DNA of 64,000 bases, from NCBI RefSeq assembly GCF_014855515.1, contig NZ_JACYFK010000001.1:1736001-1800000 (forward strand). The letters are read 5' to 3'. A program made the translations under genes and the position numbers. Position 1 is the stretch's first letter. The number at the start of each line of letters is the position of its first letter. Below are positions 1 through 64,000 of the stretch, piece by piece. The notes below the pieces were generated by a model. That model made no database searches and was not told where the DNA came from. It saw only the letters and a program-made list of their open reading frames with translations. This DNA is from Euzebyella marina (GTDB lineage: Bacteria > Bacteroidota > Bacteroidia > Flavobacteriales > Flavobacteriaceae).

Positions 1-343
1 CAGTAACCAAATTAGTATCGAATTTTTTATTCAGTTCGTTCAAGATATCGACTACTAATTTTTTCTGTGAACTGGAATAGTAATAAACCGCGGATCGATA
101 CTTTTCTCGCATTGAATGGGCAGAAGTGCTTTTATGGGTATTTAAATGAATTTCAACTAAGAGGTATAAGCTGATAGTTTTCGGGTCATAATGAACAATG
201 ACTCCTTCTGAAAAGGAATGATTTTTACCATTTGAGGCTATAAAACCTTGTTCAACCAAACAAACTCCTTTTATAGCTTGAAAGACCGCTTCGGTACACC
301 AATGGCATCCGCCTCCAAAACCAATCTTTTGCATTTCAGTCAT
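1..343 (-). CDS. MsrA-family methionine sulfoxide reductase, C-terminus cut by window edge
   Basis: About 114 N-terminal residues are visible and the gene continues beyond base 1. The protein starts MTEMQKIGFGGGCHWCTE. This matches the catalytic MsrA signature GCFWC with His in place of Phe and the nucleophilic Cys retained. Further in, the family landmarks HLNTHKSTS and YRSAVYYY are recognisable. MsrA enzymes reduce methionine-S-sulfoxide in proteins using thioredoxin. The ATG at 343 is the first in frame and sits directly before the conserved core, so this is a short cytoplasmic-type form without a signal peptide. A second, canonical msrA lies at 992-1531, so this is a paralogue. The Phe-to-His change and the divergent middle section suggest altered substrate preference, which is inference. 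The resolving cysteines cannot be checked because the C-terminus is missing. Confidence 0.85.
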   Translation of the reverse strand, partial: MTEMQKIGFGGGCHWCTEAVFQAIKGVCLVEQGFIASNGKNHSFSEGVIVHYDPKTISLYLLVEIHLNTHKSTSAHSMREKYRSAVYYYSSSQKKLVVDILNELNKKFDTNLVT

Positions 344-400
344 TTCCAATTTTCTTCCCTTATTTGGTCGTTAGTTTAAGTACTAGCTATCACATAAAAT

Positions 401-423
401 AAAAAAGCCTGCACTAGGCAGGC
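401..423 (-). terminator. Intrinsic terminator of the DoxX-like gene
   Basis: Read on the minus strand, a 6-bp GC-rich stem (GCCTGC/GCAGGC, loop of five) is followed by six T residues. It lies about 20 nt after the stop codon of the DoxX-like gene, which ends the leftward msrBA-DoxX run before the truncated MsrA paralogue. Confidence 0.8.
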
Positions 424-445
424 CATTGTTAAGAATTACTTGCAG

Positions 446-862
446 TTAAATTACTTTTCTAAGCGTTCGAATTTTTATCTTCTCAATGTTGTCTTCTTCA
501 GTGGTTTGTTCCGATAATTTTTTATTCTGTACATAGGCTACCCAAAGAACAATGATACATACTACGGCAGCAGCTCCATTACCTTCTTTAGCCATTAAGT
601 GTGCTATAATCCCAAAAATAAAATTTAAGAAAAAGCCTGCATAGGCCCATTCTCGCAACCAGTTATTCTTGTTGATGATTAAAACGGCAAGGCCAATCAT
701 TTGAGCGGCACCCAGCACCGAAATGAGGTAGGTAGGGTAACCTAACTGTTGAAACTTAATAGCAACGGTATCATAATTGATAAATGAATTTGCTACCGCA
801 TATACCATGGCAACACTAAATATCGAAAGGGCGATTCTGTAGTAAAGTTTTGTGGTCTTCAT
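446..862 (-). CDS. DoxX-like small integral membrane protein
   Basis: A 138-residue protein with about four hydrophobic segments (roughly residues 8-25, 43-62, 70-88 and 97-111) and a charged C-terminal tail. The spacing and a central LGAAQMIGLAVLII segment fit the DoxX-like superfamily (DoxX/DoxX_2), small inner-membrane proteins related to the thiosulfate:quinone oxidoreductase subunit. Most members have no proven reaction. It lies 129 nt downstream of msrA on the same strand, with an intrinsic terminator just after it, so it may be the last gene of the methionine sulfoxide repair operon. A role in redox homeostasis is only suggested by that context. The ATG at 862 is a good start. The family call rests on overall pattern rather than on a catalytic motif. 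Confidence 0.7.
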   Translation of the reverse strand: MKTTKLYYRIALSIFSVAMVYAVANSFINYDTVAIKFQQLGYPTYLISVLGAAQMIGLAVLIINKNNWLREWAYAGFFLNFIFGIIAHLMAKEGNGAAAVVCIIVLWVAYVQNKKLSEQTTEEDNIEKIKIRTLRKVI

Positions 863-991
863 AAGAATTGGGTTTTAAATTGTTCGATAAAATTACCTTG
901 ATAAAACCCAAAATCCTGTTCAGAAAAGTCCAATTACCGATTTCCGTAGACGGATGGTATTCATTCGTCTATAAATGGTATCATAAGCTTT

Positions 992-1531
992 TTATGCTAA
1001 TTTTTCTGCGTGTATTTTTCGAAATTTGGCCAATTTCGGTGTTATTACGGCACTACAGTACCCCTGAGTCGTGTTATTGCGGTAGTAATCTTGATGATAC
1101 TCTTCAGCTTCGTGAAAAGTTTGGGCCGCGCTTACCTCGGTAACTATAGGATCCGAATAATAGGGCTTTAGTTCTTTGATAGCCTCTTCTGCATCCTTCT
1201 TTTGATGGTCATTATGGTAAAAGATTACCGACCTATACTGCGTTCCTACATCACCGCCCTGTTTATTTAAAGTAGTCGGGTCGTGACTTGTTAAGAAGAC
1301 TAGCAACAAATCTTTGTACGATATGATCTTAGGGTCAAAAGTAACCTGTACTACTTCGGCATGACCTGTTAGGCCTGAACAAACCTCGCGGTAAGTCGGT
1401 TTACCAGGCACGGTACCTCCGCTATAACCTGAAACTATTTTTTCTACTCCTTTTAATTGTTGTAAAAGGGCTTCCACGCACCAAAAGCACCCTCCGCCAA
1501 TGGTAGCCACTTCCATAGATGAATTATTCAT
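992..1531 (-). CDS. msrA: Peptide-methionine (S)-S-oxide reductase MsrA
   Basis: A 179-residue enzyme that reduces the S epimer of methionine sulfoxide in proteins. The catalytic motif GGGCFWCVEA lies near residue 14. YRSVIFYHND and the C-terminal QGYCSAV segment, with its likely resolving cysteine, follow in normal order. The start is placed at the ATG at 1531, giving MNNSSMEVATIGG. The open frame extends further upstream, but that extension overlaps msrB and is not conserved-looking. The ATG overlaps the stop of msrB by 8 nt (ATGAATAA), so the two are probably translationally coupled. With msrB it covers both sulfoxide epimers. There is no signal peptide, so it acts in the cytoplasm. Length and motifs are typical. 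Confidence 0.95.
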   Translation of the reverse strand: MNNSSMEVATIGGGCFWCVEALLQQLKGVEKIVSGYSGGTVPGKPTYREVCSGLTGHAEVVQVTFDPKIISYKDLLLVFLTSHDPTTLNKQGGDVGTQYRSVIFYHNDHQKKDAEEAIKELKPYYSDPIVTEVSAAQTFHEAEEYHQDYYRNNTTQGYCSAVITPKLAKFRKIHAEKLA

Positions 1532-1985
1532 GCACTGTGTTTTCTTGTTGTAATTGCAATGATTCTGAGTTGATGCAGTACCTAAGACCACTTGGCTCTG
1601 GCCCATCGGGAAATACATGCCCCAAATGCGCATCACAAGTGTTGCACATTACTTCTACACGAATCATACCGAAAGAACTATCTTTCTCATATTTGATGGC
1701 GTTCTCTTTAATGGGTTGCGTAAAGCTCGGCCATCCTGTTCCTGACTCAAATTTGATGGTAGAATCGAACAAAGGGGTGTCGCAACAGACACAGTTATAT
1801 TTTCCGGCTTCGTGAGCGGTACATAAGGCTCCTGAATGTGCCGGTTCGGTACCTTTCTTTCTGGTGATATAAAACTGTTCAGGTGAAAGCGCCTCTTTCC
1901 ATTCGGCATCTGTTTTCTCAATGCGCTTGTCAGGGGTAGGGTTTCCTTTAACGCTGAAATTGATAATGTCTTTCCATGTAAGCAT
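1524..1985 (-). CDS. msrB: Peptide-methionine (R)-S-oxide reductase MsrB
   Basis: A 153-residue MsrB. It carries both zinc-binding CxxC pairs (CVCCDTPLF and CNTCDAHLGHVF), the substrate-site block SGTGWPSF, and the catalytic cysteine in GLRYCINSESL. It reduces methionine-R-sulfoxide in proteins using thioredoxin. The ATG at 1985 (MLTWKDIINF) is preferred. A TTG five codons upstream would also be possible, but the ATG is closer to the usual family start. The gene leads the overlapping msrB-msrA pair. No signal peptide is seen, so it is cytoplasmic. The 172 nt between this gene and the divergent nuclease gene hold no clear -7 box for the msrB side. Confidence 0.95.
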   Translation of the reverse strand: MLTWKDIINFSVKGNPTPDKRIEKTDAEWKEALSPEQFYITRKKGTEPAHSGALCTAHEAGKYNCVCCDTPLFDSTIKFESGTGWPSFTQPIKENAIKYEKDSSFGMIRVEVMCNTCDAHLGHVFPDGPEPSGLRYCINSESLQLQQENTVHE

Positions 1986-2159
1986 AACCTGTTCTTTCAA
2001 ATTAATCTACGGCAAATTAAAAATCTTCCTTTCAATTATCGACTGCAAATACGAAAAAAAGGAACTTTTCTGCACTAGGTATTTTGTCGGTAAAAGGTTT
2101 TATTGCTTACAGGTGACCAAAGAAGTTGCCACCGAGCATATTCTCTAGTTTTAATGGGC

Positions 2160-2167
2160 TAATTTTG
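2160..2167 (+). promoter_or_regulatory. Bacteroidetes -7 promoter box (TAATTTTG)
   Basis: An exact match to TAnnTTTG that ends only 5 nt before the ATG of the nuclease gene at 2173. If used, transcription would begin at or next to the start codon and the mRNA would be nearly leaderless. No convincing -33 TTTG element is seen at the usual distance. Confidence 0.4.
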
Positions 2168-2172
2168 TGCAT

Positions 2173-2973
2173 ATGAAACGAAAAACTGTCTACTCTGTTT
2201 TAATCATCTGTTGTATTGTTGGCTTTTGGGTATTCAATAATTTTTACACGCCCGCTACCTATTCTGATGCTAAGATAATGGGGCTGCAAACCGATATATC
2301 CAATGATTTTATGCCTAGTTCTACAACTGGGGCGATAGTGGAACATGGTCATTATATTCTGTCGTATAATGAGCCTTTTGAACAGGCTGAATGGGTAGCA
2401 TATACCTTAAAAAGAGAACATTTGACCAATGACCAGAGAAAGCGTCCTTATTTTATTGAAGACCCGTTGGTGAAAACAAAATCTGCCGATTGGAGAAATT
2501 ATAGAGGGTCGGGATATGATAGGGGTCATCTCTGCCCGGCAGGGGATAGGAGGTTCTCTGAACAAGCGTATAACGAAACCTTTTACACTAGTAATATTAG
2601 CCCTCAAGACAGGGCTTTTAACTCCGGTATTTGGAACAGATTGGAGATTAAAGTGCGCGATTGGGCCAGGCAATATGGTGAAATCTTTATTGTTACCGGT
2701 GGTGTTCTGGAAGAGGGGCTTAAGGAAATAGGAGAGGAAGAAGTTGATGTGCCCAACTATTATTACAAAATAATTGCTAGAAACGATTCTGATGGGCCAA
2801 AGGCAATGGCTTTTTTAATGTTAGGAAAGGAGAGTAACAAACCTCTGAAAGAGTTTACGGTCACTATCGATGAGATTGAAAAACAAACGAGAATCGATTT
2901 CTTCAAAAATCTTTCCGATGACCTTGAGAATACTTTGGAAGCATCTAACGGAGAAAGCGACTGGTCTTTCTGA
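2173..2973 (+). CDS. Secreted DNA/RNA non-specific endonuclease (NucA/NucG type)
   Basis: A 266-residue protein with an N-terminal hydrophobic segment (about residues 6-24) that acts as signal peptide or membrane anchor, followed by a betabetaalpha-Me nuclease domain. The active-site motif appears as YDRGHLCPAGD (DRGH, with the general-base His), and the Mg-binding Asn lies in the FYTSNISPQ-AFN-WNRLE block. Such enzymes cut DNA and RNA without sequence preference in the periplasm or outside the cell, typically for nutrition or clearing extracellular DNA. The start is set at ATG 2173, because a GTG two codons upstream overlaps the promoter box. It faces rodA with only 7 nt between the stops. 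All catalytic residues expected for the family are present. Confidence 0.92.
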   Translation: MKRKTVYSVLIICCIVGFWVFNNFYTPATYSDAKIMGLQTDISNDFMPSSTTGAIVEHGHYILSYNEPFEQAEWVAYTLKREHLTNDQRKRPYFIEDPLVKTKSADWRNYRGSGYDRGHLCPAGDRRFSEQAYNETFYTSNISPQDRAFNSGIWNRLEIKVRDWARQYGEIFIVTGGVLEEGLKEIGEEEVDVPNYYYKIIARNDSDGPKAMAFLMLGKESNKPLKEFTVTIDEIEKQTRIDFFKNLSDDLENTLEASNGESDWSF

Positions 2974-2980
2974 AAAAGGG

Positions 2981-4264
2981 TTAAATACCCTCCTTTAGTC
3001 TATTTGCATCTAACTTTAGAAAGATAAATAGAAGAATAGTAAAGAAAAGAAGCCCAGATCCACCATAGCTAAAAAACGGTAATGGTATACCAATGGTCGG
3101 TAGAACGCCAATCACCATGCCTATGTTAATGAAATAATGTATTAGAAGTATCGATACTACCCCATAGCCGTACATTCGGCTAAAATCGGTTTTTTGCCTC
3201 TCGGCTAGATAGACCAATCTTAGAAGCAATAAGGTAAATAGAACAACAACCGTTGAAGTGCCAAGAAAGCCCCATTCTTCGCCAACCGTTGAAAATATAT
3301 AGTCAGTATGCTGTTCAGGTACAAAGTCTCCTTTGGTGCGGGTGCCTTCTAAAAATCCTTTCCCAAAAAAACCGCCCGATTCTATCGCTTTCTCCGATTG
3401 ATAGGTGTTATAGCCGATTGTTTTTCTGATTTGTTCCAGTTTGCCAGGGTCTTTTTCAAGCCTCAACCATAGACTGAAGCGATCTCTATGCCTTTGCTCA
3501 AATACATTATTGAAAACAAAATTGACCGACAAAGAAAATAGAATGGTTACCACCACAGCCAATGACAACGAAAATACGGGAACCTTAAATTTTTTGTTCT
3601 TCAGCAAGAAGAAAAGTACCAATAGCAATGCGATGAAAATAACTACCCAAATGGTACCGAACATCAAGGTGGTAACGAAAGTTAAGATAGCCAAAAGGGC
3701 AATACCCAAGTAATAGAGAGGTAACCCCTCTCGAAAAATCACGAAAGAGAGAGAGAAAAATACCAAGGCGCTACCAGGGTCGGGTTGGGGTATGATCAAC
3801 AATGCAGGCAAGAGTATAATGCCAAAAGCATAGAGTTGATCTTTTCTTCGTTTAATATCGGTTTGAATGTCACTTAGGTACTTGGCCAAAGCCATTGCTG
3901 TTGCTACTTTCGCTAGCTCAGAGGGCTGCAAATTGAAGAAACCTAGATTATACCATGAGGTAGCACCGGCAATCGTTTTACCAAAAACAAAGAGCCCTAA
4001 AAGCAATACCATGCTTATGAGATACATCAAGCTTGAAAACCGTTCGTAAAAATTGGCTTCAAGCGCCAAGAGTATTACTATCGATGCCAAACTCGCCCCA
4101 ATGAAAAAGAGTTGTTTTCCATGCAGGGTTCCAAAATCAAAAATAGAGGAATCCGATTCAGAGAAGGTGCTTGAATAAATATTGACCCAGCCAATAGTGA
4201 CCAAGAGCAGGTAAAAAAGAACAGTAAGCCAATCGACCCTTTTAAGTACGCTTTTTCCGGACAT
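2981..4264 (-). CDS. rodA: Peptidoglycan glycosyltransferase RodA (SEDS family)
   Basis: A 427-residue polytopic membrane protein of the SEDS family, which polymerises lipid II into glycan strands during cell elongation. Signature parts are present: WYNLGFFNLQPSELAK after the early helices, QPDPGSALVF with the conserved catalytic-region Asp, QHTDYIFSTVGEEWGFLG in the large periplasmic loop, and GIPLPFFSYGGSGLLF near the C-terminus. It is the last gene of mreB-mreC-mreD-mrdA-rodA, 8 nt after mrdA, whose transpeptidase is its partner in the elongasome. The rightward nuclease gene ends 7 nt away. I see no hairpin terminator between the two convergent genes. Confidence 0.95.
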   Translation of the reverse strand: MSGKSVLKRVDWLTVLFYLLLVTIGWVNIYSSTFSESDSSIFDFGTLHGKQLFFIGASLASIVILLALEANFYERFSSLMYLISMVLLLGLFVFGKTIAGATSWYNLGFFNLQPSELAKVATAMALAKYLSDIQTDIKRRKDQLYAFGIILLPALLIIPQPDPGSALVFFSLSFVIFREGLPLYYLGIALLAILTFVTTLMFGTIWVVIFIALLLVLFFLLKNKKFKVPVFSLSLAVVVTILFSLSVNFVFNNVFEQRHRDRFSLWLRLEKDPGKLEQIRKTIGYNTYQSEKAIESGGFFGKGFLEGTRTKGDFVPEQHTDYIFSTVGEEWGFLGTSTVVVLFTLLLLRLVYLAERQKTDFSRMYGYGVVSILLIHYFINIGMVIGVLPTIGIPLPFFSYGGSGLLFFTILLFIFLKLDANRLKEGI

Positions 4265-4272
4265 AGATGGTT

Positions 4273-6183
4273 TTATTCTCTAGAAATGAGTTCTTCAAGA
4301 GGTTTTGAATGCTGACTCCAGTCGTATTCGTTTATTTTGAATTCACGGCCTAAATAAGGTTTGGCGTATTCGTATTCCAAGGTTCTTTCTAGCATACGCT
4401 TTTCCAGATCGGTACGGGTAACCTCTTTTTTGATGTACTTCTCAATCAATAAAGAAGCGATATGGCCTGCGTATCTTGAACCGTAATAACCATTTTCGAT
4501 GTAAACGGCCAAGGCAATTTCCGGTTTTTCAACAGGAGCAAAGGCAACGAAAACGGAATGGTCGGTAAGTTGTACCCGAACACTGTCGATTTTGGTGAAA
4601 TTCTCAACTGTTCCTGTTTTGCCGGCGATTCTGACATCAGGAATCTGTACCCATTTCGCTGTACCCTTTTCATACACATCGGCCATCCCTTGAATAATGG
4701 GCTCGAAGTGTTGCTTATCGATGGTTGTATGTTTCGCTTCAACAAAATCAGGTATGCTAATATCTTTTCCTTCTACTTTTTTGAGAATGTGAGGGGTGTA
4801 ATAAAAACCTCTGTTGGCGATAGCTGCGGTCATATTGGCCAACTGAATCGGGGTAACTGCGACTTCGCCCTGCCCTATAGAGTTCGAGATGATGTATGAA
4901 GGCGCCCATCTATTGTCACCATACCACTTATCATAATATTCCTTTGAAGGTATACGACCCTTGCGGCCTGTAGGAAGGTCATAACCTAGGTATTGGCCAA
5001 GGCCAAAGCTTTTCATGTGTTCTTCCCAAACATCCATACCTTGATCGGTAGTCTCGTATTTTTCGTAAATCTTTCTGAAAGTGGCCGCAAAATAGGCGTT
5101 GCATGATTTGTAAATGCCATCGTTCAGCTTTCGAAGTCCTCCCCCACAGTGGCACCCTCGCTTTTTTCGGCCCACATAAAAACCATTGTAGCACTGTACG
5201 GTAGTACTGGGGCTAATAACCCCTTCTTGTAAGGCTACTAGGGCGTTCAATGTTTTAAATGGAGAACCGGGTGATCCTTCGGCCAAAATCGATCGATCGA
5301 ACAAAGGCTTGGCGATCGAATCATAGTGCAGAGCACTGTAGTTTTTAGATCGCTCTCTACCAACAAGTAATGAAGGGTCATAGGTAGGGCCCGAGATCAT
5401 GGCCAATATCTCGCCCGTTGATGGTTCTAGGGCAACAATACCACCACGTTTTCCGACCATTAGTTTTTCACCGTATTCTTGCAAATCCTTATCAAGGGTA
5501 ATATTGATTTCCATACCCTGCTCTGGTAAGGTGTCAAGAATTCCATCCTTGTACTTCCCAATATCCCTATTGAAACGGTCTTTTTGAATGTACTGAACTC
5601 CTTTTCGGCCCCTTAAAATATCTTCGTATTGCTTCTCGACTCCTGTTCTACCAGTAAGTTCGCCTTGTACGTAGTAAGGGTTCTTTGCCAAGTCACGCTC
5701 GTTTACCTCACTGATATAGCCCAAAACGTTTGCCGCACTATTGGTGTCGTAATATCTAAGGGACCGCTTTTGAATATAAAAGCCTTTGTAGTGCCTCATT
5801 TTTTCTTGAAGCTTGGCATAGTCTTCTTTCGATAATTGAGGAACAAAAACAGAGGGCAGCCTTGGGGAATAGATACGGGCTTTTCTTAGCTCTTTGCTGA
5901 ATTTTTCCTTATCAATACCTAGAAGGTTACAAAACTCTAATGTATCTAGGGCTCTTACCTCTCTAGGAATTACCATCACATCATAAGCTGGGTCATTACC
6001 TACGAGCAACTTGCCATTTCTGTCATAGATATATCCTCTTTCGGGGTAATCATACACCCGTTTGATCGCGGGGTCTTCAAGAACTTGGTCCGGTGAAAAG
6101 CTGAAAATCTGCAAATAAGAAAGCCTTCCCAAGAAAGTGAATGCAATAATTACGATAATTGAGGATAACAGTAGCTTTTTCAT
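4273..6183 (-). CDS. mrdA: Penicillin-binding protein 2 (elongation transpeptidase)
   Basis: A 636-residue class B PBP that crosslinks peptidoglycan during elongation together with RodA and MreBCD. An N-terminal membrane anchor (about residues 3-20) is followed by the dimerisation domain with GYIYDRNG and GRTGVEKQYE. The transpeptidase domain then shows the three active-site motifs: SPFK with the nucleophile Ser near 307, SCN near 360 and KTG near 522. A cysteine/glycine patch (GCHCGGG, about 343-349) sits just before the SCN motif. The gene lies 50 nt after mreD and 8 nt before rodA. Length and motif order are normal for PBP2. The C-terminal tail after the KTG motif is about 110 residues and ends in an acidic/basic stretch. 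Confidence 0.95.
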   Translation of the reverse strand: MKKLLLSSIIVIIAFTFLGRLSYLQIFSFSPDQVLEDPAIKRVYDYPERGYIYDRNGKLLVGNDPAYDVMVIPREVRALDTLEFCNLLGIDKEKFSKELRKARIYSPRLPSVFVPQLSKEDYAKLQEKMRHYKGFYIQKRSLRYYDTNSAANVLGYISEVNERDLAKNPYYVQGELTGRTGVEKQYEDILRGRKGVQYIQKDRFNRDIGKYKDGILDTLPEQGMEINITLDKDLQEYGEKLMVGKRGGIVALEPSTGEILAMISGPTYDPSLLVGRERSKNYSALHYDSIAKPLFDRSILAEGSPGSPFKTLNALVALQEGVISPSTTVQCYNGFYVGRKKRGCHCGGGLRKLNDGIYKSCNAYFAATFRKIYEKYETTDQGMDVWEEHMKSFGLGQYLGYDLPTGRKGRIPSKEYYDKWYGDNRWAPSYIISNSIGQGEVAVTPIQLANMTAAIANRGFYYTPHILKKVEGKDISIPDFVEAKHTTIDKQHFEPIIQGMADVYEKGTAKWVQIPDVRIAGKTGTVENFTKIDSVRVQLTDHSVFVAFAPVEKPEIALAVYIENGYYGSRYAGHIASLLIEKYIKKEVTRTDLEKRMLERTLEYEYAKPYLGREFKINEYDWSQHSKPLEELISRE

Positions 6184-6233
6184 CTACGATGAAATTTTGA
6201 TGTTAAGACATTGATGTGATTTAGACCCTGATT

Positions 6234-6743
6234 TTAATCTTTTCGAACACTAAATAGTGATCCGAACAGTAAGCAAAGAATTAGAGTGGCCGCCCCGGTC
6301 GCTAAAACTTTTTTCAAAACTAAAAGGAAATTGGCCAAACTGAAAATTTCTAACATAAAGAAAACCAGATGGTGTACTAATATCAATAACGTTAAAAACG
6401 TAATTTGTTGTACTTGAGTGGTGTTACTAAGTTTAAAACTTTGAAATTCAAAGTTAACACCGAAAACAAAACGCATAATGGCCGGCCTTATATAGGCAAT
6501 GGTAATTGTTGAAGCTGCATGTATGGCCATGGTATCAGAGAAAAAATCAATGGCTAGGCCCAATAGAAAACTCAAACCTATAAATGTGGCCCTATTTTCT
6601 TTAATGGGGTACCAATAAAGAAATAAAATATAGACCATCGGATTTATAAAACCAAAAAAGTTCAAACGGTTAAAAACCAATACCTGAACCAGAACCAGTA
6701 GTATAAACCTGATTACATTTAAGAAGTAGTAATTACTTATCAT
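6234..6743 (-). CDS. mreD: Rod shape-determining protein MreD
   Basis: A 169-residue hydrophobic protein with five or six predicted membrane segments, in the expected place between mreC and mrdA. MreD is the small integral membrane partner of the elongasome that links MreC to the RodA/PBP2 synthase. Sequence conservation in this family is weak, so the call rests on size, membrane topology (including a GLAIDFFSDT stretch in the region where MreD proteins carry a conserved Asp) and synteny. Its ATG overlaps the end of mreC by 11 nt, which points to translational coupling. Confidence 0.9.
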   Translation of the reverse strand: MISNYYFLNVIRFILLVLVQVLVFNRLNFFGFINPMVYILFLYWYPIKENRATFIGLSFLLGLAIDFFSDTMAIHAASTITIAYIRPAIMRFVFGVNFEFQSFKLSNTTQVQQITFLTLLILVHHLVFFMLEIFSLANFLLVLKKVLATGAATLILCLLFGSLFSVRKD

Positions 6744-7554
6744 CAGTTGAGGTCTGGTTTTGAAGTTCCAATATTTCTTCGCGATAGTTGTTATTCACGA
6801 TATAGACATTTTTAATGTTCGTCATATCGTTAAATAGGGCTACGTCTATACTATAAAAGCTTTTTGAAGTGTTAAGGTCGAACTTGCGAATCGTCCCAAT
6901 GGGAATACCCTCTGGGAAAATGCTGCTCATACCACCCGTAACGATGGTGTCGCCTATGGTCAAAGGCACCAAACGTGGAATGTCGACCAATTGCACAACA
7001 TCGAAACGTTTCATGTCCCAAACCAAAGAACCGAAATGATCGGTGTTCTTGATCTTGGCATTGATATTAGATTTTTCGTTGAGTATACTTTGAACGGTGG
7101 CGAAATTTTTAGAGGTGTTCTCCACAATTCCTAAAATACCCTTACTCGTGATTACTCCCATGTCGGGACGAACACTATCATTTCGTCCTTTATCGATGGT
7201 GATATAATTTCTGGGGTATGAAAAACTGTTTTTGATTACCTTACCCGTTGTAACAGTATATGTTTGTTGCACCGAGTCTAAAACCAAGGTATCTATTTCC
7301 CCTTTATTAAAAAGAAGGTGCCTTAACCTTTGGTTTTCCTCCATCAACTTCTGATTTTCTTGATCAAGGCCAAAGTAAGTGCTCACATTATTGGAGGTTC
7401 TCAGAATGTTTCCGGTTACCCAGTTAGATGAGTTGAAAAACCGGGATTGATGGTACGAATGAGACTGTATGGTGAACCCCAAAGATATGATCATCAATAA
7501 GATATAAAGAAGAAAGTTCTTATATCGTATGATAAAGTTGATGATCTGCTGCAT
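6733..7554 (-). CDS. mreC: Rod shape-determining protein MreC
   Basis: A 273-residue bitopic protein. It has a single N-terminal membrane segment (about residues 12-28), a short coiled coil (about 60-80, QENQKLMEENQRLRHLL), and the two-part periplasmic beta domain of MreC with landmarks such as KGILGIVENTSKNFATVQSI and GDTIVTGGMSSIFPEGIPIG. MreC activates PBP2/RodA in the periplasm and ties them to MreB filaments. The gene is 93 nt downstream of mreB and overlaps mreD. The C-terminus is short and polar, as is common in Bacteroidetes. Confidence 0.95.
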   Translation of the reverse strand: MQQIINFIIRYKNFLLYILLMIISLGFTIQSHSYHQSRFFNSSNWVTGNILRTSNNVSTYFGLDQENQKLMEENQRLRHLLFNKGEIDTLVLDSVQQTYTVTTGKVIKNSFSYPRNYITIDKGRNDSVRPDMGVITSKGILGIVENTSKNFATVQSILNEKSNINAKIKNTDHFGSLVWDMKRFDVVQLVDIPRLVPLTIGDTIVTGGMSSIFPEGIPIGTIRKFDLNTSKSFYSIDVALFNDMTNIKNVYIVNNNYREEILELQNQTSTDDK

Positions 7555-7647
7555 TCGCTATTCAGTTAGGTGAATCTTGCGAAGCCATTCCGACTGGAAA
7601 ATTAATTACATAAGAAACCTCGAAATCGCCCCGAATTCGTTTAAGGT

Positions 7648-8676
7648 TTATTTGATAAGGATGCTTTTATAGCGCTCTAAGTTTTTCAACGCAATACCGG
7701 TACCTCTTACAACGGCCCTTAAAGGATCTTCAGCAATATAAACAGGTAAATCTGTTTTTTGAGATAATCGACGATCAAGACCACGAAGCATCGAGCCACC
7801 ACCGGCCAAATAAATACCGGTATTGTAAATATCGGCAGCAAGTTCTGGCGGAGTCTGTGATAATGTTTCCATCACGGCATCTTCAACCCTAAGAATCGAT
7901 TTGTCAAGAGCTTTGGCAATTTCTCGATATGAAATCTGTACCTGTTTTGGTTTACCGGTCAACAAATCTCTACCCTGTACCGATTTTTCGTCTGGTGGCG
8001 TCTGTAGATCTTCGGTTGCCGAACCGATTTCAATTTTAATATTTTCAGCGGTCGCTTCGCCCACATATAGGTTGTGTTGCGTACGCATGTAATAAATGAT
8101 ATCGTTGGTGAAAACGTCACCTGCAATCTTGACCGACTTGTCACACACAATACCACCCAGTGCGATAACCGCGATTTCGGTAGTACCACCACCTATATCG
8201 ACAATCATGTTACCTTTCGGCTGCATGATGTCTAGACCGATACCAATTGCGGCCGCCATCGGCTCATGAATAAGGTAAACCTCTTTGCCGTTAACTCTTT
8301 CTGCAGATTCTTTTACCGCTCTCATCTCTACTTCGGTAATACCGGAAGGAATACAGATAACCATGCGCAATGCAGGTGGAAACCATTTTTTCTTTAAAGC
8401 GGGAATGTTCTTAATGAACATGTTGATCATCTTTTCGGAAGCATCAAAATCTGCAATAACCCCATCTTTTAGAGGTCTGATGGTCTTAATATTCTCATGC
8501 GTTTTTCCCTGCATCATATTAGCTTCTTTACCTACGGCAATAATTTTACCGGAGATACGGTCGCGTGCAACAATAGACGGACTGTCAACCACGACTTTGT
8601 CCATGTGAATGATGAGGGTGTTCGCAGTACCTAAGTCGATTGCGATTTCCTCGGTCAAGAAATCAAAAAATCCCAT
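7648..8676 (-). CDS. mreB: Actin-like cell-shape protein MreB
   Basis: A 342-residue bacterial actin. The nucleotide-binding loops are clear: EIAIDLGTANT at the N-terminus (phosphate 1), MIVDIGGGTTEIAVI (phosphate 2), and AGGGSMLRGLDRRL (adenosine motif). The HEPMAAAIGIGLDI segment is also conserved. MreB filaments under the inner membrane orient peptidoglycan insertion by RodA/PBP2. It heads the mreBCD-mrdA-rodA operon and has a good Bacteroidetes -7 box (TACATTTG at 8738-8731) 55 nt upstream, so it can be transcribed independently of purH even though purH lies on the same strand 68 nt away. Confidence 0.97.
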   Translation of the reverse strand: MGFFDFLTEEIAIDLGTANTLIIHMDKVVVDSPSIVARDRISGKIIAVGKEANMMQGKTHENIKTIRPLKDGVIADFDASEKMINMFIKNIPALKKKWFPPALRMVICIPSGITEVEMRAVKESAERVNGKEVYLIHEPMAAAIGIGLDIMQPKGNMIVDIGGGTTEIAVIALGGIVCDKSVKIAGDVFTNDIIYYMRTQHNLYVGEATAENIKIEIGSATEDLQTPPDEKSVQGRDLLTGKPKQVQISYREIAKALDKSILRVEDAVMETLSQTPPELAADIYNTGIYLAGGGSMLRGLDRRLSQKTDLPVYIAEDPLRAVVRGTGIALKNLERYKSILIK

Positions 8677-8730
8677 TTGTAATTTTCTTTGGTTACGTTA
8701 CTAGCTCGATTGGGGTGTGCTATTCATCGA

Positions 8731-8738
8731 CAAATGTA
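8731..8738 (-). promoter_or_regulatory. -7 promoter box of mreB (TACATTTG on the minus strand)
   Basis: An exact TAnnTTTG match in the 68-nt gap between purH and mreB, 54 nt before the mreB ATG. It suggests a dedicated promoter for the cell-shape operon. The -33 element is weak. Confidence 0.45.
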
Positions 8739-8744
8739 GTAAAA

Positions 8745-10271
8745 TTAGTGCTTGAAATGACGAGTACCCGTCATCACCATAGACACATTATTCTCATTAC
8801 AATAATCGATGCTTAATTGGTCTTTAATAGACCCGCCCGGCTGTATAACGCTCGAAATACCATTTTTATGCGAAATTTCTACACAATCTGGAAAAGGGAA
8901 GAAAGCATCGCTGGCCATAACGGCGCCATTCAGGTCAAAATTAAAGTGATTTGCCTTGTGAATTGCCTGATTTAGGGCGTCTACACGAGATGTTTGTCCG
9001 GTACCACTGGCACAAAGCTGTTTGTTCTTGGCAAGAACGATGGTATTCGACTTGGTGTGCTTACACAACTTACTGGCAAATATCAGATCGTCAATTTCTT
9101 CTTGTGTCGGCTTTTTGTCGGTTACGTACTGCAAGTCATCAACAGCGTCGGTTCTGTTATCTTTATCCTGCACCAAAACACCGTTCAAGCAAGTACGAAC
9201 CTGTGTGCTTGGCAAAGCAATATCGTTCTGAACCAGAATTATACGGTTCTTTTTTCCTTTTAAGATTTCGAGGGCCTCTTCTGAGTAGCTTGGTGCAATA
9301 ACCACTTCGCAGAAAAGTTGGTGTATTTCTTCGGCTGTTGCCTTATCGATTTCTACATTGCTTATTAAAATACCACCAAAGGCGGAAACCGGATCTCCTG
9401 CCAAAGCATCTACATAGGCTTGGTGAATAGTCTCGCGTTGGGCCAAACCACAGGCATTGTTGTGCTTTAGAATAGCAAAGGTGGGCGCATCATCTTTAAA
9501 CTCTTGCATGAGATTTACGGCAGCATCAACATCTAATAGGTTGTTGTAAGACAGTTCTTTACCGTGTAGCTTTTCGAACATGGCGTCAAAATCACCGTAG
9601 AAGTACCCTTTTTGGTGAGGGTTTTCACCATACCTAAGAACTTTACCATTGGTCTCACTAACTTTTAGCGCAGGAATCTCACCTTGGTTAAAATAATTGA
9701 AAATGGCAGTGTCGTAATGCGAAGAGATATTAAAAGATTTCGTAGCAAAACGTTTACGTTCTTCTAAGGTAGTACTACCGTTGCCGTTGGTAATTATTTT
9801 CAGAACCTCTGAATAGTCCTCCATGGAAGATACACAAAGTACGTCTTTGTAATTTTTGGCAGCAGCCCTGATCAAAGAAATACCACCTATATCAATTTTC
9901 TCAATGATATCTTGCTCTGAGGCACCGCTTGCTACTGTTTTTTCAAAAGGGTAAAGGTCAACGATGACAATATCTAGCTGAGGTATATCGAACTCTTGCA
10001 ATTGAGCCACATCCGTTTCATTGTCCTGTCTATTCAAAATACCACCGAAAACCTTCGGGTGCAAGGTCTTTACCCTGCCACCCAAAATAGAAGGGTAACT
10101 GGTGACATCTTCAACAGGTACTACATCGATACCTAAATCTTTAATGAATTTTTCAGTTCCTCCGGTAGAATAGATGGTAATGCCAAGCTCATCGAACTTT
10201 TTTACAATCGGTTCAAGACCATCTTTATGAAATACAGAAATTAATGCGGAGGTTGCTTTTTTGGTGCTCAT
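8745..10271 (-). CDS. purH: Bifunctional AICAR formyltransferase/IMP cyclohydrolase PurH
   Basis: A 508-residue enzyme for the last two steps of IMP synthesis. The N-terminal IMP cyclohydrolase (MGS-like) domain covers about residues 1-145, with YSTGGTEKFI, GGRVKTLHPKVFGGIL and IDIGGISLIRAAAKNY. The C-terminal AICAR transformylase domain contains LRYGENPHQKGYF, KHNNACGLA and the catalytic KHTKSNTIVLA block. Length is typical for Bacteroidetes PurH. It lies upstream of mreB on the same strand. A TACTTTTG box at 10315-10308 can serve as its promoter. No unusual features are seen. Confidence 0.97.
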   Translation of the reverse strand: MSTKKATSALISVFHKDGLEPIVKKFDELGITIYSTGGTEKFIKDLGIDVVPVEDVTSYPSILGGRVKTLHPKVFGGILNRQDNETDVAQLQEFDIPQLDIVIVDLYPFEKTVASGASEQDIIEKIDIGGISLIRAAAKNYKDVLCVSSMEDYSEVLKIITNGNGSTTLEERKRFATKSFNISSHYDTAIFNYFNQGEIPALKVSETNGKVLRYGENPHQKGYFYGDFDAMFEKLHGKELSYNNLLDVDAAVNLMQEFKDDAPTFAILKHNNACGLAQRETIHQAYVDALAGDPVSAFGGILISNVEIDKATAEEIHQLFCEVVIAPSYSEEALEILKGKKNRIILVQNDIALPSTQVRTCLNGVLVQDKDNRTDAVDDLQYVTDKKPTQEEIDDLIFASKLCKHTKSNTIVLAKNKQLCASGTGQTSRVDALNQAIHKANHFNFDLNGAVMASDAFFPFPDCVEISHKNGISSVIQPGGSIKDQLSIDYCNENNVSMVMTGTRHFKH

Positions 10272-10307
10272 GTTATTTGCGTGTAGTTATCGTAATATAA
10301 TGACACG

Positions 10308-10315
10308 CAAAAGTA
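10308..10315 (-). promoter_or_regulatory. -7 promoter box of purH (TACTTTTG on the minus strand)
   Basis: An exact TAnnTTTG match 36 nt upstream of the purH ATG, in the 139-nt gap between the GAF-domain gene and purH. The expected -33 region is A/T-rich without a clear TTTG. No known purine riboswitch fold is evident in the short leader. Confidence 0.4.
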
Positions 10316-10410
10316 ATTTTTTATGCCCAAAAAAACGATCAGGTTATTAACAAATAGTTACAAGTTGTAAACGGCTAAATGCTTGTCGGTTAGATGTACC
10401 GGTGTGAGTT

Positions 10411-10875
10411 TCACTGCCGTTCTCTTTCTATGAGCTTTGCAATTTCAGAATTGACAAATTCTAAAAACCGTTCATCTTCTTCGGTAAATGGGTCCGGTGT
10501 GTTTGAATCAATATCTATCTGACCAATGTTTTCTCCATTTACAAATAGGGGCACTACAATCTCGGCTTTTACTGTAATACTACAAGCGATATAATTATCT
10601 TGAGCGGTTACATCCGGAACTACAAAGTTTTGGTTAGACACGGCCACTTGACCACAAATACCCTTCCCAAAAGGAATGATGGTATGGTCGGTAGGCTCTC
10701 CGGCATAAGGGCCAAGTTTCAATTCTTCTTTATCACCATTTTTAAAGTAGAACCCGACCCAGTCGTAATGCGCAACATTTGCCTGTAAATAATCGCAAAT
10801 TTCTTGCTGTATTACAACTATAGGTTTCTGTGATTTGAGTATTGCCGAGGTTTTAGCCTGTGCTTGTTCTAACAT
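10411..10875 (-). CDS. GAF-domain protein related to free methionine-(R)-sulfoxide reductase
   Basis: A 154-residue single GAF domain. It follows the fRMsr (MsrC) pattern: DWVGFYF, LGPYAGEP, IPFGKGICGQVA, a YIACS segment and AEIVVPL, then IDIDSNTPDPFTEEDE. In E. coli fRMsr three cysteines act: Cys84, Cys94 and the nucleophile Cys118. Counting from the GICG cysteine, the Cys94 and Cys118 equivalents are present, but the Cys84 (main resolving) position is His. It may still reduce free Met-R-sulfoxide using the other cysteine, or have another role. The start is the ATG at 10875, because the codon before it in frame is ACC and the one before that a TTG. A TATATTTG box lies 17 nt upstream. It may add a free-methionine branch to the Msr enzymes at 1-2000. 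Confidence 0.75.
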   Translation of the reverse strand: MLEQAQAKTSAILKSQKPIVVIQQEICDYLQANVAHYDWVGFYFKNGDKEELKLGPYAGEPTDHTIIPFGKGICGQVAVSNQNFVVPDVTAQDNYIACSITVKAEIVVPLFVNGENIGQIDIDSNTPDPFTEEDERFLEFVNSEIAKLIERERQ

Positions 10876-10891
10876 GGTCAAAATTTTTTTG

Positions 10892-10899
10892 CAAATATA
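10892..10899 (-). promoter_or_regulatory. -7 promoter box of the fRMsr-like gene (TATATTTG on the minus strand)
   Basis: An exact TAnnTTTG match 16 nt upstream of the ATG at 10875, which implies a very short 5' leader. The gap to the upstream lipoprotein gene also contains that gene's terminator. Confidence 0.45.
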
Positions 10900-10946
10900 A
10901 TTATACCATTGGTCGCATATTAACTAAAACCTTAATCAATAGATAT

Positions 10947-10975
10947 AAAAAAGGATACCCGAGGGCATCCTTTTA
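10947..10975 (-). terminator. Intrinsic terminator of the acidic lipoprotein gene
   Basis: On the minus strand the stem AAAAGGATGCCC pairs with GGGTATCCTTTT (one G-U pair) and is followed by a T-rich run. It lies about 30 nt after the stop codon at 11005 and separates the lipoprotein gene from the GAF-domain gene. Confidence 0.7.
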
Positions 10976-11004
10976 AAAGTATTTGAAACTTTCTTTAGTA
11001 GATT

Positions 11005-12108
11005 TTATGGTTGAATCTTTACATCGAACATAATATAATCGTTGTTATCATACCCTGGTTCAACAGCTGTTATCTTAATAAGGCCTTTTTTGCCGTAATT
11101 GTCAACAAACTCTATAACGTCTCCTGCATTCATACTATTGAATTCTGGAAAAGTCGACTTCTCAATAGTTTCAAGGTCTTCAGCTAGTACGATTGCATCA
11201 AATTCAGTACTTGTTTTTGCGGAAAGATTAAAATACATTTCGTTCAATTCTTCATCTTCTACGCCCTCTTCTGCTTCAAACCCTTCTACATCAAAAGGGA
11301 AAGCTGTTTTATAATAGGCAGTAGAGGCAAAAGAAGCTTTGTCGTCGTTAGTGTAAAAATATCCGAAATCCCAGAAGGCACGAAATGCAGCGCCTTTTTC
11401 CTCGTCGTCAACATTTCCATCTACAATTTTGTAAACAGAACCATCAAGAAAAGAGAAGAAGGATTCCGTTCTCCCATCTTCGGCAGGAGCAAATAATTTT
11501 ATATCGGTGAAATGGCGTACCTCTGCATCCGGGTTATTTCCGTTACCAACGGTTACCGTAATGGTTCCAACACCTAAGGCTTGTCTTTTGGTAGGATCCC
11601 TAAAATCTCCTTTTCCAGTGGTAGTCCAAAAACTATACACAATTTCGCCATTATCAATATCAGGAACCGGAAGGTTAAAAGTAAAGTCGATTTCTTTTTT
11701 AGTAGCCCCATCCAAATCAATAGAACCATCAGCTTTAAGCGCCTTTTTTAAATCGTCGCTATCCAAATTAAAATTGTTAAAGGGCATATCACCGCCCCCT
11801 CCTATATTTTGGGTGATATACATTCTTCGTTGAGTGGTCGCCGTAGAAGTGAAAATAACACGGCCAGGTACAACGCCACCGGCTTCACCACTGGCATCGG
11901 CCACAAAAATATCATTTGAAGGATCCCCTTCGTTAAAGACCAAGGTAGCTACATCATCGACTTCTTCTTCGGGGTCGTCTTCATTTTCTTGCCCCGTATC
12001 AGGGGTGTCAAATACATTTCCGTCATCTTTGCTACAACTTTGAGTGCCAAGAACCATAGCGAAAACCATAGTACTTAGGGCAACTCTTGAGAGTAATGTT
12101 TTTTTCAT
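11005..12108 (-). CDS. Acidic secreted lipoprotein of unknown function
   Basis: A 367-residue protein I cannot assign to a family. Residues 1-25 form a lipoprotein signal peptide ending in the lipobox GTQSC. The acidic residues soon after the Cys (SKDDG) fit the Bacteroidetes surface-export signal, so it is probably outer-membrane and surface-exposed. A low-complexity acidic linker (about 30-55) follows, then a beta-rich body with many Asp, Glu and Gly. No catalytic motif or T9SS C-terminal domain is seen. It is monocistronic: a terminator follows, and a 257-nt divergent region separates it from the copper cluster. That region is A/T-rich and holds a -7 box only for the rightward gene. The FNLDSDDLKKAL and IVYSFWTTTGKGDF stretches may help identify homologues. 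Confidence 0.75.
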   Translation of the reverse strand: MKKTLLSRVALSTMVFAMVLGTQSCSKDDGNVFDTPDTGQENEDDPEEEVDDVATLVFNEGDPSNDIFVADASGEAGGVVPGRVIFTSTATTQRRMYITQNIGGGGDMPFNNFNLDSDDLKKALKADGSIDLDGATKKEIDFTFNLPVPDIDNGEIVYSFWTTTGKGDFRDPTKRQALGVGTITVTVGNGNNPDAEVRHFTDIKLFAPAEDGRTESFFSFLDGSVYKIVDGNVDDEEKGAAFRAFWDFGYFYTNDDKASFASTAYYKTAFPFDVEGFEAEEGVEDEELNEMYFNLSAKTSTEFDAIVLAEDLETIEKSTFPEFNSMNAGDVIEFVDNYGKKGLIKITAVEPGYDNNDYIMFDVKIQP

Positions 12109-12353
12109 AGTATACGATTAAGTTTTATTTTCATTTGGGTTTGCCAAAACCTTCTCTGGTTCGGGCGTTCTTACATAACTTTCAAACCTGTTTTTAAGTA
12201 TCTGAAATTTCTTAAAATTTTCTTAATAACATGGCTTGAGACTAGCTAGACTTGTTGAATTAAGTTGTTTATTTTCAATTATTTGTTTGTTGTTTGTAGG
12301 GTTTTGAAAATTCGATAAAATGCAAGAAAAACAATAGGCTTGTTTTATTTTCT

Positions 12354-12361
12354 TAATTTTG
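12354..12361 (+). promoter_or_regulatory. -7 promoter box of the copper cluster's first gene (TAATTTTG)
   Basis: An exact TAnnTTTG match ending 4 nt before the ATG at 12366, so the transcript would be essentially leaderless. No good -33 element is visible, which would fit an activated promoter. Confidence 0.45.
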
Positions 12362-12365
12362 CAGT

Positions 12366-12782
12366 ATGAAAGAATTTTTACATCGCATTTTTTCATGCTG
12401 CATGGCATTGCTTTTGTTGCTTTCCACCACATCGTGGAAGGTAGAAAAGCATTATTGCATGGGAAGGTTGATGGATTTTTCTTTATTCAGTCAAGTAGAT
12501 GACTGCGGAATGGATATGGATTTTGGTGATAATCAAGATTCCGTCGAACAATCTGAAGATTCTTGCTGTAGTGATGAAACCATTTCTATGCAGGGTCAAG
12601 ATGATTTGTTAAAGGGGTTTGATCAAATTGGTACTCCCCAAAAAGTATTTCTGACCGCTTTTATTTACTCTTACATTTCACTTCTAACGGAGGCCGAAAC
12701 TCAAAATAGGCCTTTCGATTTGTATCCACCTCCCTTGCTGACCAAAGACATTCATTTGGTCAATGAGGTCTTTTTGATTTGA
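12366..12782 (+). CDS. HYC_CC_PP family small exported cysteine protein
   Basis: A 138-residue protein with the three landmarks that name this Bacteroidetes family: HYC at residues 29-31, CC at 67-68 and a PPP motif at 121-123, with one more Cys at 47. Residues 7-22 form a hydrophobic segment that is probably a signal peptide or anchor, so the cysteine part is likely periplasmic. The region 43-70 is rich in Asp, Met and Cys (DDCGMDMDFGD), consistent with soft-metal binding. The function of the family is not established. It opens a cluster of copper genes and has its own -7 box, so a role in copper binding or delivery is a reasonable inference. The next gene starts 108 nt downstream. Confidence 0.8.
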   Translation: MKEFLHRIFSCCMALLLLLSTTSWKVEKHYCMGRLMDFSLFSQVDDCGMDMDFGDNQDSVEQSEDSCCSDETISMQGQDDLLKGFDQIGTPQKVFLTAFIYSYISLLTEAETQNRPFDLYPPPLLTKDIHLVNEVFLI

Positions 12783-12890
12783 TTTTTACGGCATTTAGAA
12801 AACAATCGTCCGGTTTATTCGTGACGGTGTTTTTGTGTATTTCAGATTTTCTGGGATTAAGTTAAATGTTCATGAAAATAAAATCGATAT

Positions 12891-15233
12891 ATGCTTTTCA
12901 TATTATACGATCTACTGCAAAGATTTAAAAATTTAAGTCCTTTGGTTTTTCTTGTAATCCCCTTGGTTTCCATTCAAGCGCAAGATACTAAAGGCCCTAT
13001 TCAAGAGTACAATCTCGTTATTGACCATGAAGAGGTTCAAAAAACAGGTAAAAGTGCGATGGGTATGACCGTCAATGGTAGTATACCTGGCCCCGTACTC
13101 GAATTTACCGAAGGTGATACCGCTGTTATTCATGTAAAGAACAACATGAAAGTTGAAACCTCTATACATTGGCACGGTATTCTTCTGCCAAATTACCAAG
13201 ATGGAGTGCCCTATTTGACAACCCCACCGATTGCACCCGGTACTACCTTTACTTATAAGTTTCCGATCAAGCAGGCCGGAACCTACTGGTATCACTCGCA
13301 CACCATGCTTCAAGAGCAAAGTGGCGTTTATGGTGCCTTTGTTATACATCCCAAAAAAGAAGAGAAGCAATATGACAGTGAATTGGTTCTGTTGTTGTCA
13401 GACTGGACGGATGAAAAACCTAAAAGTGTTTTGCGTAACCTCAAGAGGGGTACTGAATGGTACCAAGTCAAAAAAGGAACATCAACACCCTTGAACCGGG
13501 TGATTGGTCAAGGAGGTCTTGGAGCGCAATTTAATTTTTGGAAACAGCGAATGGAAGGGGCCGATATTGCCGATGTATATTATCCAACCTTCTTGATAAA
13601 TGGAAAACAACAGCAGGAATATCCTTCGTTTTCACCCGGCGAAAAAATTCGACTACGAATTATAAATGGTAGCGCCTCCACAATGTTTTGGATGACGTTC
13701 GGGGGAGAGAACCCTCAGTTGATTTCGGCCGATGGTCTTGATGTACAACCGGTTGAAAAAAACAAAACCTTTATCGGTATTGCCGAAACCTATGATTTCA
13801 TTGTTACAATTCCTCAAAAAGAACGTGTTGAGTTTCGTGTAATGGCACAAGACGGGTCGGGTACGGCATCTGCTTTTTTAGGTCAGGGAGAAATTCTAAA
13901 AGCTCCCGTAGTACCTCGGCCCGATAAGATTGCAATGATGAAGCACATGGCCCAGATGGATATGAAAATGGGGGCTCCCGCACTCAAGTTTAGGCCTAAT
14001 AAAGATGAGCGTTTCGAGATGAAGAAAGAATACGGTATGAAAATGGACCATGCCGCTATGTCGTTGAAAAGTGAAGATAAGCCCCAAGATTCAACTAAAA
14101 TGAAAGGGCATCATGAAATGCATCAATCGATGGACGATTCTTCTCAGGATATGAAAATGGATCATAGTCAAATGGGGCATGCTATGGGCATGAACGCACC
14201 GAAGAAAGGTATGTCTATGAAAATGAATACAGAGTATACCTATGATTATTTGAAGTCTCCTGAGCCTACTAATTTTCCTGAAGGGGCAGAGGTACGAGAA
14301 ATTCTTCTAAACCTTACCGGTAATATGAACCGCTATGTTTGGAGTATGAACGGTGTGCCATTGGCTGAAACCGATAATATAAAGATAAAAGAAGGTCAGG
14401 TTACGAGAATTACTTTCAACAATATGACCATGATGCACCACCCTATGCATTTACACGGGCATTTTTTCCGGGTCCTTAATAAAAATGGTGCTTATTCACC
14501 TCTGAAACATACGGTGAACGTTCCACCGATGGAAGAGGTAACCATTGAGTTTTTTGGAGATGCTTATGGTGACTGGCTACTTCATTGCCATGTGCTTTAC
14601 CATATGATGAGTGGTATGACAAGAATTTTCAGTTACGATACGCCAAGGGATGTTCGAATGAAAAATTACCCGGCATCTAAATTGATTGATGAAACCAATC
14701 GATATTATTCGTGGGGAACGGTCGGTCTTGCTTCGCACAGGGCAGAATTAAATTACTTGTCCTCGAACATTCGAAATCAGTTCAATTTAAATGTTGAATA
14801 CGGGTGGAACGAAAATTTGGAGGCTGAGGTGTCATATGAAAGGTATCTATTCGATTATCTACGTGTGTTTGGGGGTGTGAATATCGAAAACGAGTCGCAC
14901 GATAATTTAGAGGATATTACAACGACTGCGATAGCTGGCGTAAGGTATTTAACGCCGTATCTTTTTAATCTAGATGTTCGCATAGATAATAAACTCAGGC
15001 CGCAAATAGGCTTGCAGCGTGAATTGATGATTTTCCCAAGAACTCTACTTTTTGGTGAGTTCGAGTATCAGGCCGATTTTGGTTGGGTAAATGACTTGCC
15101 CTTCGATGATAGTTTTCAAAATGAGATAGTATGGAATGCCGGACTGGAATATCTCTTATCTAGAACTTTATCATTGGAGGTTAGCTATGATAATCGATTT
15201 GGGGTCGGCGGAGGTCTTTCGGCGAGATTCTAA
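12891..15233 (+). CDS. CopA-like multicopper oxidase fused to a CopB-like outer-membrane barrel
   Basis: A 780-residue protein. A signal peptide (about 1-30) precedes a three-cupredoxin multicopper oxidase (about 40-600). The copper ligand motifs are HWHG near 93, HSH near 135, HPMHLHGHFF near 517 and HCHVLYHMMSGM near 564 (type 1 Cu with Met ligand). A Met/His-rich insert (about 348-446, with repeated MKM, MDH and HHEMH) resembles the copper-binding insert of CopA/PcoA. After about residue 603 the sequence switches to alternating beta strands (LNYLSSNIRNQFNLNVEYG through to SLEVSYDNRFG and a final Phe). This matches CopB/PcoB, which is normally a separate outer-membrane protein. The oxidase is expected to detoxify Cu(I) in the periplasm while the barrel anchors it. 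The frame is continuous, with no sign of frameshift. Confidence 0.88.
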   Translation: MLFILYDLLQRFKNLSPLVFLVIPLVSIQAQDTKGPIQEYNLVIDHEEVQKTGKSAMGMTVNGSIPGPVLEFTEGDTAVIHVKNNMKVETSIHWHGILLPNYQDGVPYLTTPPIAPGTTFTYKFPIKQAGTYWYHSHTMLQEQSGVYGAFVIHPKKEEKQYDSELVLLLSDWTDEKPKSVLRNLKRGTEWYQVKKGTSTPLNRVIGQGGLGAQFNFWKQRMEGADIADVYYPTFLINGKQQQEYPSFSPGEKIRLRIINGSASTMFWMTFGGENPQLISADGLDVQPVEKNKTFIGIAETYDFIVTIPQKERVEFRVMAQDGSGTASAFLGQGEILKAPVVPRPDKIAMMKHMAQMDMKMGAPALKFRPNKDERFEMKKEYGMKMDHAAMSLKSEDKPQDSTKMKGHHEMHQSMDDSSQDMKMDHSQMGHAMGMNAPKKGMSMKMNTEYTYDYLKSPEPTNFPEGAEVREILLNLTGNMNRYVWSMNGVPLAETDNIKIKEGQVTRITFNNMTMMHHPMHLHGHFFRVLNKNGAYSPLKHTVNVPPMEEVTIEFFGDAYGDWLLHCHVLYHMMSGMTRIFSYDTPRDVRMKNYPASKLIDETNRYYSWGTVGLASHRAELNYLSSNIRNQFNLNVEYGWNENLEAEVSYERYLFDYLRVFGGVNIENESHDNLEDITTTAIAGVRYLTPYLFNLDVRIDNKLRPQIGLQRELMIFPRTLLFGEFEYQADFGWVNDLPFDDSFQNEIVWNAGLEYLLSRTLSLEVSYDNRFGVGGGLSARF

Positions 15234-15250
15234 CTTTAAATCTATTTACT

Positions 15251-15715
15251 ATGGAAAAATCAGAGAAAACATACTTAAAATTCTTGATGATGTTAGCTGC
15301 ATCGTTTATCACGATGTACGTGACCATGTACCTTAATACTTATAAAATAGACCATGTTTATTTTAGTATGACCCGTTTTTACATGACCTGTATGGGCATT
15401 TCTACTATGGCTTTGGTAATGTTCTTTTTTATGAAAGGTATGTATAAAAATAAATTGTTGAATAGAATTATCATCACAAGTAGCCTTGGGTTGTTCGCTG
15501 TATCGCTGTTCCTGGTGAGAAAGCAAAAGCCCATTGGTGATTTACTTTGGATGAAGGCTATGATTCCACATCACTCGATTGCTATTCTTACCAGTGAAAG
15601 GGCCAATATTCAAGATTCAGAGGTTAAAGCCTTGGCAAATGATATTATCAAGGCCCAAAAAAGGGAAATTGATGAAATGAAACAGATGATAGAAAGACTC
15701 GAAAAACAAAAATGA
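15251..15715 (+). CDS. DUF305-domain membrane protein
   Basis: A 154-residue protein with three hydrophobic segments (about residues 9-28, 43-60 and 73-90) followed by a C-terminal alpha-helical DUF305 part. The marker motif is MKAMIPHHSIAILTSE, with the paired His and Met residues. Members of this family occur widely beside copper resistance genes and are thought to bind metal, but no reaction is established. The gene starts 17 nt after the CopA-CopB fusion. Its TGA overlaps the ATG of the HMA-AraC gene (ATGA), so the two are probably translationally coupled. The His/Met-rich helical part probably lies on the periplasmic side, given the Met-rich copper protein upstream. That topology is inferred. 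Confidence 0.85.
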   Translation: MEKSEKTYLKFLMMLAASFITMYVTMYLNTYKIDHVYFSMTRFYMTCMGISTMALVMFFFMKGMYKNKLLNRIIITSSLGLFAVSLFLVRKQKPIGDLLWMKAMIPHHSIAILTSERANIQDSEVKALANDIIKAQKREIDEMKQMIERLEKQK

Positions 15716-16278
15716 AAACGGTTCTACATATTAAAAACATGGTCTGTGATAGATGTAAATTAAGCGTGTCGCAGACCCTAAACTCGATAGGGCTTGAAGT
15801 TGATTCTATCGATTTGGGTATGGTTATTATTATACATTCAGGGGCATTAAATCTTGCTTTGGTCGATAAAAAGTTGAGAGCAACGGGTTTTCACTTGATT
15901 GCACAAAAAGATGAGGTGCAGATAGAATTAATAAAGGCTGCTTTAATTGATTATGTCAACTCAGATAGAGAGGCGGAAGAATTGAATATATCAGATTATT
16001 TAGCTCAAAGAATGGCTCGAGACTATTCATATCTGAGCAAATTGTTCAGCAAAAAAGAGGCAACATCGATAGAGAAGTATGTAATAGGGCTAAAATTGGA
16101 AAAAGCAAAAGAACTGATTCAAATGAATGAATTGAATTTCTCTGAAATAGCCTACTCGCTCGGCTACAAGAGTAGCAGTCATTTGGCCAAACAGTTCAAG
16201 ATAAATGTAGGTATGTCTATGACCCAATACCGTTCAATGGGTGAATGGCATCGAAAGCCGCTTGACCAAATTTTATAA
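15712..16278 (+). CDS. HMA-domain/AraC-type fusion regulator
   Basis: A 188-residue protein combining a metal-binding HMA-like domain (about 1-70, CxxC at residues 12 and 15 in MVCDRC) with a C-terminal AraC-type double helix-turn-helix (about 95-180, KLEKAKELIQMNELNFSEIA and LGYKSSSHLAKQFK). Its N-terminal sensor resembles a copper chaperone fold. This suggests direct, one-component copper sensing, with binding to DNA through the AraC part. It overlaps the DUF305 gene by 4 nt and lies 72 nt upstream of the copper ATPase, whose promoter region carries a tandem 9-bp repeat at 16301-16318 that fits an AraC operator. AraC proteins usually bind direct repeats. Metal specificity and whether it activates or represses are inference. 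Confidence 0.85.
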   Translation: MKTVLHIKNMVCDRCKLSVSQTLNSIGLEVDSIDLGMVIIIHSGALNLALVDKKLRATGFHLIAQKDEVQIELIKAALIDYVNSDREAEELNISDYLAQRMARDYSYLSKLFSKKEATSIEKYVIGLKLEKAKELIQMNELNFSEIAYSLGYKSSSHLAKQFKINVGMSMTQYRSMGEWHRKPLDQIL

Positions 16279-16280
16279 AT

Positions 16281-16334
16281 CTTATCCAGAACTGTACAAA
16301 GCTGCTAATGCTGGTAATTATAGTTTTGGATAAG
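16281..16334 (+). promoter_or_regulatory. copA promoter with tandem repeats and flanking inverted repeat
   Basis: The 72-nt gap before the copper ATPase holds three nested elements. A -7 box TAGTTTTG is at 16321-16328. Two adjacent 9-mers, GCTGCTAAT (16301-16309) and GCTGGTAAT (16310-16318), differ at one base and end 2 nt upstream of the -7 box. An 8-bp inverted repeat CTTATCCA/TGGATAAG (16281-16288 and 16327-16334) encloses them. The tandem repeats are at the right place for an AraC-type regulator. Confidence 0.55.
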
Positions 16335-16350
16335 TATTTATTTAAATATT

Positions 16351-18837
16351 ATGAAACAGACTTATCATATTCACGGAATGTCTTGCAATGGCTGTAAAAA
16401 GCATGTTGAGCAGATATTGTCAAAAGTTGAGGGCGTTGAAGACGTGGTGGTCGATTTAAGTAAGTCGGAAGCCACAGTTAATACTAAAAAGCCAATCCGT
16501 TTTAAAAGACTTGAAAAGGCCTTTCAAGAAGATGGGGGCGGGTATGAGATTTATAAAGAAAAGAAGCAACATAAGTCTCAAAAGTCAAAACCAAAAAACG
16601 GAAACGGAGTTTTCTATTGCCCGATGCATTGCGAGGGTGATAAAACATATGAGGCTGCTGGCGATTGCTCGGTATGTGGAATGGATTTGGTGGAACAGGC
16701 TACCCTACCTACCAATAACCAAGTCTACACATGCCCGATGCATCCCGAAATAGAAGAAGATAATCCTGGAGATTGCCCCATTTGCGGAATGGATCTGGTG
16801 CCAAAGGAAGCCGATGTTTCCGCAGAAGAGGCAAATTACCGAAAACTACTTAAAAAGTTCTGGATCGCATTGGCCTTTACTCTTCCCATTTTTATCATCG
16901 CTATGTCCGAAATGATCCATGATAATCCGTTGTACGATATCATGGCATTGAAGTATTGGAACTGGGTTCAATTCGCGTTTTCGTTACCGGTAGTATTTTA
17001 TGCCACATGGATGTTTTTCGAGCGCGCCTATCGCTCATTGGTCACTCGGCATTTGAATATGTTTACGCTCATCGGGTTGGGTGCTTCTGTTGCTTGGGTC
17101 TTCAGTTTTTTCGGTATGCTTTTTCCTGATTTTTTTCCGGAGCAGTTTAAAACGGATTCAGGTACGGTACATGTCTATTTTGAGGCAGCTACCGTTATTT
17201 TGACCTTGGTACTAATGGGCCAGGTTTTGGAGGCAAGGGCCCATAGCAAGACCAATTCGGCTGTGAAAGAGCTGCTAAAATTATCTCCTAATCAGGCAGT
17301 TCGTCTGGTCGATGGGGAAGAGGAAACCGTTTCCATAGAAAAAATAAATATTGGAGACCTTCTACGTGTTAAGCCGGGGGATAAGATTCCCGTAGATGGA
17401 ACTTTGACCAAAGGTTCCAGTTCGATAGATGAATCGATGATTACGGGAGAACCTGTTCCCGTTGATAAATCTGTGGGTGATCAAGTCAGTGCCGGTACCA
17501 TCAACGGTAATCAGTCTTTTGAGATGAAAGCTGATAAAGTGGGGGCTGATACGCTTCTTTCACAGATTGTAGAAATGGTCAATGAGGCGAGTAGAAGCAA
17601 AGCACCCATTCAAAAACTGGCCGATAGAATATCGGCTTACTTTGTTCCTGCGGTAGTTGGGGTGTCGATAATCACTTTTGTGATTTGGTCGGTTTTTGGC
17701 CCTGAACCCAGCTATGTGTACGCTTTGGTAAATGCTATAGCCGTGTTGATTATTGCCTGCCCCTGCGCTTTGGGGTTGGCGACCCCCATGTCGGTTATGG
17801 TAGGTGTCGGTAAAGGGGCCCAGAATGGGGTTCTTGTCAAAAATGCCGAAGCCTTAGAAAAAATGCATGAAATAGAATATCTCATTGTAGATAAAACAGG
17901 AACCATAACCGAGGGAAAACCGTCAGTAGAAAAAGTGGGTTCTTTCAATGATGAATATAGTAGCGAAGATACATTGAAGTTAATTGCCAGTTTGAACCAA
18001 ATGAGTGAACACCCCCTTGCCGAAGCTACTGTTAAGGCTGCAAAGGACGAGAATATTCAATTGTTAGATATTGATGATTTTGACTCAGTGAGCGGTCAAG
18101 GGGTTAAGGGTTTAGTCGATGGAAAAAATATAGCTGTGGGTAACCATGCCTTAATGAAAAGTCTAGAAATTGAAAACGACAGTGAGCAGATTTCTCTAGC
18201 TAGAAAAGAACAGGAAAAGGGAAAAACCGTCTCTTTTTTGGCGGTAGATGGTAAACTTATAGGGTATGTTTCCATAGGTGACCGAATAAAAGATACGAGT
18301 ACAGAATCAATTCGGTTGCTGCAAGAGGAAGGCATAGAAGTAGTAATGCTTACGGGTGACAATCCCTATACGGCTCAAAAGGTGGCCGAGGAAGTGGGCA
18401 TATCTTCGTTTAAAGCTGAAATGATGCCCGAAGACAAGTTGAACGAAGTCAAAAGACTTCAAAATGAAGGTAAAAAAGTGGCGATGGCAGGCGATGGTAT
18501 AAATGATGCCCCCGCCTTGGCCAAAAGTGATGTAGGTATCGCGATGGGTACCGGTACCGATGTTGCCATACAAAGTTCTCGGATAACTTTGGTGAAGGGT
18601 GACTTGAACGGTATCGTCAAGGCTCGTAGGTTGAGTAACTCAACCATAAAAAATATTAGACAGAACCTATTTTTCGCATTGATATATAATACGATAGGGG
18701 TTCCAGTTGCCGCCGGCGTGCTTTACCCGGTATTTGGCATTTTGTTATCGCCAATGCTGGCAGCTTTGGCAATGAGCTTTAGTTCGGTTTCGGTCATTGC
18801 CAATGCATTAAGATTAAGAACGGTAAAACTTGATTAG
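16351..18837 (+). CDS. copA: Copper-exporting P1B-type ATPase
   Basis: An 828-residue P-type ATPase that pumps Cu(I) out of the cytoplasm. The N-terminal HMA domain has GMSCNGC (Cys12, Cys15). Two consecutive heavy-metal-binding zinc-ribbon-like motifs follow, CPMH...CGMDL at about 90-114 and 128-152. The membrane metal site is CPC near 470 in a P1B-1 pattern. The cytoplasmic engine shows TGEP in the actuator domain, DKTGT near 514 (phosphorylated Asp), an HPLAEA motif and [16 protein letters not shown] near 714. The upstream promoter carries probable operator repeats. The TonB-dependent receptor starts 4 nt after its stop, so the two are cotranscribed. The duplicated CPMH/CGMDL pair is common in Bacteroidetes copies, and silver may also be a substrate. 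Confidence 0.95.
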
Positions 18838-18841
18838 ATAG

Positions 18842-21091
18842 ATGAGTTATATGTTTAGATGTGCGGTCGTTTCAAGTGCAATCTTTTTTTCCTCTTTGGG
18901 ATTTTCACAGGAGAAAGTGAAGGGAAAGGTGCTTGAAAAAAGTAATGCCGAAAGCGAATTGTCCCTCTCCGGTGCAAGTGTTTATTGGATGAATTCCCAA
19001 ACAGGAACTGTTACCGACGATAACGGTTCTTTTGAGATAGAGTATACAGGTGAGTACAAAAGGTTGATTGTTAGTTATATGGGTTTCGAATCGGATACCC
19101 TGACCATAAATGAACCCAAAACAGTATCCATCAGGTTGAAAGCGTCCAATGAGTTGAACGAGGTGGTCGTCGAACAAAAAAGGGATGCCACCGAAAAAGC
19201 CTTTCTGACCCCACAGAATGTGGTGACCATCAATAGTGCCGAGCTTTTGAAGGCAGCTTGTTGCAATTTGGCCGAAAGTTTCGAAACAAACCCATCTATT
19301 GACGTGAACTTATCAGACGGTCTTACCGGTACAAAACAGATTCAGATGTTAGGGCTTACAAGCCCCTATCTTTTGATTACCCAAGAAAATATACCGATGG
19401 TAAGAGGTGCTTCGCAGGCCTACGGACTCACTTTTACCCCGGGCACATGGATCGAGAGTATTCAAATATCAAAGGGGGCCGGTAGTGTGGTGAATGGCTA
19501 TGAAAGTATATCCGGCCAAATAAACACCGAATTGGTAAAGCCTTTGACCGATAATGAGCTCTTCGTAAATGGGTACGGCAACCAAAATGGGCGTTATGAG
19601 CTGAATACCCATTTAAATAAAAAGTTGACCGATAAGTGGAGCACCGGTCTATATATTCATGGTAATAAGCGTAGCCAAAGAGAAGACAATAATGGCGATG
19701 GTTTTTTGGATGCTCCTCTTGCCGATCAAATCAATATTATGAACCGTTGGCAATTTCAAGACCCGGAAAAGGGTTGGGTAAGTTTTTTCAACGTTCGTTT
19801 TTTAAATGACGAAAAGCAAATCGGCCAATTAGATTACGAGCCTGAACTTCATAACAACGGGTCAGATGTTTGGGGTGGTGAAATCGATACGCGAAGATTC
19901 GATTCTTCTGTAAAAGTAGGATATGTTTTTCCGAACCTTCCTTTTCAAAGCATCGGTTTTCAGGCTTCTTATAGCAATCATTTACAAGATTCTTATTTCG
20001 GAAAGAGAAGCTATAACATAGGTCATGAAAGTATATATACCAATCTTATTTTCAATTCTATTGTCGGAGATACCAGAAACAAGTTCAAAACAGGATTGAC
20101 CTTTGCTTACGATGGTTATGACGAACAGGTGAGCATTGATGATTATTCCAGAAGTGATCGATCTGCAGGGGCGTTTTTTGAATACGGTTATGAAAACTTG
20201 GAAAAACTTAGTTTTACCGCGGGTCTAAGAATAGATACGCACAACAGATTAGGTACTTATATAACCCCAAGGTTTCATTTGAGATATACGCCTTGGGAAC
20301 GAGCAAGCCTGAGAGGGTCTTTTGGTAGAGGAAAAAGGGCCGCCAACATATTTACAGAAAACCAACAGCTCTTTTCAAGTGCTCGAAGAATTGCGATTAC
20401 CGATACTGGTGGAAGTGTTTATGGGTTAGACCCAGAAGATGCCTGGAATTATGGTGCAAGCTTTCTTCAAGGCTTTACCTTTTTAGGTAGGTCGGGCAAC
20501 ATTTCTATAGATTTTTATAGAACCGACTTTAAGAATCAGGTAGTGGTCGATTGGGAAGACCCGCAAGAGGTATCGTTTTATAACCTTGAAGGAGATAGCT
20601 TTAGTAATAGTTTTCAGTTTGAGATAGATTATGAGTTGGCGACCAATTTTGAAATACGTACCGCATATAAGTACTACGATGTAAAGGTCGATTATCGCCG
20701 CGGAGAGTTACAGAAACCGCTTCAGGCCCAAAATCGTTTTTTTGGTAACCTTGCCTATGAAACGAACCTAAAGAATAATGGGGCGCAATGGCGTTTTGAT
20801 TTTACGCTGCATACATTCGGGAAACAACGTTTGCCCGATACGAGCAGTAACCCTGAAAGCTATCGCTTTGAAGAGTTTGCTTCGCCCTATTCAAACATGA
20901 ATGCCCAAATTACCAAAGTGTTCAGTAAGAGTTTTGAGGTTTATGTGGGGGGTGAAAATTTAGGCAACACCACGCAGCAGGTTCCCGTGCTGGGGGCCAA
21001 CGATCCTTTTGGACCGTATTTTGATACCAGTATAGTATATGCACCCATTATGGGAAGAATGTTCTATGCGGGCTTTAGATATAGAATTTGA
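18842..21091 (+). CDS. TonB-dependent outer-membrane receptor of the copper cluster
   Basis: A 749-residue receptor. A signal peptide (about 1-22) is followed by a carboxypeptidase-regulatory-like beta domain (about 25-100, KGKVLEKSN through MGFESDTLTI), a plug domain beginning with NEVVVEQKRDATEKAFLTPQNVVTI and containing the AACCNLAESFETNPSID block, and a beta-barrel ending in GFRYRI with a terminal aromatic/Ile pattern. Such receptors import metal chelates or peptides with TonB energy. The double Cys in the plug is shared by metal-linked receptors of this group and may contact soft metal, which is inference. The gene is 4 nt from copA and 21 nt from the HMA protein, so copper context is strong. 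Its substrate cannot be read from sequence. Confidence 0.88.
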   Translation: MSYMFRCAVVSSAIFFSSLGFSQEKVKGKVLEKSNAESELSLSGASVYWMNSQTGTVTDDNGSFEIEYTGEYKRLIVSYMGFESDTLTINEPKTVSIRLKASNELNEVVVEQKRDATEKAFLTPQNVVTINSAELLKAACCNLAESFETNPSIDVNLSDGLTGTKQIQMLGLTSPYLLITQENIPMVRGASQAYGLTFTPGTWIESIQISKGAGSVVNGYESISGQINTELVKPLTDNELFVNGYGNQNGRYELNTHLNKKLTDKWSTGLYIHGNKRSQREDNNGDGFLDAPLADQINIMNRWQFQDPEKGWVSFFNVRFLNDEKQIGQLDYEPELHNNGSDVWGGEIDTRRFDSSVKVGYVFPNLPFQSIGFQASYSNHLQDSYFGKRSYNIGHESIYTNLIFNSIVGDTRNKFKTGLTFAYDGYDEQVSIDDYSRSDRSAGAFFEYGYENLEKLSFTAGLRIDTHNRLGTYITPRFHLRYTPWERASLRGSFGRGKRAANIFTENQQLFSSARRIAITDTGGSVYGLDPEDAWNYGASFLQGFTFLGRSGNISIDFYRTDFKNQVVVDWEDPQEVSFYNLEGDSFSNSFQFEIDYELATNFEIRTAYKYYDVKVDYRRGELQKPLQAQNRFFGNLAYETNLKNNGAQWRFDFTLHTFGKQRLPDTSSNPESYRFEEFASPYSNMNAQITKVFSKSFEVYVGGENLGNTTQQVPVLGANDPFGPYFDTSIVYAPIMGRMFYAGFRYRI

Positions 21092-21112
21092 TAACTAAAT
21101 TATAATTAAACA

Positions 21113-21469
21113 ATGAGAAAGATTCTTGTAGTAGTAATCTTGGCCTTGGTCTCTCAAATGGCCGTGGCACAAGAAAAGAACAAAAAGGTTGAAATGCAAG
21201 TGGCCGGTAAATGTGAAATGTGCAAGGCCAGGATTGAAAAGGCCGCTCTTGGTGTAAAGGGCGTCAAATATGCTCTATGGGATGTTCCTTCGCATCAATT
21301 GTCATTAGTTCTTGATGAACGCAAAACTAACCCGATGCAAGTGAAAATGGCACTGGTAGAAGTAGGCCATGATACGAAAGAACTAAAGGCCACCGACGAA
21401 GCTTATAATAGCGTGCACCCTTGCTGTCAATACAGAGAAGATAGTAATGACGATAGTGGTCACCACTAA
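21113..21469 (+). CDS. Exported heavy-metal-associated (HMA) domain protein
   Basis: A 118-residue protein with a signal peptide (about 1-19, cleaved after VAQ) and one HMA domain. The metal-binding CxxC lies at Cys34 and Cys37 (GKCEMCKARIE). A C-terminal tail HPCCQYREDSNDDSGHH adds two Cys and several His, a likely second metal site. The signal peptide makes it a periplasmic copper chaperone rather than a cytoplasmic CopZ. It is the last gene of the copper operon, 21 nt after the TonB-dependent receptor, and may accept metal from copA or the receptor. No terminator directly follows its stop. Confidence 0.9.
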   Translation: MRKILVVVILALVSQMAVAQEKNKKVEMQVAGKCEMCKARIEKAALGVKGVKYALWDVPSHQLSLVLDERKTNPMQVKMALVEVGHDTKELKATDEAYNSVHPCCQYREDSNDDSGHH

Positions 21470-21579
21470 TGTAATTTATTGATATTTAATAGTTTGAATT
21501 CAGTGTTAAATTCTTCATAATTAAATATGGGAGATTCAAAAACAGCCTACATTTAATCAAAATTTAATACTGTCAAATT

Positions 21580-21669
21580 ATGGCAACATCAAAGAAACCG
21601 GCTCCTGCAGCCGCTGCCAAAAAAGTAGCTCCAAAGGCTGCTAAGAAGGCACCTTCTAAAAAGAAGTAA
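21580..21669 (+). CDS. 29-residue Lys/Ala/Pro-rich peptide (histone H1-tail-like)
   Basis: A tiny open frame with a clean ATG and TAA. Its product begins MATSKKPAP and continues with alternating AAKK, APKAAKK and APSKKK units. About a third of its residues are Lys, and there are no acidic or aromatic residues. This is the composition of histone H1 C-terminal tails and bacterial H1-like proteins such as Hc1 or the tails of AlgP and HupB. It would be strongly basic and disordered, so nucleic-acid binding is a fair inference. It has its own strong terminator at 21709-21740 and stands 110 nt after the copper operon, which supports a real small gene. Because it is so short, coding status is not certain. 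Confidence 0.6.
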   Translation: MATSKKPAPAAAAKKVAPKAAKKAPSKKK

Positions 21670-21708
21670 TTATGATGGCTCTTGCTATTGAGCCCAGAAA
21701 TAGGAAAT

Positions 21709-21740
21709 GAAACCATCTCGAAAGAGGTGGTTTTTTTATT
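21709..21740 (+). terminator. Intrinsic terminator after the 29-residue peptide gene
   Basis: The stem AACCATCTC pairs with GAGGTGGTT (one G-U pair) around a GAAA tetraloop and is followed by seven T residues. It starts 40 nt after the peptide's stop. A smaller 5-bp hairpin (GGCTC/GAGCC) lies between them at 21677-21694. The remaining bases from 21741 to 21881 show nothing I can identify. Confidence 0.85.
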
Positions 21741-21881
21741 TTTAGTGTGGTTGGAGAATTAGATCCCCCAATCCGAGGCTGTCTCGAGAAAGGAATGCAA
21801 GTAGGCGAGTATGCAAAGACTTTCAAAAGATAAATACGTCGCAAACAGTTTGAAAACTCCAGTCAATATTGTAAAAGAAAA

Positions 21882-21910
21882 AAGCCGTTCCAAAAATCTT
21901 GGAACGGCTT
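21882..21910. terminator. Bidirectional intrinsic terminator downstream of groL
   Basis: A perfect 10-bp stem AAGCCGTTCC/GGAACGGCTT with a 9-nt loop. An A-rich run lies on one side and a T-rich run on the other, so it can stop transcription both from groL (leftward) and from the rightward copper side. It lies 26 nt after the groL stop. Confidence 0.85.
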
Positions 21911-21935
21911 TTTGTTTTATAGAAAGATGATTGAA

Positions 21936-23573
<1,638 letters not shown>

Positions 23574-23679
23574 TTATAGTTTTAAAATGAACTCCTTAGT
23601 ATCAGATGAAAAAAAATCCTTTCGGACAATAATTCGTTACTACGGAATCTATATTTTGATTTAGTGTGTGAATTGAAAT

Positions 23680-23958
23680 TTAGATAATTGCCAAAACGTC
23701 ACTTTCGCGCATCATTAAGTAATCGGCGCCTTCCAGTTTTAGCTCCGTACCGGCATACTTGCCGTAAAGAACGGTATCACCAACTTTTAGTGTCACCTTT
23801 TCGTCTTTGGTGCCAGGGCCAACAGCAACAACTTTACCTTGCTGAGGCTTCTCTTTTGCGGTGTCTGGAATGTAAATACCGGACGCAGTTTTGGTCTCGG
23901 CTGCCATTGGCTCTATTAGAACTCTGTCGGCCAATGGTTTAATGTTGACTTTTGCCAT
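23680..23958 (-). CDS. groS: Co-chaperonin GroES
   Basis: A 92-residue co-chaperonin that caps the GroEL ring. It carries the typical [21 protein letters not shown] start with the mobile loop, then [22 protein letters not shown] and the C-terminal [12 protein letters not shown]. The ATG at 23958 follows a 145-nt gap after secG that contains secG's terminator, so groS-groL likely has its own promoter in that gap. I cannot pin it to a TAnnTTTG match. No CIRCE element is visible, so heat-shock control, if any, works by another route. Confidence 0.97.
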
Positions 23959-24052
23959 ATTTTTAGTTTTTAGTTTGAAATAATATTAATCTCGTATCCT
24001 CTTTGGCAGAAATTATGCCATGTACTAAAAACTGACACTTTGTTAAAGCAAA

Positions 24053-24081
24053 AATGCCAGCTTGTCATTCAAGCTGGCATT
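24053..24081 (-). terminator. Intrinsic terminator of secG
   Basis: A perfect 12-bp stem (AATGCCAGCTTG with its complement) around a 5-nt loop, followed on the minus strand by TTTTTGC. It lies about 22 nt after the secG stop and separates the miaB-to-secG run from groS-groL. Confidence 0.85.
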
Positions 24082-24103
24082 TATATAGTTTTTTGGGTAA
24101 ATA

Positions 24104-24466
24104 TTATAAACTGTCAGATGGGGTAGTAGCCGGAGCAGGTGCCTCTTCTGGCAATGATTCGGGCACTGTTTCTGGTACCGTGGTTTCTATATCGTCACCA
24201 TTCAATAATTTAGAATCACTGGTTCCAAAGTTGCCTTTCAGTGCAATATTGGATGCCAAAATGAGAACGACCAAAAGAATGGCCAACGTCCATGTACTTT
24301 TATCCAAGAAATCTCCTGTCTTCTTAACTCCACCAACAACTTGACTGCCTCCGCCACCAAAAGATGAAGATAATCCGCCTCCTTTAGGGTTTTGGACCAT
24401 AATGACCAATACCAACAAAAAGCATACGATGATAATAAGGATCAAAAAAATGGTAAACGTGCTCAT
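24104..24466 (-). CDS. secG: Preprotein translocase subunit SecG
   Basis: A 120-residue small membrane protein. It has two transmembrane segments (about residues 3-23 and 53-71) flanking the SecG signature loop VQNPKGGGLSSSFGGGGSQVVGGVKK (shown in two parts: VQNPKGGGLSSSFGGGG then SQVVGG). A Glu/Pro/Thr-rich C-terminal tail follows. SecG assists SecYEG during protein export. The start is set at the ATG at 24466. An in-frame extension upstream runs into the preceding gene and is not SecG-like. It lies 7 nt after the TPR gene and ends at a strong terminator, so it closes the miaB-AAA-lptE-TPR-secG run. Confidence 0.92.
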   Translation of the reverse strand: MSTFTIFLILIIIVCFLLVLVIMVQNPKGGGLSSSFGGGGSQVVGGVKKTGDFLDKSTWTLAILLVVLILASNIALKGNFGTSDSKLLNGDDIETTVPETVPESLPEEAPAPATTPSDSL

Positions 24467-24473
24467 AACTTCC

Positions 24474-25397
24474 TTACTTGTTATCCGATTGAATTCTTTC
24501 CACCGCTTTAATTCGGTCTGCAAAGAAACCACTTTTTTCCGGATATTTCAAACTTAAAATTTTGTATGCCTGAATGGCCTTTTTATACTTTTTTTGTTCG
24601 AGATAAACCTTCGCCAAAGTCTCGGTCATCAGCTCTTTTTTATCCAATTTTACCGACTCTGATATAGCTACTTTGGGCACATCTTCTTTTGGGGTAATCT
24701 TAGGGTTATCGGCAATGAACTTATCTATCAAATCGAATTTTTTCTTCTTAAGAACGTCTTCTTCTAAAGGAAAGTCGATAGCCTTCGCCTCTTCAGTAGG
24801 AGGGTTTTTGGGCTCTTTTTTACGGTCTACCGATTTAAAAGCGGTCAATTGTAACCATTCGCCAAAAGAATATTTTTCCCTTTTGGTAAAAGGTAGTGGT
24901 TGGCCCATTTCTAACTCTTTGGCCGCTTTGGCTTTCGATTCTTCTATCTCTCGATCGATCTTTGGATCTTTTGATGCGAATAGTTTTGGGTCGAGAATGG
25001 TTTCCGCCTCTTCTTTTGATAGTGGGAGGGAAGTATTCTTGTTTTCTTCTTTCGAAACGGAAGGTGCTTTTTCTACTTTAACTTCTTCCGAAACAATTTC
25101 GGTATCTTCCAATGCCGTGCTTTTTCCGGAAATGGTATCGGCTATGGCATTCTGTAAAAATTCTTCGGATGTGATAAAGTCGAAGAGAACATCTCTATCT
25201 GCGGTATAGGCAGCGGTCATTTTGAGGGCATTGTTATATTTGAAACTATTCAAATTTTTCAACCCTTTCAAATGAATGGCCCGTGCGGCCTGAAAATAGG
25301 GGTATTCTTCCAATACATCTTCCAATTGTTTGGTCTGTACCGGGTTGACCACCTTTTTCGGGTGCTGTAAGAGATATGTAAAATCTTTTACGTTCAT
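24474..25397 (-). CDS. Tetratricopeptide-repeat protein in the lptE-secG operon
   Basis: A 307-residue protein without a signal peptide. The N-terminal part (about 1-90, LLQHPKKVVNPVQTKQLEDVLEEYPYFQAARAIHLKGLK) is helical and conserved-looking. A long charged, low-complexity middle (about 95-240) follows. The C-terminal part, TLAKVYLEQKKYKKAIQAYKILSLKYPEKSGFFADRI (split here at AKVYLEQKKYKKAIQAYKIL), is a clear TPR unit. Such proteins act as cytoplasmic scaffolds. The conserved position between lptE and secG suggests a role in envelope assembly or protein export, but no function is known to me. It starts 24 nt after lptE and ends 7 nt before secG. Confidence 0.75.
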   Translation of the reverse strand: MNVKDFTYLLQHPKKVVNPVQTKQLEDVLEEYPYFQAARAIHLKGLKNLNSFKYNNALKMTAAYTADRDVLFDFITSEEFLQNAIADTISGKSTALEDTEIVSEEVKVEKAPSVSKEENKNTSLPLSKEEAETILDPKLFASKDPKIDREIEESKAKAAKELEMGQPLPFTKREKYSFGEWLQLTAFKSVDRKKEPKNPPTEEAKAIDFPLEEDVLKKKKFDLIDKFIADNPKITPKEDVPKVAISESVKLDKKELMTETLAKVYLEQKKYKKAIQAYKILSLKYPEKSGFFADRIKAVERIQSDNK

Positions 25398-25421
25398 TTT
25401 AGTGTTGCTGCGAAGCCCATT

Positions 25422-25937
25422 TTACCAATCGGCCAGCGATGCATTAAAAATATCTTGTGTTATCCTTTCAAAAATGACTTCGAGGGCCTCATCTTTAACG
25501 GCCGATAATTGTACGTTATCAGGGTAATCATAAAAAAACGAGAACCGCTGATCGAAGTCGGCATCTTCTTTAGTTTTGTTGTAAAACCTCACCTTAACGG
25601 CCATTGAAAGCCTGTTCTGTGCGGCGGTTTGCTGAGCGGTGGCACTCATGGGCGAAATACGGTATTCTACAATTTCTCCTTCGTATAAAAGGTCACCGTT
25701 CGATGAGGTAAGGTCGAGGCTCGTCTGGTTTAATATACGATCTTGTAAGGCTAACGTGAAATCGCGTTCAAGACCGGGCTCGAATGTAGACCCGGGGCTT
25801 TGGGTAGCATAATTTTGAAAGGTAGGTACGGTAAAAGTCGTAGCCGTGCCGACATTGCCCCCAGTGAAATTATAAACGCCACATCCGTTCAAACATAGTA
25901 GTAGGATTAGGCCGATAAAATAAAAAGGTTTCTTCAA
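25422..25937 (-). CDS. lptE: LPS-assembly lipoprotein LptE
   Basis: A 171-residue lipoprotein. The signal peptide ends in the lipobox LNGCG near residue 19, followed by VYNFTGGNV, a hallmark of Bacteroidetes LptE. The body has the expected LptE features: an extended TFEPGLERDFTLALQDRILNQ helix, beta strands ending in VRFYNKTKED and a C-terminal ITQDIFNASLADW helix. LptE sits in the outer membrane with LptD and delivers lipopolysaccharide to the surface. The only start that keeps the signal peptide is a TTG at 25937, 23 nt after the AAA+ regulator; no in-frame ATG exists nearby. A weak start could limit LptE output. Confidence 0.88.
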   Translation of the reverse strand: MKKPFYFIGLILLLCLNGCGVYNFTGGNVGTATTFTVPTFQNYATQSPGSTFEPGLERDFTLALQDRILNQTSLDLTSSNGDLLYEGEIVEYRISPMSATAQQTAAQNRLSMAVKVRFYNKTKEDADFDQRFSFFYDYPDNVQLSAVKDEALEVIFERITQDIFNASLADW

Positions 25938-25960
25938 GACTTTGTTCTCTTTGGGTTTTT

Positions 25961-27229
25961 TTAAAGGTCGTATTGCTTGATTTTTCTATATAAGGTGCGT
26001 TCAGAAATACCCAGTTCTGCAGCTGCCGCTTTGCGCTTGCCCCTGTTTCTTTCGAGTGATTTTTTAATCAGTTCAACCTCCTTTTCCTGTAAAGATAAGG
26101 TTTCTTCTTCCTCGATTTCCTCAGCAAAATGGTACTTATCCTCAACTGTTGGTCGACTAATGGGCTGGTCTACCTTGGGCTCCGGTAGGTGTAGCACTTC
26201 AAGGGCATTTCTATCAACATCTTCAATATCCTCGCCATTTTCGCCGTAAATTTTTCTAATAAGCCCTTCGTTTTCTTCTTGAACCTTTTCGCCATCATTG
26301 CTCTTCATCAACTCAAGGGTGAGTTTTTTTAGGTCGTTAAGGTCGCTTTTCATGTCAAAAAGAACCTTGTACAAAATTTCGCGCTCATTGCTAAAGTCAC
26401 TTTCCGCCTTTTTCTGGCCGACCACTGCTGGCAGATTGGTGCTACCGGCATTGGGTAGATAAGTATTTAAGGTTGACCATGAGACCATTCTGCTTTCTTC
26501 GAGCACTGAAATCTGTTCTGCAATGTTTCTTAGCTGCCTGATGTTTCCCGGCCAGCGATATTTTAATAAAAGTTGAACGGCATCATCTTCAAGTCTAATG
26601 GTAGGCATTTTATATTTCTGTCCAAAATCAGAAGCGAATTTTCTAAAAAGAAGATGAATGTCATCTTGCCTGTCTCGCAAAGGTGGAATGTTAATTTCTA
26701 CCGTACTTAACCTATAATAAAGGTCTTCGCGAAATTTTTCTTTTTTGATGGCCTCGAACATGTTCACATTGGTGGCAGCAACAATACGAACGTTCGTTTT
26801 TTGAACTTGTGAGGAACCAACTTTTAAAAACTCTCCATTTTCAAGAACCCTCAAAAGCCGCACTTGCGTAGTCAGCGGTAGCTCACCCACCTCGTCTAAA
26901 AATATAGTGCCGCCATCAGCGACCTCGAAATAACCACTTCTGGTTTGCGTTGCACCGGTAAATGCCCCTTTTTCGTGACCAAAAAGTTCACTGTCGATAG
27001 TGCCTTCGGGTATAGCCCCACAGTTAACAGCGATGTATTTGGCATGCTTTCGGTGCGAAAGAGAATGTATTATTTTAGGAATAGCTTCCTTACCTACACC
27101 ACTTTCGCCTGTTACCAAAACCGAAATATCGGTAGGTGCCACCTGTACCGCTTTTTCTATCGCTCTGTTCAGCTTGGGGTCGTTTCCTATAATCTCGAAA
27201 CGCTGTTTGATAGCTTGTACACTTTCCAT
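25961..27229 (-). CDS. Sigma-54-type AAA+ transcriptional activator without receiver domain
   Basis: A 422-residue regulator. It begins directly with the sigma-54 interaction/AAA+ domain (about 8-240): Walker A GESGVGKE, the sigma-54 contact loop GAFTGA in ELFGHEKGAFTGATQTRSG, Walker B GGTIFLDEVGEL, and the arginine finger region FREDLYYRLS. A long acidic linker (about 290-375) and a C-terminal Fis-type helix-turn-helix (ELGISERTLYRKIKQYDL) follow. It activates RpoN-dependent promoters. There is no N-terminal receiver, GAF or PAS domain, so its activity must be controlled by expression or by a partner. It lies between miaB and lptE, a context linked to envelope biogenesis in flavobacteria. 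Target genes cannot be seen here. Confidence 0.93.
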   Translation of the reverse strand: MESVQAIKQRFEIIGNDPKLNRAIEKAVQVAPTDISVLVTGESGVGKEAIPKIIHSLSHRKHAKYIAVNCGAIPEGTIDSELFGHEKGAFTGATQTRSGYFEVADGGTIFLDEVGELPLTTQVRLLRVLENGEFLKVGSSQVQKTNVRIVAATNVNMFEAIKKEKFREDLYYRLSTVEINIPPLRDRQDDIHLLFRKFASDFGQKYKMPTIRLEDDAVQLLLKYRWPGNIRQLRNIAEQISVLEESRMVSWSTLNTYLPNAGSTNLPAVVGQKKAESDFSNEREILYKVLFDMKSDLNDLKKLTLELMKSNDGEKVQEENEGLIRKIYGENGEDIEDVDRNALEVLHLPEPKVDQPISRPTVEDKYHFAEEIEEEETLSLQEKEVELIKKSLERNRGKRKAAAAELGISERTLYRKIKQYDL

Positions 27230-27304
27230 AGTATCTTAAAATCCGTTTCTCTAAACGGAAGTCTTTAGTTGAATGGGGCTATTGTAATAAATTGTCCCAT
27301 TTAA

Positions 27305-28750
27305 TTAGTTGTTGTGTGAAAGGCCTACCGCTTCACCGATTAGTGTGGCCGAGGTGCAATCATCCATTCTGACCATAACGAAATCACCCACTTTATAATT
27401 CTCTTTTGGAAATACGGCTACCGTATTCTGTGATGTGCGGCCCATCCAATGCATATCGGATTTTTTGGAAGTTCCCTCAATAAGTACTTCTTGAGTTTCT
27501 CCAACGTTTCGTTGAATACGCTCTAAAGAATGCCTTTGTTGTAGGTCTATAATTTCGGTGAGTCTTCGTTTTTTGACCTCGTCGGCCACATCATCTTCCA
27601 GTTTTCTGGCGGCAAGTGTTCCCGGTCTTTCTGAATAAGCAAACATAAACCCATAGTCGTATTTTACATATTCCATTAACGTCAAGGTGTCTTTATGATC
27701 GTCTTCGGTCTCGGTCGGGAACCCGGTAATCATATCTTGAGAGATGGCACAATCGGGTATGATCGCTTTGATGTTGTCAATCAGTTCAAAATATTCTTGA
27801 CGTGTATGAAGGCGGTTCATAGCCTTTAAAATTCGATCACTGCCACTTTGAACTGGTAAATGTATATAGTTGCAGATGTTTTCGTATTTGGCCATAGCTC
27901 GAATCACGTCAAGCGTCATATCTTGCGGATTTGAGGTGGAGAACCTAATGCGTATTTTTGGTTGGGCCAAGGCTACTTTCTCAAGTAATTGTGAAAAATC
28001 TACCGCTGTAGCCTTTTGCATATCGGAAGCTCCTTCAAAATCTTTTTTAAGCCCACCGCCATACCAAAGATAACTATCGACGTTTTGACCCAAAAGGGTT
28101 ATCTCTTTGAAGCCTTTTTCCCAAAGTTCATTGACTTCGTTGATAATAGATTGTGGATCTCTACTTCGTTCTCGTCCTCTAGTGAATGGTACCACGCAGA
28201 AGGTACACATATTATCACAGCCCCTGGTAATCGAAACGAAAGCAGTTACGCCGTTTGAATTAAGGCGTACCGGGGCAACATCGCCATAAGTCTCATCTTT
28301 AGAGAGTATAACGTTAACGGCATTTCGCCCTTCATCGATTTCCTGTATGAGGTTGGGTAGGTCTTTATAGGCATCGGGGCCAACGACCATGTCAACAATT
28401 TTTTCCTCCTCTAAAAATTTATGTTTCAGGCGTTCGGCCATACAGCCGAGAACGCCAACTTTCATGTGAGGTCTTTCTTTTTTTACGGCATTGAACTTTT
28501 CGAGTCGCTTTCGAACGGTTAACTCTGCCTTTTCCCTAATAGAACAGGTGTTGACCAAAACAAGGTCAGCCTCACTCAGCTCTTGAGTAGTGTTAAAACC
28601 TTCTTTTGATAGAATAGAGGCTACGATTTCACTGTCAGAAAAATTCATTTGACAGCCATAGCTTTCTATATAAAGCTTTCGACCATTATTGGATTTGTCG
28701 ACTAAAGAAAGGGTTGAGCCCTGAATTGATTCGTCAATTGTCTTTTCCAT
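27305..28750 (-). CDS. miaB: tRNA-2-methylthio-N6-dimethylallyladenosine synthase MiaB
   Basis: A 481-residue radical-SAM methylthiotransferase that adds the 2-methylthio group to i6A37 of tRNAs. The N-terminal MTTase domain has [21 protein letters not shown] and the third Cys in [10 protein letters not shown], which together hold the auxiliary Fe-S cluster. The radical-SAM CxxxCxxC is in [14 protein letters not shown]. The C-terminal TRAM domain covers about 410-475. The start is the ATG at 28750, giving [11 protein letters not shown]; an upstream TTG extension is unlikely because it would overlap the -7 box at 28772-28779. It heads the run that includes the AAA+ regulator and lptE. Confidence 0.96.
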
Positions 28751-28771
28751 AACCACATAAAATACGGGCAG

Positions 28772-28779
28772 CAAATATA
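28772..28779 (-). promoter_or_regulatory. -7 promoter box of miaB (TATATTTG on the minus strand)
   Basis: An exact TAnnTTTG match 21 nt upstream of the miaB ATG. The rest of the 276-nt divergent gap to the LVIVD gene (28751-29026) is A/T-rich and I see no further clear feature. Confidence 0.5.
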
Positions 28780-29026
28780 GGGCTTAAAACTGGCAAGTGA
28801 CAAATTGACAGTGAATTTTAATACTATTTTAGATGAATGTAAAAAGGTTGATTAGCCATCTCGGTCTATGCCTTCTTGATAAGATTTGCCCGTAACTTCA
28901 TTTTGAATCTAATAAAAGGATTATGCTTTTGGTGGGTTAACAGTTATTTCTTTATCAAATCGTTGAAATGCACGCAACTTTTCTGTGAAAAAGGCATCTA
29001 TCTGTTAAACAAACCAATAGATACCT

Positions 29027-30319
29027 ATGAAAAAGAACATCTTGCTATTCGTTATAGCGTTATCATCAATTATGGTTTCGTGTATCGACGACGATTCCAT
29101 TTCTGGTAAACGCGAATATCTCGTTGCCGTGCCCTTAACTTCCGATTTACGCCAATTTAAAGAAGAAGCGATCGATATTAGCGAACCGGAACCCATTCAA
29201 CAATCGGGAAAGATTTATGCTTACAAGAATTTCGTTTTTGTAAACGATGTGTACCGGGGTTTTCATATTATCGATAACAGTGACCCCTCAGCACCGGAAA
29301 ATGTTGGGTTCATTAAGCTAGAGGGTAATAATGATATCTCGGTTAAAGACGATAGGCTTTATGCCGATAGCTATGGTGATTTGGTGATTTTCGATATATC
29401 GGATATCGAGAATATTCCGGCTGCCAAACGTATTGAGAATGCTATTTATCAGCAATTTTGGTGTACGGTAGGGTTTGATGTAGATTGGCCCGAGGCCGAC
29501 CTTTATGATTATTCTGAATTTGATGTGAACAATGAGGCTATTGTAGGTTGGGAAGTTAAACGCGAGATTCTTTCTGAAGAAGAATTTATGGAAAAATCGG
29601 GTTATGGACGAGTTAGTGAAGACCTTGCTTTTAACTCGGGTGCTGAATCGGCCTCCTCTGATTCTTCAACTGGTCAAGGAGGGTCTTTGGCACGATTCAA
29701 AATTGTTGGTGATTACCTTTATGCCGTTGAGTGGGGTAGTATCAGTATTTTTGATATTTCAGATCTAGATAACCCGAAAACTTTAGACGATGTCTATACC
29801 AACGGTGCTGTTGAAACAATTTACAACCAAGGTGATATTCTTTTCTTGGGGGGTACCCAAGGCATGTATATATATGATATCACTTCGCCTGATAAGCCTG
29901 TTTTTGTTTCCGAATTTATACACGGTACGGCATGTGACCCTGTCGTCGTAGACGGTGATTATGCATATGTGACCCTTAGGGGCGAGAATTCATGTGGAAA
30001 TACTGAAAGCGGACTGTATATTGTTGATTTGACAAATTTGGCCGAGCCTAAACTTGAAAAATTTTACTCATTGACGGGGCCTTATGGTATCGGTTTTAAA
30101 GATGATAAGCTTTTTGTTTGCGATGGAGCTGACGGTCTAAAGGTGTATGATAAAAGCAATATTCAGAACCTCACTTTGTTAAATCACTTTAAAGATATTG
30201 TTACCTATGACGTTATTCCCCTTCAGAATTCATTATTGATGATTGGTAACCAAGTACTCTATCAATATGAGTATCTAGAGAACGATATTGAGCTATTAAG
30301 TAGTTACAGTTTGAACTGA
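29027..30319 (+). CDS. LVIVD-repeat beta-propeller lipoprotein
   Basis: A 430-residue protein. Residues 1-19 form a lipoprotein signal peptide with the Cys in MVSCIDDD; the run of Asp after Cys fits the Bacteroidetes surface-export signal. The body consists of repeats such as VNDVYRGFHIIDNSDPSAP, YADSYGDLVIFDISDIEN, YAVEWGSISIFDISDLDNP and YDITSPDKP. These are LVIVD repeats, each forming a blade of a propeller. LVIVD proteins are probably binding or scaffold proteins on the cell surface, and I know no reaction. A conserved Cys (HGTACDPV) and a later NSCGNTES loop may form a disulfide. It is monocistronic: a strong terminator follows at 30341-30370. Confidence 0.85.
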   Translation: MKKNILLFVIALSSIMVSCIDDDSISGKREYLVAVPLTSDLRQFKEEAIDISEPEPIQQSGKIYAYKNFVFVNDVYRGFHIIDNSDPSAPENVGFIKLEGNNDISVKDDRLYADSYGDLVIFDISDIENIPAAKRIENAIYQQFWCTVGFDVDWPEADLYDYSEFDVNNEAIVGWEVKREILSEEEFMEKSGYGRVSEDLAFNSGAESASSDSSTGQGGSLARFKIVGDYLYAVEWGSISIFDISDLDNPKTLDDVYTNGAVETIYNQGDILFLGGTQGMYIYDITSPDKPVFVSEFIHGTACDPVVVDGDYAYVTLRGENSCGNTESGLYIVDLTNLAEPKLEKFYSLTGPYGIGFKDDKLFVCDGADGLKVYDKSNIQNLTLLNHFKDIVTYDVIPLQNSLLMIGNQVLYQYEYLENDIELLSSYSLN

Positions 30320-30340
30320 CTCTTGGCAATAATTCTGTCT

Positions 30341-30370
30341 AACGCCCCGTTTTATCGGGGCGTTTTTCTT
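30341..30370 (+). terminator. Intrinsic terminator of the LVIVD lipoprotein gene
   Basis: The perfect 8-bp stem AACGCCCC/GGGGCGTT with an 8-nt loop is followed by TTTCTTTT. It lies 21 nt after the stop codon and ends the transcript before topA. Confidence 0.9.
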
Positions 30371-30411
30371 TTATGAAATCCGTTCTGTGGGGGCGAATTA
30401 AAATTTTCAAT

Positions 30412-30419
30412 TACTTTTG
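30412..30419 (+). promoter_or_regulatory. -7 promoter box of topA (TACTTTTG)
   Basis: An exact TAnnTTTG match 19 nt upstream of the topA ATG at 30439. It lies inside an in-frame N-terminal extension of topA, which is a second reason to prefer the downstream ATG. Confidence 0.5.
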
Positions 30420-30438
30420 TTGCATCAAAAAACCATTA

Positions 30439-32916
30439 ATGGCCAAGAATTTAGTTATAGTAGAGTCGCCCGCGAAGGCAAAGACCATCGAGAAATTTCT
30501 CGGAAGTGATTATAAGGTCGAGTCAAGTTTTGGGCACATTGCAGATTTACCTTCAAAAGAACTCGGCGTAGATGTCGATAATGATTTCGAACCCAAATAT
30601 ATCGTTGACAGCGATAAAAAGGCACTTGTCAAAAAATTACGTGATTTAGCAAAGAAAGCAGAGACCATATGGCTTGCAAGTGATGAAGACCGCGAAGGAG
30701 AAGCCATATCATGGCACTTGGCCGAAACTTTAAAACTCGATAAGAATAAGACCAAGAGAATAGTATTCAACTCGATTACCAAGAGTGCCATTCAAAAGGC
30801 TATCGAAAACCCAAGGTCTATCAATTATAATCTCGTAAATGCACAACAGGCCAGACGCGTATTGGATCGTCTGGTAGGTTATGAGCTTTCTCCTGTACTA
30901 TGGAAGAAAATAAAACCTGGCCTTTCGGCTGGGCGTGTACAATCGGTAGCCGTTCGATTGATTGTCGAAAGGGAAAGGGATATTGAAGCATTTACCCCGG
31001 AAGCCTCTTTTAGAATTGCAGCAGAATTCAAGACTTCAGAAGCAAATGTTTTCGCTGCCAAGCTCAATAAAACCTTTGCTTCAAAAGAAGAAGCCGAAGC
31101 TTTTCTGAAACAAAATATCGGTGCTGACTTTTCGGTGGGTAGTTTAGATAAGAAACCGGCCAAAAAATCACCGTCCGCACCCTTTACCACTTCTACATTG
31201 CAGCAAGAGGCATCTAGAAAGCTATACTTTTCTGTTTCTAGAACTATGCAGGTAGCGCAGCGTTTATACGAGGCAGGGCTTATTACTTATATGAGAACCG
31301 ATAGTGTTAACCTTTCAAGTGAGGCCATCAACGCTGCTAAAGAAGCCATTGTTCAGAACTATGGTGAAAAGTACAGTGAGGTCAGAAATTTTAAGGGTAA
31401 GACCAAGGGAGCGCAAGAAGCGCACGAAGCTATTCGACCTACTGATATAACCAATCAATCTCCTTCTTTGGAGCGTGATCAAATGAAATTGTACGAGTTG
31501 ATTTGGAAACGTACCATTGCCTCTCAAATGAGCGATGCCGAGTTGGAACGTACCAATGTTAAGGTTGTTGCCAACACGCATTCCGAACAGTTCAGTGCTA
31601 ATGGTGAGGTCATTAAGTTCGATGGTTTTTTAAAGGTTTATTTGGAAAGTGTCGATGAAGAAGATGTAGAGGAGCAAGAAGGAATGCTGCCGGCCATGAA
31701 AGAGGGCGAGGCATTGACCAATAATTATATAACGGCAACAGAGCGTTTTACACGTCCGCCATATCGTTTCACAGAGGCCTCCTTGGTAAAGAAACTAGAA
31801 GAGTTGGGTATTGGTAGACCATCTACCTACGCCCCGACCATTTCTACCATTCAAAACAGAGGTTACGTAGAAAAAGGAACTATAGATGGTACGGAACGAA
31901 AATATGCTCAACTTCTCTTGGAGTCGGGCGCGGTAAAGGAGAAACAACTTTCTGAAATGGTAGGTTCCGATAAAGGAAAATTGGTTCCGACCGATATAGG
32001 TATGATAGTCAATGACTTTTTGGTAAGTCATTTCGCTAATATTCTTGATTATAATTTTACGGCCAAAGTCGAAGAAGATTTTGATGAAATCGCCGAAGGA
32101 GAAGAAGACTGGCAGAAAGTAATGCAAGCTTTTTACAAAGATTTTCACCCAACGGTGCTTGACGTTCAAGAAAATGCCGACCGGGCCAGTGGTGAACGCG
32201 TTTTGGGTGAAGACCCCAAATCGGGTCGTCAGGTTTCGGTGAGGTTGGGTCGTTTTGGCCCTATGGTGCAGATAGGTACGGTCGATGATGAAGAGAAACC
32301 ACAGTTTGCCAGTCTGTTGCCTGATCAGTCGTTAAATACCATCACTTATGAAGAGGCGATGGAGTTATTTAAACTTCCTAGAAAACTAGGAGTATATGAA
32401 GGGGAAGAGGTTGAGGCGAATGTTGGTAGATTCGGACCGTACGTTCGATTCGGAAAAAAGTTTGTTTCCTTGGATAAGGGAGAAAGCGCCTTTGATGTCG
32501 ATTTTGAAAGGGCGGTAGAGCTCATCAAGGCAAAACAAAAGGCCGATGCTCCTATTTATGAATACGAAGATAAAGAGGTTACGAAGGGTACCGGTAGATT
32601 CGGCCCTTTCATTAAGTGGGATGGCATGTTCATCAATGTGAACAAAAAATATGATTTCGATAACCTTTCTGAAGCTGATATTATTGAACTGATCGAAAAC
32701 AAAAAGCAGAAAGAAAAAGAAAAGGTCGTTCAAAATTGGGAGGAAGAAGGTATACGAATTGAAAAGGCGCGATGGGGCAGGCATAATATTATTAAAGGAA
32801 GAACGAAAGTAGAACTGGCCAAAACCGTTGATGCGGCCAAAATGTCTTTAGATGAAGCAAAAGCTCTAATTGAGGCGAAGGTACCTAAAAAGAAAACCAG
32901 GGCAAAGAAGAAATAA
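30439..32916 (+). CDS. topA: DNA topoisomerase I
   Basis: An 825-residue type IA topoisomerase that relaxes negative supercoils. The TOPRIM domain starts at MAKNLVIVESPAKAKTIEKF and includes the acidic SDEDREGEAISWHL motif. The active-site Tyr is in LITYMRTDSVNLS (about residue 285). The C-terminal half carries topoisomerase-I C-terminal-like repeats with FGPMVQIG, FGPYVRFGKKFVSL and FGPFIKWDG in place of zinc fingers, the common Bacteroidetes form. It ends in a basic KKKTRAKKK tail. The ATG at 30439 is chosen over an in-frame ATG 22 codons upstream because of the -7 box between them. It precedes the arginase-like gene and the gld block, a conserved neighbourhood in flavobacteria. Confidence 0.97.
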   Translation: MAKNLVIVESPAKAKTIEKFLGSDYKVESSFGHIADLPSKELGVDVDNDFEPKYIVDSDKKALVKKLRDLAKKAETIWLASDEDREGEAISWHLAETLKLDKNKTKRIVFNSITKSAIQKAIENPRSINYNLVNAQQARRVLDRLVGYELSPVLWKKIKPGLSAGRVQSVAVRLIVERERDIEAFTPEASFRIAAEFKTSEANVFAAKLNKTFASKEEAEAFLKQNIGADFSVGSLDKKPAKKSPSAPFTTSTLQQEASRKLYFSVSRTMQVAQRLYEAGLITYMRTDSVNLSSEAINAAKEAIVQNYGEKYSEVRNFKGKTKGAQEAHEAIRPTDITNQSPSLERDQMKLYELIWKRTIASQMSDAELERTNVKVVANTHSEQFSANGEVIKFDGFLKVYLESVDEEDVEEQEGMLPAMKEGEALTNNYITATERFTRPPYRFTEASLVKKLEELGIGRPSTYAPTISTIQNRGYVEKGTIDGTERKYAQLLLESGAVKEKQLSEMVGSDKGKLVPTDIGMIVNDFLVSHFANILDYNFTAKVEEDFDEIAEGEEDWQKVMQAFYKDFHPTVLDVQENADRASGERVLGEDPKSGRQVSVRLGRFGPMVQIGTVDDEEKPQFASLLPDQSLNTITYEEAMELFKLPRKLGVYEGEEVEANVGRFGPYVRFGKKFVSLDKGESAFDVDFERAVELIKAKQKADAPIYEYEDKEVTKGTGRFGPFIKWDGMFINVNKKYDFDNLSEADIIELIENKKQKEKEKVVQNWEEEGIRIEKARWGRHNIIKGRTKVELAKTVDAAKMSLDEAKALIEAKVPKKKTRAKKK

Positions 32917-32949
32917 GCTGGTCGTAGGGCTTGCTATTGTTTTAACGAC

Positions 32950-32975
32950 AGGGTCATGATATTTTTCATGGCCCT
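32950..32975 (+). terminator. Weak hairpin after topA
   Basis: The stem AGGGTCATGA pairs with TCATGGCCCT (one G-U pair) around a six-base A/T loop, 33 nt after the topA stop. The downstream run TTTCGTTGTT is only partly T-rich, so termination may be incomplete. Confidence 0.4.
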
Positions 32976-33056
32976 TTCGTTGTTAGATAGGCTATAATGG
33001 TTTTGAAAGAGCTCTAATTTATGAAGTCAAGACGAGGTTACTTTAAAGTCGATAAG

Positions 33057-33064
33057 TATCTTTG
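33057..33064 (+). promoter_or_regulatory. -7 promoter box of the arginase-like/gld region (TATCTTTG)
   Basis: An exact TAnnTTTG match 46 nt upstream of the ATG at 33111. It could drive the arginase-like gene and possibly gldK beyond it. A second, clear -7 box directly before gldK is not seen. Confidence 0.45.
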
Positions 33065-33110
33065 AAGTTTGATGAAATAAACCTCAATCTTCCACTAATT
33101 ATTTATTGTA

Positions 33111-34268
33111 ATGGAATTAGACTTTTTGGTGCCTGTTGATGACAAGGTGCTGGCCCATTGCGAATTGCTTCCTAGGCAGGCAATCGGTAAGCATATTAAG
33201 ATTCACTCACATCGTGACGGGCTTCCTTCCCTAGATAAGGTAAGTATGGTTATTCTAGGGGTAAAAGAATCCAGAAATGCCTTTGAAAAGAAAACGGAGA
33301 AACTTGATGTGTCAGGTTTGCGCATTCAGCTGTATAAACTTCTGTTAGGTAATTGGAACAGTACCCTCGCCGATATAGGAGACATTGAAGAAGGGGCAAC
33401 GGTCGAAGATACTTATTTTGTGGTGAGAAACACGTTAACTAAGCTATTAGAGGCTGATATCTTGCCTATAGTCATTGGGGCAACACAAGATTTGACCTAT
33501 CCGGCGTACCGATCTTTCGATGGAATCAAAAACTTGGTAAACTTGGTGGCGGTCGATAGTCGTTTTGATTTTGGAATGGATGATGAGCTTATATCTTCCC
33601 ATTCTTACATGAGCAAGATTATAACCGATAAACCCAACAATCTATACAACTTTTCGAACATAGGATATCAAAGCTATTTTAATGCTCAAGAAGAAATGGA
33701 TCTTATGGATCGACTTTTTTTTGATGCCTACAGGCTCGGTGAGCTCGGTGCCGATATTACCTTGGCAGAACCCGTTCTTAGAAATGCCCATATGATCAGT
33801 ATTGATGCACGGGCAGTAAGGGCAAGTGAAATCGGGCTATCGGATAATTTTTCTCCCAATGGTTTTACGGGCCGAGAGATTTGCGCTATCGCCCGTTACG
33901 CTGGTTTTGGTGACAAGGTTTCCATTTTCGGAATGTACGAAATGGAGAACACCGTACAGTCTCATCAATTAATGGCCCAGATTATCTGGTACTTTATAGA
34001 AGGTTTCAATTACCGAATTACCGAATCGCCTCTTGAGGAAGCTGAAAATTTTACCAAGTACAATGTACCCTGCGATAGTGAGCAATTGGTTTTTCATCAA
34101 AGTCAATTAACTGAAAGGTGGTGGGTAGAAGTGCCATCTATTTTGGCACCGCACACTAAATCAGATGCCGTAGCGTTATTACCATGCACAAAAACTGACT
34201 ATTTGCAAGCCTGCGACCAAATCATTCCAGAAAGATGGTTGAAGGCTTACAAAAAAGGGTTCAATTAA
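33111..34268 (+). CDS. Arginase/formimidoylglutamase-fold protein with degenerate metal site, next to gldK
   Basis: A 385-residue protein with the arginase (ureohydrolase) fold; automated annotation would call it formimidoylglutamase. The three metal-ligand motifs are altered. GGxH reads GATQD (His lost). DAHxD reads DSRFD (His replaced by Arg, both Asp kept). SxDxD reads SIDAR (second Asp lost). So three of the six manganese ligands are missing and normal hydrolysis is unlikely. The fold is otherwise intact through SPNGFTGREICAIARYAG and a long C-terminal extension (about 310-385) that arginases lack. No signal peptide is seen, so it is cytoplasmic. It lies 189 nt upstream of gldK, away from any histidine-degradation gene, so a T9SS-linked structural or regulatory role is possible. 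That is inference. Confidence 0.8.
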   Translation: MELDFLVPVDDKVLAHCELLPRQAIGKHIKIHSHRDGLPSLDKVSMVILGVKESRNAFEKKTEKLDVSGLRIQLYKLLLGNWNSTLADIGDIEEGATVEDTYFVVRNTLTKLLEADILPIVIGATQDLTYPAYRSFDGIKNLVNLVAVDSRFDFGMDDELISSHSYMSKIITDKPNNLYNFSNIGYQSYFNAQEEMDLMDRLFFDAYRLGELGADITLAEPVLRNAHMISIDARAVRASEIGLSDNFSPNGFTGREICAIARYAGFGDKVSIFGMYEMENTVQSHQLMAQIIWYFIEGFNYRITESPLEEAENFTKYNVPCDSEQLVFHQSQLTERWWVEVPSILAPHTKSDAVALLPCTKTDYLQACDQIIPERWLKAYKKGFN

Positions 34269-34457
34269 AAAGGTGATAGTTTAAAAGGCTTCTGTATAAG
34301 GGCTTTGCCGACAATCTTCTTATTTATTGCAGAACCCAAAAAAAATTTAAGTATATGTACTGCCAATACAATAATTTAAATAAATCACAGTTTTAGAGTG
34401 TAGAATTAAAGCACAGTATTTGCAGTTAATAACCAGAATCGAAATTTAACCTAAAGT

Positions 34458-35813
34458 ATGAAAAAGCTATTGTTATCATCTATAGCGTTTGTTTTTTTGC
34501 TTAGCAGTTGCGGCTCAAGAACAAAAGGAGAGCTAGTAGGGGCCCAAGGTAAAAAGTGGTATCCTGAAAAGCCATACGGCATGGAGCTTATCCCTAGGGG
34601 TTCATTTATCATGGGTAAAACCGAAGAAGACCAGGCCAAGCTCTTAAACGCTCCTACAAAGACCGTAACGGTTCGATCGTTCTATATGGATGATACCGAA
34701 ATTACGAATAGTGAATATCGCCAATTTGTTGAATGGGTGAAAGATTCCATTACAAGAACAAGATTGGCTATTTTGGCCGATGAACTTGGTCTAGGCCCTG
34801 AAGATGGCGGTATTGGTGATTACGCGTTTAAAGATGCGGATACGACCAAGCTTTCGGCGTATGATAAATATATGTTGGATAACTATGCCGGTATGGGCGA
34901 AACAGGTTTTGAAGGTAGAGGCCTGAACAAGGACGAGCAGTTAGTTTGGGATATTTCCGATTATCCTGATGAGTACTATACCGAGGTGATGGATTCTTTG
35001 TATATTCCTGAGGAAGAGTCTTATAATGGTCAGCGAACTATTGATGTCACTAAATTGAAGTACAAATATAGCTGGATGGATATCGAAGCTGCCGCTCGAT
35101 CAAGAACTGGTAGTAGAAAAGACTTCATCCGTCAAGAAGAGTTAGAAATTTATCCTGATACGACCGTTTGGATCCGCGATTTTGAATATTCTTACAACGA
35201 ACCAATGCACAATGATTACTTCTGGCATGATGCTTATAGCGATTATCCGGTAGTAGGTGTTTCTTGGGCTCAGGCTAGGGCTTTCTGTAACTGGAGAACC
35301 AAGTTTAAGAATGATGATCAAAAGAGTAGGGGCAAGCAGTTCGTTAACCAGTTTAGACTTCCTACCGAAGCTGAATGGGAATATGCAGCTCGCGGAGGTA
35401 TTGAAGGAGGAACTTATCCTTGGGGTGGCCCTTACGTAATCAGTGATACTGGTTGCTTTATGGCCAACTTTAAACCTCAAAGGGGTGACTATGCTGCAGA
35501 TGCCGCTTTATATACTGTTGAGGCGAAGTCTTACGAGCCTAATGACTTTAACCTGTACAACATGGCTGGTAACGTTTCTGAATGGACGAACTCTAGCTAC
35601 GATCCTAACTCATACGAGTTTGTTTCTACCATGAACCCTAACGGAGGTGATGGCGCCAACGAAAGAAAGGTTATACGTGGTGGTTCTTGGAAAGATGTTG
35701 CTTATTTCCTTCAAGTGAGTACTCGAGATTATGAATACGCAGATTCGGCAAGAAGTTACATCGGCTTTAGAACTGTTCAAGATTATATGGGCGAAGAAGA
35801 TTCAACCCAATAA
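34458..35813 (+). CDS. gldK: Gliding motility/T9SS lipoprotein GldK
   Basis: A 451-residue outer-membrane lipoprotein of the type IX secretion system. The lipobox is LLSSCGSR near residue 19. The body is a formylglycine-generating-enzyme (SUMF) fold with markers GMELIPRGSFIMGKTEE, DDTEITNSEYRQFVEW, VGVSWAQARAFCNWR, RLPTEAEWEYAARGG, NMAGNVSEWTNSSYDPN and RGGSWKDVAYFLQVSTRDY. The catalytic cysteines of true sulfatase-activating enzymes are absent at the C-terminal site, as is normal for GldK. GldK forms the periplasmic ring with GldN. It is the first gene of gldK-gldL-gldM-gldN. The gap to gldL is an unusually long 159 nt and contains an 8-bp inverted repeat. Confidence 0.96.
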   Translation: MKKLLLSSIAFVFLLSSCGSRTKGELVGAQGKKWYPEKPYGMELIPRGSFIMGKTEEDQAKLLNAPTKTVTVRSFYMDDTEITNSEYRQFVEWVKDSITRTRLAILADELGLGPEDGGIGDYAFKDADTTKLSAYDKYMLDNYAGMGETGFEGRGLNKDEQLVWDISDYPDEYYTEVMDSLYIPEEESYNGQRTIDVTKLKYKYSWMDIEAAARSRTGSRKDFIRQEELEIYPDTTVWIRDFEYSYNEPMHNDYFWHDAYSDYPVVGVSWAQARAFCNWRTKFKNDDQKSRGKQFVNQFRLPTEAEWEYAARGGIEGGTYPWGGPYVISDTGCFMANFKPQRGDYAADAALYTVEAKSYEPNDFNLYNMAGNVSEWTNSSYDPNSYEFVSTMNPNGGDGANERKVIRGGSWKDVAYFLQVSTRDYEYADSARSYIGFRTVQDYMGEEDSTQ

Positions 35814-35883
35814 ATTATTACGGGGTCAAAACCCGAAAAGTAATATTAGACGTAAATAAATTTTCAAATACACCGTTCTGAAA

Positions 35884-35901
35884 TTCAATTAGATAATTGA
35901 A
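35884..35901 (+). repeat. Inverted repeat in the gldK-gldL gap
   Basis: TTCAATTA and TAATTGAA, a perfect 8-bp inverted repeat with a 2-nt spacer, lie 70 nt after gldK and 71 nt before gldL. A small CGGG/CCCG hairpin is at 35821-35835. The symmetry could be a protein-binding site or a weak RNA hairpin, and no T-run follows. The other bases of the 159-nt gap are A/T-rich without a clear -7 box. Confidence 0.5.
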
Positions 35902-35972
35902 CTATTAACAAAGTCCAAACAATAAACCAAATCTTTATTTTTAACATTAAATTTCAAATTAAATCTTAAATT

Positions 35973-36626
35973 ATGGCACAGTCAAAATCAACAAAGAAGC
36001 TGTTTAACATGGCCTACGGCCTTGGTGCATCGGTAGTAATTATTGGTGCGTTATTTAAAATTCTACACTGGGAGCTAGGTCCCTTAAATGGTGGTGTCCT
36101 ACTTGCCATCGGTCTTATTACTGAAGCACTTATTTTTGCCATTAGTGCATTCGAGCCGGTAGATGACGAGTACGATTGGTCTTTAGTTTACCCTGAATTG
36201 GCAGGTGGTGAAACTAAAGCTAGAAAAAGCAATGAGGCTGCTGAAATCAAAGAAGCTGAGGCTTCATTGTCAGCTAAATTGGATAACTTATTAAAAGAAG
36301 CTGGTGTAGATGCCAACTTGATGGAAAGCCTTGGTTCTAGCATTCGTAATTTCGAAGGCGCTGCTAAAGGTATCGCTCCTACAGTTGATGCAATGGAGTC
36401 TACAAGAAAGTATTCTGAAGAAATGGTACAAGCTGCCGCTCAGATGGAATCTTTGAACAGCCTTTATAAAGTACAATTAGAAAGTGCAAGCAAGCAAGCT
36501 TCAGTAAACGAAGAAGTTGTTCAGAATGCTTCTGCCCTTAAAGATCAAATGGAGTCATTAGCAACCAACCTTTCTTCATTGAACGGAGTTTATGGTGGTA
36601 TGTTGACTGCAATGAACAGAAACTAA
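35973..36626 (+). CDS. gldL: T9SS/gliding motor subunit GldL
   Basis: A 217-residue inner-membrane protein. Two transmembrane helices (about residues 10-31 and 39-60) are joined by a short loop (KILHWELGPLNGG). The second contains Glu51 in LITEALIF, at the site of the essential proton-path Glu of Flavobacterium GldL. A cytoplasmic helical domain with SLGSSIRNFEGAAKGIAPTVDAM and coiled-coil-like repeats follows. Five GldL and two GldM subunits form the proton-powered rotary motor. It lies between gldK and gldM (57-nt gap). Length matches the family. Confidence 0.96.
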   Translation: MAQSKSTKKLFNMAYGLGASVVIIGALFKILHWELGPLNGGVLLAIGLITEALIFAISAFEPVDDEYDWSLVYPELAGGETKARKSNEAAEIKEAEASLSAKLDNLLKEAGVDANLMESLGSSIRNFEGAAKGIAPTVDAMESTRKYSEEMVQAAAQMESLNSLYKVQLESASKQASVNEEVVQNASALKDQMESLATNLSSLNGVYGGMLTAMNRN

Positions 36627-36683
36627 TTAGATATTAGTAATTACCCCAAATCATTTAAATTAATCAAAATCTAATTAGAAAAC

Positions 36684-38231
36684 ATGGCAGGAGGAAAACA
36701 ATCACCACGTCAGAAGATGATTAACCTAATGTACTTGGTTTTCATCGCAATGTTGGCGTTAAACATGAGTAAGGAGGTACTTTCGGCTTTCGGTATTATG
36801 AACGAAAAGCTAGAAGCTTCCAACGCCAAAACAATCGAAAGTAACGAAGCCTACTTGGCGAATTTAGGAGTAAAAGCGGAAGAGAATGCCGCTAAGTACA
36901 AAGATTTGTACGCAAAAGCTCAGCAAATTAAAACCATGTCCAAAGACTATTATGATTATTTGGAAGGTCTTAAGACTGAGATGATGGCCGAAGTTGAAGA
37001 TCCAAAAGACTATACCGTAATGGATAAATCAGATTATTTGGATCAGAAATTCTTCCAAGGAGATGGCCTTTCAGAAGGTGGAGAAGAATTCATGAAGAGA
37101 ATTCAAGATTACCGTACGCAGGTTGCTGCTATCGTACCACAAGGTATCAAGTCTTCTGTTGAAGCAAGATTTGAAACAAACGAAGTAACTACTCGCGATG
37201 GTTCTAAACAAGATTGGATCAAATATCACTACGAAGGTTTCCCTCAAGTGGCTTCTTTGGCCAAATTGACTGCGCTACAAGCCGATATAAAGGCTACCGA
37301 AGAGTCTGCTTTGAAGGCGATGCTAGAAGGTGAATTGAGCGATCAAGTATCTTTGAAAAACTTTGAAACCTCTCTTTTTGGATCTAAATCTGCTTATTAC
37401 AGCGGAGAAAAGTATGATGGTAAGATTATCATCAGCAAAACTGACAACAGTTCTAAGCCTGTTAGGGCCGAGTTGACCTTAGATGGTCGTAAGCTTTCTG
37501 AAGGTACTGATTACCGTTTAGAAGAAGGTGGAGTTAAAATGTTGGTGGGTGCCGGTGCTCCTGGTGACCATGAAGTTAAAGGAAAGCTTTTCTTTTCTCA
37601 AGATGGTGAGGAAATCGAGGTTCCTGTGAGCAACTCTTTCGCTACTATTAGCAAGCCTAACGCTGCTTTGATAGCTGCTGATAAAATGAACGTTGTTTAT
37701 AGAGGTGTTGCCAACCCAATGTCAATCTCTATTCCTGGTATTCCTAACAACAAGGTTACAGCTTCTGCTCCTGGTCTTAAATCAGCTGGAGGTAGCAAAT
37801 ATGTAATGAATCCTGGAACTGGTAGAACGGTAACTATTACTGCTAGCGGTAAGTTGCCTGATGGTCAAACGGTTTCTTCTAAGTCTGAGTTCAGAATTAA
37901 AGATATTCCAAGACCTGCAGGTACTGTTAGTAAGCAAGATGGTTCGGTTAAAATGCCAAGAAACAATATGGAAATCGCTACTATTGGCGCAATGTTAGAA
38001 GACTTTGACTTTGATTTGAACCTAGCTGTTAGCGGCTTCAAGTTCAAGGTTCCTGGTCAGCCTACTGTAAGCGTTAACGGTAACAAATTGAACGGTATGG
38101 CCAAAACAGCCCTTAAGAGAGCTAAAAGAGGTGATGTTGTTCAGATATTCGATATCCAAGCTTACATTACCAACAATAAGAGTTATAAGTTGAAAAAAGT
38201 ATCTCCTGTAGTTGTGGAGATTACAAACTAA
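36684..38231 (+). CDS. gldM: T9SS/gliding motor subunit GldM
   Basis: A 515-residue bitopic protein. The short cytoplasmic N-terminus MAGGKQSPRQKMINLMYLV includes Arg9, known from GldLM structures to pair with the GldL Glu, followed by one membrane helix (about 13-33, LVFIAMLALNMSKEVLSAFG). The long periplasmic arm has a helical domain (about 35-220) and three Ig-like/beta domains ending PVVVEITN. GldM converts proton flow into rotation and transmits it to the GldKN ring. A perfect 11-bp hairpin sits in the 59-nt gap to gldN. No odd features are seen in the protein. Confidence 0.96.
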   Translation: MAGGKQSPRQKMINLMYLVFIAMLALNMSKEVLSAFGIMNEKLEASNAKTIESNEAYLANLGVKAEENAAKYKDLYAKAQQIKTMSKDYYDYLEGLKTEMMAEVEDPKDYTVMDKSDYLDQKFFQGDGLSEGGEEFMKRIQDYRTQVAAIVPQGIKSSVEARFETNEVTTRDGSKQDWIKYHYEGFPQVASLAKLTALQADIKATEESALKAMLEGELSDQVSLKNFETSLFGSKSAYYSGEKYDGKIIISKTDNSSKPVRAELTLDGRKLSEGTDYRLEEGGVKMLVGAGAPGDHEVKGKLFFSQDGEEIEVPVSNSFATISKPNAALIAADKMNVVYRGVANPMSISIPGIPNNKVTASAPGLKSAGGSKYVMNPGTGRTVTITASGKLPDGQTVSSKSEFRIKDIPRPAGTVSKQDGSVKMPRNNMEIATIGAMLEDFDFDLNLAVSGFKFKVPGQPTVSVNGNKLNGMAKTALKRAKRGDVVQIFDIQAYITNNKSYKLKKVSPVVVEITN

Positions 38232-38245
38232 TAGTTAAGTTAAAA

Positions 38246-38271
38246 ACCGGGTAGTCTTTTGACTGCCCGGT
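38246..38271 (+). promoter_or_regulatory. Strong RNA hairpin between gldM and gldN
   Basis: ACCGGGTAGTC pairs with GACTGCCCGGT over 11 bp (one G-U pair) around a UUUU loop, 14 nt after gldM and 19 nt before gldN. The following AACTTTAAAATTT has no true T-run. It is therefore more likely an mRNA-stabilising or partial-attenuation hairpin than a full terminator, and may set the GldM:GldN ratio. Confidence 0.65.
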
Positions 38272-38290
38272 AACTTTAAAATTTACAAAC

Positions 38291-39193
38291 ATGAATTGGA
38301 AGAATGTTTTACTAATCGGAGCGGTAACCTTGTTGCCTGTTTCACTCATGGCCCAGGCGAACATATTGAATGCCAAAAAGCCTGAGGATATCGGCCGTAA
38401 GACCGAAGCGCAAAAAGCTTTGGATAATGACGCTCCACTAGAATACGGCTACGTAGACGATAGGGATATTTTATGGTCTAAAACCGTATGGGAAGTAATC
38501 GACCTTGATGAAAGGGTAAACTTTGCTTTATACTATCCAACCGATACCATCGATATAGGTAACGACCGTAGGTCTCTATACGATGTGTTATTAAAAAATA
38601 TTAAGAACGGTAAGCTAAAAGATGTTTACGCTGATTCTTATTTTACCGATAAGCGTAAGTTTAGTGACCTTACCGCCACCTTACAGAAAGTCGATACAAC
38701 AGATTACGGTTACGAGCAATTAAATGCTGGTGAGCAGGTTTCTCCTGAGTTTATCATGAGAAGAGATATTACTGCTGCAGACATTGAAGAATACCGTATC
38801 AAGGGTATGTGGTACTTCGATAAGCGTCAAGGCGAACTGAAATACCGACTTCTAGGCATTGCTCCTGTGGCTCCCGACGTAAACTTCATCGATGACGATT
38901 CAATGGATCCAGGAGATGCTAAAGTTGAGTTGTTCTGGGTGTGGTACCCTGATGCCAGACAGATTCTTCATGATGCCAAAGTATTTAACCAAAGAAACTC
39001 TGCTCAGCCGATATCTTTCGATATGCTGTTGAATGCAAGAAGGTTCAATGGTGTCATTTATAGAGAGGATAATGTTCAAGGCGACCGAGAGGTTAATGCA
39101 TACATACCTGATAACGCTCTATTTCAATTGTTGGAAGCCAACAGAATTCAAGAGGTTATCAGAGACCGTGAGCAAGATATGTGGGCTTACTAA
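38291..39193 (+). CDS. gldN: T9SS/gliding protein GldN
   Basis: A 300-residue periplasmic protein with a signal peptide (about 1-20, ending SLMAQA). The body shows the GldN/PorN markers DDRDILWSKTVWEVIDLDERVNFALYYP (seen as DDRDILWSKTVWEVIDLDER), WYFDKRQGELKYRLLGIAPVAP, LFWVWYPDARQILHDAKVFN and a C-terminal RIQEVIRDREQDMWAY. GldN binds GldK to form the ring-shaped complex at the outer membrane. It closes the gldKLMN block. A strong terminator follows at 39224-39256. Confidence 0.96.
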   Translation: MNWKNVLLIGAVTLLPVSLMAQANILNAKKPEDIGRKTEAQKALDNDAPLEYGYVDDRDILWSKTVWEVIDLDERVNFALYYPTDTIDIGNDRRSLYDVLLKNIKNGKLKDVYADSYFTDKRKFSDLTATLQKVDTTDYGYEQLNAGEQVSPEFIMRRDITAADIEEYRIKGMWYFDKRQGELKYRLLGIAPVAPDVNFIDDDSMDPGDAKVELFWVWYPDARQILHDAKVFNQRNSAQPISFDMLLNARRFNGVIYREDNVQGDREVNAYIPDNALFQLLEANRIQEVIRDREQDMWAY

Positions 39194-39223
39194 GTCCTTA
39201 AAATTTTCCAATTCAAGAATTTG

Positions 39224-39256
39224 AAAGCCGCGACTTTAAGTCGCGGCTTTTTTTAT
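39224..39256 (+). terminator. Intrinsic terminator of the gldKLMN block
   Basis: The stem AAAGCCGCGAC/GTCGCGGCTTT closes around a short TTTAA loop and is followed by TTTTTATA. It lies 31 nt after the gldN stop. It is the strongest terminator in this half of the window and separates gld from the FAD oxidoreductase gene. Confidence 0.9.
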
Positions 39257-39309
39257 ACCATTTTGTGAACGACTACTATTTTAAAAAGCCCAATGACTAC
39301 CTTTGGCAA

Positions 39310-40359
39310 ATGGTAGATTATTTGGTAGTTGGGCTGGGTTTGGCCGGAATTTCTTTTTGTGAGAGGTTGAAACAAAACGGTCTTTCCTTTAAGGTTGTGA
39401 GTGACGATTCGCAAACATCTTCGCAGGTTGCTGGAGGGTTGTACAATCCGGTGATCTTAAAACGTTTTACCTTGGCTTGGAAGGCAGATGAACAGCTTCA
39501 CTTGACCAAATCGTTTTACTCCGATTTAGAATCGAGATTAAATGTTCAATTGAATTACCCTCTGCAGGTTTTCCGTAGATTTCATTCGATTGAAGAGCAA
39601 AATCAATGGTTTGGGGCTTCCGACCGAGATAGTTTAAACCATTTCCTTTCTCCGCAATTACAAAAAAATTCCAACCAATATCTAAATGCATCATTAGGCT
39701 TTGGTGAAGTGCTGCATACCGGTCGTATTGATACCTCGACACTGATTGAATATTATAGAAAGAGCCTAATTAAGCAAAACTTATTGATTCAAAACCGTTT
39801 TGAGCATAATCAACTTGCAATGGAACAGGATTACATCTCTTATCAATCAATTAAGGCCAAAAGGGTGGTTTTTTGCGAAGGTTTTGGAGTTAAGAGTAAC
39901 CCCTATTTTAATTATCTGCCTATTAATGGAAGTAAAGGAGAGTATTTATTGGTCAAGGCGCCTGAGTTGAAAGAAACGCGGGCAATAAAATCATCTCTTT
40001 TTATTATTCCTCTAGGGGAAGATGTCTATCAAGTGGGAGCCAATTATGAATGGAAAGATAAAACCAATTTGCCTACTGAAGTGGCCAAACGTTGGATTTT
40101 GGAACGATTTGAAGATTTGGTCACCTGTGATTATGAGATAGTCGGTCAAATAGCAGGGGTTCGTCCAACGGTGGCCGACCGTCGTCCTCTCGTTGGCAGA
40201 CATCCTAAGCACAAAAGACTATTTATCTTGAACGGGTTTGGTTCAAGAGGAGTGCTAATTGCCCCATTTGCATCTTCTCACCTCTTAAAATTTATTGAGA
40301 ACGATGAGCCAATTGACGATGAAATGAACGTCGACCGTTATGAGAAGAAATTTTCTTAA
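39310..40359 (+). CDS. FAD-dependent oxidoreductase (DAO superfamily)
   Basis: A 349-residue flavoprotein. The N-terminal Rossmann motif is VDYLVVGLGLAGISFCERL (GxGxxG), a Glu/Asp pattern follows in the FKVVSDD region, and GGLYNPVILKRFTL is typical for amino-acid-oxidase-like enzymes. The C-terminal FAD contacts are in IAGVRPTVADRRPLVGRHP and LFILNGFGSRGVLIAPFASSHLL. The substrate is unknown; glycine/D-amino-acid oxidase or a tRNA-modification flavoprotein are both conceivable. The ATG at 39310 is preferred to an in-frame GTG 15 codons upstream, which lies just after the gld terminator. It is convergent with the DUF983 gene, with the two stop codons overlapping. Confidence 0.85.
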   Translation: MVDYLVVGLGLAGISFCERLKQNGLSFKVVSDDSQTSSQVAGGLYNPVILKRFTLAWKADEQLHLTKSFYSDLESRLNVQLNYPLQVFRRFHSIEEQNQWFGASDRDSLNHFLSPQLQKNSNQYLNASLGFGEVLHTGRIDTSTLIEYYRKSLIKQNLLIQNRFEHNQLAMEQDYISYQSIKAKRVVFCEGFGVKSNPYFNYLPINGSKGEYLLVKAPELKETRAIKSSLFIIPLGEDVYQVGANYEWKDKTNLPTEVAKRWILERFEDLVTCDYEIVGQIAGVRPTVADRRPLVGRHPKHKRLFILNGFGSRGVLIAPFASSHLLKFIENDEPIDDEMNVDRYEKKFS

Positions 40360-40748
40360 GAGGTTGCCTGTTGGGTCGATTTTGAATCGTACTTCACAAA
40401 CAGATTGATCCAAATGTTTCTTGAGATGCGTATGATAACGGGTAGAAAGACTACTAGTGTTGCGACAATAGCAATAAAGGAATTGATTAGAGAAGCACCC
40501 ACTATCAAAAACGAAATAACAAATGCGCCTACAGCAAAAGCTACACCTACGGCATAACTAACATACATGGCTCCATAGAAAAAAGAGGGTTCCATTTTAT
40601 ATTTAAGCCCACAATGAGAGCAGCGTTCGTGCATTTTGAAAAGGCGTCCAAAGCTATACGGGTTAGGGTCTACATACATGCTCTCCTCATTGCATCTAGG
40701 GCAACTTCCTGTTAAAATGCTGTATAGTTTGTTTCCTTTTTTTAACAT
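40356..40748 (-). CDS. DUF983 family membrane protein
   Basis: A 130-residue protein. The N-terminal part has two CxxC pairs (SCPRCNEES and CSHCGLKY), a likely zinc ribbon, followed by the DUF983 signature FSFGRLFKMHERC-like segment and MEPSFFYGAMYVSYAVG. Two or three transmembrane segments follow (about 54-76 and 84-108). DUF983 has no established function. The start is the ATG at 40748; two codons upstream a TTG would extend it. The gene overlaps the convergent FAD gene by 4 nt at its stop and stands alone on the minus strand. Confidence 0.9.
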   Translation of the reverse strand: MLKKGNKLYSILTGSCPRCNEESMYVDPNPYSFGRLFKMHERCSHCGLKYKMEPSFFYGAMYVSYAVGVAFAVGAFVISFLIVGASLINSFIAIVATLVVFLPVIIRISRNIWINLFVKYDSKSTQQATS

Positions 40749-40881
40749 TTGCAAAACTTTCAGTAAAAATACGCAATACTGCTTATTTGGTTGGTAACAA
40801 ATATTACAATCTTAACCTTTTTTAAGTTTTTGCTGAGGTAAATGGCTTGGCCGATAAATAAATATTTCGAAAGACAATTGC

Positions 40882-42795
40882 ATGCTAAATATTCATAATC
40901 TATCTGTTTCGTTTGGTGGGGAATACCTGTTTGAAGAAATTTCATTCAGGCTTAATGGAGGTGACCGAGTGGGGCTCATAGGAAAGAACGGGGCCGGAAA
41001 GTCTACCTTGTTGAAATTGTTGGCGAAAGATTATAGTCCTGATTCGGGTACCATCGCCACCGAAAAAAATGTCAAAATAGGTTTTCTTAGGCAGGATATT
41101 GATTTTGAAGAAGGAAGAACGGTCTTAGATGAGGCCTATCAGGCTTTTGAGGAAATAAAGACCATGGAGCTTCAGTTAGACCATGTCAACCACCAACTGG
41201 CCGAACGTACCGATTATGAAAGTGAGAGTTATAATCAGCTGATTATCGACTTGAGCGACCTTACCCATAGATACGAGATTCTGGGTGGTTATAATTACCA
41301 AGGCGATACTGAAAAGATTCTTCTAGGTTTGGGTTTCAAGCGTGAAGATTTTAACCGATACACTGAAACCTTTTCAGGAGGGTGGCGTATGCGTATTGAG
41401 CTGGCCAAACTATTGCTTCAAACGAACGACGTATTGCTGCTCGATGAGCCGACCAACCATTTAGATATTGAATCGATAATTTGGTTAGAGCAATTTTTGA
41501 ACAACTATTCAGGGGCTGTAGTTATCGTTTCGCACGATAAAATGTTTTTGGATAATGTTACCAATAGAACCATTGAAATATCATTGGGCCGCATTTATGA
41601 TTATAATAAACCGTACTCAAAGTTTCTAGAGCTTAGGTCAGAAATCAAAGAGCAACAGCTTAATGCCCAGAAGAACCAAGAGCGTGAAATACAGCAGGCC
41701 GAACGATTGATAGAAAAATTTCGTGCCAAGAGCAGTAAGGCCTCTATGGCGCAATCGCTAATCAAGAAGTTGGATAAAATGGAGCGTATTGAGGTCGATC
41801 AAGATGATAATGCCGTAATGAACCTAAGATTTCCGGTATCTGTAACTCCTGGTAAGGTAATTGCCGAAATCGAGAATTTATCGAAAAGTTATGGTGAAAA
41901 AGAAGTGTTGAGAAATATCAACCTTCTATTGGAGCGGGATAGCAAAACAGCATTTGTTGGTCAGAACGGACAGGGTAAATCTACCTTGGCCAAGATTATG
42001 GTGGGTGAAATTGAACATCAAGGTAAAATGAAATTGGGCCATAATGTTCAAATCGGATATTTCGCTCAAAACCAAGCTGAGTATTTAGATGGCAGCAAGA
42101 CCATTTTAGATACGATGATCGATGCTGCAAATGAAAAGAACCGAAGCACGGTGAGAGATGTACTGGGTTCGTTTCTTTTTCAGGGCGACGATGTTGACAA
42201 ATATGTAAAAGTGCTCTCTGGTGGCGAACGTAATCGACTTGCACTCGCAAAAATGCTTCTTCAGCCATTCAATGTGCTTGTTATGGATGAGCCTACCAAT
42301 CACCTTGATATAAAATCGAAAAATGTACTTAAAAAGGCACTTCAAAACTTCGGGGGCACTTTAGTGGTCGTATCTCACGACCGTGATTTTTTGCAAGGTC
42401 TTACCAATAAGGTCTATGAATTTAAAGACAGAAATATAAAGGAGTATTTAGGCGACGTTGACTTCTATCTTGAACAACGAAAGGCAGAAGATTTCAGAAA
42501 GATTGAAAAAAGAACGGAAAGCGATAAAAAGACCTCTGTAAAAGTTCAAAACAATGATTTCAAAGACCAGAAGAAATTCAAATCTCTAAAAAATAAGCTC
42601 AGTAATGTCGAGAGTCAAATTGCTTCTTTAGAAAAGAAAATTGCCGAGATTGATCATGAACTGTTAATGGATTATGATGCCACTATAGCAAAGCCTAACT
42701 TTTTCGACAACTACCAAAAGAAGAAAAAAGACCTAGAGAAACTTATGCAGCAGTGGGAAAACATAACCTTGGAACTCGAAGAAATAGGTGATTGA
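40882..42795 (+). CDS. ABC-F family ATPase (translation factor type)
   Basis: A 637-residue soluble protein with two ABC domains and no membrane segments. Walker A motifs are GKNGAGKST (about 37-45) and GQNGQGKST (about 360). ABC signatures read SGGWRMRIELAKLL and LSGGERNRLALAKMLL, with Walker B segments LLLDEPTNHLDIES and LVMDEPTNHLDIKS. A linker (about 240-310) with basic and coiled-coil residues joins them, and a C-terminal coiled coil (about 555-637) follows, as in Uup-like ABC-F proteins. ABC-F proteins bind the ribosomal E site and regulate translation or relieve stalling. It is a single gene. No antibiotic-resistance-type linker is obvious, so a housekeeping role is more likely. Confidence 0.93.
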   Translation: MLNIHNLSVSFGGEYLFEEISFRLNGGDRVGLIGKNGAGKSTLLKLLAKDYSPDSGTIATEKNVKIGFLRQDIDFEEGRTVLDEAYQAFEEIKTMELQLDHVNHQLAERTDYESESYNQLIIDLSDLTHRYEILGGYNYQGDTEKILLGLGFKREDFNRYTETFSGGWRMRIELAKLLLQTNDVLLLDEPTNHLDIESIIWLEQFLNNYSGAVVIVSHDKMFLDNVTNRTIEISLGRIYDYNKPYSKFLELRSEIKEQQLNAQKNQEREIQQAERLIEKFRAKSSKASMAQSLIKKLDKMERIEVDQDDNAVMNLRFPVSVTPGKVIAEIENLSKSYGEKEVLRNINLLLERDSKTAFVGQNGQGKSTLAKIMVGEIEHQGKMKLGHNVQIGYFAQNQAEYLDGSKTILDTMIDAANEKNRSTVRDVLGSFLFQGDDVDKYVKVLSGGERNRLALAKMLLQPFNVLVMDEPTNHLDIKSKNVLKKALQNFGGTLVVVSHDRDFLQGLTNKVYEFKDRNIKEYLGDVDFYLEQRKAEDFRKIEKRTESDKKTSVKVQNNDFKDQKKFKSLKNKLSNVESQIASLEKKIAEIDHELLMDYDATIAKPNFFDNYQKKKKDLEKLMQQWENITLELEEIGD

Positions 42796-42964
42796 TAAAG
42801 CCTAATTTTAGGGGTGTAAATTGTTACACAACAGAAATCTAAGCTTTCACAACAATATAGTGCCGTTGGCCGATAAATTTTGGTTTTTGTCCTCTTTTGA
42901 ACTTAGTTTGTAGGGTATTTCTCAGTAATATCAACCAAATAGATACCATAGAAACAAGCTTATT

Positions 42965-43849
42965 ATGAAGAACCTACTATTCTTAGTTTCCCTTTTTGTT
43001 TCCGTGACGGCCACGTTAAAAGCCGCAGTTCCCGAAGCAGAAAAACAGGCTTTAATCGCCTTTTACAACTCAACCAATGGTTCTGAGTGGACTAATAAAT
43101 GGAATTTAGAATCCGATGTCTCTAAATGGCATGGTGTAAAGGTTATAAATAACCATGTGGCCGAAATCAACCTGTTTAGAAATAATTTGAGCGGTACCAT
43201 TCCGGCTAGTATCGGAAATCTTAAAAGTCTTACATCACTTAATCTTGCCTTTAACTCATTAACAGGTGAGTTGCCAAAAGAATTGGTGAACTTGGCTAAG
43301 TTGAGAACTTTGAAATTGGAAATGAACAGGCTAAAAGGGGAATTGCCTTTGGCTTTGGGTGATATGAAAAGTTTGGAGGAATTTACCGCCTTTAATAACT
43401 TTTTGACCGGAAGCATTCCTGAAAGTATCGGCAATATTAAAAATTTGAAGGTTTTGAACCTTTCCAGCAACAGTCTTAAGGGGAATATTCCAAAGGCACT
43501 TGGTGATTTAACTTCTTTAGAAAGCTTAGGGCTTTTTGAAAATACATTAGAAGGTTCAATACCGGCCGAAATGGGTAATCTTTCTAAATTAAAAGAACTG
43601 GTTTTGGCGAACAATAGCTTGGGGGGTGAAGTGCCTGCTGAGTTCGGACAATTAGCGAGTCTTGAAGTTTTTCAGATACAGAACAACAAGTTTGAATCTG
43701 TTAAAAACTTAGAATACATGCAATCTTCTAAAGACTATTTGGTGTTTGATTATGATAAGGAAGAACTAAAACTTGATTTTAAAGACGCCAACTTCAGCAA
43801 GACAAGAATGGCGGATACAAAATTCGAGGATGACGTTGACGATGAGTAG
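42965..43849 (+). CDS. Secreted plant-type leucine-rich-repeat protein
   Basis: A 294-residue protein. A signal peptide (about 1-20, ending LKAA) and an N-terminal cap (AEKQALIAFYNSTNGSEWTN, like plant LRRNT regions) come first. About seven 24-residue repeats follow of the form NLxGxIPxxxGNLxxLxxLxL (e.g. NLSGTIPASIGNLKSLTSLN, LTGELPKELVNLAKLRTLKL). The C-terminal part (about 245-294) is charged and lacks a T9SS sorting domain. LRR proteins of this class bind proteins or polysaccharides. I see no lipobox, so the mature protein is periplasmic or released. A hairpin terminator follows at 43878-43911. The 169-nt upstream gap holds no clear -7 box. Confidence 0.85.
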   Translation: MKNLLFLVSLFVSVTATLKAAVPEAEKQALIAFYNSTNGSEWTNKWNLESDVSKWHGVKVINNHVAEINLFRNNLSGTIPASIGNLKSLTSLNLAFNSLTGELPKELVNLAKLRTLKLEMNRLKGELPLALGDMKSLEEFTAFNNFLTGSIPESIGNIKNLKVLNLSSNSLKGNIPKALGDLTSLESLGLFENTLEGSIPAEMGNLSKLKELVLANNSLGGEVPAEFGQLASLEVFQIQNNKFESVKNLEYMQSSKDYLVFDYDKEELKLDFKDANFSKTRMADTKFEDDVDDE

Positions 43850-43877
43850 ATTACCATAATTTATTAGTTAGTTTGGT

Positions 43878-43911
43878 TAAAAGGGACACAATGAAAGTGC
43901 CCCTTTTTTTA
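43878..43911 (+). terminator. Intrinsic terminator of the LRR gene
   Basis: The stem AAAGGGACAC/GTGCCCCTTT (one mismatch) has a 6-7-nt loop and seven T residues at its end. It lies about 30 nt after the LRR stop codon and separates it from the RND efflux operon. Confidence 0.75.
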
Positions 43912-43972
43912 GTATGTGTCAAAAAGCACTACATTTAAGATACATTTAACTTATGCCGCTTAAACATTTAGA

Positions 43973-43980
43973 TAGTTTTG
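43973..43980 (+). promoter_or_regulatory. -7 promoter box of the RND efflux operon (TAGTTTTG)
   Basis: An exact TAnnTTTG match 28 nt upstream of the membrane-fusion-protein ATG. A TTTA that could serve as a poor -33 element lies about 24 nt further upstream. Confidence 0.5.
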
Positions 43981-44008
43981 CAGTCATACCACCAACTAGC
44001 TTAAACTT

Positions 44009-45136
44009 ATGGATACTCGTAAAGTCGTCCTTTCGATCTTAGGATTACTGTTGATAATTGCCTCTGTGTTTGTTGCCAAAGCAATAATCGCAAGCAAGTT
44101 TACCCCCAAGCCCCAACTTCAAAAAATTGTAAAGACTGTTTTTGTAGACACCGTTAAAAATGGTACGGTTCCTATTAAGGTTCCCGCCAACGGTAATCTG
44201 ATTGCGCGGCAAAGAGTTGAACTATATGCCGAGGTTCAGGGCGTGTTTCGTAGAGGTAGCAAACTTTTTAAGACGGGTCAGCGATATAATGCCGGAGAAA
44301 CCATTATAAGAATTGATGCGGCCGAGTTTTCAGCCAGTGTTCAATCTTCAAAGAGTAATCTTTATAATCTTATAACCTCGATAATGCCCGACCTCAGGCT
44401 TGATTATCCTGAGATATACCCTAAATGGCAAGAGTATTTGAGCGGTTTCGATGTTGACAAGAGTACGCCACCACTACCTGAAATGACAACGGAAAAAGAA
44501 CGCTTCTTTATTTCAGGCCGAGGTATATTGACCGATTATTACAATATTAAAAACTTAGAGCAACGTTTGGCAAAGTATAGAATCGCCGCGCCTTTTAATG
44601 GGGTTTTAACAGAAGCTCTAGTTACCGAAGGAACATTGATTCGCTCTGGCCAAAAACTGGGTGAGTTTATAGATACAGGGGTTTATGAGCTAGAGGTTTC
44701 TGTAAGCAAAACGTATAGCGACCTCTTAAAGGTTGGTGAAAAGGTTGAATTGGTCAATTTAGACCATACGAAGACTTTCGAAGGTACGGTAGTGAGAATT
44801 AATGGAAGTGTAGACCAAGCCTCACAGACAATTAAGGCTTATATAGATGTAAAAGACCAATCGCTTCGCGAAGGTATGTACCTTGAAGCGAATTTGAATG
44901 CGAAGTCAGAGACCGATGCCATTGAAGTTGACAGGGGGCTGCTGCTTGAAAACGACCGAATTTTTGTAGTAAGAGATTCTATCTTAGATCAAATAGACGT
45001 CAAACCGGTCTATTTTTCTGACAAGAAAGTGGTTCTCAAAGAGATCCCCGATGGAACGACCATAGTTTCAAAGCCCGTAGTCGGTGCCTATGTAGGCATG
45101 CTTGTAAAGGTTTTCGAAGAGCAAGGTAACCAGTAA
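44009..45136 (+). CDS. RND efflux periplasmic adaptor (membrane fusion protein)
   Basis: A 375-residue protein with an N-terminal anchor (about 7-26). The HlyD-type architecture follows: lipoyl part (VKNGTVPIKVPANGNLIARQRVELYAEVQGVF), a helical hairpin around 100-180, a second lipoyl half (RIAAPFNGVLTEALVTEGTLIRSGQKLGEFID, shown in part: AAPFNGVLTEALVTEGTL), and the beta-barrel/membrane-proximal domain. The hairpin is unusually short and loop-like (about 105-180, with PDLRLDYPEIYPKW). The adaptor connects the RND pump to the TolC-type channel. It is the first gene of an MFP-RND-TolC operon, 11 nt before the pump. No repressor gene adjoins, so regulation is not local. Confidence 0.93.
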   Translation: MDTRKVVLSILGLLLIIASVFVAKAIIASKFTPKPQLQKIVKTVFVDTVKNGTVPIKVPANGNLIARQRVELYAEVQGVFRRGSKLFKTGQRYNAGETIIRIDAAEFSASVQSSKSNLYNLITSIMPDLRLDYPEIYPKWQEYLSGFDVDKSTPPLPEMTTEKERFFISGRGILTDYYNIKNLEQRLAKYRIAAPFNGVLTEALVTEGTLIRSGQKLGEFIDTGVYELEVSVSKTYSDLLKVGEKVELVNLDHTKTFEGTVVRINGSVDQASQTIKAYIDVKDQSLREGMYLEANLNAKSETDAIEVDRGLLLENDRIFVVRDSILDQIDVKPVYFSDKKVVLKEIPDGTTIVSKPVVGAYVGMLVKVFEEQGNQ

Positions 45137-45147
45137 ACCGCACTCCA

Positions 45148-48100
45148 ATGAAAAGTATTATATCTTACTTTATCAAATACCATGTTGCGGTAGACGTTTT
45201 TATTATCGCGTTTTTCATCTTTGGTATTTTTGGCATGTTGAGCCTTAAATCATCATTTTTTCCACTTTCCGATTCAAAGAACATTACTATTAATATCACC
45301 TACCCTGGAGCATCCCCTCAAGAGGTAGAAGAGGGTATCGTTCTTAAGATTGAAGATAACCTTAAAGGTCTGGAAGGTGTAGATAGGGTAACTTCTACTT
45401 CTCGTGAAAATAGTGGCCTTATCAATGTTGAAATCGAAAAAGGTAGGGATATCGATTTTATGTTGCTTGAGGTTAAAAATGCAGTTGACCGGGTACCATC
45501 TTTTCCCTCGGGCATGGAGCCTCTAGTGGTATCTAAGTTAGAGGCTATTAGGCAGACAATAAGCTTTGCTATAAGTGGGGAACATGTTCCTCTGGCAACC
45601 TTAAAACAAATTGGGCGGCAGGTTGAGAATGAACTTCGCACCATTGACGGTATTTCACAAATTGAAATGACCGGTTATCCCGAAGAAGAAATTGAGATAG
45701 CCGTTAATGAAAATAGTCTACTGGCCTATAACCTTACTTTTACCGATGTCGCGCAGGCCGTTTCAAGAGCGAATATTTTGGTAACGGGCGGTAATATAAA
45801 AACGGATGCTGAAGAGTACCTCATTAGGGCCAATAACCGCTCTTATTACGGTAAAGAGCTTTCCAATCTGATTATAAAGGCCGATGTTTCCGGTCAAACA
45901 GTGCGCCTTAAAGATGTAGCCATAGTTCGCGACCGATTTGCCGAATCACCGAATGCATCTTATTTCAATGGTCAGCTTTCGGTAAATACTTCCATTACCA
46001 GTACCAACACCGAAGATTTGATTTCTTCAGCCGATAAGGTGAAAGAATATATTGAAGAATTCAATCAAAGGCACAATAACATTCAATTGAATGTGGTGAG
46101 CGATCAGTCAAAAACCTTGAATCAAAGAACCCAACTTTTGACCGAGAACGCGATTGTGGGTATGATTTTAGTGCTGATTTTCTTATCCCTTTTTCTAAAT
46201 ACAAGGCTAGCATTTTGGGTAGCATTTGGTTTACCCATTTCTTTCTTGGGAATGTTCATTTTTGCTGGTTATTTCGATGTTACCATTAACGTGCTTTCTC
46301 TCTTTGGAATGATAATCGTAATTGGTATTCTTGTAGATGACGGTATTGTGATTGCCGAAAATATATATCAGCATTACGAAAAAGGAAAGTCGCCGATTCA
46401 GGCCGCTATTGATGGTACAATGGAGGTGATACCGCCAATCGTATCGGCCATCATTACAACCATTTTGGCTTTTTCAATATTTCTTTTTTTAGACGGTCGA
46501 ATTGGAGAGTTTTTTAGTGAAGTGTCGGTTATAGTCATACTGACATTGGTGGTTTCGTTGGTAGAGGCGCTCATCATTTTGCCGGCTCACTTAGCGCACT
46601 CAAAAGCTTTGGCACCGTTGGAGAAAAAACCCAAAACTAAAATAGGGCAAGCTTTTGCCAAATTAAGGCGAATCAATGAAATGGGCGACCGTTTAATGAT
46701 TTGGATGCGTGACAAAGCCTACAGTCCGGCACTCCGTTTTGGGCTGAAAAACAAAGTCTTGACATTTGCTTTTTTTGCAGTGGCACTTATATTGACCATC
46801 GGGTCGATGGGTGGTGGAATTGTTCGTACATCATTCTTTCCAAGGGTAGCCAGTGATAGGGTTTCGGTCGAGCTATTGATGCCCAATGGTACACACGAAA
46901 AAGTTACCGACTCCATCATTAGTCTGATTGAAGAAAAATCGTCAATCGTTAATGAAGAGTTGACCGAAAAATACCTAAAAGGTACGGGCAAGCAACTTTT
47001 TGAAAATACCATCAGAAATCTAGGCCCTGGCTCGTCTTCTGCAACTTTGATGATCAACCTGCTGCCAGGGGAAGAAAGGCCTGATGAGATACGTTCTGAC
47101 ATGGTCACCAACCGATTGCAAGAATTGGTAGGGCCCGTAATCGGGGTAGAGAGTCTTATCTATGGCTCCGGAGGTAATTTTGGAGGTAATCCGGTTTCCG
47201 TTTCGTTGCTTGGTAACAATATAGAAGAGCTCAAGGCCGCCAAGAATGAGTTGAAATCAGTTCTATTAAACAACTCTTTATTAAAAGATGTGGCCGATAA
47301 TGATCCAGCTGGTATTAAAGAAATACGCTTAGAACTCAAAGAGAATGCCTATCTCTTGGGGCTTGATTTGCAAGCTGTCATGAACCAGGTAAGAGCTGGT
47401 TTTTTTGGAACACAAGCGCAGCGCTTTCAAAGGGGGCAAGATGAGATTAGGGTATGGGTCAGGTATGACCGAAATAACCGCTCGTCCATTACAGATTTAG
47501 ATGAAATGAGAATCGCGACGCCTAGTGGTAGTAAGGTTCCCTTGAATGAGATAGCTAATTATACCATAGAGCGGGGCGATGTGGCTATCAACCACTTAGA
47601 AGGCCAACGTGAAATACAGGTTTCCGCCGATTTAAAAGATGAAAAAACCACTACGGCGGCAGATATCATGTCAGATATTAGAATCAATGTAATGCCTGAA
47701 ATACAATCAAAATATCCTACGGTAAGGGCGTCTTATGAAGGGCAGAATAGAGAGGCGGCCAAAATGACCAATTCGTTGAGAGTGGTCGGTCTTTCGGCTC
47801 TATTACTGATATACATAACCATTGCTTTTACCTTTAGGAGTTTCAGTCAGCCTTTGCTTCTTATTTTGATGGTTCCTTTTAGTTTGACTGCGGTAGCTTG
47901 GGGCCATTGGATACATGGTTTTCCTGTCAATATGCTCTCTATGTTGGGTATAATCGCTTTGATAGGTATTATGGTCAATGATGGCCTGGTGCTGATCAGT
48001 AAGTTCAACGGTAACCTACGGCAGGGCATGAAGTTCGAAGATGCTATCTACGATGCCGGACGTTCTCGATTCAGGGCCATATTTTTGACCTCGGTAACGA

Positions 48101-48426
48101 CCATTGCCGGTCTGGCTCCGCTATTGTTGGAAAAAAGTAGGCAGGCACAATTCTTAAAGCCTATGGCGATATCTATTTCTTATGGTATCGGCTTCGCCAC
48201 TATTCTTACACTTCTAATGTTGCCATTGTTTCTTTCTTTTAGCAATCGTCTTAAAGTGAGCAAAAAATGGCTTGTTACCGGTAAGGATATAAGTAAGGAA
48301 GAAGTTGAAAGGGCAATCATAGAGCAAAAAGAGGAAAGGGAAATGAACCGGGTATCTGTACATTCCTTAAATGGAAGATCCAACGGTAAGGAGGTTCATT
48401 TAGAGGAATTTGAAAGCCAAGAATAA
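45148..48426 (+). CDS. RND (AcrB-like) efflux pump
   Basis: A 1092-residue inner-membrane transporter with the AcrB topology: one helix at about 10-30, a large porter domain, six helices with GILVDDGIVIAENIYQHYEKG (the paired Asp of the proton relay in TM4), a second porter domain, and a second helix bundle with ITIAFTFRSFSQPLLL-MVPFSLTA. It exports drugs, bile-salt-like compounds or lipids using the proton gradient. Substrate is not readable from sequence. A C-terminal cytoplasmic tail (about 1055-1092, charged) is longer than in AcrB. It sits between its adaptor (11 nt) and the TolC-type channel (6 nt). Confidence 0.95.
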   Translation: MKSIISYFIKYHVAVDVFIIAFFIFGIFGMLSLKSSFFPLSDSKNITINITYPGASPQEVEEGIVLKIEDNLKGLEGVDRVTSTSRENSGLINVEIEKGRDIDFMLLEVKNAVDRVPSFPSGMEPLVVSKLEAIRQTISFAISGEHVPLATLKQIGRQVENELRTIDGISQIEMTGYPEEEIEIAVNENSLLAYNLTFTDVAQAVSRANILVTGGNIKTDAEEYLIRANNRSYYGKELSNLIIKADVSGQTVRLKDVAIVRDRFAESPNASYFNGQLSVNTSITSTNTEDLISSADKVKEYIEEFNQRHNNIQLNVVSDQSKTLNQRTQLLTENAIVGMILVLIFLSLFLNTRLAFWVAFGLPISFLGMFIFAGYFDVTINVLSLFGMIIVIGILVDDGIVIAENIYQHYEKGKSPIQAAIDGTMEVIPPIVSAIITTILAFSIFLFLDGRIGEFFSEVSVIVILTLVVSLVEALIILPAHLAHSKALAPLEKKPKTKIGQAFAKLRRINEMGDRLMIWMRDKAYSPALRFGLKNKVLTFAFFAVALILTIGSMGGGIVRTSFFPRVASDRVSVELLMPNGTHEKVTDSIISLIEEKSSIVNEELTEKYLKGTGKQLFENTIRNLGPGSSSATLMINLLPGEERPDEIRSDMVTNRLQELVGPVIGVESLIYGSGGNFGGNPVSVSLLGNNIEELKAAKNELKSVLLNNSLLKDVADNDPAGIKEIRLELKENAYLLGLDLQAVMNQVRAGFFGTQAQRFQRGQDEIRVWVRYDRNNRSSITDLDEMRIATPSGSKVPLNEIANYTIERGDVAINHLEGQREIQVSADLKDEKTTTAADIMSDIRINVMPEIQSKYPTVRASYEGQNREAAKMTNSLRVVGLSALLLIYITIAFTFRSFSQPLLLILMVPFSLTAVAWGHWIHGFPVNMLSMLGIIALIGIMVNDGLVLISKFNGNLRQGMKFEDAIYDAGRSRFRAIFLTSVTTIAGLAPLLLEKSRQAQFLKPMAISISYGIGFATILTLLMLPLFLSFSNRLKVSKKWLVTGKDISKEEVERAIIEQKEEREMNRVSVHSLNGRSNGKEVHLEEFESQE

Positions 48427-48432
48427 TTACGA

Positions 48433-49785
48433 ATGAGATTAACTAAAATGTTTGTTCTTTTGCTCTGTGTTGTATACGGCACAGGACTTTCGGCTCAAGA
48501 ACAGGTACTGTCAAAAGATGAGGCCATAAAAATGGCATTATTGAACAACTTTGATATCAAAGTGGCCCGAAATCAGGTCGACATTGCTAAGAACAATAAG
48601 GGAATCATGAATTCTGGGTATTTGCCCAGTTTATCGGCAAGTGCCGGCGCTAACTATAATAGGGATGATTCTAATATTGAATTCCCTGGTCAACTTCTAG
48701 AAGATGGGTCTCCAAGACCGGACCAAGAGTTGGTAAAGGCAGAAGCCCAGCGTTATAACTCCGCACTTAATTTAAATTATACCCTTTTTGATGGAATGGG
48801 TAGGTATTATACCTATAAGCAGTTAAAAGAACAATACCAGTTGACAGAGCTGCAAGCAAGGGAAACCATTGAGAATACCCTACTTCAACTTTTTAGTGTT
48901 TATTTTGAGGTGGCCAGACTTACCGAAAATAAAAATGTACTGGAGCAGGCCTTGGAAATCTCTTTACAGCGTATAACCCGTGCAGAGTATTCATTTGAGT
49001 ATGGTCAAAATACGAAGCTTGATATATTGAACGCTCAAGTTGATGTAACCAACGATAGTATAAATCTCCTGAATACGCTGCAACAATTAGAGAATACCAA
49101 ACGAGATTTGAACGTAGTGTTGAGTAGGGATTTGAACTCGGCTTTTGAGGTCGATACCTTGGTGCAGTTTATTCCGAAACTTCAGTTAGAAGAACTCATT
49201 TCGCAGGCTGAACTGAACAATGTGGCAATACTTCAGTCAGAAAGGTCATTGACCATTAATGAATATGATATCAAAGTAAATAAATCGGGTTACTTGCCCA
49301 ATGTAGGCTTGACCGGTACATATGGTTGGAACTTGAACCAGAGCGCGCCATCGGCTTTCTTTCCGGGTACTAACAATGAAACTTGGAATTTCGGTCTCGG
49401 AGCCAGTCTCACATGGAATATTTTTGATGGGGGAGGAACTTCGGTAAGGGTGAAAAACGCCAAAATTGCCTACGAGAACCAAGAATTGGTGCAAGAGCAA
49501 ATCAAATTACAGGTAGAACGAGACGTTCAGAATGCCCTTGCTATTTTTGAAAACAGATTGAATATTTATCAGATTCAAGAACAGAACGTGATTACCAATC
49601 AAAATAATTTTGAACGTTCTAAAGAGCAGTTTCAATTGGGTAGAATCACCTCTATTGAGTTTCGTCAAGCCCAAATTAACTTGCTGAATGCCCAGACGAA
49701 TAAAAATTTGGCTAAATATGATGCGAAGTTGGCAGAGCTTCAATTGCTTCAATTGACCGGGCAATTATTGAACATTCAGATATAA
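48433..49785 (+). CDS. TolC-type outer-membrane efflux channel
   Basis: A 450-residue protein with a signal peptide (about 1-21, ending GLSAQ). Two OEP repeats follow, each with a helical part and a beta part: SKDEAIKMALLNNFDIKVARNQVDIAKNNKG opens the first, and LEELISQAELNNVAILQSERSL the second. Segments such as FDGMGRYYTYKQLKEQYQLTEL and WNIFDGGGTSVRVKNAKIAYENQ are typical of TolC. It is an outer-membrane trimeric channel that completes the tripartite RND pump encoded by the two genes upstream. Spacing of 6 nt to the pump shows cotranscription. Confidence 0.94.
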   Translation: MRLTKMFVLLLCVVYGTGLSAQEQVLSKDEAIKMALLNNFDIKVARNQVDIAKNNKGIMNSGYLPSLSASAGANYNRDDSNIEFPGQLLEDGSPRPDQELVKAEAQRYNSALNLNYTLFDGMGRYYTYKQLKEQYQLTELQARETIENTLLQLFSVYFEVARLTENKNVLEQALEISLQRITRAEYSFEYGQNTKLDILNAQVDVTNDSINLLNTLQQLENTKRDLNVVLSRDLNSAFEVDTLVQFIPKLQLEELISQAELNNVAILQSERSLTINEYDIKVNKSGYLPNVGLTGTYGWNLNQSAPSAFFPGTNNETWNFGLGASLTWNIFDGGGTSVRVKNAKIAYENQELVQEQIKLQVERDVQNALAIFENRLNIYQIQEQNVITNQNNFERSKEQFQLGRITSIEFRQAQINLLNAQTNKNLAKYDAKLAELQLLQLTGQLLNIQI

Positions 49786-49872
49786 ATATTGTATTTCTTC
49801 TTTTGGCTAGCGCAATAGCTGTTGTTTAAGCCATTATTTCTTTGTAACATAGTTCACTCTAAAGAGATTACT

Positions 49873-50892
49873 ATGACTGCAACAATAGGTATCGGAATCG
49901 TCGGAACAGGTTCCATCGTCAACAATTATATCAAATGCATCGATGAACTGGATAATGCTAAATTAGTCGCTATCTACACCAAATCAGAAGATAGGGTGAA
50001 GACCGCTACCTCGCAGTTCGGCGTCCCCGTTTTTAGTGATATGAATCAATTTTTGGAACAAGATTTTCAGTTGGTCTGTATCTGCAATGAAAGCGGAAGA
50101 CATGGTGAGGCTATAGTCGCAGCAGCGAATGCCAAAAAACATATCTTGAGTGAAAAGCCATTAGAGGTGACCACCTCTAAGATAGATGATGTCATGGCGG
50201 TTTGCGAGAGTAACAATGTAAAGTTGGGGTGTGTTCTTCAAAACCGATGTAGTGATGATTATAGCTTGCTAGAAGATGCTGTCAAATCTGGTAAGTTGGG
50301 CAAAATCATTATGGGTAATGCCCACATCAATTGGTATCGCTCAAAAGATTATTATTCCGGCAGTGATTGGAGGGGAACTTTAAAATATGATGGTGGTGCA
50401 GCCTTTATGAACCAGGGTATACATACCATTGACCTCTTGATCAATTTGATGGGAGAGCCTTCTTCGGTATTTGGTAAGGTAAAGACCAGTGTTCATACTA
50501 TTGAAGGCGAAGATGTTGGTAGTGCCATTCTTGACTTCGATAACGGTTCTATTGGTAATATCACGGCAGGCACGGCATTGACTCCAGGTTACCCAGAACG
50601 ATTGGAAATTTATGGAGAAAAGGGTAGTGTTCTGATGGAAGCGGGTAAAATAGTACAATGGAATGTACCTGATACAGCAGCGCCAAATATACAAAGCAAA
50701 GGAGATGGTAGCGGTGCGGCCGACCCAACAGCTATAGGTCATAAAAATCATAAGATTGTTCTTGAAAATATGTTGACGGCAATAGTAAATGACGGTCAGC
50801 CCATGGTCGATGGTCGTGAGGCGAGAAAAGCAGTGGCAGTTATTAATGCTATTTATGAATCTTCAAAATCGGGAAAACCCGTTTCACTTTAA
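49873..50892 (+). CDS. Gfo/Idh/MocA family oxidoreductase
   Basis: A 339-residue NAD(P)-dependent dehydrogenase-type protein. The Rossmann domain begins IGIGIVGTGSIVNNYIKCID. The catalytic-lysine motif is EKPLEVT near residue 98, and the C-terminal domain contains GGAAFMNQGIHTIDLLINLMGEP with the conserved His of the substrate site. Such enzymes oxidise or reduce sugars, inositols or sugar alcohols. The start is the ATG at 49873; a TTG 17 codons upstream is also open but unconvincing. The gene stands 87 nt after the TolC gene and 8 nt before the small CPXCG protein, with which it may be cotranscribed. The substrate is unknown. Confidence 0.92.
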   Translation: MTATIGIGIVGTGSIVNNYIKCIDELDNAKLVAIYTKSEDRVKTATSQFGVPVFSDMNQFLEQDFQLVCICNESGRHGEAIVAAANAKKHILSEKPLEVTTSKIDDVMAVCESNNVKLGCVLQNRCSDDYSLLEDAVKSGKLGKIIMGNAHINWYRSKDYYSGSDWRGTLKYDGGAAFMNQGIHTIDLLINLMGEPSSVFGKVKTSVHTIEGEDVGSAILDFDNGSIGNITAGTALTPGYPERLEIYGEKGSVLMEAGKIVQWNVPDTAAPNIQSKGDGSGAADPTAIGHKNHKIVLENMLTAIVNDGQPMVDGREARKAVAVINAIYESSKSGKPVSL

Positions 50893-50900
50893 CTTCATGT

Positions 50901-51083
50901 ATGTTTGAGCATTTTTTTCAATGCCCTTATTGTTGGGAAGAAATTTCAATGCTATTGGATAGTTCGGTGACCGAGCAACAATATGTTGAAGATTGTGAGG
51001 TATGCTGCAACCCCATAGAAATATTTTCAGTATTCGAATCAAATGAACTGGTTGCTTTCGAAGCCAATAGTTTAGAGCAATAA
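50901..51083 (+). CDS. Small CPXCG-type cysteine-rich protein
   Basis: A 60-residue protein with a CPYCW motif (CPXC) near residue 8 and CEVCCNPIEI near residue 33, the pattern of the CPXCG family of putative zinc ribbons. Acidic residues are common (VTEQQYVEDCE). The family is widespread in Gammaproteobacteria and Bacteroidetes, but its function is not known. It follows the Gfo/Idh/MocA gene by 8 nt and ends 4 nt before the convergent head-GIN gene. Confidence 0.85.
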   Translation: MFEHFFQCPYCWEEISMLLDSSVTEQQYVEDCEVCCNPIEIFSVFESNELVAFEANSLEQ

Positions 51084-51087
51084 AGCC

Positions 51088-51771
51088 TTAGTCGACGACC
51101 TCTATTTTACCGCCGAAAACCTTGTCTTTGTCTATTTCTTTCGGGTTGCCATAAATATAGATGGAACCACCTGCCCTTACCTTGGCGTCAACTTTCTCAC
51201 TGGCATTGACGTCTGCTCTTCCGCCGGCATTCACCACCACGGTGGTCTGTTGAGTGTTTAATTGCTTGTTGTAAATCTTACCGCCGGTATTGACCATTAC
51301 TTCCTGTAATTTTGAACTACCGGTCAAAGTTATTTCCCCTCCTGAAATAGATTTGGTATAAAGATCTTGAAGTTCGATTTTCAAATCGATTTTGCCTCCT
51401 TCTTGAACTTTTATTTCTACCCTTTCCGAAGCGGTAACGACATCTTCTGAATTTATTTTGGCATTTTCGTTGGCATCGATGAGGGTTAGGTCTTCGGTAT
51501 GGTATAAGGTAGCCTTGGCTTCATCACCATCCATAAAGTTATCAAACTCCATTTTTATTTTAAGAAGTCCATTCTTGTTTGAGATTTCCACTTCGTCCTT
51601 ATCATCCCCAGTTATGACCAATTTGTTCTCCGAACCTTTGACCAAGGTTACCACTATGCGGTCATAAGCCTTTAGCTGGGTGAACTTCTCAAGAGTTTTA
51701 GTGTTCGATTTTTGGCTGAAAAGAGTGGCTGAGCAAAGGGTTGCTACAATTAATAGTACGAAGGTTCTCAT
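51088..51771 (-). CDS. Exported head-GIN-domain (DUF2807) protein
   Basis: A 227-residue protein with a signal peptide (about 1-19, ending TLFSQ) and a DUF2807/putative auto-transporter adhesin head GIN domain. This is a right-handed beta helix shown by regular strands such as YDRIVVTLVKGSENKLVITG, ASERVEIKVQEGGKIDLKIE and TTVVVNAGGRADVNASEKV. It is common in Bacteroidetes as a periplasmic or surface protein of unknown ligand. A TATATTTG box lies 23 nt upstream of the ATG, so it is an independent transcription unit. No membrane anchor or lipobox is seen. Confidence 0.88.
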   Translation of the reverse strand: MRTFVLLIVATLCSATLFSQKSNTKTLEKFTQLKAYDRIVVTLVKGSENKLVITGDDKDEVEISNKNGLLKIKMEFDNFMDGDEAKATLYHTEDLTLIDANENAKINSEDVVTASERVEIKVQEGGKIDLKIELQDLYTKSISGGEITLTGSSKLQEVMVNTGGKIYNKQLNTQQTTVVVNAGGRADVNASEKVDAKVRAGGSIYIYGNPKEIDKDKVFGGKIEVVD

Positions 51772-51794
51772 TTTCTCATTTTGATGATGAAGCT

Positions 51795-51802
51795 CAAATA
51801 TA
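51795..51802 (-). promoter_or_regulatory. -7 promoter box of the head-GIN gene (TATATTTG on the minus strand)
   Basis: An exact TAnnTTTG match 23 nt upstream of the ATG at 51771, in the 197-nt divergent gap to the SUMF lipoprotein gene. Confidence 0.45.
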
Positions 51803-51968
51803 GGGCATTTTCAGCATAGTGGTCTGTAATAAAAGTACTTCAAGTTTCTATAAATTGGTTTGAGGAAACCCTCATCGGGCAAGTCATAAAGAATAAGGCC
51901 TGTTTTTACTTTTCTGCTCGGAAAAAACCTTTAATTTTAGCGAAAACCGAACAATTTAAACTTTCCGA

Positions 51969-53000
51969 ATGAAAAAAAATATTTTCTGCCTGACGTTGTT
52001 GGCGGGTGCCTTGTATTCCTGTTCAACTAAAAAGGCAGTAAGTGGGGCCTCAGAAGCTCAAGTAACTACCGAACAACCAGTAAAAAGTACAGTAAGTTCT
52101 AGCACCGAAGGATATACTGAAAATGTGCCTGCCACCGAAGTGAGTTTTGATATGGTTTCGATTCCCGGTGGAACCTTTATGATGGGTAGCCCCGAGGCTG
52201 AAGCCAACAGAAAAACGGATGAAGGACCTCAAAAGAATGTAGAGCTTGACCCGTTTTATATGGGGAAATATGAAGTGACGTGGGATCTTTTTGAACTATT
52301 TTTCAAGCAAAATAAAGAGCTTTTTGTTAAGCTTGATGATGATAGGGTAATGAAGGTAGATGCCATTACAAGACCTAGCCCACCTTATGAAGACCCTTCA
52401 TACGGCATGGGTAAAGATGGCTTCCCGGCGGTAAGTATGTCAGCGTATTCCGCTTTGGTTTTCTGTAAATGGTTAAGTACCATTACCGGTAAATTCTATC
52501 GTTTGCCAACCGAGGCCGAATGGGAGTATGCCGCTAGGGCCGGAACAACCACTGCATATAGTTTTGGTGACGATATTTCTCAAATAGACGAGTACGCTGT
52601 TTATTACAAAAACTCTGAAAGCAAATATGCCAAGGCGGGAAGTAAAAAACCAAACCCTTGGGGCCTTTATGATATGCATGGTAATGTGGCCGAATGGACA
52701 CTTGATGAATACAAAGAGGATGCCTATTCGACTACAAAAGATTCGAACCCTTGGGTAACACCAACGGTAATACACCCTCGTTCGTACAGGGGTGGCTCTT
52801 GGGATGATGATGCCGATAAATTACGTTCGGCCTCCAGAACAGCTTCCAGCTTAAAACAGCAGAAGAGAGATCCTCAGATACCTAAAAGCTTTTGGTGGTT
52901 CACTGATTCAAATTATGTGGGTATGAGATTGGTAAGCCCCGTTCAACAACCTTCTGCCGAAGATCAAAAGAAATTTTGGCAACAAGTCTTGGACGAATAA
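51969..53000 (+). CDS. SUMF-domain lipoprotein (non-catalytic FGE-like)
   Basis: A 343-residue lipoprotein (lipobox GALYSCSTK) followed by a Ser/Thr-rich linker (about 22-55) and a formylglycine-generating-enzyme fold. The fold shows MVSIPGGTFMMGSPEAE, YEVTWDLFELFF, RLPTEAEWEYAARAG, GLYDMHGNVAEWTLDEY and YRGGSWDDDADKLRSASRTA. True FGE uses a Cys pair near the C-terminal part; here the corresponding stretch (RSASRTASSLKQQ) has none. So it is not a sulfatase-maturing enzyme and is more likely a structural or binding protein like GldJ/GldK. It stands upstream of a YceI gene. The planctomycete-like DUF1549/1501 module downstream often has SUMF neighbours in other genomes, so association is possible. 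Confidence 0.85.
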   Translation: MKKNIFCLTLLAGALYSCSTKKAVSGASEAQVTTEQPVKSTVSSSTEGYTENVPATEVSFDMVSIPGGTFMMGSPEAEANRKTDEGPQKNVELDPFYMGKYEVTWDLFELFFKQNKELFVKLDDDRVMKVDAITRPSPPYEDPSYGMGKDGFPAVSMSAYSALVFCKWLSTITGKFYRLPTEAEWEYAARAGTTTAYSFGDDISQIDEYAVYYKNSESKYAKAGSKKPNPWGLYDMHGNVAEWTLDEYKEDAYSTTKDSNPWVTPTVIHPRSYRGGSWDDDADKLRSASRTASSLKQQKRDPQIPKSFWWFTDSNYVGMRLVSPVQQPSAEDQKKFWQQVLDE

Positions 53001-53085
53001 AAGAATTAAGAATCTTTGAAGTTGATCCCATAGTTTAAAATGTTTTAAAAATGCCGTTGTTATAGATGGCCTGAATAGAATTACA

Positions 53086-53610
53086 ATGAAATATATTATT
53101 GCGGCATTCTTGATGCTCGGCACGATTTGTACAAATGCACAGCAAGAATTTAGCTTGAATGAAGAAAGTACCTTGACCATTGACGGAACATCGACCATTC
53201 ATGATTGGACGGTCAATGCCGAACAATTGCAAGGAGAATTGATTGTTGATGGTGGAAAGCCAAAGAAAATTGATTTTGCCGTTGCAGTAGAGGGTATTAA
53301 AAGTGAGCGTGGTGCCACGATGGACAATAAAATGTACAATGCCCTTAAAAAGGATGAGCATCCGAACGTTACTTTTAGTTTAACCGAAGTAAAGGGTGAG
53401 GGTGTTCTTGTTGGGCAACTTTCGATTGCAGGTTCTCAGAATGAAGTTGAGATTCCTGTTTCTATTTCTGATGATGGCGGTTACAAAATTACTGGGGAGT
53501 ACAAACTTGCACTTAAAGATTATGGTATTGAACCACCAACTGCCATGTTCGGGCAAATAGTGGTGGGCGATGATGTAACTGTCAAGTTTGACCTAAAATT
53601 TGCCCAGTAA
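53086..53610 (+). CDS. YceI-family periplasmic lipocalin-like protein
   Basis: A 174-residue protein with a signal peptide (about 1-18, ending TNAQ) and a YceI domain. Marker segments are TIDGTSTIHDWTVNAEQLQG (core DGTSTIHDWT), MYNALKKDEHPNVTFSLTEV and GEYKLALKDYGIEPPTAMFGQIVVGDDVTVKFDL (in part). YceI proteins bind isoprenoid chains such as polyprenyl pyrophosphate or ubiquinone in the periplasm. The gene is 85 nt after the SUMF lipoprotein and 35 nt before the M20 peptidase. A link to the quinone- or heme-dependent module further downstream is possible but not shown. Confidence 0.9.
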   Translation: MKYIIAAFLMLGTICTNAQQEFSLNEESTLTIDGTSTIHDWTVNAEQLQGELIVDGGKPKKIDFAVAVEGIKSERGATMDNKMYNALKKDEHPNVTFSLTEVKGEGVLVGQLSIAGSQNEVEIPVSISDDGGYKITGEYKLALKDYGIEPPTAMFGQIVVGDDVTVKFDLKFAQ

Positions 53611-53645
53611 GTTCATTGCAGCCAGCTAATGTAACCTTTAAATAG

Positions 53646-54848
53646 ATGATTTCATCAGTGATGACTTTAGGGGAAAAAATCAAACAAAAGGCTCGTGAAC
53701 TTGCCCCAAAGTACATTGATGTTAGAAGGTATCTACATGCGCACCCAGAGCTTTCTTTTCAAGAATTTGATACATGTAGGTATCTGAAAGACCAACTTTT
53801 GAAGTTGGGTGTTAACGATATTCATTCCGTGGCCAATACAGGTTTGTTGGCCACCATCAAAGGCGGAAAAGAGGGCAGGCAACTGGTCTTACGCTCCGAT
53901 ATGGACGCATTGCCTATTCTCGAAACCAACGATGTCGAGTTTGCTTCTCGAAATGAAGGCGTAATGCATGCCTGTGGTCATGATGCCCACATGTCTTCTT
54001 TATTGCTCTGTGCAGAGATTTTGATAGATTTAAAAGAAGAACTGAGAGGAACCGTGCATTTGCTGTTTCAGCCCGCAGAAGAGCTAATGCCCGGCGGGGC
54101 CAGTTTGGTGATGAAAGAACCCGTTTATCAAAAATTGGGCCAATTGCCTCATATCGGTCAACACGTACGGCCAGATTTACCCGTTGGAACCATCGGTTTT
54201 CGTCCTGGTAAGTTTATGGCTAGTATGGATGAGCTTTTTCTAACGATTAAGGGAAAAGGGGGCCATGCGGCAATGCCCGAGAATGCCGTTGATTCGGTTT
54301 TAATAGCATCGCATATAATTGTTGCGGCACAGCAATTAGTGAGCAGAATGGCTTCTCCAAAGACACCTTCAGTGCTTTCTTTTGGAAAGGTGATTGCCGA
54401 TGGGGCGATCAATGTCTTGCCAGATGAAGTCTATATTGAAGGTACTTTCAGAACAATGGATGAAGCCTGGAGGTCATCGGCTTTGAAAAAATTGAATAAA
54501 ATGGTGGTTGCCATGGCCGAATCAATGGGGGCTACGGCAGAATTAAAGATTAAGCACGGGTATCCGCATTTGATCAATGATCAATCGCTGACCAGTGAAC
54601 TAAGGGTAAATGCCATCAGTTTTGTCGGAAAGGAAAATGTTATCGGTCTAGACCAATGGATGGCCTCGGAAGACTTCTCTTATTACTCGCACGAGCACCC
54701 ATCTTGCTTTTATATGCTAGGTGTGGGTAACAGTGATAAAAATATCGATTCCGGTCTACATACTTCTACTTTTAATATCGATGAATCTGCTTTGGAAATC
54801 GGCGGAGGCTTAATGGCATTTTTAGCTATTTCTAAATTGAGGGATTAG
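53646..54848 (+). CDS. M20-family amidohydrolase (carboxypeptidase-like)
   Basis: A 400-residue zinc-dependent amidohydrolase of the M20D type, probably an N-acyl-amino-acid or IAA-amino-acid-type hydrolase. Metal and catalytic residues lie in HAHPELSFQEFDT, VMHACGHDAHMSSLL, PAEELMPGGAS and the C-terminal WMASEDFSYYSHEHPSCFYMLG. No signal peptide is seen, so it is cytoplasmic. The ATG at 53646 is used; an internal ATG at 53661 would remove five residues. It lies 35 nt after yceI. The 160-nt gap to the next gene is A/T-rich with a 5-bp hairpin (CTGCG/CGCAG at 54979-54993), and I see no other feature there. Confidence 0.9.
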   Translation: MISSVMTLGEKIKQKARELAPKYIDVRRYLHAHPELSFQEFDTCRYLKDQLLKLGVNDIHSVANTGLLATIKGGKEGRQLVLRSDMDALPILETNDVEFASRNEGVMHACGHDAHMSSLLLCAEILIDLKEELRGTVHLLFQPAEELMPGGASLVMKEPVYQKLGQLPHIGQHVRPDLPVGTIGFRPGKFMASMDELFLTIKGKGGHAAMPENAVDSVLIASHIIVAAQQLVSRMASPKTPSVLSFGKVIADGAINVLPDEVYIEGTFRTMDEAWRSSALKKLNKMVVAMAESMGATAELKIKHGYPHLINDQSLTSELRVNAISFVGKENVIGLDQWMASEDFSYYSHEHPSCFYMLGVGNSDKNIDSGLHTSTFNIDESALEIGGGLMAFLAISKLRD

Positions 54849-55008
54849 GAAAGTTTCATTCTATTTTTTGTCAATCTGAACTTTTATTTCGTTTTTAATG
54901 CGCAAGTAGGCAAAAATATGCTTGTTCATTGCAAAAATATTAGAGGCTTGGCTCTCTTAAATTCACTAATTTTAAATACTGCGAAAAGCGCAGCTAAATC
55001 ATCCCAAA

Positions 55009-57345
55009 ATGAAAAATGCGGTTGCCCTCGGCTTGATTTTGGGCCTGTCGATAGTATTGCTTTACCTGTATCAGGATGGCTATTTCGACAAGGTGGAAGA
55101 TGATTATGCCTCGGTGGCCCTCCCGGAGACAGTAGATTATAATTTTCACATCAAGCCTATTCTTTCCGATAACTGTTATACCTGTCACGGCCCGGATGCG
55201 AATAAGCGTAAGGCAGGTCTACGACTTGATATAGAAAAGAATGCTCTTTCCGAACTTCCTGAAAGTCCTGGTCATTTTGCAATAGTAGCCGGTAGCCCTG
55301 GCAAAAGCGAGGCCTATCGAGCGATTATATCAGACGACCCGGCTGAACAAATGCCACCGCCCGAGTCGAACCTTTCTCTCACGAATTATGAAAAAAGACT
55401 TCTGAGAAAATGGATAGAACAGGGGGCAGCTTTTGAAAAACATTGGGCATTCATCCCTCCCGAAAAGAAAAAAGTACCTACAGATACCTCTAGTTATCTA
55501 AAAAATGAGATAGATGCCTTTGTAGGTTCCAAATTAAAGGAAAAAGGATTAACATTCTCCCCAAAGGCTTCTAATGACATACTATTGAGAAGAATGGCTT
55601 TAGATGTCACCGGACTGCCACCTGCCCCGGAATTGGTTGATAAATTAATGAGCGAAGCTCCCGATGAGATGCTACAAAGAGCCATTGACACTCTGCTAGC
55701 ATCTCCCGCTTATGGAGAGCGTATGACACAATCATGGCTAGATGTGGCCCGTTACGCTGATTCACATGGGTATCAAGATGATAGTTACCGCACTATGTGG
55801 CCGTGGCGAGACTGGGTCATTCATGCTTTTAATGAAAACCTCTCGTATGACGAATTTCTAACCTGGCAGATTGCAGGCGACCTAATGCCCAATGCAACCA
55901 AGGAACAAATTCTGGCCACGGGTTTCAATAGAAATCACCCCATCACCCAAGAAGGGGGCGTCATTCAAGAGGAATATCGCACGAATTATGTTCTTGATCG
56001 GACCAATACCTTGGGCAAAGGTATTTTGGGGTTGACCCTTGAATGTGCCCGATGCCATGACCATAAGTATGATGCCATTTCGCAAAAAGATTATTTCGGG
56101 TTTTATGCCTTTTTCAATCAGGTAAATGAGAAGGGTATTCAAATGGATGCCGTTCAGGCCAAAAATCAAAAATTCTTTGCAGACCCTCCTTATATCGGTA
56201 TTAGTGCCAAAGATACGGTTGGGGTACTGTCTTTTGTGAATATGAACGGTTCAAATCCCGTAAATGTCATGGTGATGAACGATTCAGCACCAAAAACAAC
56301 GTTTGTACTTGACAGGGGAGAATATGACCGCCCGACGGATTCGGTGCTTCCCGGTACGCCATCAATTATACTTCCGTTTGCGAACGATTTGGCCAAGAAT
56401 CGTTTGGGTCTGGCTCAATGGTTGACCGATAGAAAAAATCCTTTGACCGCGCGCGTATTGGTCAATAGAATTTGGGGTACGCTTTTCGGAAGGGGATTGG
56501 TAGAAACTTCCGAAGATTTTGGGGTGCAGGGTAGTTTGCCGACCCATCCAGAATTATTGGACTGGTTAGCGGTTGATTTCATGGAAAACGGATGGGATAT
56601 CAAGTATCTAATTAAAAAAATAATGCTTTCTGCAACTTATCAACAGCGCTCTGAACTTACCCCTGAACTAGAAAAGGCTGACCCTGAGAACAAGTGGTTG
56701 GCCCGGGCTGGGCGTTTCCGAATGAGTGGGGAAATGATAAGAGACTATATATTGGCTACAAGTGGTCTTCTGAACCGCGAAATCGGTGGCCCTAGTGTAC
56801 GACCTTATCAACCTGAAGGGCTTTGGGAAGAAACCAACGCCGGTAGTGAAAGAGGGGTTCTCACAAGTTATGTACCCGATAGTGGCGATGATCTTTACCG
56901 CCGTTCACTTTATACTTTTTGGAAACGTACCCTTCCACCTCCTTCGATGACCATTTTCGATGCTCCTAATCGAGATTTTTCTGAGGTGCGGCGGCAAAAG
57001 ACCAATACACCCCTGCAAGCTTTGGTACTTCAAAACGATGTTCAAATACTTGAGGCAGCTCGGGTGTTGGCCGAAAAGATGCTTAATGATGGGGGAAAGG
57101 ACAATCTTGTTCCCCAGTTGTTCGAAAGAATATTGGTGCGTAGCCCTCGGAAGGAGGAACTGTTAACCCTCACGGCCTACTATCACGATGCATTAAACAC
57201 CTATGGGTCAAAACCCAAGGATGCTGAAAAATTGGTGGCGGTGGGAGATTATCCTCACCTGAAAACAGACCCCGTGAGTACGGCGGCACTTATGCTAACT
57301 GCACAAGTAATCTACAATCTAGACGAAACTATTACCAAGGAATAA
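55009..57345 (+). CDS. Planctomycete-type cytochrome c/DUF1549/DUF1553 protein
   Basis: A 778-residue extracytoplasmic protein. An N-terminal anchor (about 3-20) is followed by a PSCyt1-like heme domain with CYTCHGPDANKRKAG near residue 56 and EQMPPPES (possible axial Met). The DUF1549 (PSCyt2) domain, about 150-355, includes a second CxxCH (ECARCHDHKYDAIS near residue 345). DUF1553 (PSD1), about 455-720, has NPLTARVLVNRIWGTLFGRGLVETSEDFG and YRRSLYTFWKRTLPPPSM. Such three-part proteins are abundant in Planctomycetes and rare elsewhere, with no known reaction. It is the first gene of a tight run with the DUF1501 and membrane-cytochrome genes, so the product is part of a redox system in the periplasm. 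Confidence 0.9.
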   Translation: MKNAVALGLILGLSIVLLYLYQDGYFDKVEDDYASVALPETVDYNFHIKPILSDNCYTCHGPDANKRKAGLRLDIEKNALSELPESPGHFAIVAGSPGKSEAYRAIISDDPAEQMPPPESNLSLTNYEKRLLRKWIEQGAAFEKHWAFIPPEKKKVPTDTSSYLKNEIDAFVGSKLKEKGLTFSPKASNDILLRRMALDVTGLPPAPELVDKLMSEAPDEMLQRAIDTLLASPAYGERMTQSWLDVARYADSHGYQDDSYRTMWPWRDWVIHAFNENLSYDEFLTWQIAGDLMPNATKEQILATGFNRNHPITQEGGVIQEEYRTNYVLDRTNTLGKGILGLTLECARCHDHKYDAISQKDYFGFYAFFNQVNEKGIQMDAVQAKNQKFFADPPYIGISAKDTVGVLSFVNMNGSNPVNVMVMNDSAPKTTFVLDRGEYDRPTDSVLPGTPSIILPFANDLAKNRLGLAQWLTDRKNPLTARVLVNRIWGTLFGRGLVETSEDFGVQGSLPTHPELLDWLAVDFMENGWDIKYLIKKIMLSATYQQRSELTPELEKADPENKWLARAGRFRMSGEMIRDYILATSGLLNREIGGPSVRPYQPEGLWEETNAGSERGVLTSYVPDSGDDLYRRSLYTFWKRTLPPPSMTIFDAPNRDFSEVRRQKTNTPLQALVLQNDVQILEAARVLAEKMLNDGGKDNLVPQLFERILVRSPRKEELLTLTAYYHDALNTYGSKPKDAEKLVAVGDYPHLKTDPVSTAALMLTAQVIYNLDETITKE

Positions 57346-57357
57346 ACGAAAGAAGCT

Positions 57358-58818
57358 ATGGAAGAAAAGGACAACAAAAAGGAAAACCCGTTGAAGGTGA
57401 ACAGGCGTCACTTTTTCTCCCAATTGAGCGTGGGCATAGGTTCACTGGCTCTTGGTTCATTGTTGATTCCCGACCTTTTCAAGAATACTGGCGGTCAGCA
57501 AGCCAGCCAGCCGTTGGGGTTGCCCCACTTTGCACCAAAAGCCAAAAGGGTCATTTATCTATTTCAGGCCGGTGCCCCTTCTCAATTGGAGACTTTTGAC
57601 CATAAGCCTATTTTGAGAAAACGAATGGGGGAGGATTTGCCGGAATCGGTGCGTAATGGACAACGATTAACGGGAATGACCGCTAATCAAGAAAAATTCC
57701 CCTTGATGCCCCCAGCAGTGAACTTTAAGCAATATGGTCAGAGTGGCACATGGATCAGTGATTATTTCCCTCATATCGCTAAAATCGCAGATGATATAAC
57801 GGTTGTGAGAAGCATGCATACAGAGGCTATCAATCATGATCCCGCTATCACTTTTTTTCAAACCGGAAGTCAAATATCAGGTAGGCCCAGTATGGGCTCT
57901 TGGCTAAGTTACGGTTTGGGTAGCGAAAATAAGAACCTACCCTCGTTTGTAGTACTTACCTCTAGAGGCAAGGGTAACAGTCAGGGGTTGTATTCAAAAC
58001 TTTGGTCAAGTGGTTTTCTTGATTCAAAGCACCAAGGCGTGCTTTTGCGTTCAGGCAAAGACCCGGTACTTTACCTAAATGATCCAGACGGTATATCTCG
58101 CTCTACTAAAAGAGATTTGCTGAATGAGGTATCAGAACTGAATAGATTGCATCATGTAGAGACTGGAGACGATGAAATAGAATCACGAATTGCCCAATAC
58201 GAAATGGCATACCGAATGCAAATGTCTGTGCCGGATGTGATGGACATTTCGAAGGAGCCAGAATCAGTTGTCAAATTATACGGTGAAGATTGTCAGGTGC
58301 CCGGCACTTATGCTGCCAATGCCCTTCAAGCTCGAAGGTTGGCTGAAAATGGGGTGCGTTTTATTCAGTTATACCACCAAGGCTGGGATCAGCATGGGAA
58401 TCTACCTGATGAGATGGCGGGCCAGGCCAAAGATGTTGACCAAGCTTCGGCTGCTCTTGTTATGGACTTGAAGCAACGAGGTATGCTTGAAGATACCTTG
58501 GTCATTTGGGGAGGTGAGTTTGGCCGCAGTAATTATTGCCAGGGGAAATTCGATCCTGCCAATTATGGTAGGGATCATCACCCAAGGGCATTTAGCATTT
58601 GGATGGCCGGAGGAGGAATCAAGCCAGGCCTTAATTATGGACAAACCGACGAATTTGGGTACAATGTAGTAGAAAATCCGGTGCACATCAACGATTTTCA
58701 TGCTACGCTCATGTATGCCTTGGGTCTCGACCATGAACAACTTACTTATAAATATCAGGGTAGAAGATTTAGGCTCACCGATGTGGCCGGTAATGTGGTT
58801 AAAGACTTATTGGCTTAA
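57358..58818 (+). CDS. DUF1501 family Tat-type exported protein
   Basis: A 486-residue protein. The N-terminus VNRRHFFSQLSVGIGSLALG is a twin-arginine (Tat) signal (RRxFF pattern, residues about 15-35). This suggests folded export, perhaps with a cofactor. The DUF1501 body includes RVIYLFQAGAPSQLETFDHKP, MHTEAINHDPAITFFQTGSQ, GGEFGRSNYCQG and GRDHHPRAFSIWMAGGGI; these resemble alkaline-phosphatase/sulfatase-fold metal sites with His and Asp residues. Enzymatic function is not established. It lies 12 nt after the PSCyt1/DUF1549/DUF1553 protein. Its stop overlaps the next start (TAATG), so the three genes are translationally coupled. Confidence 0.9.
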   Translation: MEEKDNKKENPLKVNRRHFFSQLSVGIGSLALGSLLIPDLFKNTGGQQASQPLGLPHFAPKAKRVIYLFQAGAPSQLETFDHKPILRKRMGEDLPESVRNGQRLTGMTANQEKFPLMPPAVNFKQYGQSGTWISDYFPHIAKIADDITVVRSMHTEAINHDPAITFFQTGSQISGRPSMGSWLSYGLGSENKNLPSFVVLTSRGKGNSQGLYSKLWSSGFLDSKHQGVLLRSGKDPVLYLNDPDGISRSTKRDLLNEVSELNRLHHVETGDDEIESRIAQYEMAYRMQMSVPDVMDISKEPESVVKLYGEDCQVPGTYAANALQARRLAENGVRFIQLYHQGWDQHGNLPDEMAGQAKDVDQASAALVMDLKQRGMLEDTLVIWGGEFGRSNYCQGKFDPANYGRDHHPRAFSIWMAGGGIKPGLNYGQTDEFGYNVVENPVHINDFHATLMYALGLDHEQLTYKYQGRRFRLTDVAGNVVKDLLA

Positions 58819-60263
58819 TGGTTGCACAAGGTTTTAAGGGCCGTTGGGTAGAGCTTATGGTCTTGGCGCTTTCGGTATTTCTTGTTTTTTGTCTCATTTT
58901 TGAATCCTTTATTGAATTGCCGTCGATAGTCGGGTGGATGGGTAGGTGGCACCCATTGATACTGCATTTTCCTATTGTACTGCTGGTTATTATTGTCTTT
59001 CTAGGCTTTACAGGTCGGGAGATTCCCAAACTTCTTTTTCAGATTGCGGTAATTACCGTTTTATTGACTGCGATATCGGGTTTTTTTCTGGGGAAAAGTA
59101 CAGGTGAAAAGGGAGCTTTGTTGCTCTGGCACCAATGGCTGGGGGCTTCTTTGGCTTTGGTGGCAGTTCTTTTATATAGATTCCGGGCAGAGCTTCAAAA
59201 GAGTTTGATTCTCAGGAAAGTATGTATGGGTTTAATTTTGTTATTGGTCGGGTTCACTGGTCATTATGGCGGTATGATTACCCATGGGGAAGATTTTCTG
59301 GCTTTACCAGGCGCAGACGGCCCCAGAGAACTGCCGGAAGACCCTCAGGTGTACTCTGATTTGGTGGTTCCTATTTTGGAGGATAAGTGCATGTCGTGCC
59401 ATAATCCCGACAAGCGAAAAGGAGAACTATCGGTCAAAGGGTTCTCATCTTTAATGAAAGGAGGGGAGAGCGGAAATACGGTCTTACCTGGAAATTATGA
59501 AGAGAGCACTTTGATAACAAGATTGCACCTTCCTTTAGAGGATGAAGAACATATGCCGCCTGAAGGAAAGTCTCAATTAGAAGTCGAGGAAATAACTATT
59601 CTGGAAAGGTGGATTGCCTTAGGAGCCTCGGATACCCTCCAATTATCCTTACTTGCACCATCAGAACCATTGGCGGGTATAATCAAGAAAATGATGGGCG
59701 CGGCATCTAGTAGCGATTGGTCTCGATTACCTATGGTGGCAGATGAGACTATTGATCAACTTTCCAATGATTATTTGACTATTACAAGAATGGCCGGTGG
59801 GTCTAACGCCTTGGGTATCGATGCTTTTCCGCCACCGGAATACGACTCCAAACCCATTCAGGATTTGGAAGCGGTGGCCGCAAACATTGTTGAACTTGAC
59901 TTGAGCGGTTTGCCGATAGGTGATAACGAGATGAATATGGTGGAGAAGTGTGCCAATTTAGAATGGTTAGAGCTTGATAGAACTCCGGTTACCGACCAAG
60001 ATTTTCAAAAAATTACGGGTCTTAAGCAGCTCAGGCTCTTAAAGATATACGGCACCAAAATTTCTGACCGGTCTATTTCGGTAATTCAAGGTCTTGAAAA
60101 TCTAAAAAGGCTTTACATTTGGAGTACGGAAGTAAGTAATGAGGCACTTGAACAATTAGCCCGACAACGACCCGATATTGTTATCGAAAAAGGTATCGAC
60201 GATAAGATTCAAAACTTTTTGGAGGCAAAGGATACGGTGCCGAACCTAGAAAAGAAAGAATAG
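58818..60263 (+). CDS. Membrane c-type cytochrome with DUF2231-like helices and leucine-rich repeats
   Basis: A 481-residue protein. The N-terminal half has four or five hydrophobic segments (about 10-165), with HPLILHFPIVLLVIIVFLGF like DUF2231 proteins and several His residues (HPLILH, LWHQW, GHYGGMITHGED) that may hold b-type heme. A c-type heme site follows (DKCMSCHNPDKRKGELS near residue 189) with HMPPEGKSQ near 250, a PSCyt1-like domain. The C-terminal 130 residues are leucine-rich repeats (NIVELDLSGLPIGDNEMN, LEWLELDRTPVTDQDFQKI). This combination of membrane redox and LRR parts is unusual. Start and stop overlap the DUF1501 gene (TAATG), and the SDR gene begins 2 nt after. It is probably the membrane electron link for the exported DUF1549/DUF1501 proteins, which is inference. 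Confidence 0.85.
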   Translation: MVAQGFKGRWVELMVLALSVFLVFCLIFESFIELPSIVGWMGRWHPLILHFPIVLLVIIVFLGFTGREIPKLLFQIAVITVLLTAISGFFLGKSTGEKGALLLWHQWLGASLALVAVLLYRFRAELQKSLILRKVCMGLILLLVGFTGHYGGMITHGEDFLALPGADGPRELPEDPQVYSDLVVPILEDKCMSCHNPDKRKGELSVKGFSSLMKGGESGNTVLPGNYEESTLITRLHLPLEDEEHMPPEGKSQLEVEEITILERWIALGASDTLQLSLLAPSEPLAGIIKKMMGAASSSDWSRLPMVADETIDQLSNDYLTITRMAGGSNALGIDAFPPPEYDSKPIQDLEAVAANIVELDLSGLPIGDNEMNMVEKCANLEWLELDRTPVTDQDFQKITGLKQLRLLKIYGTKISDRSISVIQGLENLKRLYIWSTEVSNEALEQLARQRPDIVIEKGIDDKIQNFLEAKDTVPNLEKKE

Positions 60264-60265
60264 GA

Positions 60266-61042
60266 ATGAAGTTTGATTTAAAAGGAAAAAATGCCATTGT
60301 AACTGGTGGCGGAAGTGGTATTGGTAGGGCGATTTCAAGAACATTGGCTTCGCATGGTGCACATGTTCATATCTTTGAACTGACCAAAGAGTCTGCCAAT
60401 GATGTCGTTGAAGAAATCAATAATCAGGGCGGAACTGTTCACGCTTATAGCTGTAATGTATCCAATCAAGATGAGGTGAAATCAAATGTGGCTGCTATTG
60501 CTGAAGAAGGCAGTATTGATATATTGATCAACAATGCAGGTATCGCACACATCGGAAATGTTGAAAAAACGACGGAGCAAGATTTCGATAGAATCTATAA
60601 TGTCAATATCAAAGGTGTGTACAATTGCATTCATGCGGTCATACCGTTTATGAAAGAAAAAGGCGGGGTTATTCTTAATATGGCCTCTATTGCCGCCACT
60701 GTAGGAATCAAAGATAGGTTTGCCTACTCAATGTCAAAAGGGGCGGCTTTGACTATGATGTACTCCGTGGCCAAAGACTATTTAGAGTATAATATACGTT
60801 GCAATAGTATTTCACCGGCAAGAATTCATACCCCATTTGTAGATGGGTATTTAAAAAATAACTTTCCTGATACGGCAGAGGAGAAATTCAATCAATTGTC
60901 GGCTACTCAACCTATAGGGCGAATGGGTAAACCCCAAGAGGTGGCCGATTTGGCGCTGTATTTATGCTCCGATGAGGCTTCTTTTGTTACCGGAACCGAT
61001 TTTCCTATTGATGGAGGATTTATTCGCCTAAACGGTAACTAA
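60266..61042 (+). CDS. Short-chain dehydrogenase/reductase
   Basis: A 258-residue classical SDR. The nucleotide motif is VTGGGSGIGRAISRTLAS (TGxxxGIG), the NNAG motif follows near residue 89, and the active site has Ser and YSMSK (YxxxK) in ASIAATVGIKDRFAYSMSKGAAL. The C-terminus includes GTDFPIDGGFI. It oxidises or reduces a sugar, alcohol or keto group, with substrate unknown. It starts 2 nt after the membrane cytochrome gene and is cotranscribed with the DUF1549-DUF1501-cytochrome run, so it probably processes that pathway's cytoplasmic substrate. It is convergent with the ECF sigma gene, overlapping by 4 nt. Confidence 0.92.
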   Translation: MKFDLKGKNAIVTGGGSGIGRAISRTLASHGAHVHIFELTKESANDVVEEINNQGGTVHAYSCNVSNQDEVKSNVAAIAEEGSIDILINNAGIAHIGNVEKTTEQDFDRIYNVNIKGVYNCIHAVIPFMKEKGGVILNMASIAATVGIKDRFAYSMSKGAALTMMYSVAKDYLEYNIRCNSISPARIHTPFVDGYLKNNFPDTAEEKFNQLSATQPIGRMGKPQEVADLALYLCSDEASFVTGTDFPIDGGFIRLNGN

Positions 61043-61626
61043 CGTAAAACAGGTCTTCCGTAAAGCAGGAAGAATACGGTTTCGTATTGGTCTCCTAAAC
61101 TATCTCTAAGTCTATTGTAGGCTTTTCTTATTTGTACTTCAACCGTACGAACGGAAATAGAGAGGTGCTCCGAAATTTCTTTATTGGTAAGCCCCTCCTG
61201 TTTGCTAAGTCGAAAAATCTCGCGGCACTTCGGGGGTAATTTTTCTATCTCTTTCGATAAAAGTCCGAGAAATCTTTCCAGCTTATATTCGTTGGTCTCT
61301 TCTACGACTTCGAACATGTGTTTGTAATACTTGTCTTCAAGAGGCAACAACTTTTTGCCTTGCCTATATTCATCAACAAATTCATGATAGGCCATTTTGT
61401 AAAGAAAACTTTGAATGGGGTAATTGGCTTTTAGTTTTTTTCTGAACTTCCAAGTTTTGATAAAAACGTTCTGAACAATGTCTTGGGCCAACGCCCTATC
61501 ATCAATTAAAGTAAGGGTATAGGCAAACAATTTTCTATGGTATTTTTCTAAAAGAAAAATGTAGGCTTCTTCCTTTCCTTTGCTTAAATCCTGTATCAAA
61601 GCCTCATTGTTATTGTATGTTGCCAT
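61039..61626 (-). CDS. ECF RNA polymerase sigma factor (Bacteroidetes FecI-like)
   Basis: A 195-residue sigma-70 family protein. Region 2 (about 25-95) includes FAYTLTLIDDRALAQDIVQNVFIKTW, and region 4 (about 130-180) has KLPPKCREIFRLSKQEGLTNKEISEHLSISVRTVEVQIRKAYNRL (core LTNKEISEHLSISVRTVE). It directs transcription of envelope genes after release from its anti-sigma factor. It faces away from the FecR gene at 61743 (divergent start, 116-nt gap), and the SusC gene lies beyond. This is the usual Bacteroidetes sigma/FecR/SusC signalling arrangement. No TAnnTTTG box precedes it, and the gap is otherwise A/T-rich. Confidence 0.93.
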   Translation of the reverse strand: MATYNNNEALIQDLSKGKEEAYIFLLEKYHRKLFAYTLTLIDDRALAQDIVQNVFIKTWKFRKKLKANYPIQSFLYKMAYHEFVDEYRQGKKLLPLEDKYYKHMFEVVEETNEYKLERFLGLLSKEIEKLPPKCREIFRLSKQEGLTNKEISEHLSISVRTVEVQIRKAYNRLRDSLGDQYETVFFLLYGRPVLR

Positions 61627-61742
61627 ATTGACGATATGTTAATTTTAAAACTAAAATTTGGATGAATTTAAAAAAATATCCATAAAAAGTAAGTGTATTG
61701 AAAATTTTGAACGTAATAATTAATAGAGCAACCTGAATTTGT

Positions 61743-62903
61743 ATGAAATTAAGTTCCCTCGAAACACTTCTAGTGAAGTTTATGGGCAATTCTGCCAACG
61801 GTAATGATTTAGATGAACTAAACGAATACCTTGGGCAAGATGATTACAAAGGTTTTATCAAAAATTATTTAAGAGCACATTTTGTCGTTTTATATAAAAT
61901 GAACCAACCCGATTTAGAACAGACCAAAAAAGAACTATTAAAAGAGATAAGGCGGGACAAAAGGCTCACTCTTAAAAGAAACCTCTATCAAGGTTTAAAG
62001 TATGCTGCGATACTCGTTTGTTTTATCGCTGTAGGAATTTATATGTTCACCAGACAAGAGAATGAACTGAGCCCTCAAATTCCCGCAACGGAAAATGTAA
62101 TCACGCTCGAACATTCGAACGGTCAGGTCGAGGAGATATCCGAATCTGGCAACCTTTCAATTAAGAGTAAAAGCGGCGAGGTAATCGCACAGCAGTCGGG
62201 CAACAAAATAAGTTTCAACTCCCAAGCTGCCTCCAATGAAAAAGTAGAATACAGTACCATCACGGTTCCGTATGGCAAAAATATAACCTTGGCGCTCTCT
62301 GATAGTACCGAAGTCATCATGAATGCAGGAAGCCGTATGACTTTTCCCAACCGATTCAGAACAGGGTACAAGCGGAAGGTGAAACTTTCCGGCGAAGCCT
62401 TTTTTAAGGTGGCTCATGATGAAAAACATCCGTTTATTGTTGGTTTAGATAGCTTAGACGTTCAGGTTTTAGGAACTGCTTTTAATGTAGCTAACTATAC
62501 TGAAGATGCTACTACAGAGGTTGTTTTGGTAAATGGATCGGTCGAACTGGTGCCCACTACAGAAAGGGTTGCGAAGGTGTTGTTAAAGCCTGGCTTTAAA
62601 GGCACTTTTTATAAAAACAGTTCAAGAATCGAAACGGCAGAAGTACCTACCGATTTATATACTTCTTGGGTAAATGGGTATGTGGTCTTTAGAAACGCCC
62701 CTTTCAAGAACATTCTACAAAAGCTTGAAAGGCATTACAATGTTACCATCAATAACCCCGAGGGGCACTTGGTAGATGAAAAATTCAATGCTACCATAGA
62801 TGTGCAACATGAAACGATCAGTGAGGTGCTCGATTATTTCAGCAAAATTCACAATATCAAGTTTCAGGTCAATGATGACCAAATAACAATTTTAAAAAAA
62901 TGA
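61743..62903 (+). CDS. FecR-type anti-sigma factor
   Basis: A 386-residue inner-membrane protein. A cytoplasmic part (about 1-82, with LSSLETLLVKFMGNSANGND) precedes one membrane segment (about 90-108, YAAILVCFIAVGIYMF). The FecR domain follows with VEYSTITVPYGKNITLALSDSTEVIMNAGS (core STITVPYGKNITLALSDST), FPNRFRTGYKRKVKLSGEAFFKVAHDEKHPF and VLGTAFNVANY. A C-terminal DUF4974-like region carries YVVFRNAPFKNILQKLERHYNV. It binds the sigma factor on one side and the receptor's STN domain on the other. It is 143 nt from the SusC gene. Between them a 17-residue open frame is too short to support. Confidence 0.93.
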   Translation: MKLSSLETLLVKFMGNSANGNDLDELNEYLGQDDYKGFIKNYLRAHFVVLYKMNQPDLEQTKKELLKEIRRDKRLTLKRNLYQGLKYAAILVCFIAVGIYMFTRQENELSPQIPATENVITLEHSNGQVEEISESGNLSIKSKSGEVIAQQSGNKISFNSQAASNEKVEYSTITVPYGKNITLALSDSTEVIMNAGSRMTFPNRFRTGYKRKVKLSGEAFFKVAHDEKHPFIVGLDSLDVQVLGTAFNVANYTEDATTEVVLVNGSVELVPTTERVAKVLLKPGFKGTFYKNSSRIETAEVPTDLYTSWVNGYVVFRNAPFKNILQKLERHYNVTINNPEGHLVDEKFNATIDVQHETISEVLDYFSKIHNIKFQVNDDQITILKK

Positions 62904-63046
62904 AGAAAGTATGAAATAACACTCTAACAAGGTTGCTCGTAAAAAGGGGTAGCCATGATCGAACAAAAAGAAAAATCGGAGGATGTTCGCACCACCCCCC
63001 GATTATAAGCGATTATTAAAAATAACCACTCTAGACATTCAAAATT

Positions 63047-64000
63047 ATGAAAAAACGGTTGAATTCCGTAGGACAAAAGTCCTGCCTATTCAAATTACAG
63101 ATGAAATTATCGCTACTACTCATTACGATGACGATTGCGATGCAAGCCAAAACAACTTATTCCCAAAACAGAATCACACTTGATTTGGAGAATGTTACCC
63201 TTTCAAGGGTAATAGATGAGATTGAAGCCAATACCGAATTCAAGTTTATTTTCAACTCTGAATTGGTAAATACAGAACGGGTTCTAAGCTTGAGCGTACG
63301 CAACGGAGAAATTAAGAAAGTACTGAACATGGTGTTCAGGCAGAATCCGAATGTCGCTTACGAAATCTATCGCGACAAAATTTTATTATTACCAAGTAAG
63401 TCGACAAGCCCAAGTGGTGTAACGACTAATGCTCCACCGCAAGAAGAAGTTGAGGTCAACGGAACTATTCTTGACGATCAAGGCACGCCGTTGGCGGGTG
63501 TCAACATTGTTGAAAAGGGCACCGGTAACGGACAGATTTCCGATTTCGATGGCAACTTTACTATCAGCGTAGCAGACCGAGAGTCTGTGTTGGTATTCAG
63601 TTATTTAGGCTTTGAAACAAAAGAAGTTTTGGTCGGTGATGCCACACAATTGGATGTTGTGTTAAAAGAAAGTGCCCAAGGCTTAGAAGAAGTCGTTGTG
63701 GTCGGTTATGGTTCGGTCAACAGAAGCGATTTGACCGGTTCGGTATCGACTGTTGATTCTGAAGAACTGACCGCTTTGCCTACCACTGATGTTCAACAAG
63801 CCTTAAAAGGTAGGTCGGCCGGTGTTAGGGTAACCCAAAATTCAGGTCAGCCCGGATCTTCTGTTCAAATTCAAATTAGGGGGGGTAACTCTTACCTGGG
63901 GGACAATAACCCATTATATGTGGTAGACGGCTTTCCGATTACGGGAGGAATAGATTTTCTGAACCCGTCTGACATTGAAACGATTGATATACTAAAAGAT
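63047..64000 (+). CDS. SusC/RagA TonB-linked receptor with STN domain, cut by window end
   Basis: At least 318 residues, continuing beyond base 64000. The frame begins at the ATG at 63047, and a signal peptide is seen at about residues 18-40 (KLSLLLITMTIAMQA). An STN (secretin/TonB short) domain follows (about 40-110, ITLDLENVTLSRVIDEIEAN and FNSELVNTERVLSLSVRNGE). A carboxypeptidase-regulatory-like domain runs about 140-225 (VNGTILDDQGTPLAGVNIVEKG), then the plug domain with GYGSVNRSDLTGSVSTVDS and RGGNSYLGDNNPLYVVDGFP. STN domains bind FecR anti-sigma factors, so this is the receptor for the signalling pair upstream. A SusD gene would be expected just after. Ligand unknown. Confidence 0.93.
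   Translation, partial: MKKRLNSVGQKSCLFKLQMKLSLLLITMTIAMQAKTTYSQNRITLDLENVTLSRVIDEIEANTEFKFIFNSELVNTERVLSLSVRNGEIKKVLNMVFRQNPNVAYEIYRDKILLLPSKSTSPSGVTTNAPPQEEVEVNGTILDDQGTPLAGVNIVEKGTGNGQISDFDGNFTISVADRESVLVFSYLGFETKEVLVGDATQLDVVLKESAQGLEEVVVVGYGSVNRSDLTGSVSTVDSEELTALPTTDVQQALKGRSAGVRVTQNSGQPGSSVQIQIRGGNSYLGDNNPLYVVDGFPITGGIDFLNPSDIETIDILKD

Follow-up and report, generated by a model that had tools for sequence, protein, structure and literature searches.

Described relatives of the locus

For the PSCyt and PSD domains, the literature cites Studholme et al. 2004. Proteins carrying these 'planctomycete-specific' cytochrome domains are described from Rhodopirellula and the Verrucomicrobia in the available parts of two papers (He et al. 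2017, PMC5615132; Wecke et al. 2009, PMC2754498), and the second gives 41 occurrences each of PSCyt2 and PSD1 in Rhodopirellula baltica. The same parts already suggest a role in carbohydrate use and a proximity to sulfatases. In the open-licence PMC literature that we found, as far as its accessible text goes, no reaction is given for PSCyt/PSD proteins. PMC11495043 uses PSCyt1 as a label only in the text at hand, and no open-licence PMC paper was found that treats DUF1501 together with DUF1553. The Rhodopirellula and Verrucomicrobia proteins have the same Pfam domains as the first protein (CYT) of a four-gene operon in a 64,000-nucleotide stretch of the Euzebyella marina genome (the window) analysed here.

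Organization of the operon and its surroundings

The four genes lie on the + strand; genes 1 and 2 are 12 nt apart, genes 2 and 3 overlap by a single base (gap -1) and genes 3 and 4 are 2 nt apart. Pfam assigns PSCyt1, PSCyt2 (DUF1549) and PSD1 (DUF1553) to gene 1, and DUF1501, PSCyt1 and adh_short_C2 to genes 2, 3 and 4, respectively. The packing and domain content given in the initial annotation were thereby confirmed, as were its three CxxCH sites (starting at CYT residues 56 and 346 and at residue 191 of the third protein, MEM), its Tat-type DUF1501 protein, its membrane cytochrome with leucine-rich repeats (LRRs) and its short-chain dehydrogenase (SDR). The genes and their neighbours are:

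51969-53000, + strand: FGE-sulfatase-domain protein, a flank kept in relatives and a possible member of the transcription unit (Pfam)
53086-53610, + strand: YceI-like exported protein, conserved flank (Pfam, synteny)
53646-54848, + strand: M20-family amidohydrolase, conserved flank (Pfam, synteny)
55009-57345, + strand: CYT, 778 aa, N-terminally anchored PSCyt1-PSCyt2(DUF1549)-PSD1(DUF1553) protein with two predicted heme c sites (ORF, Pfam, alignment of 63 sequences, structure model)
57358-58818, + strand: DUF1501 protein, 486 aa, with a Tat-type N terminus (Pfam, model, Foldseek, conserved residues)
58818-60263, + strand: MEM, 481 aa, with roughly five helices at its N terminus (DUF2231-like family), a PSCyt1 heme domain and LRRs (Pfam, hydrophobic segments, conserved His)
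60266-61042, + strand: SDR, 258 aa, by orthology an L-2-keto-3-deoxyfuconate 4-dehydrogenase (FucF) (orthology, ligand pattern, tree)
61039-61626, - strand: ECF sigma factor, first gene of a sigma/FecR/SusC/SusD/sulfatase locus that extends past the window (Pfam)
61743-62903, + strand: FecR anti-sigma factor, part of the SusC/SusD locus downstream (Pfam)

A search of the neighbourhood for sulfatases and SusC/SusD pairs, proposed earlier, was rewarded just past the window end, where Pfam places SusC, SusD and sulfatase genes downstream of the operon; the opposite-strand sigma gene separates them from the four-gene set. Genes for a GMC oxidoreductase and its gluconate-2-dh3 subunit lie 13-15 kb downstream of the operon. 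Upstream, in 8 of 10 orthologous loci the FGE and YceI genes precede CYT, separated from it by no more than one gene, and the M20 amidohydrolase stands immediately before CYT in six of the 10 (window counted in both).

Predicted heme sites and folds of the first three proteins

All three CYT domains score above their curated Pfam cut-offs (PSCyt1, 56.1 against 22 bits; PSCyt2, 273.1 against 29.8; PSD1, 346.1 against 28.5), and the protein has one hydrophobic segment, at its N terminus. CYT was aligned with 62 of 73 listed references (alignment A3), MEM with 41 of 49 (A5) and the DUF1501 protein with 59 of 68 (A4), similar or odd rows being left out. Two CxxCH motifs occur in 63/63 CYT sequences and one in 42/42 membrane proteins, and an MPP motif is invariant alongside the heme sites. 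The predicted sites are:

55174-55188, + strand: heme c site 1 of CYT, CYTCH, residues 56-60, in the PSCyt1 domain (C56, C59 and H60 in 63/63)
55351-55353, + strand: candidate axial Met of CYT, M115 (M115 and P116 in 63/63)
56044-56058, + strand: heme c site 2 of CYT, CARCH, residues 346-350, in the PSCyt2 domain, motif CHDHKYD (C346, C349, H350, H352, K353 and D355 in 63/63)
59388-59402, + strand: heme c site of MEM, CMSCH, residues 191-195 (C191, C194 and H195 in 42/42)

The structure model of CYT (pLDDT 87.8, pTM 0.88) has no fold relative in the PDB at E<=0.001. We infer that its DUF1549/DUF1553 body, which is mostly helical and strongly conserved, is the catalytic part; W243, R248, D258, R267, D268 and H352 are invariant in all 63 sequences.

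MEM has five distinct hydrophobic segments, a candidate axial methionine (M246, which is invariant with P247 and P248 in 42/42) and four further invariant histidines (H50, H105, H149 and H156, again 42/42). The DUF2231-like character attributed to its helices holds for the family, as 40 of the 42 alignment members match that Pfam entry, and not for the window protein itself, which has no match even at E<=1. The LRRs of the window protein are weak in Pfam (best E 0.0043); comparison with internalins of solved structure shows them more clearly (best E 2e-7).

The DUF1501 protein scores 519.2 bits in Pfam (cut-off 27). It begins with a Tat-type NRRHFF, and the N-terminal RR is present in 60/60 aligned proteins; at the level of sequence, this count and those of the CxxCH sites in CYT (63/63) and MEM (42/42) exceed chance. 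Its model (pLDDT 79.3) gave 177 Foldseek matches at E<=0.001, the best 50 of which we take to belong to the alkaline-phosphatase/sulfatase superfamily; among these 50 the TM-scores are low (0.27-0.36). As modelled, the DUF1501 protein has the fold of this superfamily. A formylglycine sulfatase identity is ruled out, because the C/S-x-P-x-R motif is absent from all 60 aligned proteins. D344, H346, E387, D406 and H407 are invariant in 60/60, and from the sequences the metal Asp of the first strand looks to be replaced by Q, A or G.

Distribution of the triad

In named Bacteroidota loci, a DUF1501 gene follows CYT in 51 of 53 and the membrane gene is near in 46 of 50; in 15 of these 46 loci, one or two genes separate DUF1501 from MEM. 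Those intervening genes that were scanned (two of 19 such genes are in neighbour set A6) are beta-propeller-like. The co-conservation of an exported heme-type triad, with heme and axial-ligand residues invariant in the alignments, thus bears out a prediction of the initial annotation, and CYT-DUF1501-MEM appears, from its sequences, to be a widespread and uncharacterised set of exported redox proteins.

At first count the membrane gene was present in 0/9 non-Bacteroidota loci, which suggested that MEM is restricted to the Bacteroidota. This was refuted by a search of 12 non-Bacteroidota genomes: some have MEM relatives at other places, and two of six such places examined hold contiguous triads, both in PVC bacteria, in Verrucomicrobiales (L209) and Phycisphaerae (L210). 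Many other matches in these genomes cover PSCyt1 only. Of 13 non-Bacteroidota loci, a single one (L155) was scored as lacking DUF1501, and there the count had used the second, minus-strand CYT of the locus. The contig scan covered 80 of 587 relatives.

The four-gene set had been called typical of Planctomycetes, a description that does not hold: an SDR attached to the triad was seen only in Flavobacteriaceae-type genomes, and the 46 Bacteroidota CYT sequences form one side of a branch against the 17 others (SH-aLRT 100, quick method). Recent transfer from a Planctomycete is ruled out by this Bacteroidota clade together with the GC3 of the four genes (0.36-0.44), which is near the mean of 0.395 (sd 0.033) for the other 35 ORFs in the window.

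There is no universal fourth partner of the triad in the neighbour set (126 of 170 neighbour genes of named Bacteroidota triads), in which 165 Pfam families were matched at E<=1e-5. No family occurs in more than three of the 126 neighbours, and most of these Bacteroidota triads are therefore without visible fucose context.

The fourth gene and its predicted place in L-fucose catabolism

By orthology, the SDR is predicted to be FucF, the L-2-keto-3-deoxyfuconate (L-KDF) 4-dehydrogenase of non-phosphorylating L-fucose catabolism. At E<=1e-60, 19 orthologue places were found in 18 of 99 genomes, and two Maribacter loci bring these to 21. The catalytic residues of the window protein are S141-Y154-K158, and S-Y-K is present in 21/21 orthologues. 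Its ligand pattern, R151-R186-Y195-T214 (R-R-Y-T), is one residue from the R-R-F-T of the proven type 4 enzyme; R-R-F/Y-T is found in 21/21 orthologues and exact R-R-F-T in 13. Its second and third PDB matches are 8XWK and 8Y4J, which the available text of PMC11199699 gives as L-KDFDH of Herbaspirillum huttiense.

A FucG-like FAA hydrolase gene directly adjoins 14 of the 21 orthologues; of the other places, one has a FucG-like gene within seven genes and one has FucC instead. FucC-like genes are near five of the 21. Neither FucG nor FucC was found near the SDR in the window or in its two same-genus loci. In Euzebyella marina, FucG, three alpha-L-fucosidase-domain genes and a gene that we take, from sequence and context, to be FucC (L-fuconate dehydratase) are located at 512-532 kb of contig C1 with no SDR beside them. 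The alpha-L-fucosidase, FucC and FucG labels were assigned by eye, with a Pfam check for the Euzebyella marina genes, and that FucC has no NCBIfam match over cut-off. The window SDR is the only FucF copy in this genome, the next SDR being 35% identical.

All eight SDRs that are linked to a triad fall in a single clade (97/93), which indicates one recruitment into the operon. That the SDR works directly on what the exported reaction forms or consumes, as the initial annotation suggested, is not supported; since it is FucF by orthology, it would act instead at a late, cytoplasmic stage of L-fucose breakdown. FucF occurs in 10/10 genomes with a close MEM orthologue as against 8/89 other genomes. 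This phyletic link is unspecific, because an SDR paralogue, which we take to be of L-galactose type, shows an association with MEM orthologues too (8/10 against 4/89 genomes), and a shared algal lifestyle may explain the co-occurrence.

Proposed mechanism and alternatives

The computation supports the co-conservation of the triad, its invariant heme sites, the DUF1501 fold, the FucF orthology and the single recruitment. The further points are inferred: that CYT is the catalyst, that a b heme is present, which way the electrons run, that the genes are co-expressed and what the substrate is. Genes 1-3 would encode one exported, membrane-bound redox module, in which CYT, held by its N-terminal helix, would combine two c hemes with the DUF1549/DUF1553 body. 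The DUF1501 protein, a folded Tat substrate with an unusual conserved Asp/His/Glu set, would handle or hold the substrate beside CYT. Electrons leaving CYT may reach first the MEM c heme, next a b-type heme on the conserved MEM histidines, and finally the quinone pool. FucF would be NAD-dependent and cytoplasmic, recruited once into the operon in a group of Flavobacteriaceae, and would feed FucG, yielding pyruvate and L-lactate. In the lineage with FucF attached, expression of the module is therefore probably coupled to that of L-fucose breakdown, and its substrate is most likely a fucose-containing glycan, a fucoside or L-fucose outside the cytoplasm. FucF would thus connect the triad with the utilization of sugars that contain fucose and are probably algal, and fucose-linked respiratory oxidation is our best guess for the triad reaction. 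We regard the proposal as a whole, an exported redox triad with FucF attached that acts on a fucose-type substrate, as evenly balanced between right and wrong.

A stronger form, which we consider rather doubtful, makes the triad a new class of respiratory carbohydrate oxidoreductase that oxidises L-fucose or a fucosylated algal glycan extracytoplasmically and is transcribed with FucF. It would comprise a catalytic heme-c CYT whose fold is without a PDB match, a Tat-exported partner of alkaline-phosphatase fold, and a quinone-reducing anchor with c and b hemes. If true, one operon would couple the first (exported) and a late (cytoplasmic) step of fucose oxidation.

The most serious alternative, possible although we do not favour it, is that the triad is an exported module of general redox or envelope function, with no connection to fucose, behind which fucF was inserted and kept by synteny and promoter use. 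Retention beside the triad may indeed be mere synteny, because the triad flanks are also kept, and the triads of other Bacteroidota are without a recurring neighbour family. No SDR follows MEM in four of 10 orthologous loci, three of the five nearest named loci are likewise without it, and in four of the 10 genomes with an orthologous triad fucF lies in fucose-related clusters instead. An accidental neighbour fits less well with the spacing of MEM and SDR, which overlap or are 1-2 nt apart in two genera and are separated by 27-167 nt in four further loci, with the FucG-like gene that comes after the SDR at L037, L040, L084 and L085, or with the SusC/SusD-sulfatase locus that adjoins the operon. 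Linkage to the triad is moreover retained in all eight sampled members of the recruited SDR clade.

The triad might also be a respiratory L-fucose dehydrogenase that acts outside the cytoplasm, forms L-fuconolactone or L-fuconate and takes the place of soluble FucA (and FucB). The six genomes with triad-linked FucF (G000, G001, G002, G020, G034 and G052) have no FucA-like SDR of the fucose-cluster type, whereas the unlinked triad genomes G003, G008, G013 and G039 have one that is 74-100% identical to the G013 query. Yet all six linked genomes keep a 56-58% identical SDR paralogue (one copy is at C2:493.6 kb) with a co-located fuconolactonase-like gene, accompanied by a FucP-like gene in the four examined (G000, G020, G034 and G052). 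These genes may do the same job, and the six genomes may simply share ancestry; we consider this dehydrogenase very improbable. The DUF1501 protein might itself be the enzyme and hydrolyse sulfate, phosphate or other esters in a metal-dependent way, while the cytochromes would serve only to anchor it at the membrane or to sense or adjust the redox state. This reading would suit its alkaline-phosphatase/sulfatase fold and its five invariant Asp, His and Glu residues. It is unlikely in view of the missing C/S-x-P-x-R motif, the retention of both CYT heme sites in 63/63 sequences and a conservation of CYT, from W243 to H352, far beyond the needs of an anchor.

Comparison with known systems

We return to the fucose-linked module as the preferred reading. 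With an enzyme of fucose breakdown in the operon, of a kind whose biochemistry is known, the candidate substrates in a marine flavobacterium come down to a short list; a substrate found for one such operon could open the whole PSCyt/PSD family and, if the proposal is true, heme-based oxidation would have a place in the turnover of algal sulfated sugars. We did not find the link between FucF and a PSCyt/PSD-type operon in the open-licence PMC literature, although the PSCyt/PSD domains themselves are already published.

The type 4 L-KDF 4-dehydrogenase is SMI01S_RS12625 of Sphingobacterium mizutaii, with an S-Y-K triad and the R-R-F-T pattern according to the accessible parts of PMC11199699. The window SDR has S-Y-K in common with this enzyme, which enters the comparison by its published pattern alone. 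It differs in having Tyr for Phe at the third ligand position and in the placement of its gene, which follows a triad instead of lying within the fucose cluster. The DUF1501 protein has a common fold with the alkaline-phosphatase/sulfatase superfamily in Foldseek, although TM-scores are low and the formylglycine motif is missing. The LacABC/3-keto-glycoside systems with DUF1080, as presented in the available text of PMC9007349, embody the same idea of an exported sugar oxidation at the membrane, and the GMC oxidoreductase downstream of the operon is a further point in common; unlike them, the four operon genes have no DUF1080, GMC or Gfo/Idh domain in Pfam. In Rhodopirellula and the Verrucomicrobia, PSCyt2 genes usually adjoin a family of unknown genes, according to the parts at hand of PMC5615132 and PMC2754498. 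The window set differs from these PSCyt/PSD proteins in its Bacteroidota CYT clade, its third, membrane-cytochrome gene, the attached fucF and the fold data.

Gene arrangement and genomic setting

The four open reading frames at 55009-61042 were described in the initial annotation with spacings and domains that ORF calls and Pfam searches bear out:

55009-57345, + strand, CYT, a PSCyt1-PSCyt2-PSD1 protein
57358-58818, + strand, DUF1501 protein
58818-60263, + strand, MEM, the membrane protein
60266-61042, + strand, SDR

We refer to the first three genes as the triad. The window corresponds to C1:1736001-1800000 in a genome of 4.67 Mb, where three genes match PSD1 (DUF1553):

The CYT gene of the window
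C1:12-32 kb, in a second triad
C1:1598-1618 kb, a fused version

Beyond the window, 3' of the operon, lie sigma/FecR/SusC/SusD/sulfatase, CstA-like, esterase and GMC/gluconate-2-dh3 genes, and two loci of the same genus (L035 and L036) have an identical sigma/FecR/SusC/SusD order downstream. The SusC/SusD-sulfatase gene set would fit the use of sulfated algal sugars. Just past the window (L001:7545-14540), this locus includes FAD_oxidored, CstA, GDSL and SASA esterase, GMC oxidoreductase and gluconate-2-dh3 genes. Elsewhere, the window encodes a multicopper oxidase-domain protein of 780 aa (12891-15233), and an FGE-sulfatase-domain gene with a GldM gene (34458-38231), which we take to resemble members of a gliding/T9SS set.

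Conservation of the triad

A profile scan with the CYT alignment gave 587 relatives, of which the 80 listed (59 Bacteroidota by title) are the basis of the following counts. The closest named relatives of CYT are from Maribacter and Arenibacter (Flavobacteriaceae), although very near records are possibly absent from the scan. In Bacteroidota loci, DUF1501 lies 3' of CYT in 51 of the 53 with enough sequence, and 46 of 50 have a same-strand MEM gene no more than five genes further on; DUF1501 and MEM are adjacent in 31 of these, separated by one gene in 11 and by two in 4. Among the 21 non-Bacteroidota loci, DUF1501 is 3' of CYT in 12/13 (the sole miss is a strand-choice artefact) and MEM follows CYT in 0/9; MEM relatives are present elsewhere in some of these genomes, and contiguous triads occur at two of six non-Bacteroidota MEM places examined (L209 and L210). 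The triad is a genuine unit.

In the second triad of this genome (L003:6815-14876; C1:19-27 kb), DUF1501 is separated from MEM by a 293-aa gene without any Pfam match, and behind the triad lies a gene for a DASS-type sodium-anion symporter.

Heme sites and predicted folds

Across 63 aligned CYT sequences (38-71% identity to that of the window), C56, C59, H60, M115, C346, C349, H350 and H352 are invariant. M115-P116, downstream of the first CxxCH, presumably occupies the usual axial-Met place of class I cytochromes. PDB matches of the profile's PSCyt1 portion include FoxE (E 1.2e-6) and hydrazine synthase alpha (E 4.9e-4). In MEM, C191, C194, H195, M246, H50, H105, H149 and H156 are invariant (42 aligned sequences). 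Reading the hydrophobic segments as five helices with the cytochrome outside places all four of H50, H105, H149 and H156 near the outer face, which would suit a putative b heme. A beta-hexosaminidase C-terminal-like domain is present in most aligned MEM proteins (Fn3_assoc and CHB_HEX_C_1, each in 35/42; Pfam, E<=1); it is lacking in the MEM of the window and occurs on one alpha-L-fucosidase-domain protein of the same genome.

The DUF1501 model (pLDDT 79.3, pTM 0.81) has 177 structural matches at E<=0.001, and all 50 of those listed belong to the alkaline-phosphatase superfamily; with TM-scores of ~0.3, the superfamily is clear but details are not. The sulfatase motif C/S-x-P-x-R is found in 0/60 aligned DUF1501 sequences. 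The CYT model is confident (pLDDT 87.8, pTM 0.88), and none of the 350,542 PDB chains searched with it matches at E<=0.001 (best E 4.9).

Probable identity of the SDR as FucF

Of 99 related genomes searched with the SDR, 18 have matches at E<=1e-60, at 19 places in total; L084 and L085 raise the number of orthologues to 21. A FucG-like FAA hydrolase directly adjoins the SDR in 14/21 and lies within seven genes in L185; L182 has FucC (L-fuconate dehydratase) instead, and neither gene occurs in the stretch inspected in five (the window, L035, L036, L041 and L184). Several clusters also contain genes scoring as FucP, fuconolactonase and mutarotase, and a second SDR. The hydrolase matches the NCBIfam 2,4-didehydro-3-deoxy-L-rhamnonate hydrolase at 342.5 bits, below the 500-bit cut-off, so that it is the fucose genes and the type of SDR that favour fuconate over rhamnonate.

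Among its PDB matches, the SDR has 8XWK and 8Y4J in second and third place, both L-2-keto-3-deoxyfuconate 4-dehydrogenase (L-KDFDH) of Herbaspirillum huttiense as identified in PMC11199699; the same study demonstrates activity with four ligand patterns, type 4 being R-R-F-T of Sphingobacterium mizutaii. R-R-F-T occurs in 13 orthologues and R-R-Y-T in 8, including that of the window, with S-Y-K in 21/21. At the third position, L047 and 7/8 triad-linked SDRs have Tyr, and L040 and the 12 SDRs of L182-L193 have Phe; this may reflect a substrate shift or mere descent.

In the same genome, C1:512-532 kb encodes FucC, FucG and three alpha-L-fucosidase-domain proteins with no SDR adjoining. The closest other SDR of the genome has 35% identity to that of the window, leaving the latter as the only FucF candidate of its type found. 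As far as sequence can settle it, gene 4 encodes FucF.

Proposed link between the triad and fucose use

The eight SDRs directly behind triads form one clade (97/93) within the fucose-cluster SDR family, and G020 has both kinds. Ten genomes have a close MEM orthologue (>=44% identity); six have the SDR behind MEM (gaps -1 to 167 nt), and four have it in fucose-related clusters instead. FucF is present in 10/10 of these genomes vs 8/89 others, and FucC in 8/10 vs 2/89, but lifestyle confounds this association, since a paralogous SDR from another cluster is distributed similarly (8/10 vs 4/89). Its neighbour genes suggest an 'L-galactose' type. L196 (C2:482-502 kb, same genome) carries zinc alcohol dehydrogenase, fuconolactonase-like, SDR, FucP-like, mutarotase-like and KDG-kinase-like genes, which may together encode a pathway for L-galactose. 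The FucA-like SDR of fucose clusters is absent from the six triad-linked FucF genomes and present in the four without the link. This hints that FucA may be replaced by the triad or by the SDR paralogue, although shared ancestry is an objection.

The identity of the SDR moves the question of what the triad may oxidise towards fucose. The initial annotation suggested that the SDR works on the exported product; FucF, predicted to be cytoplasmic from its pathway and from the absence of a hydrophobic segment in the SDR, replaces this reading with likely co-expression of the triad with a late fucose step. The reaction of the triad itself is a putative, unproven fucose-linked oxidation.

Comparison with other PSCyt loci

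According to He et al. 2017 (PMC5615132), PSCyt2 genes usually adjoin a family of unknown genes, with nothing known of function. In G047 (L073:3097-11453), a gene for an alpha-L-rhamnosidase is situated close to a fused MEM/CYT-like gene and a DUF1501 gene, a further deoxy-sugar context. At L004:8145-15437 (C1:1606-1613 kb, same genome as the window), a fused DUF2231/PSCyt1...PSD1 gene and a DUF1501 gene stand behind a SusC/SusD pair and are followed by genes for a 2Fe-2S protein and a molybdopterin hydroxylase-like protein; this PSCyt module adjoins an oxidoreductase of known kind.
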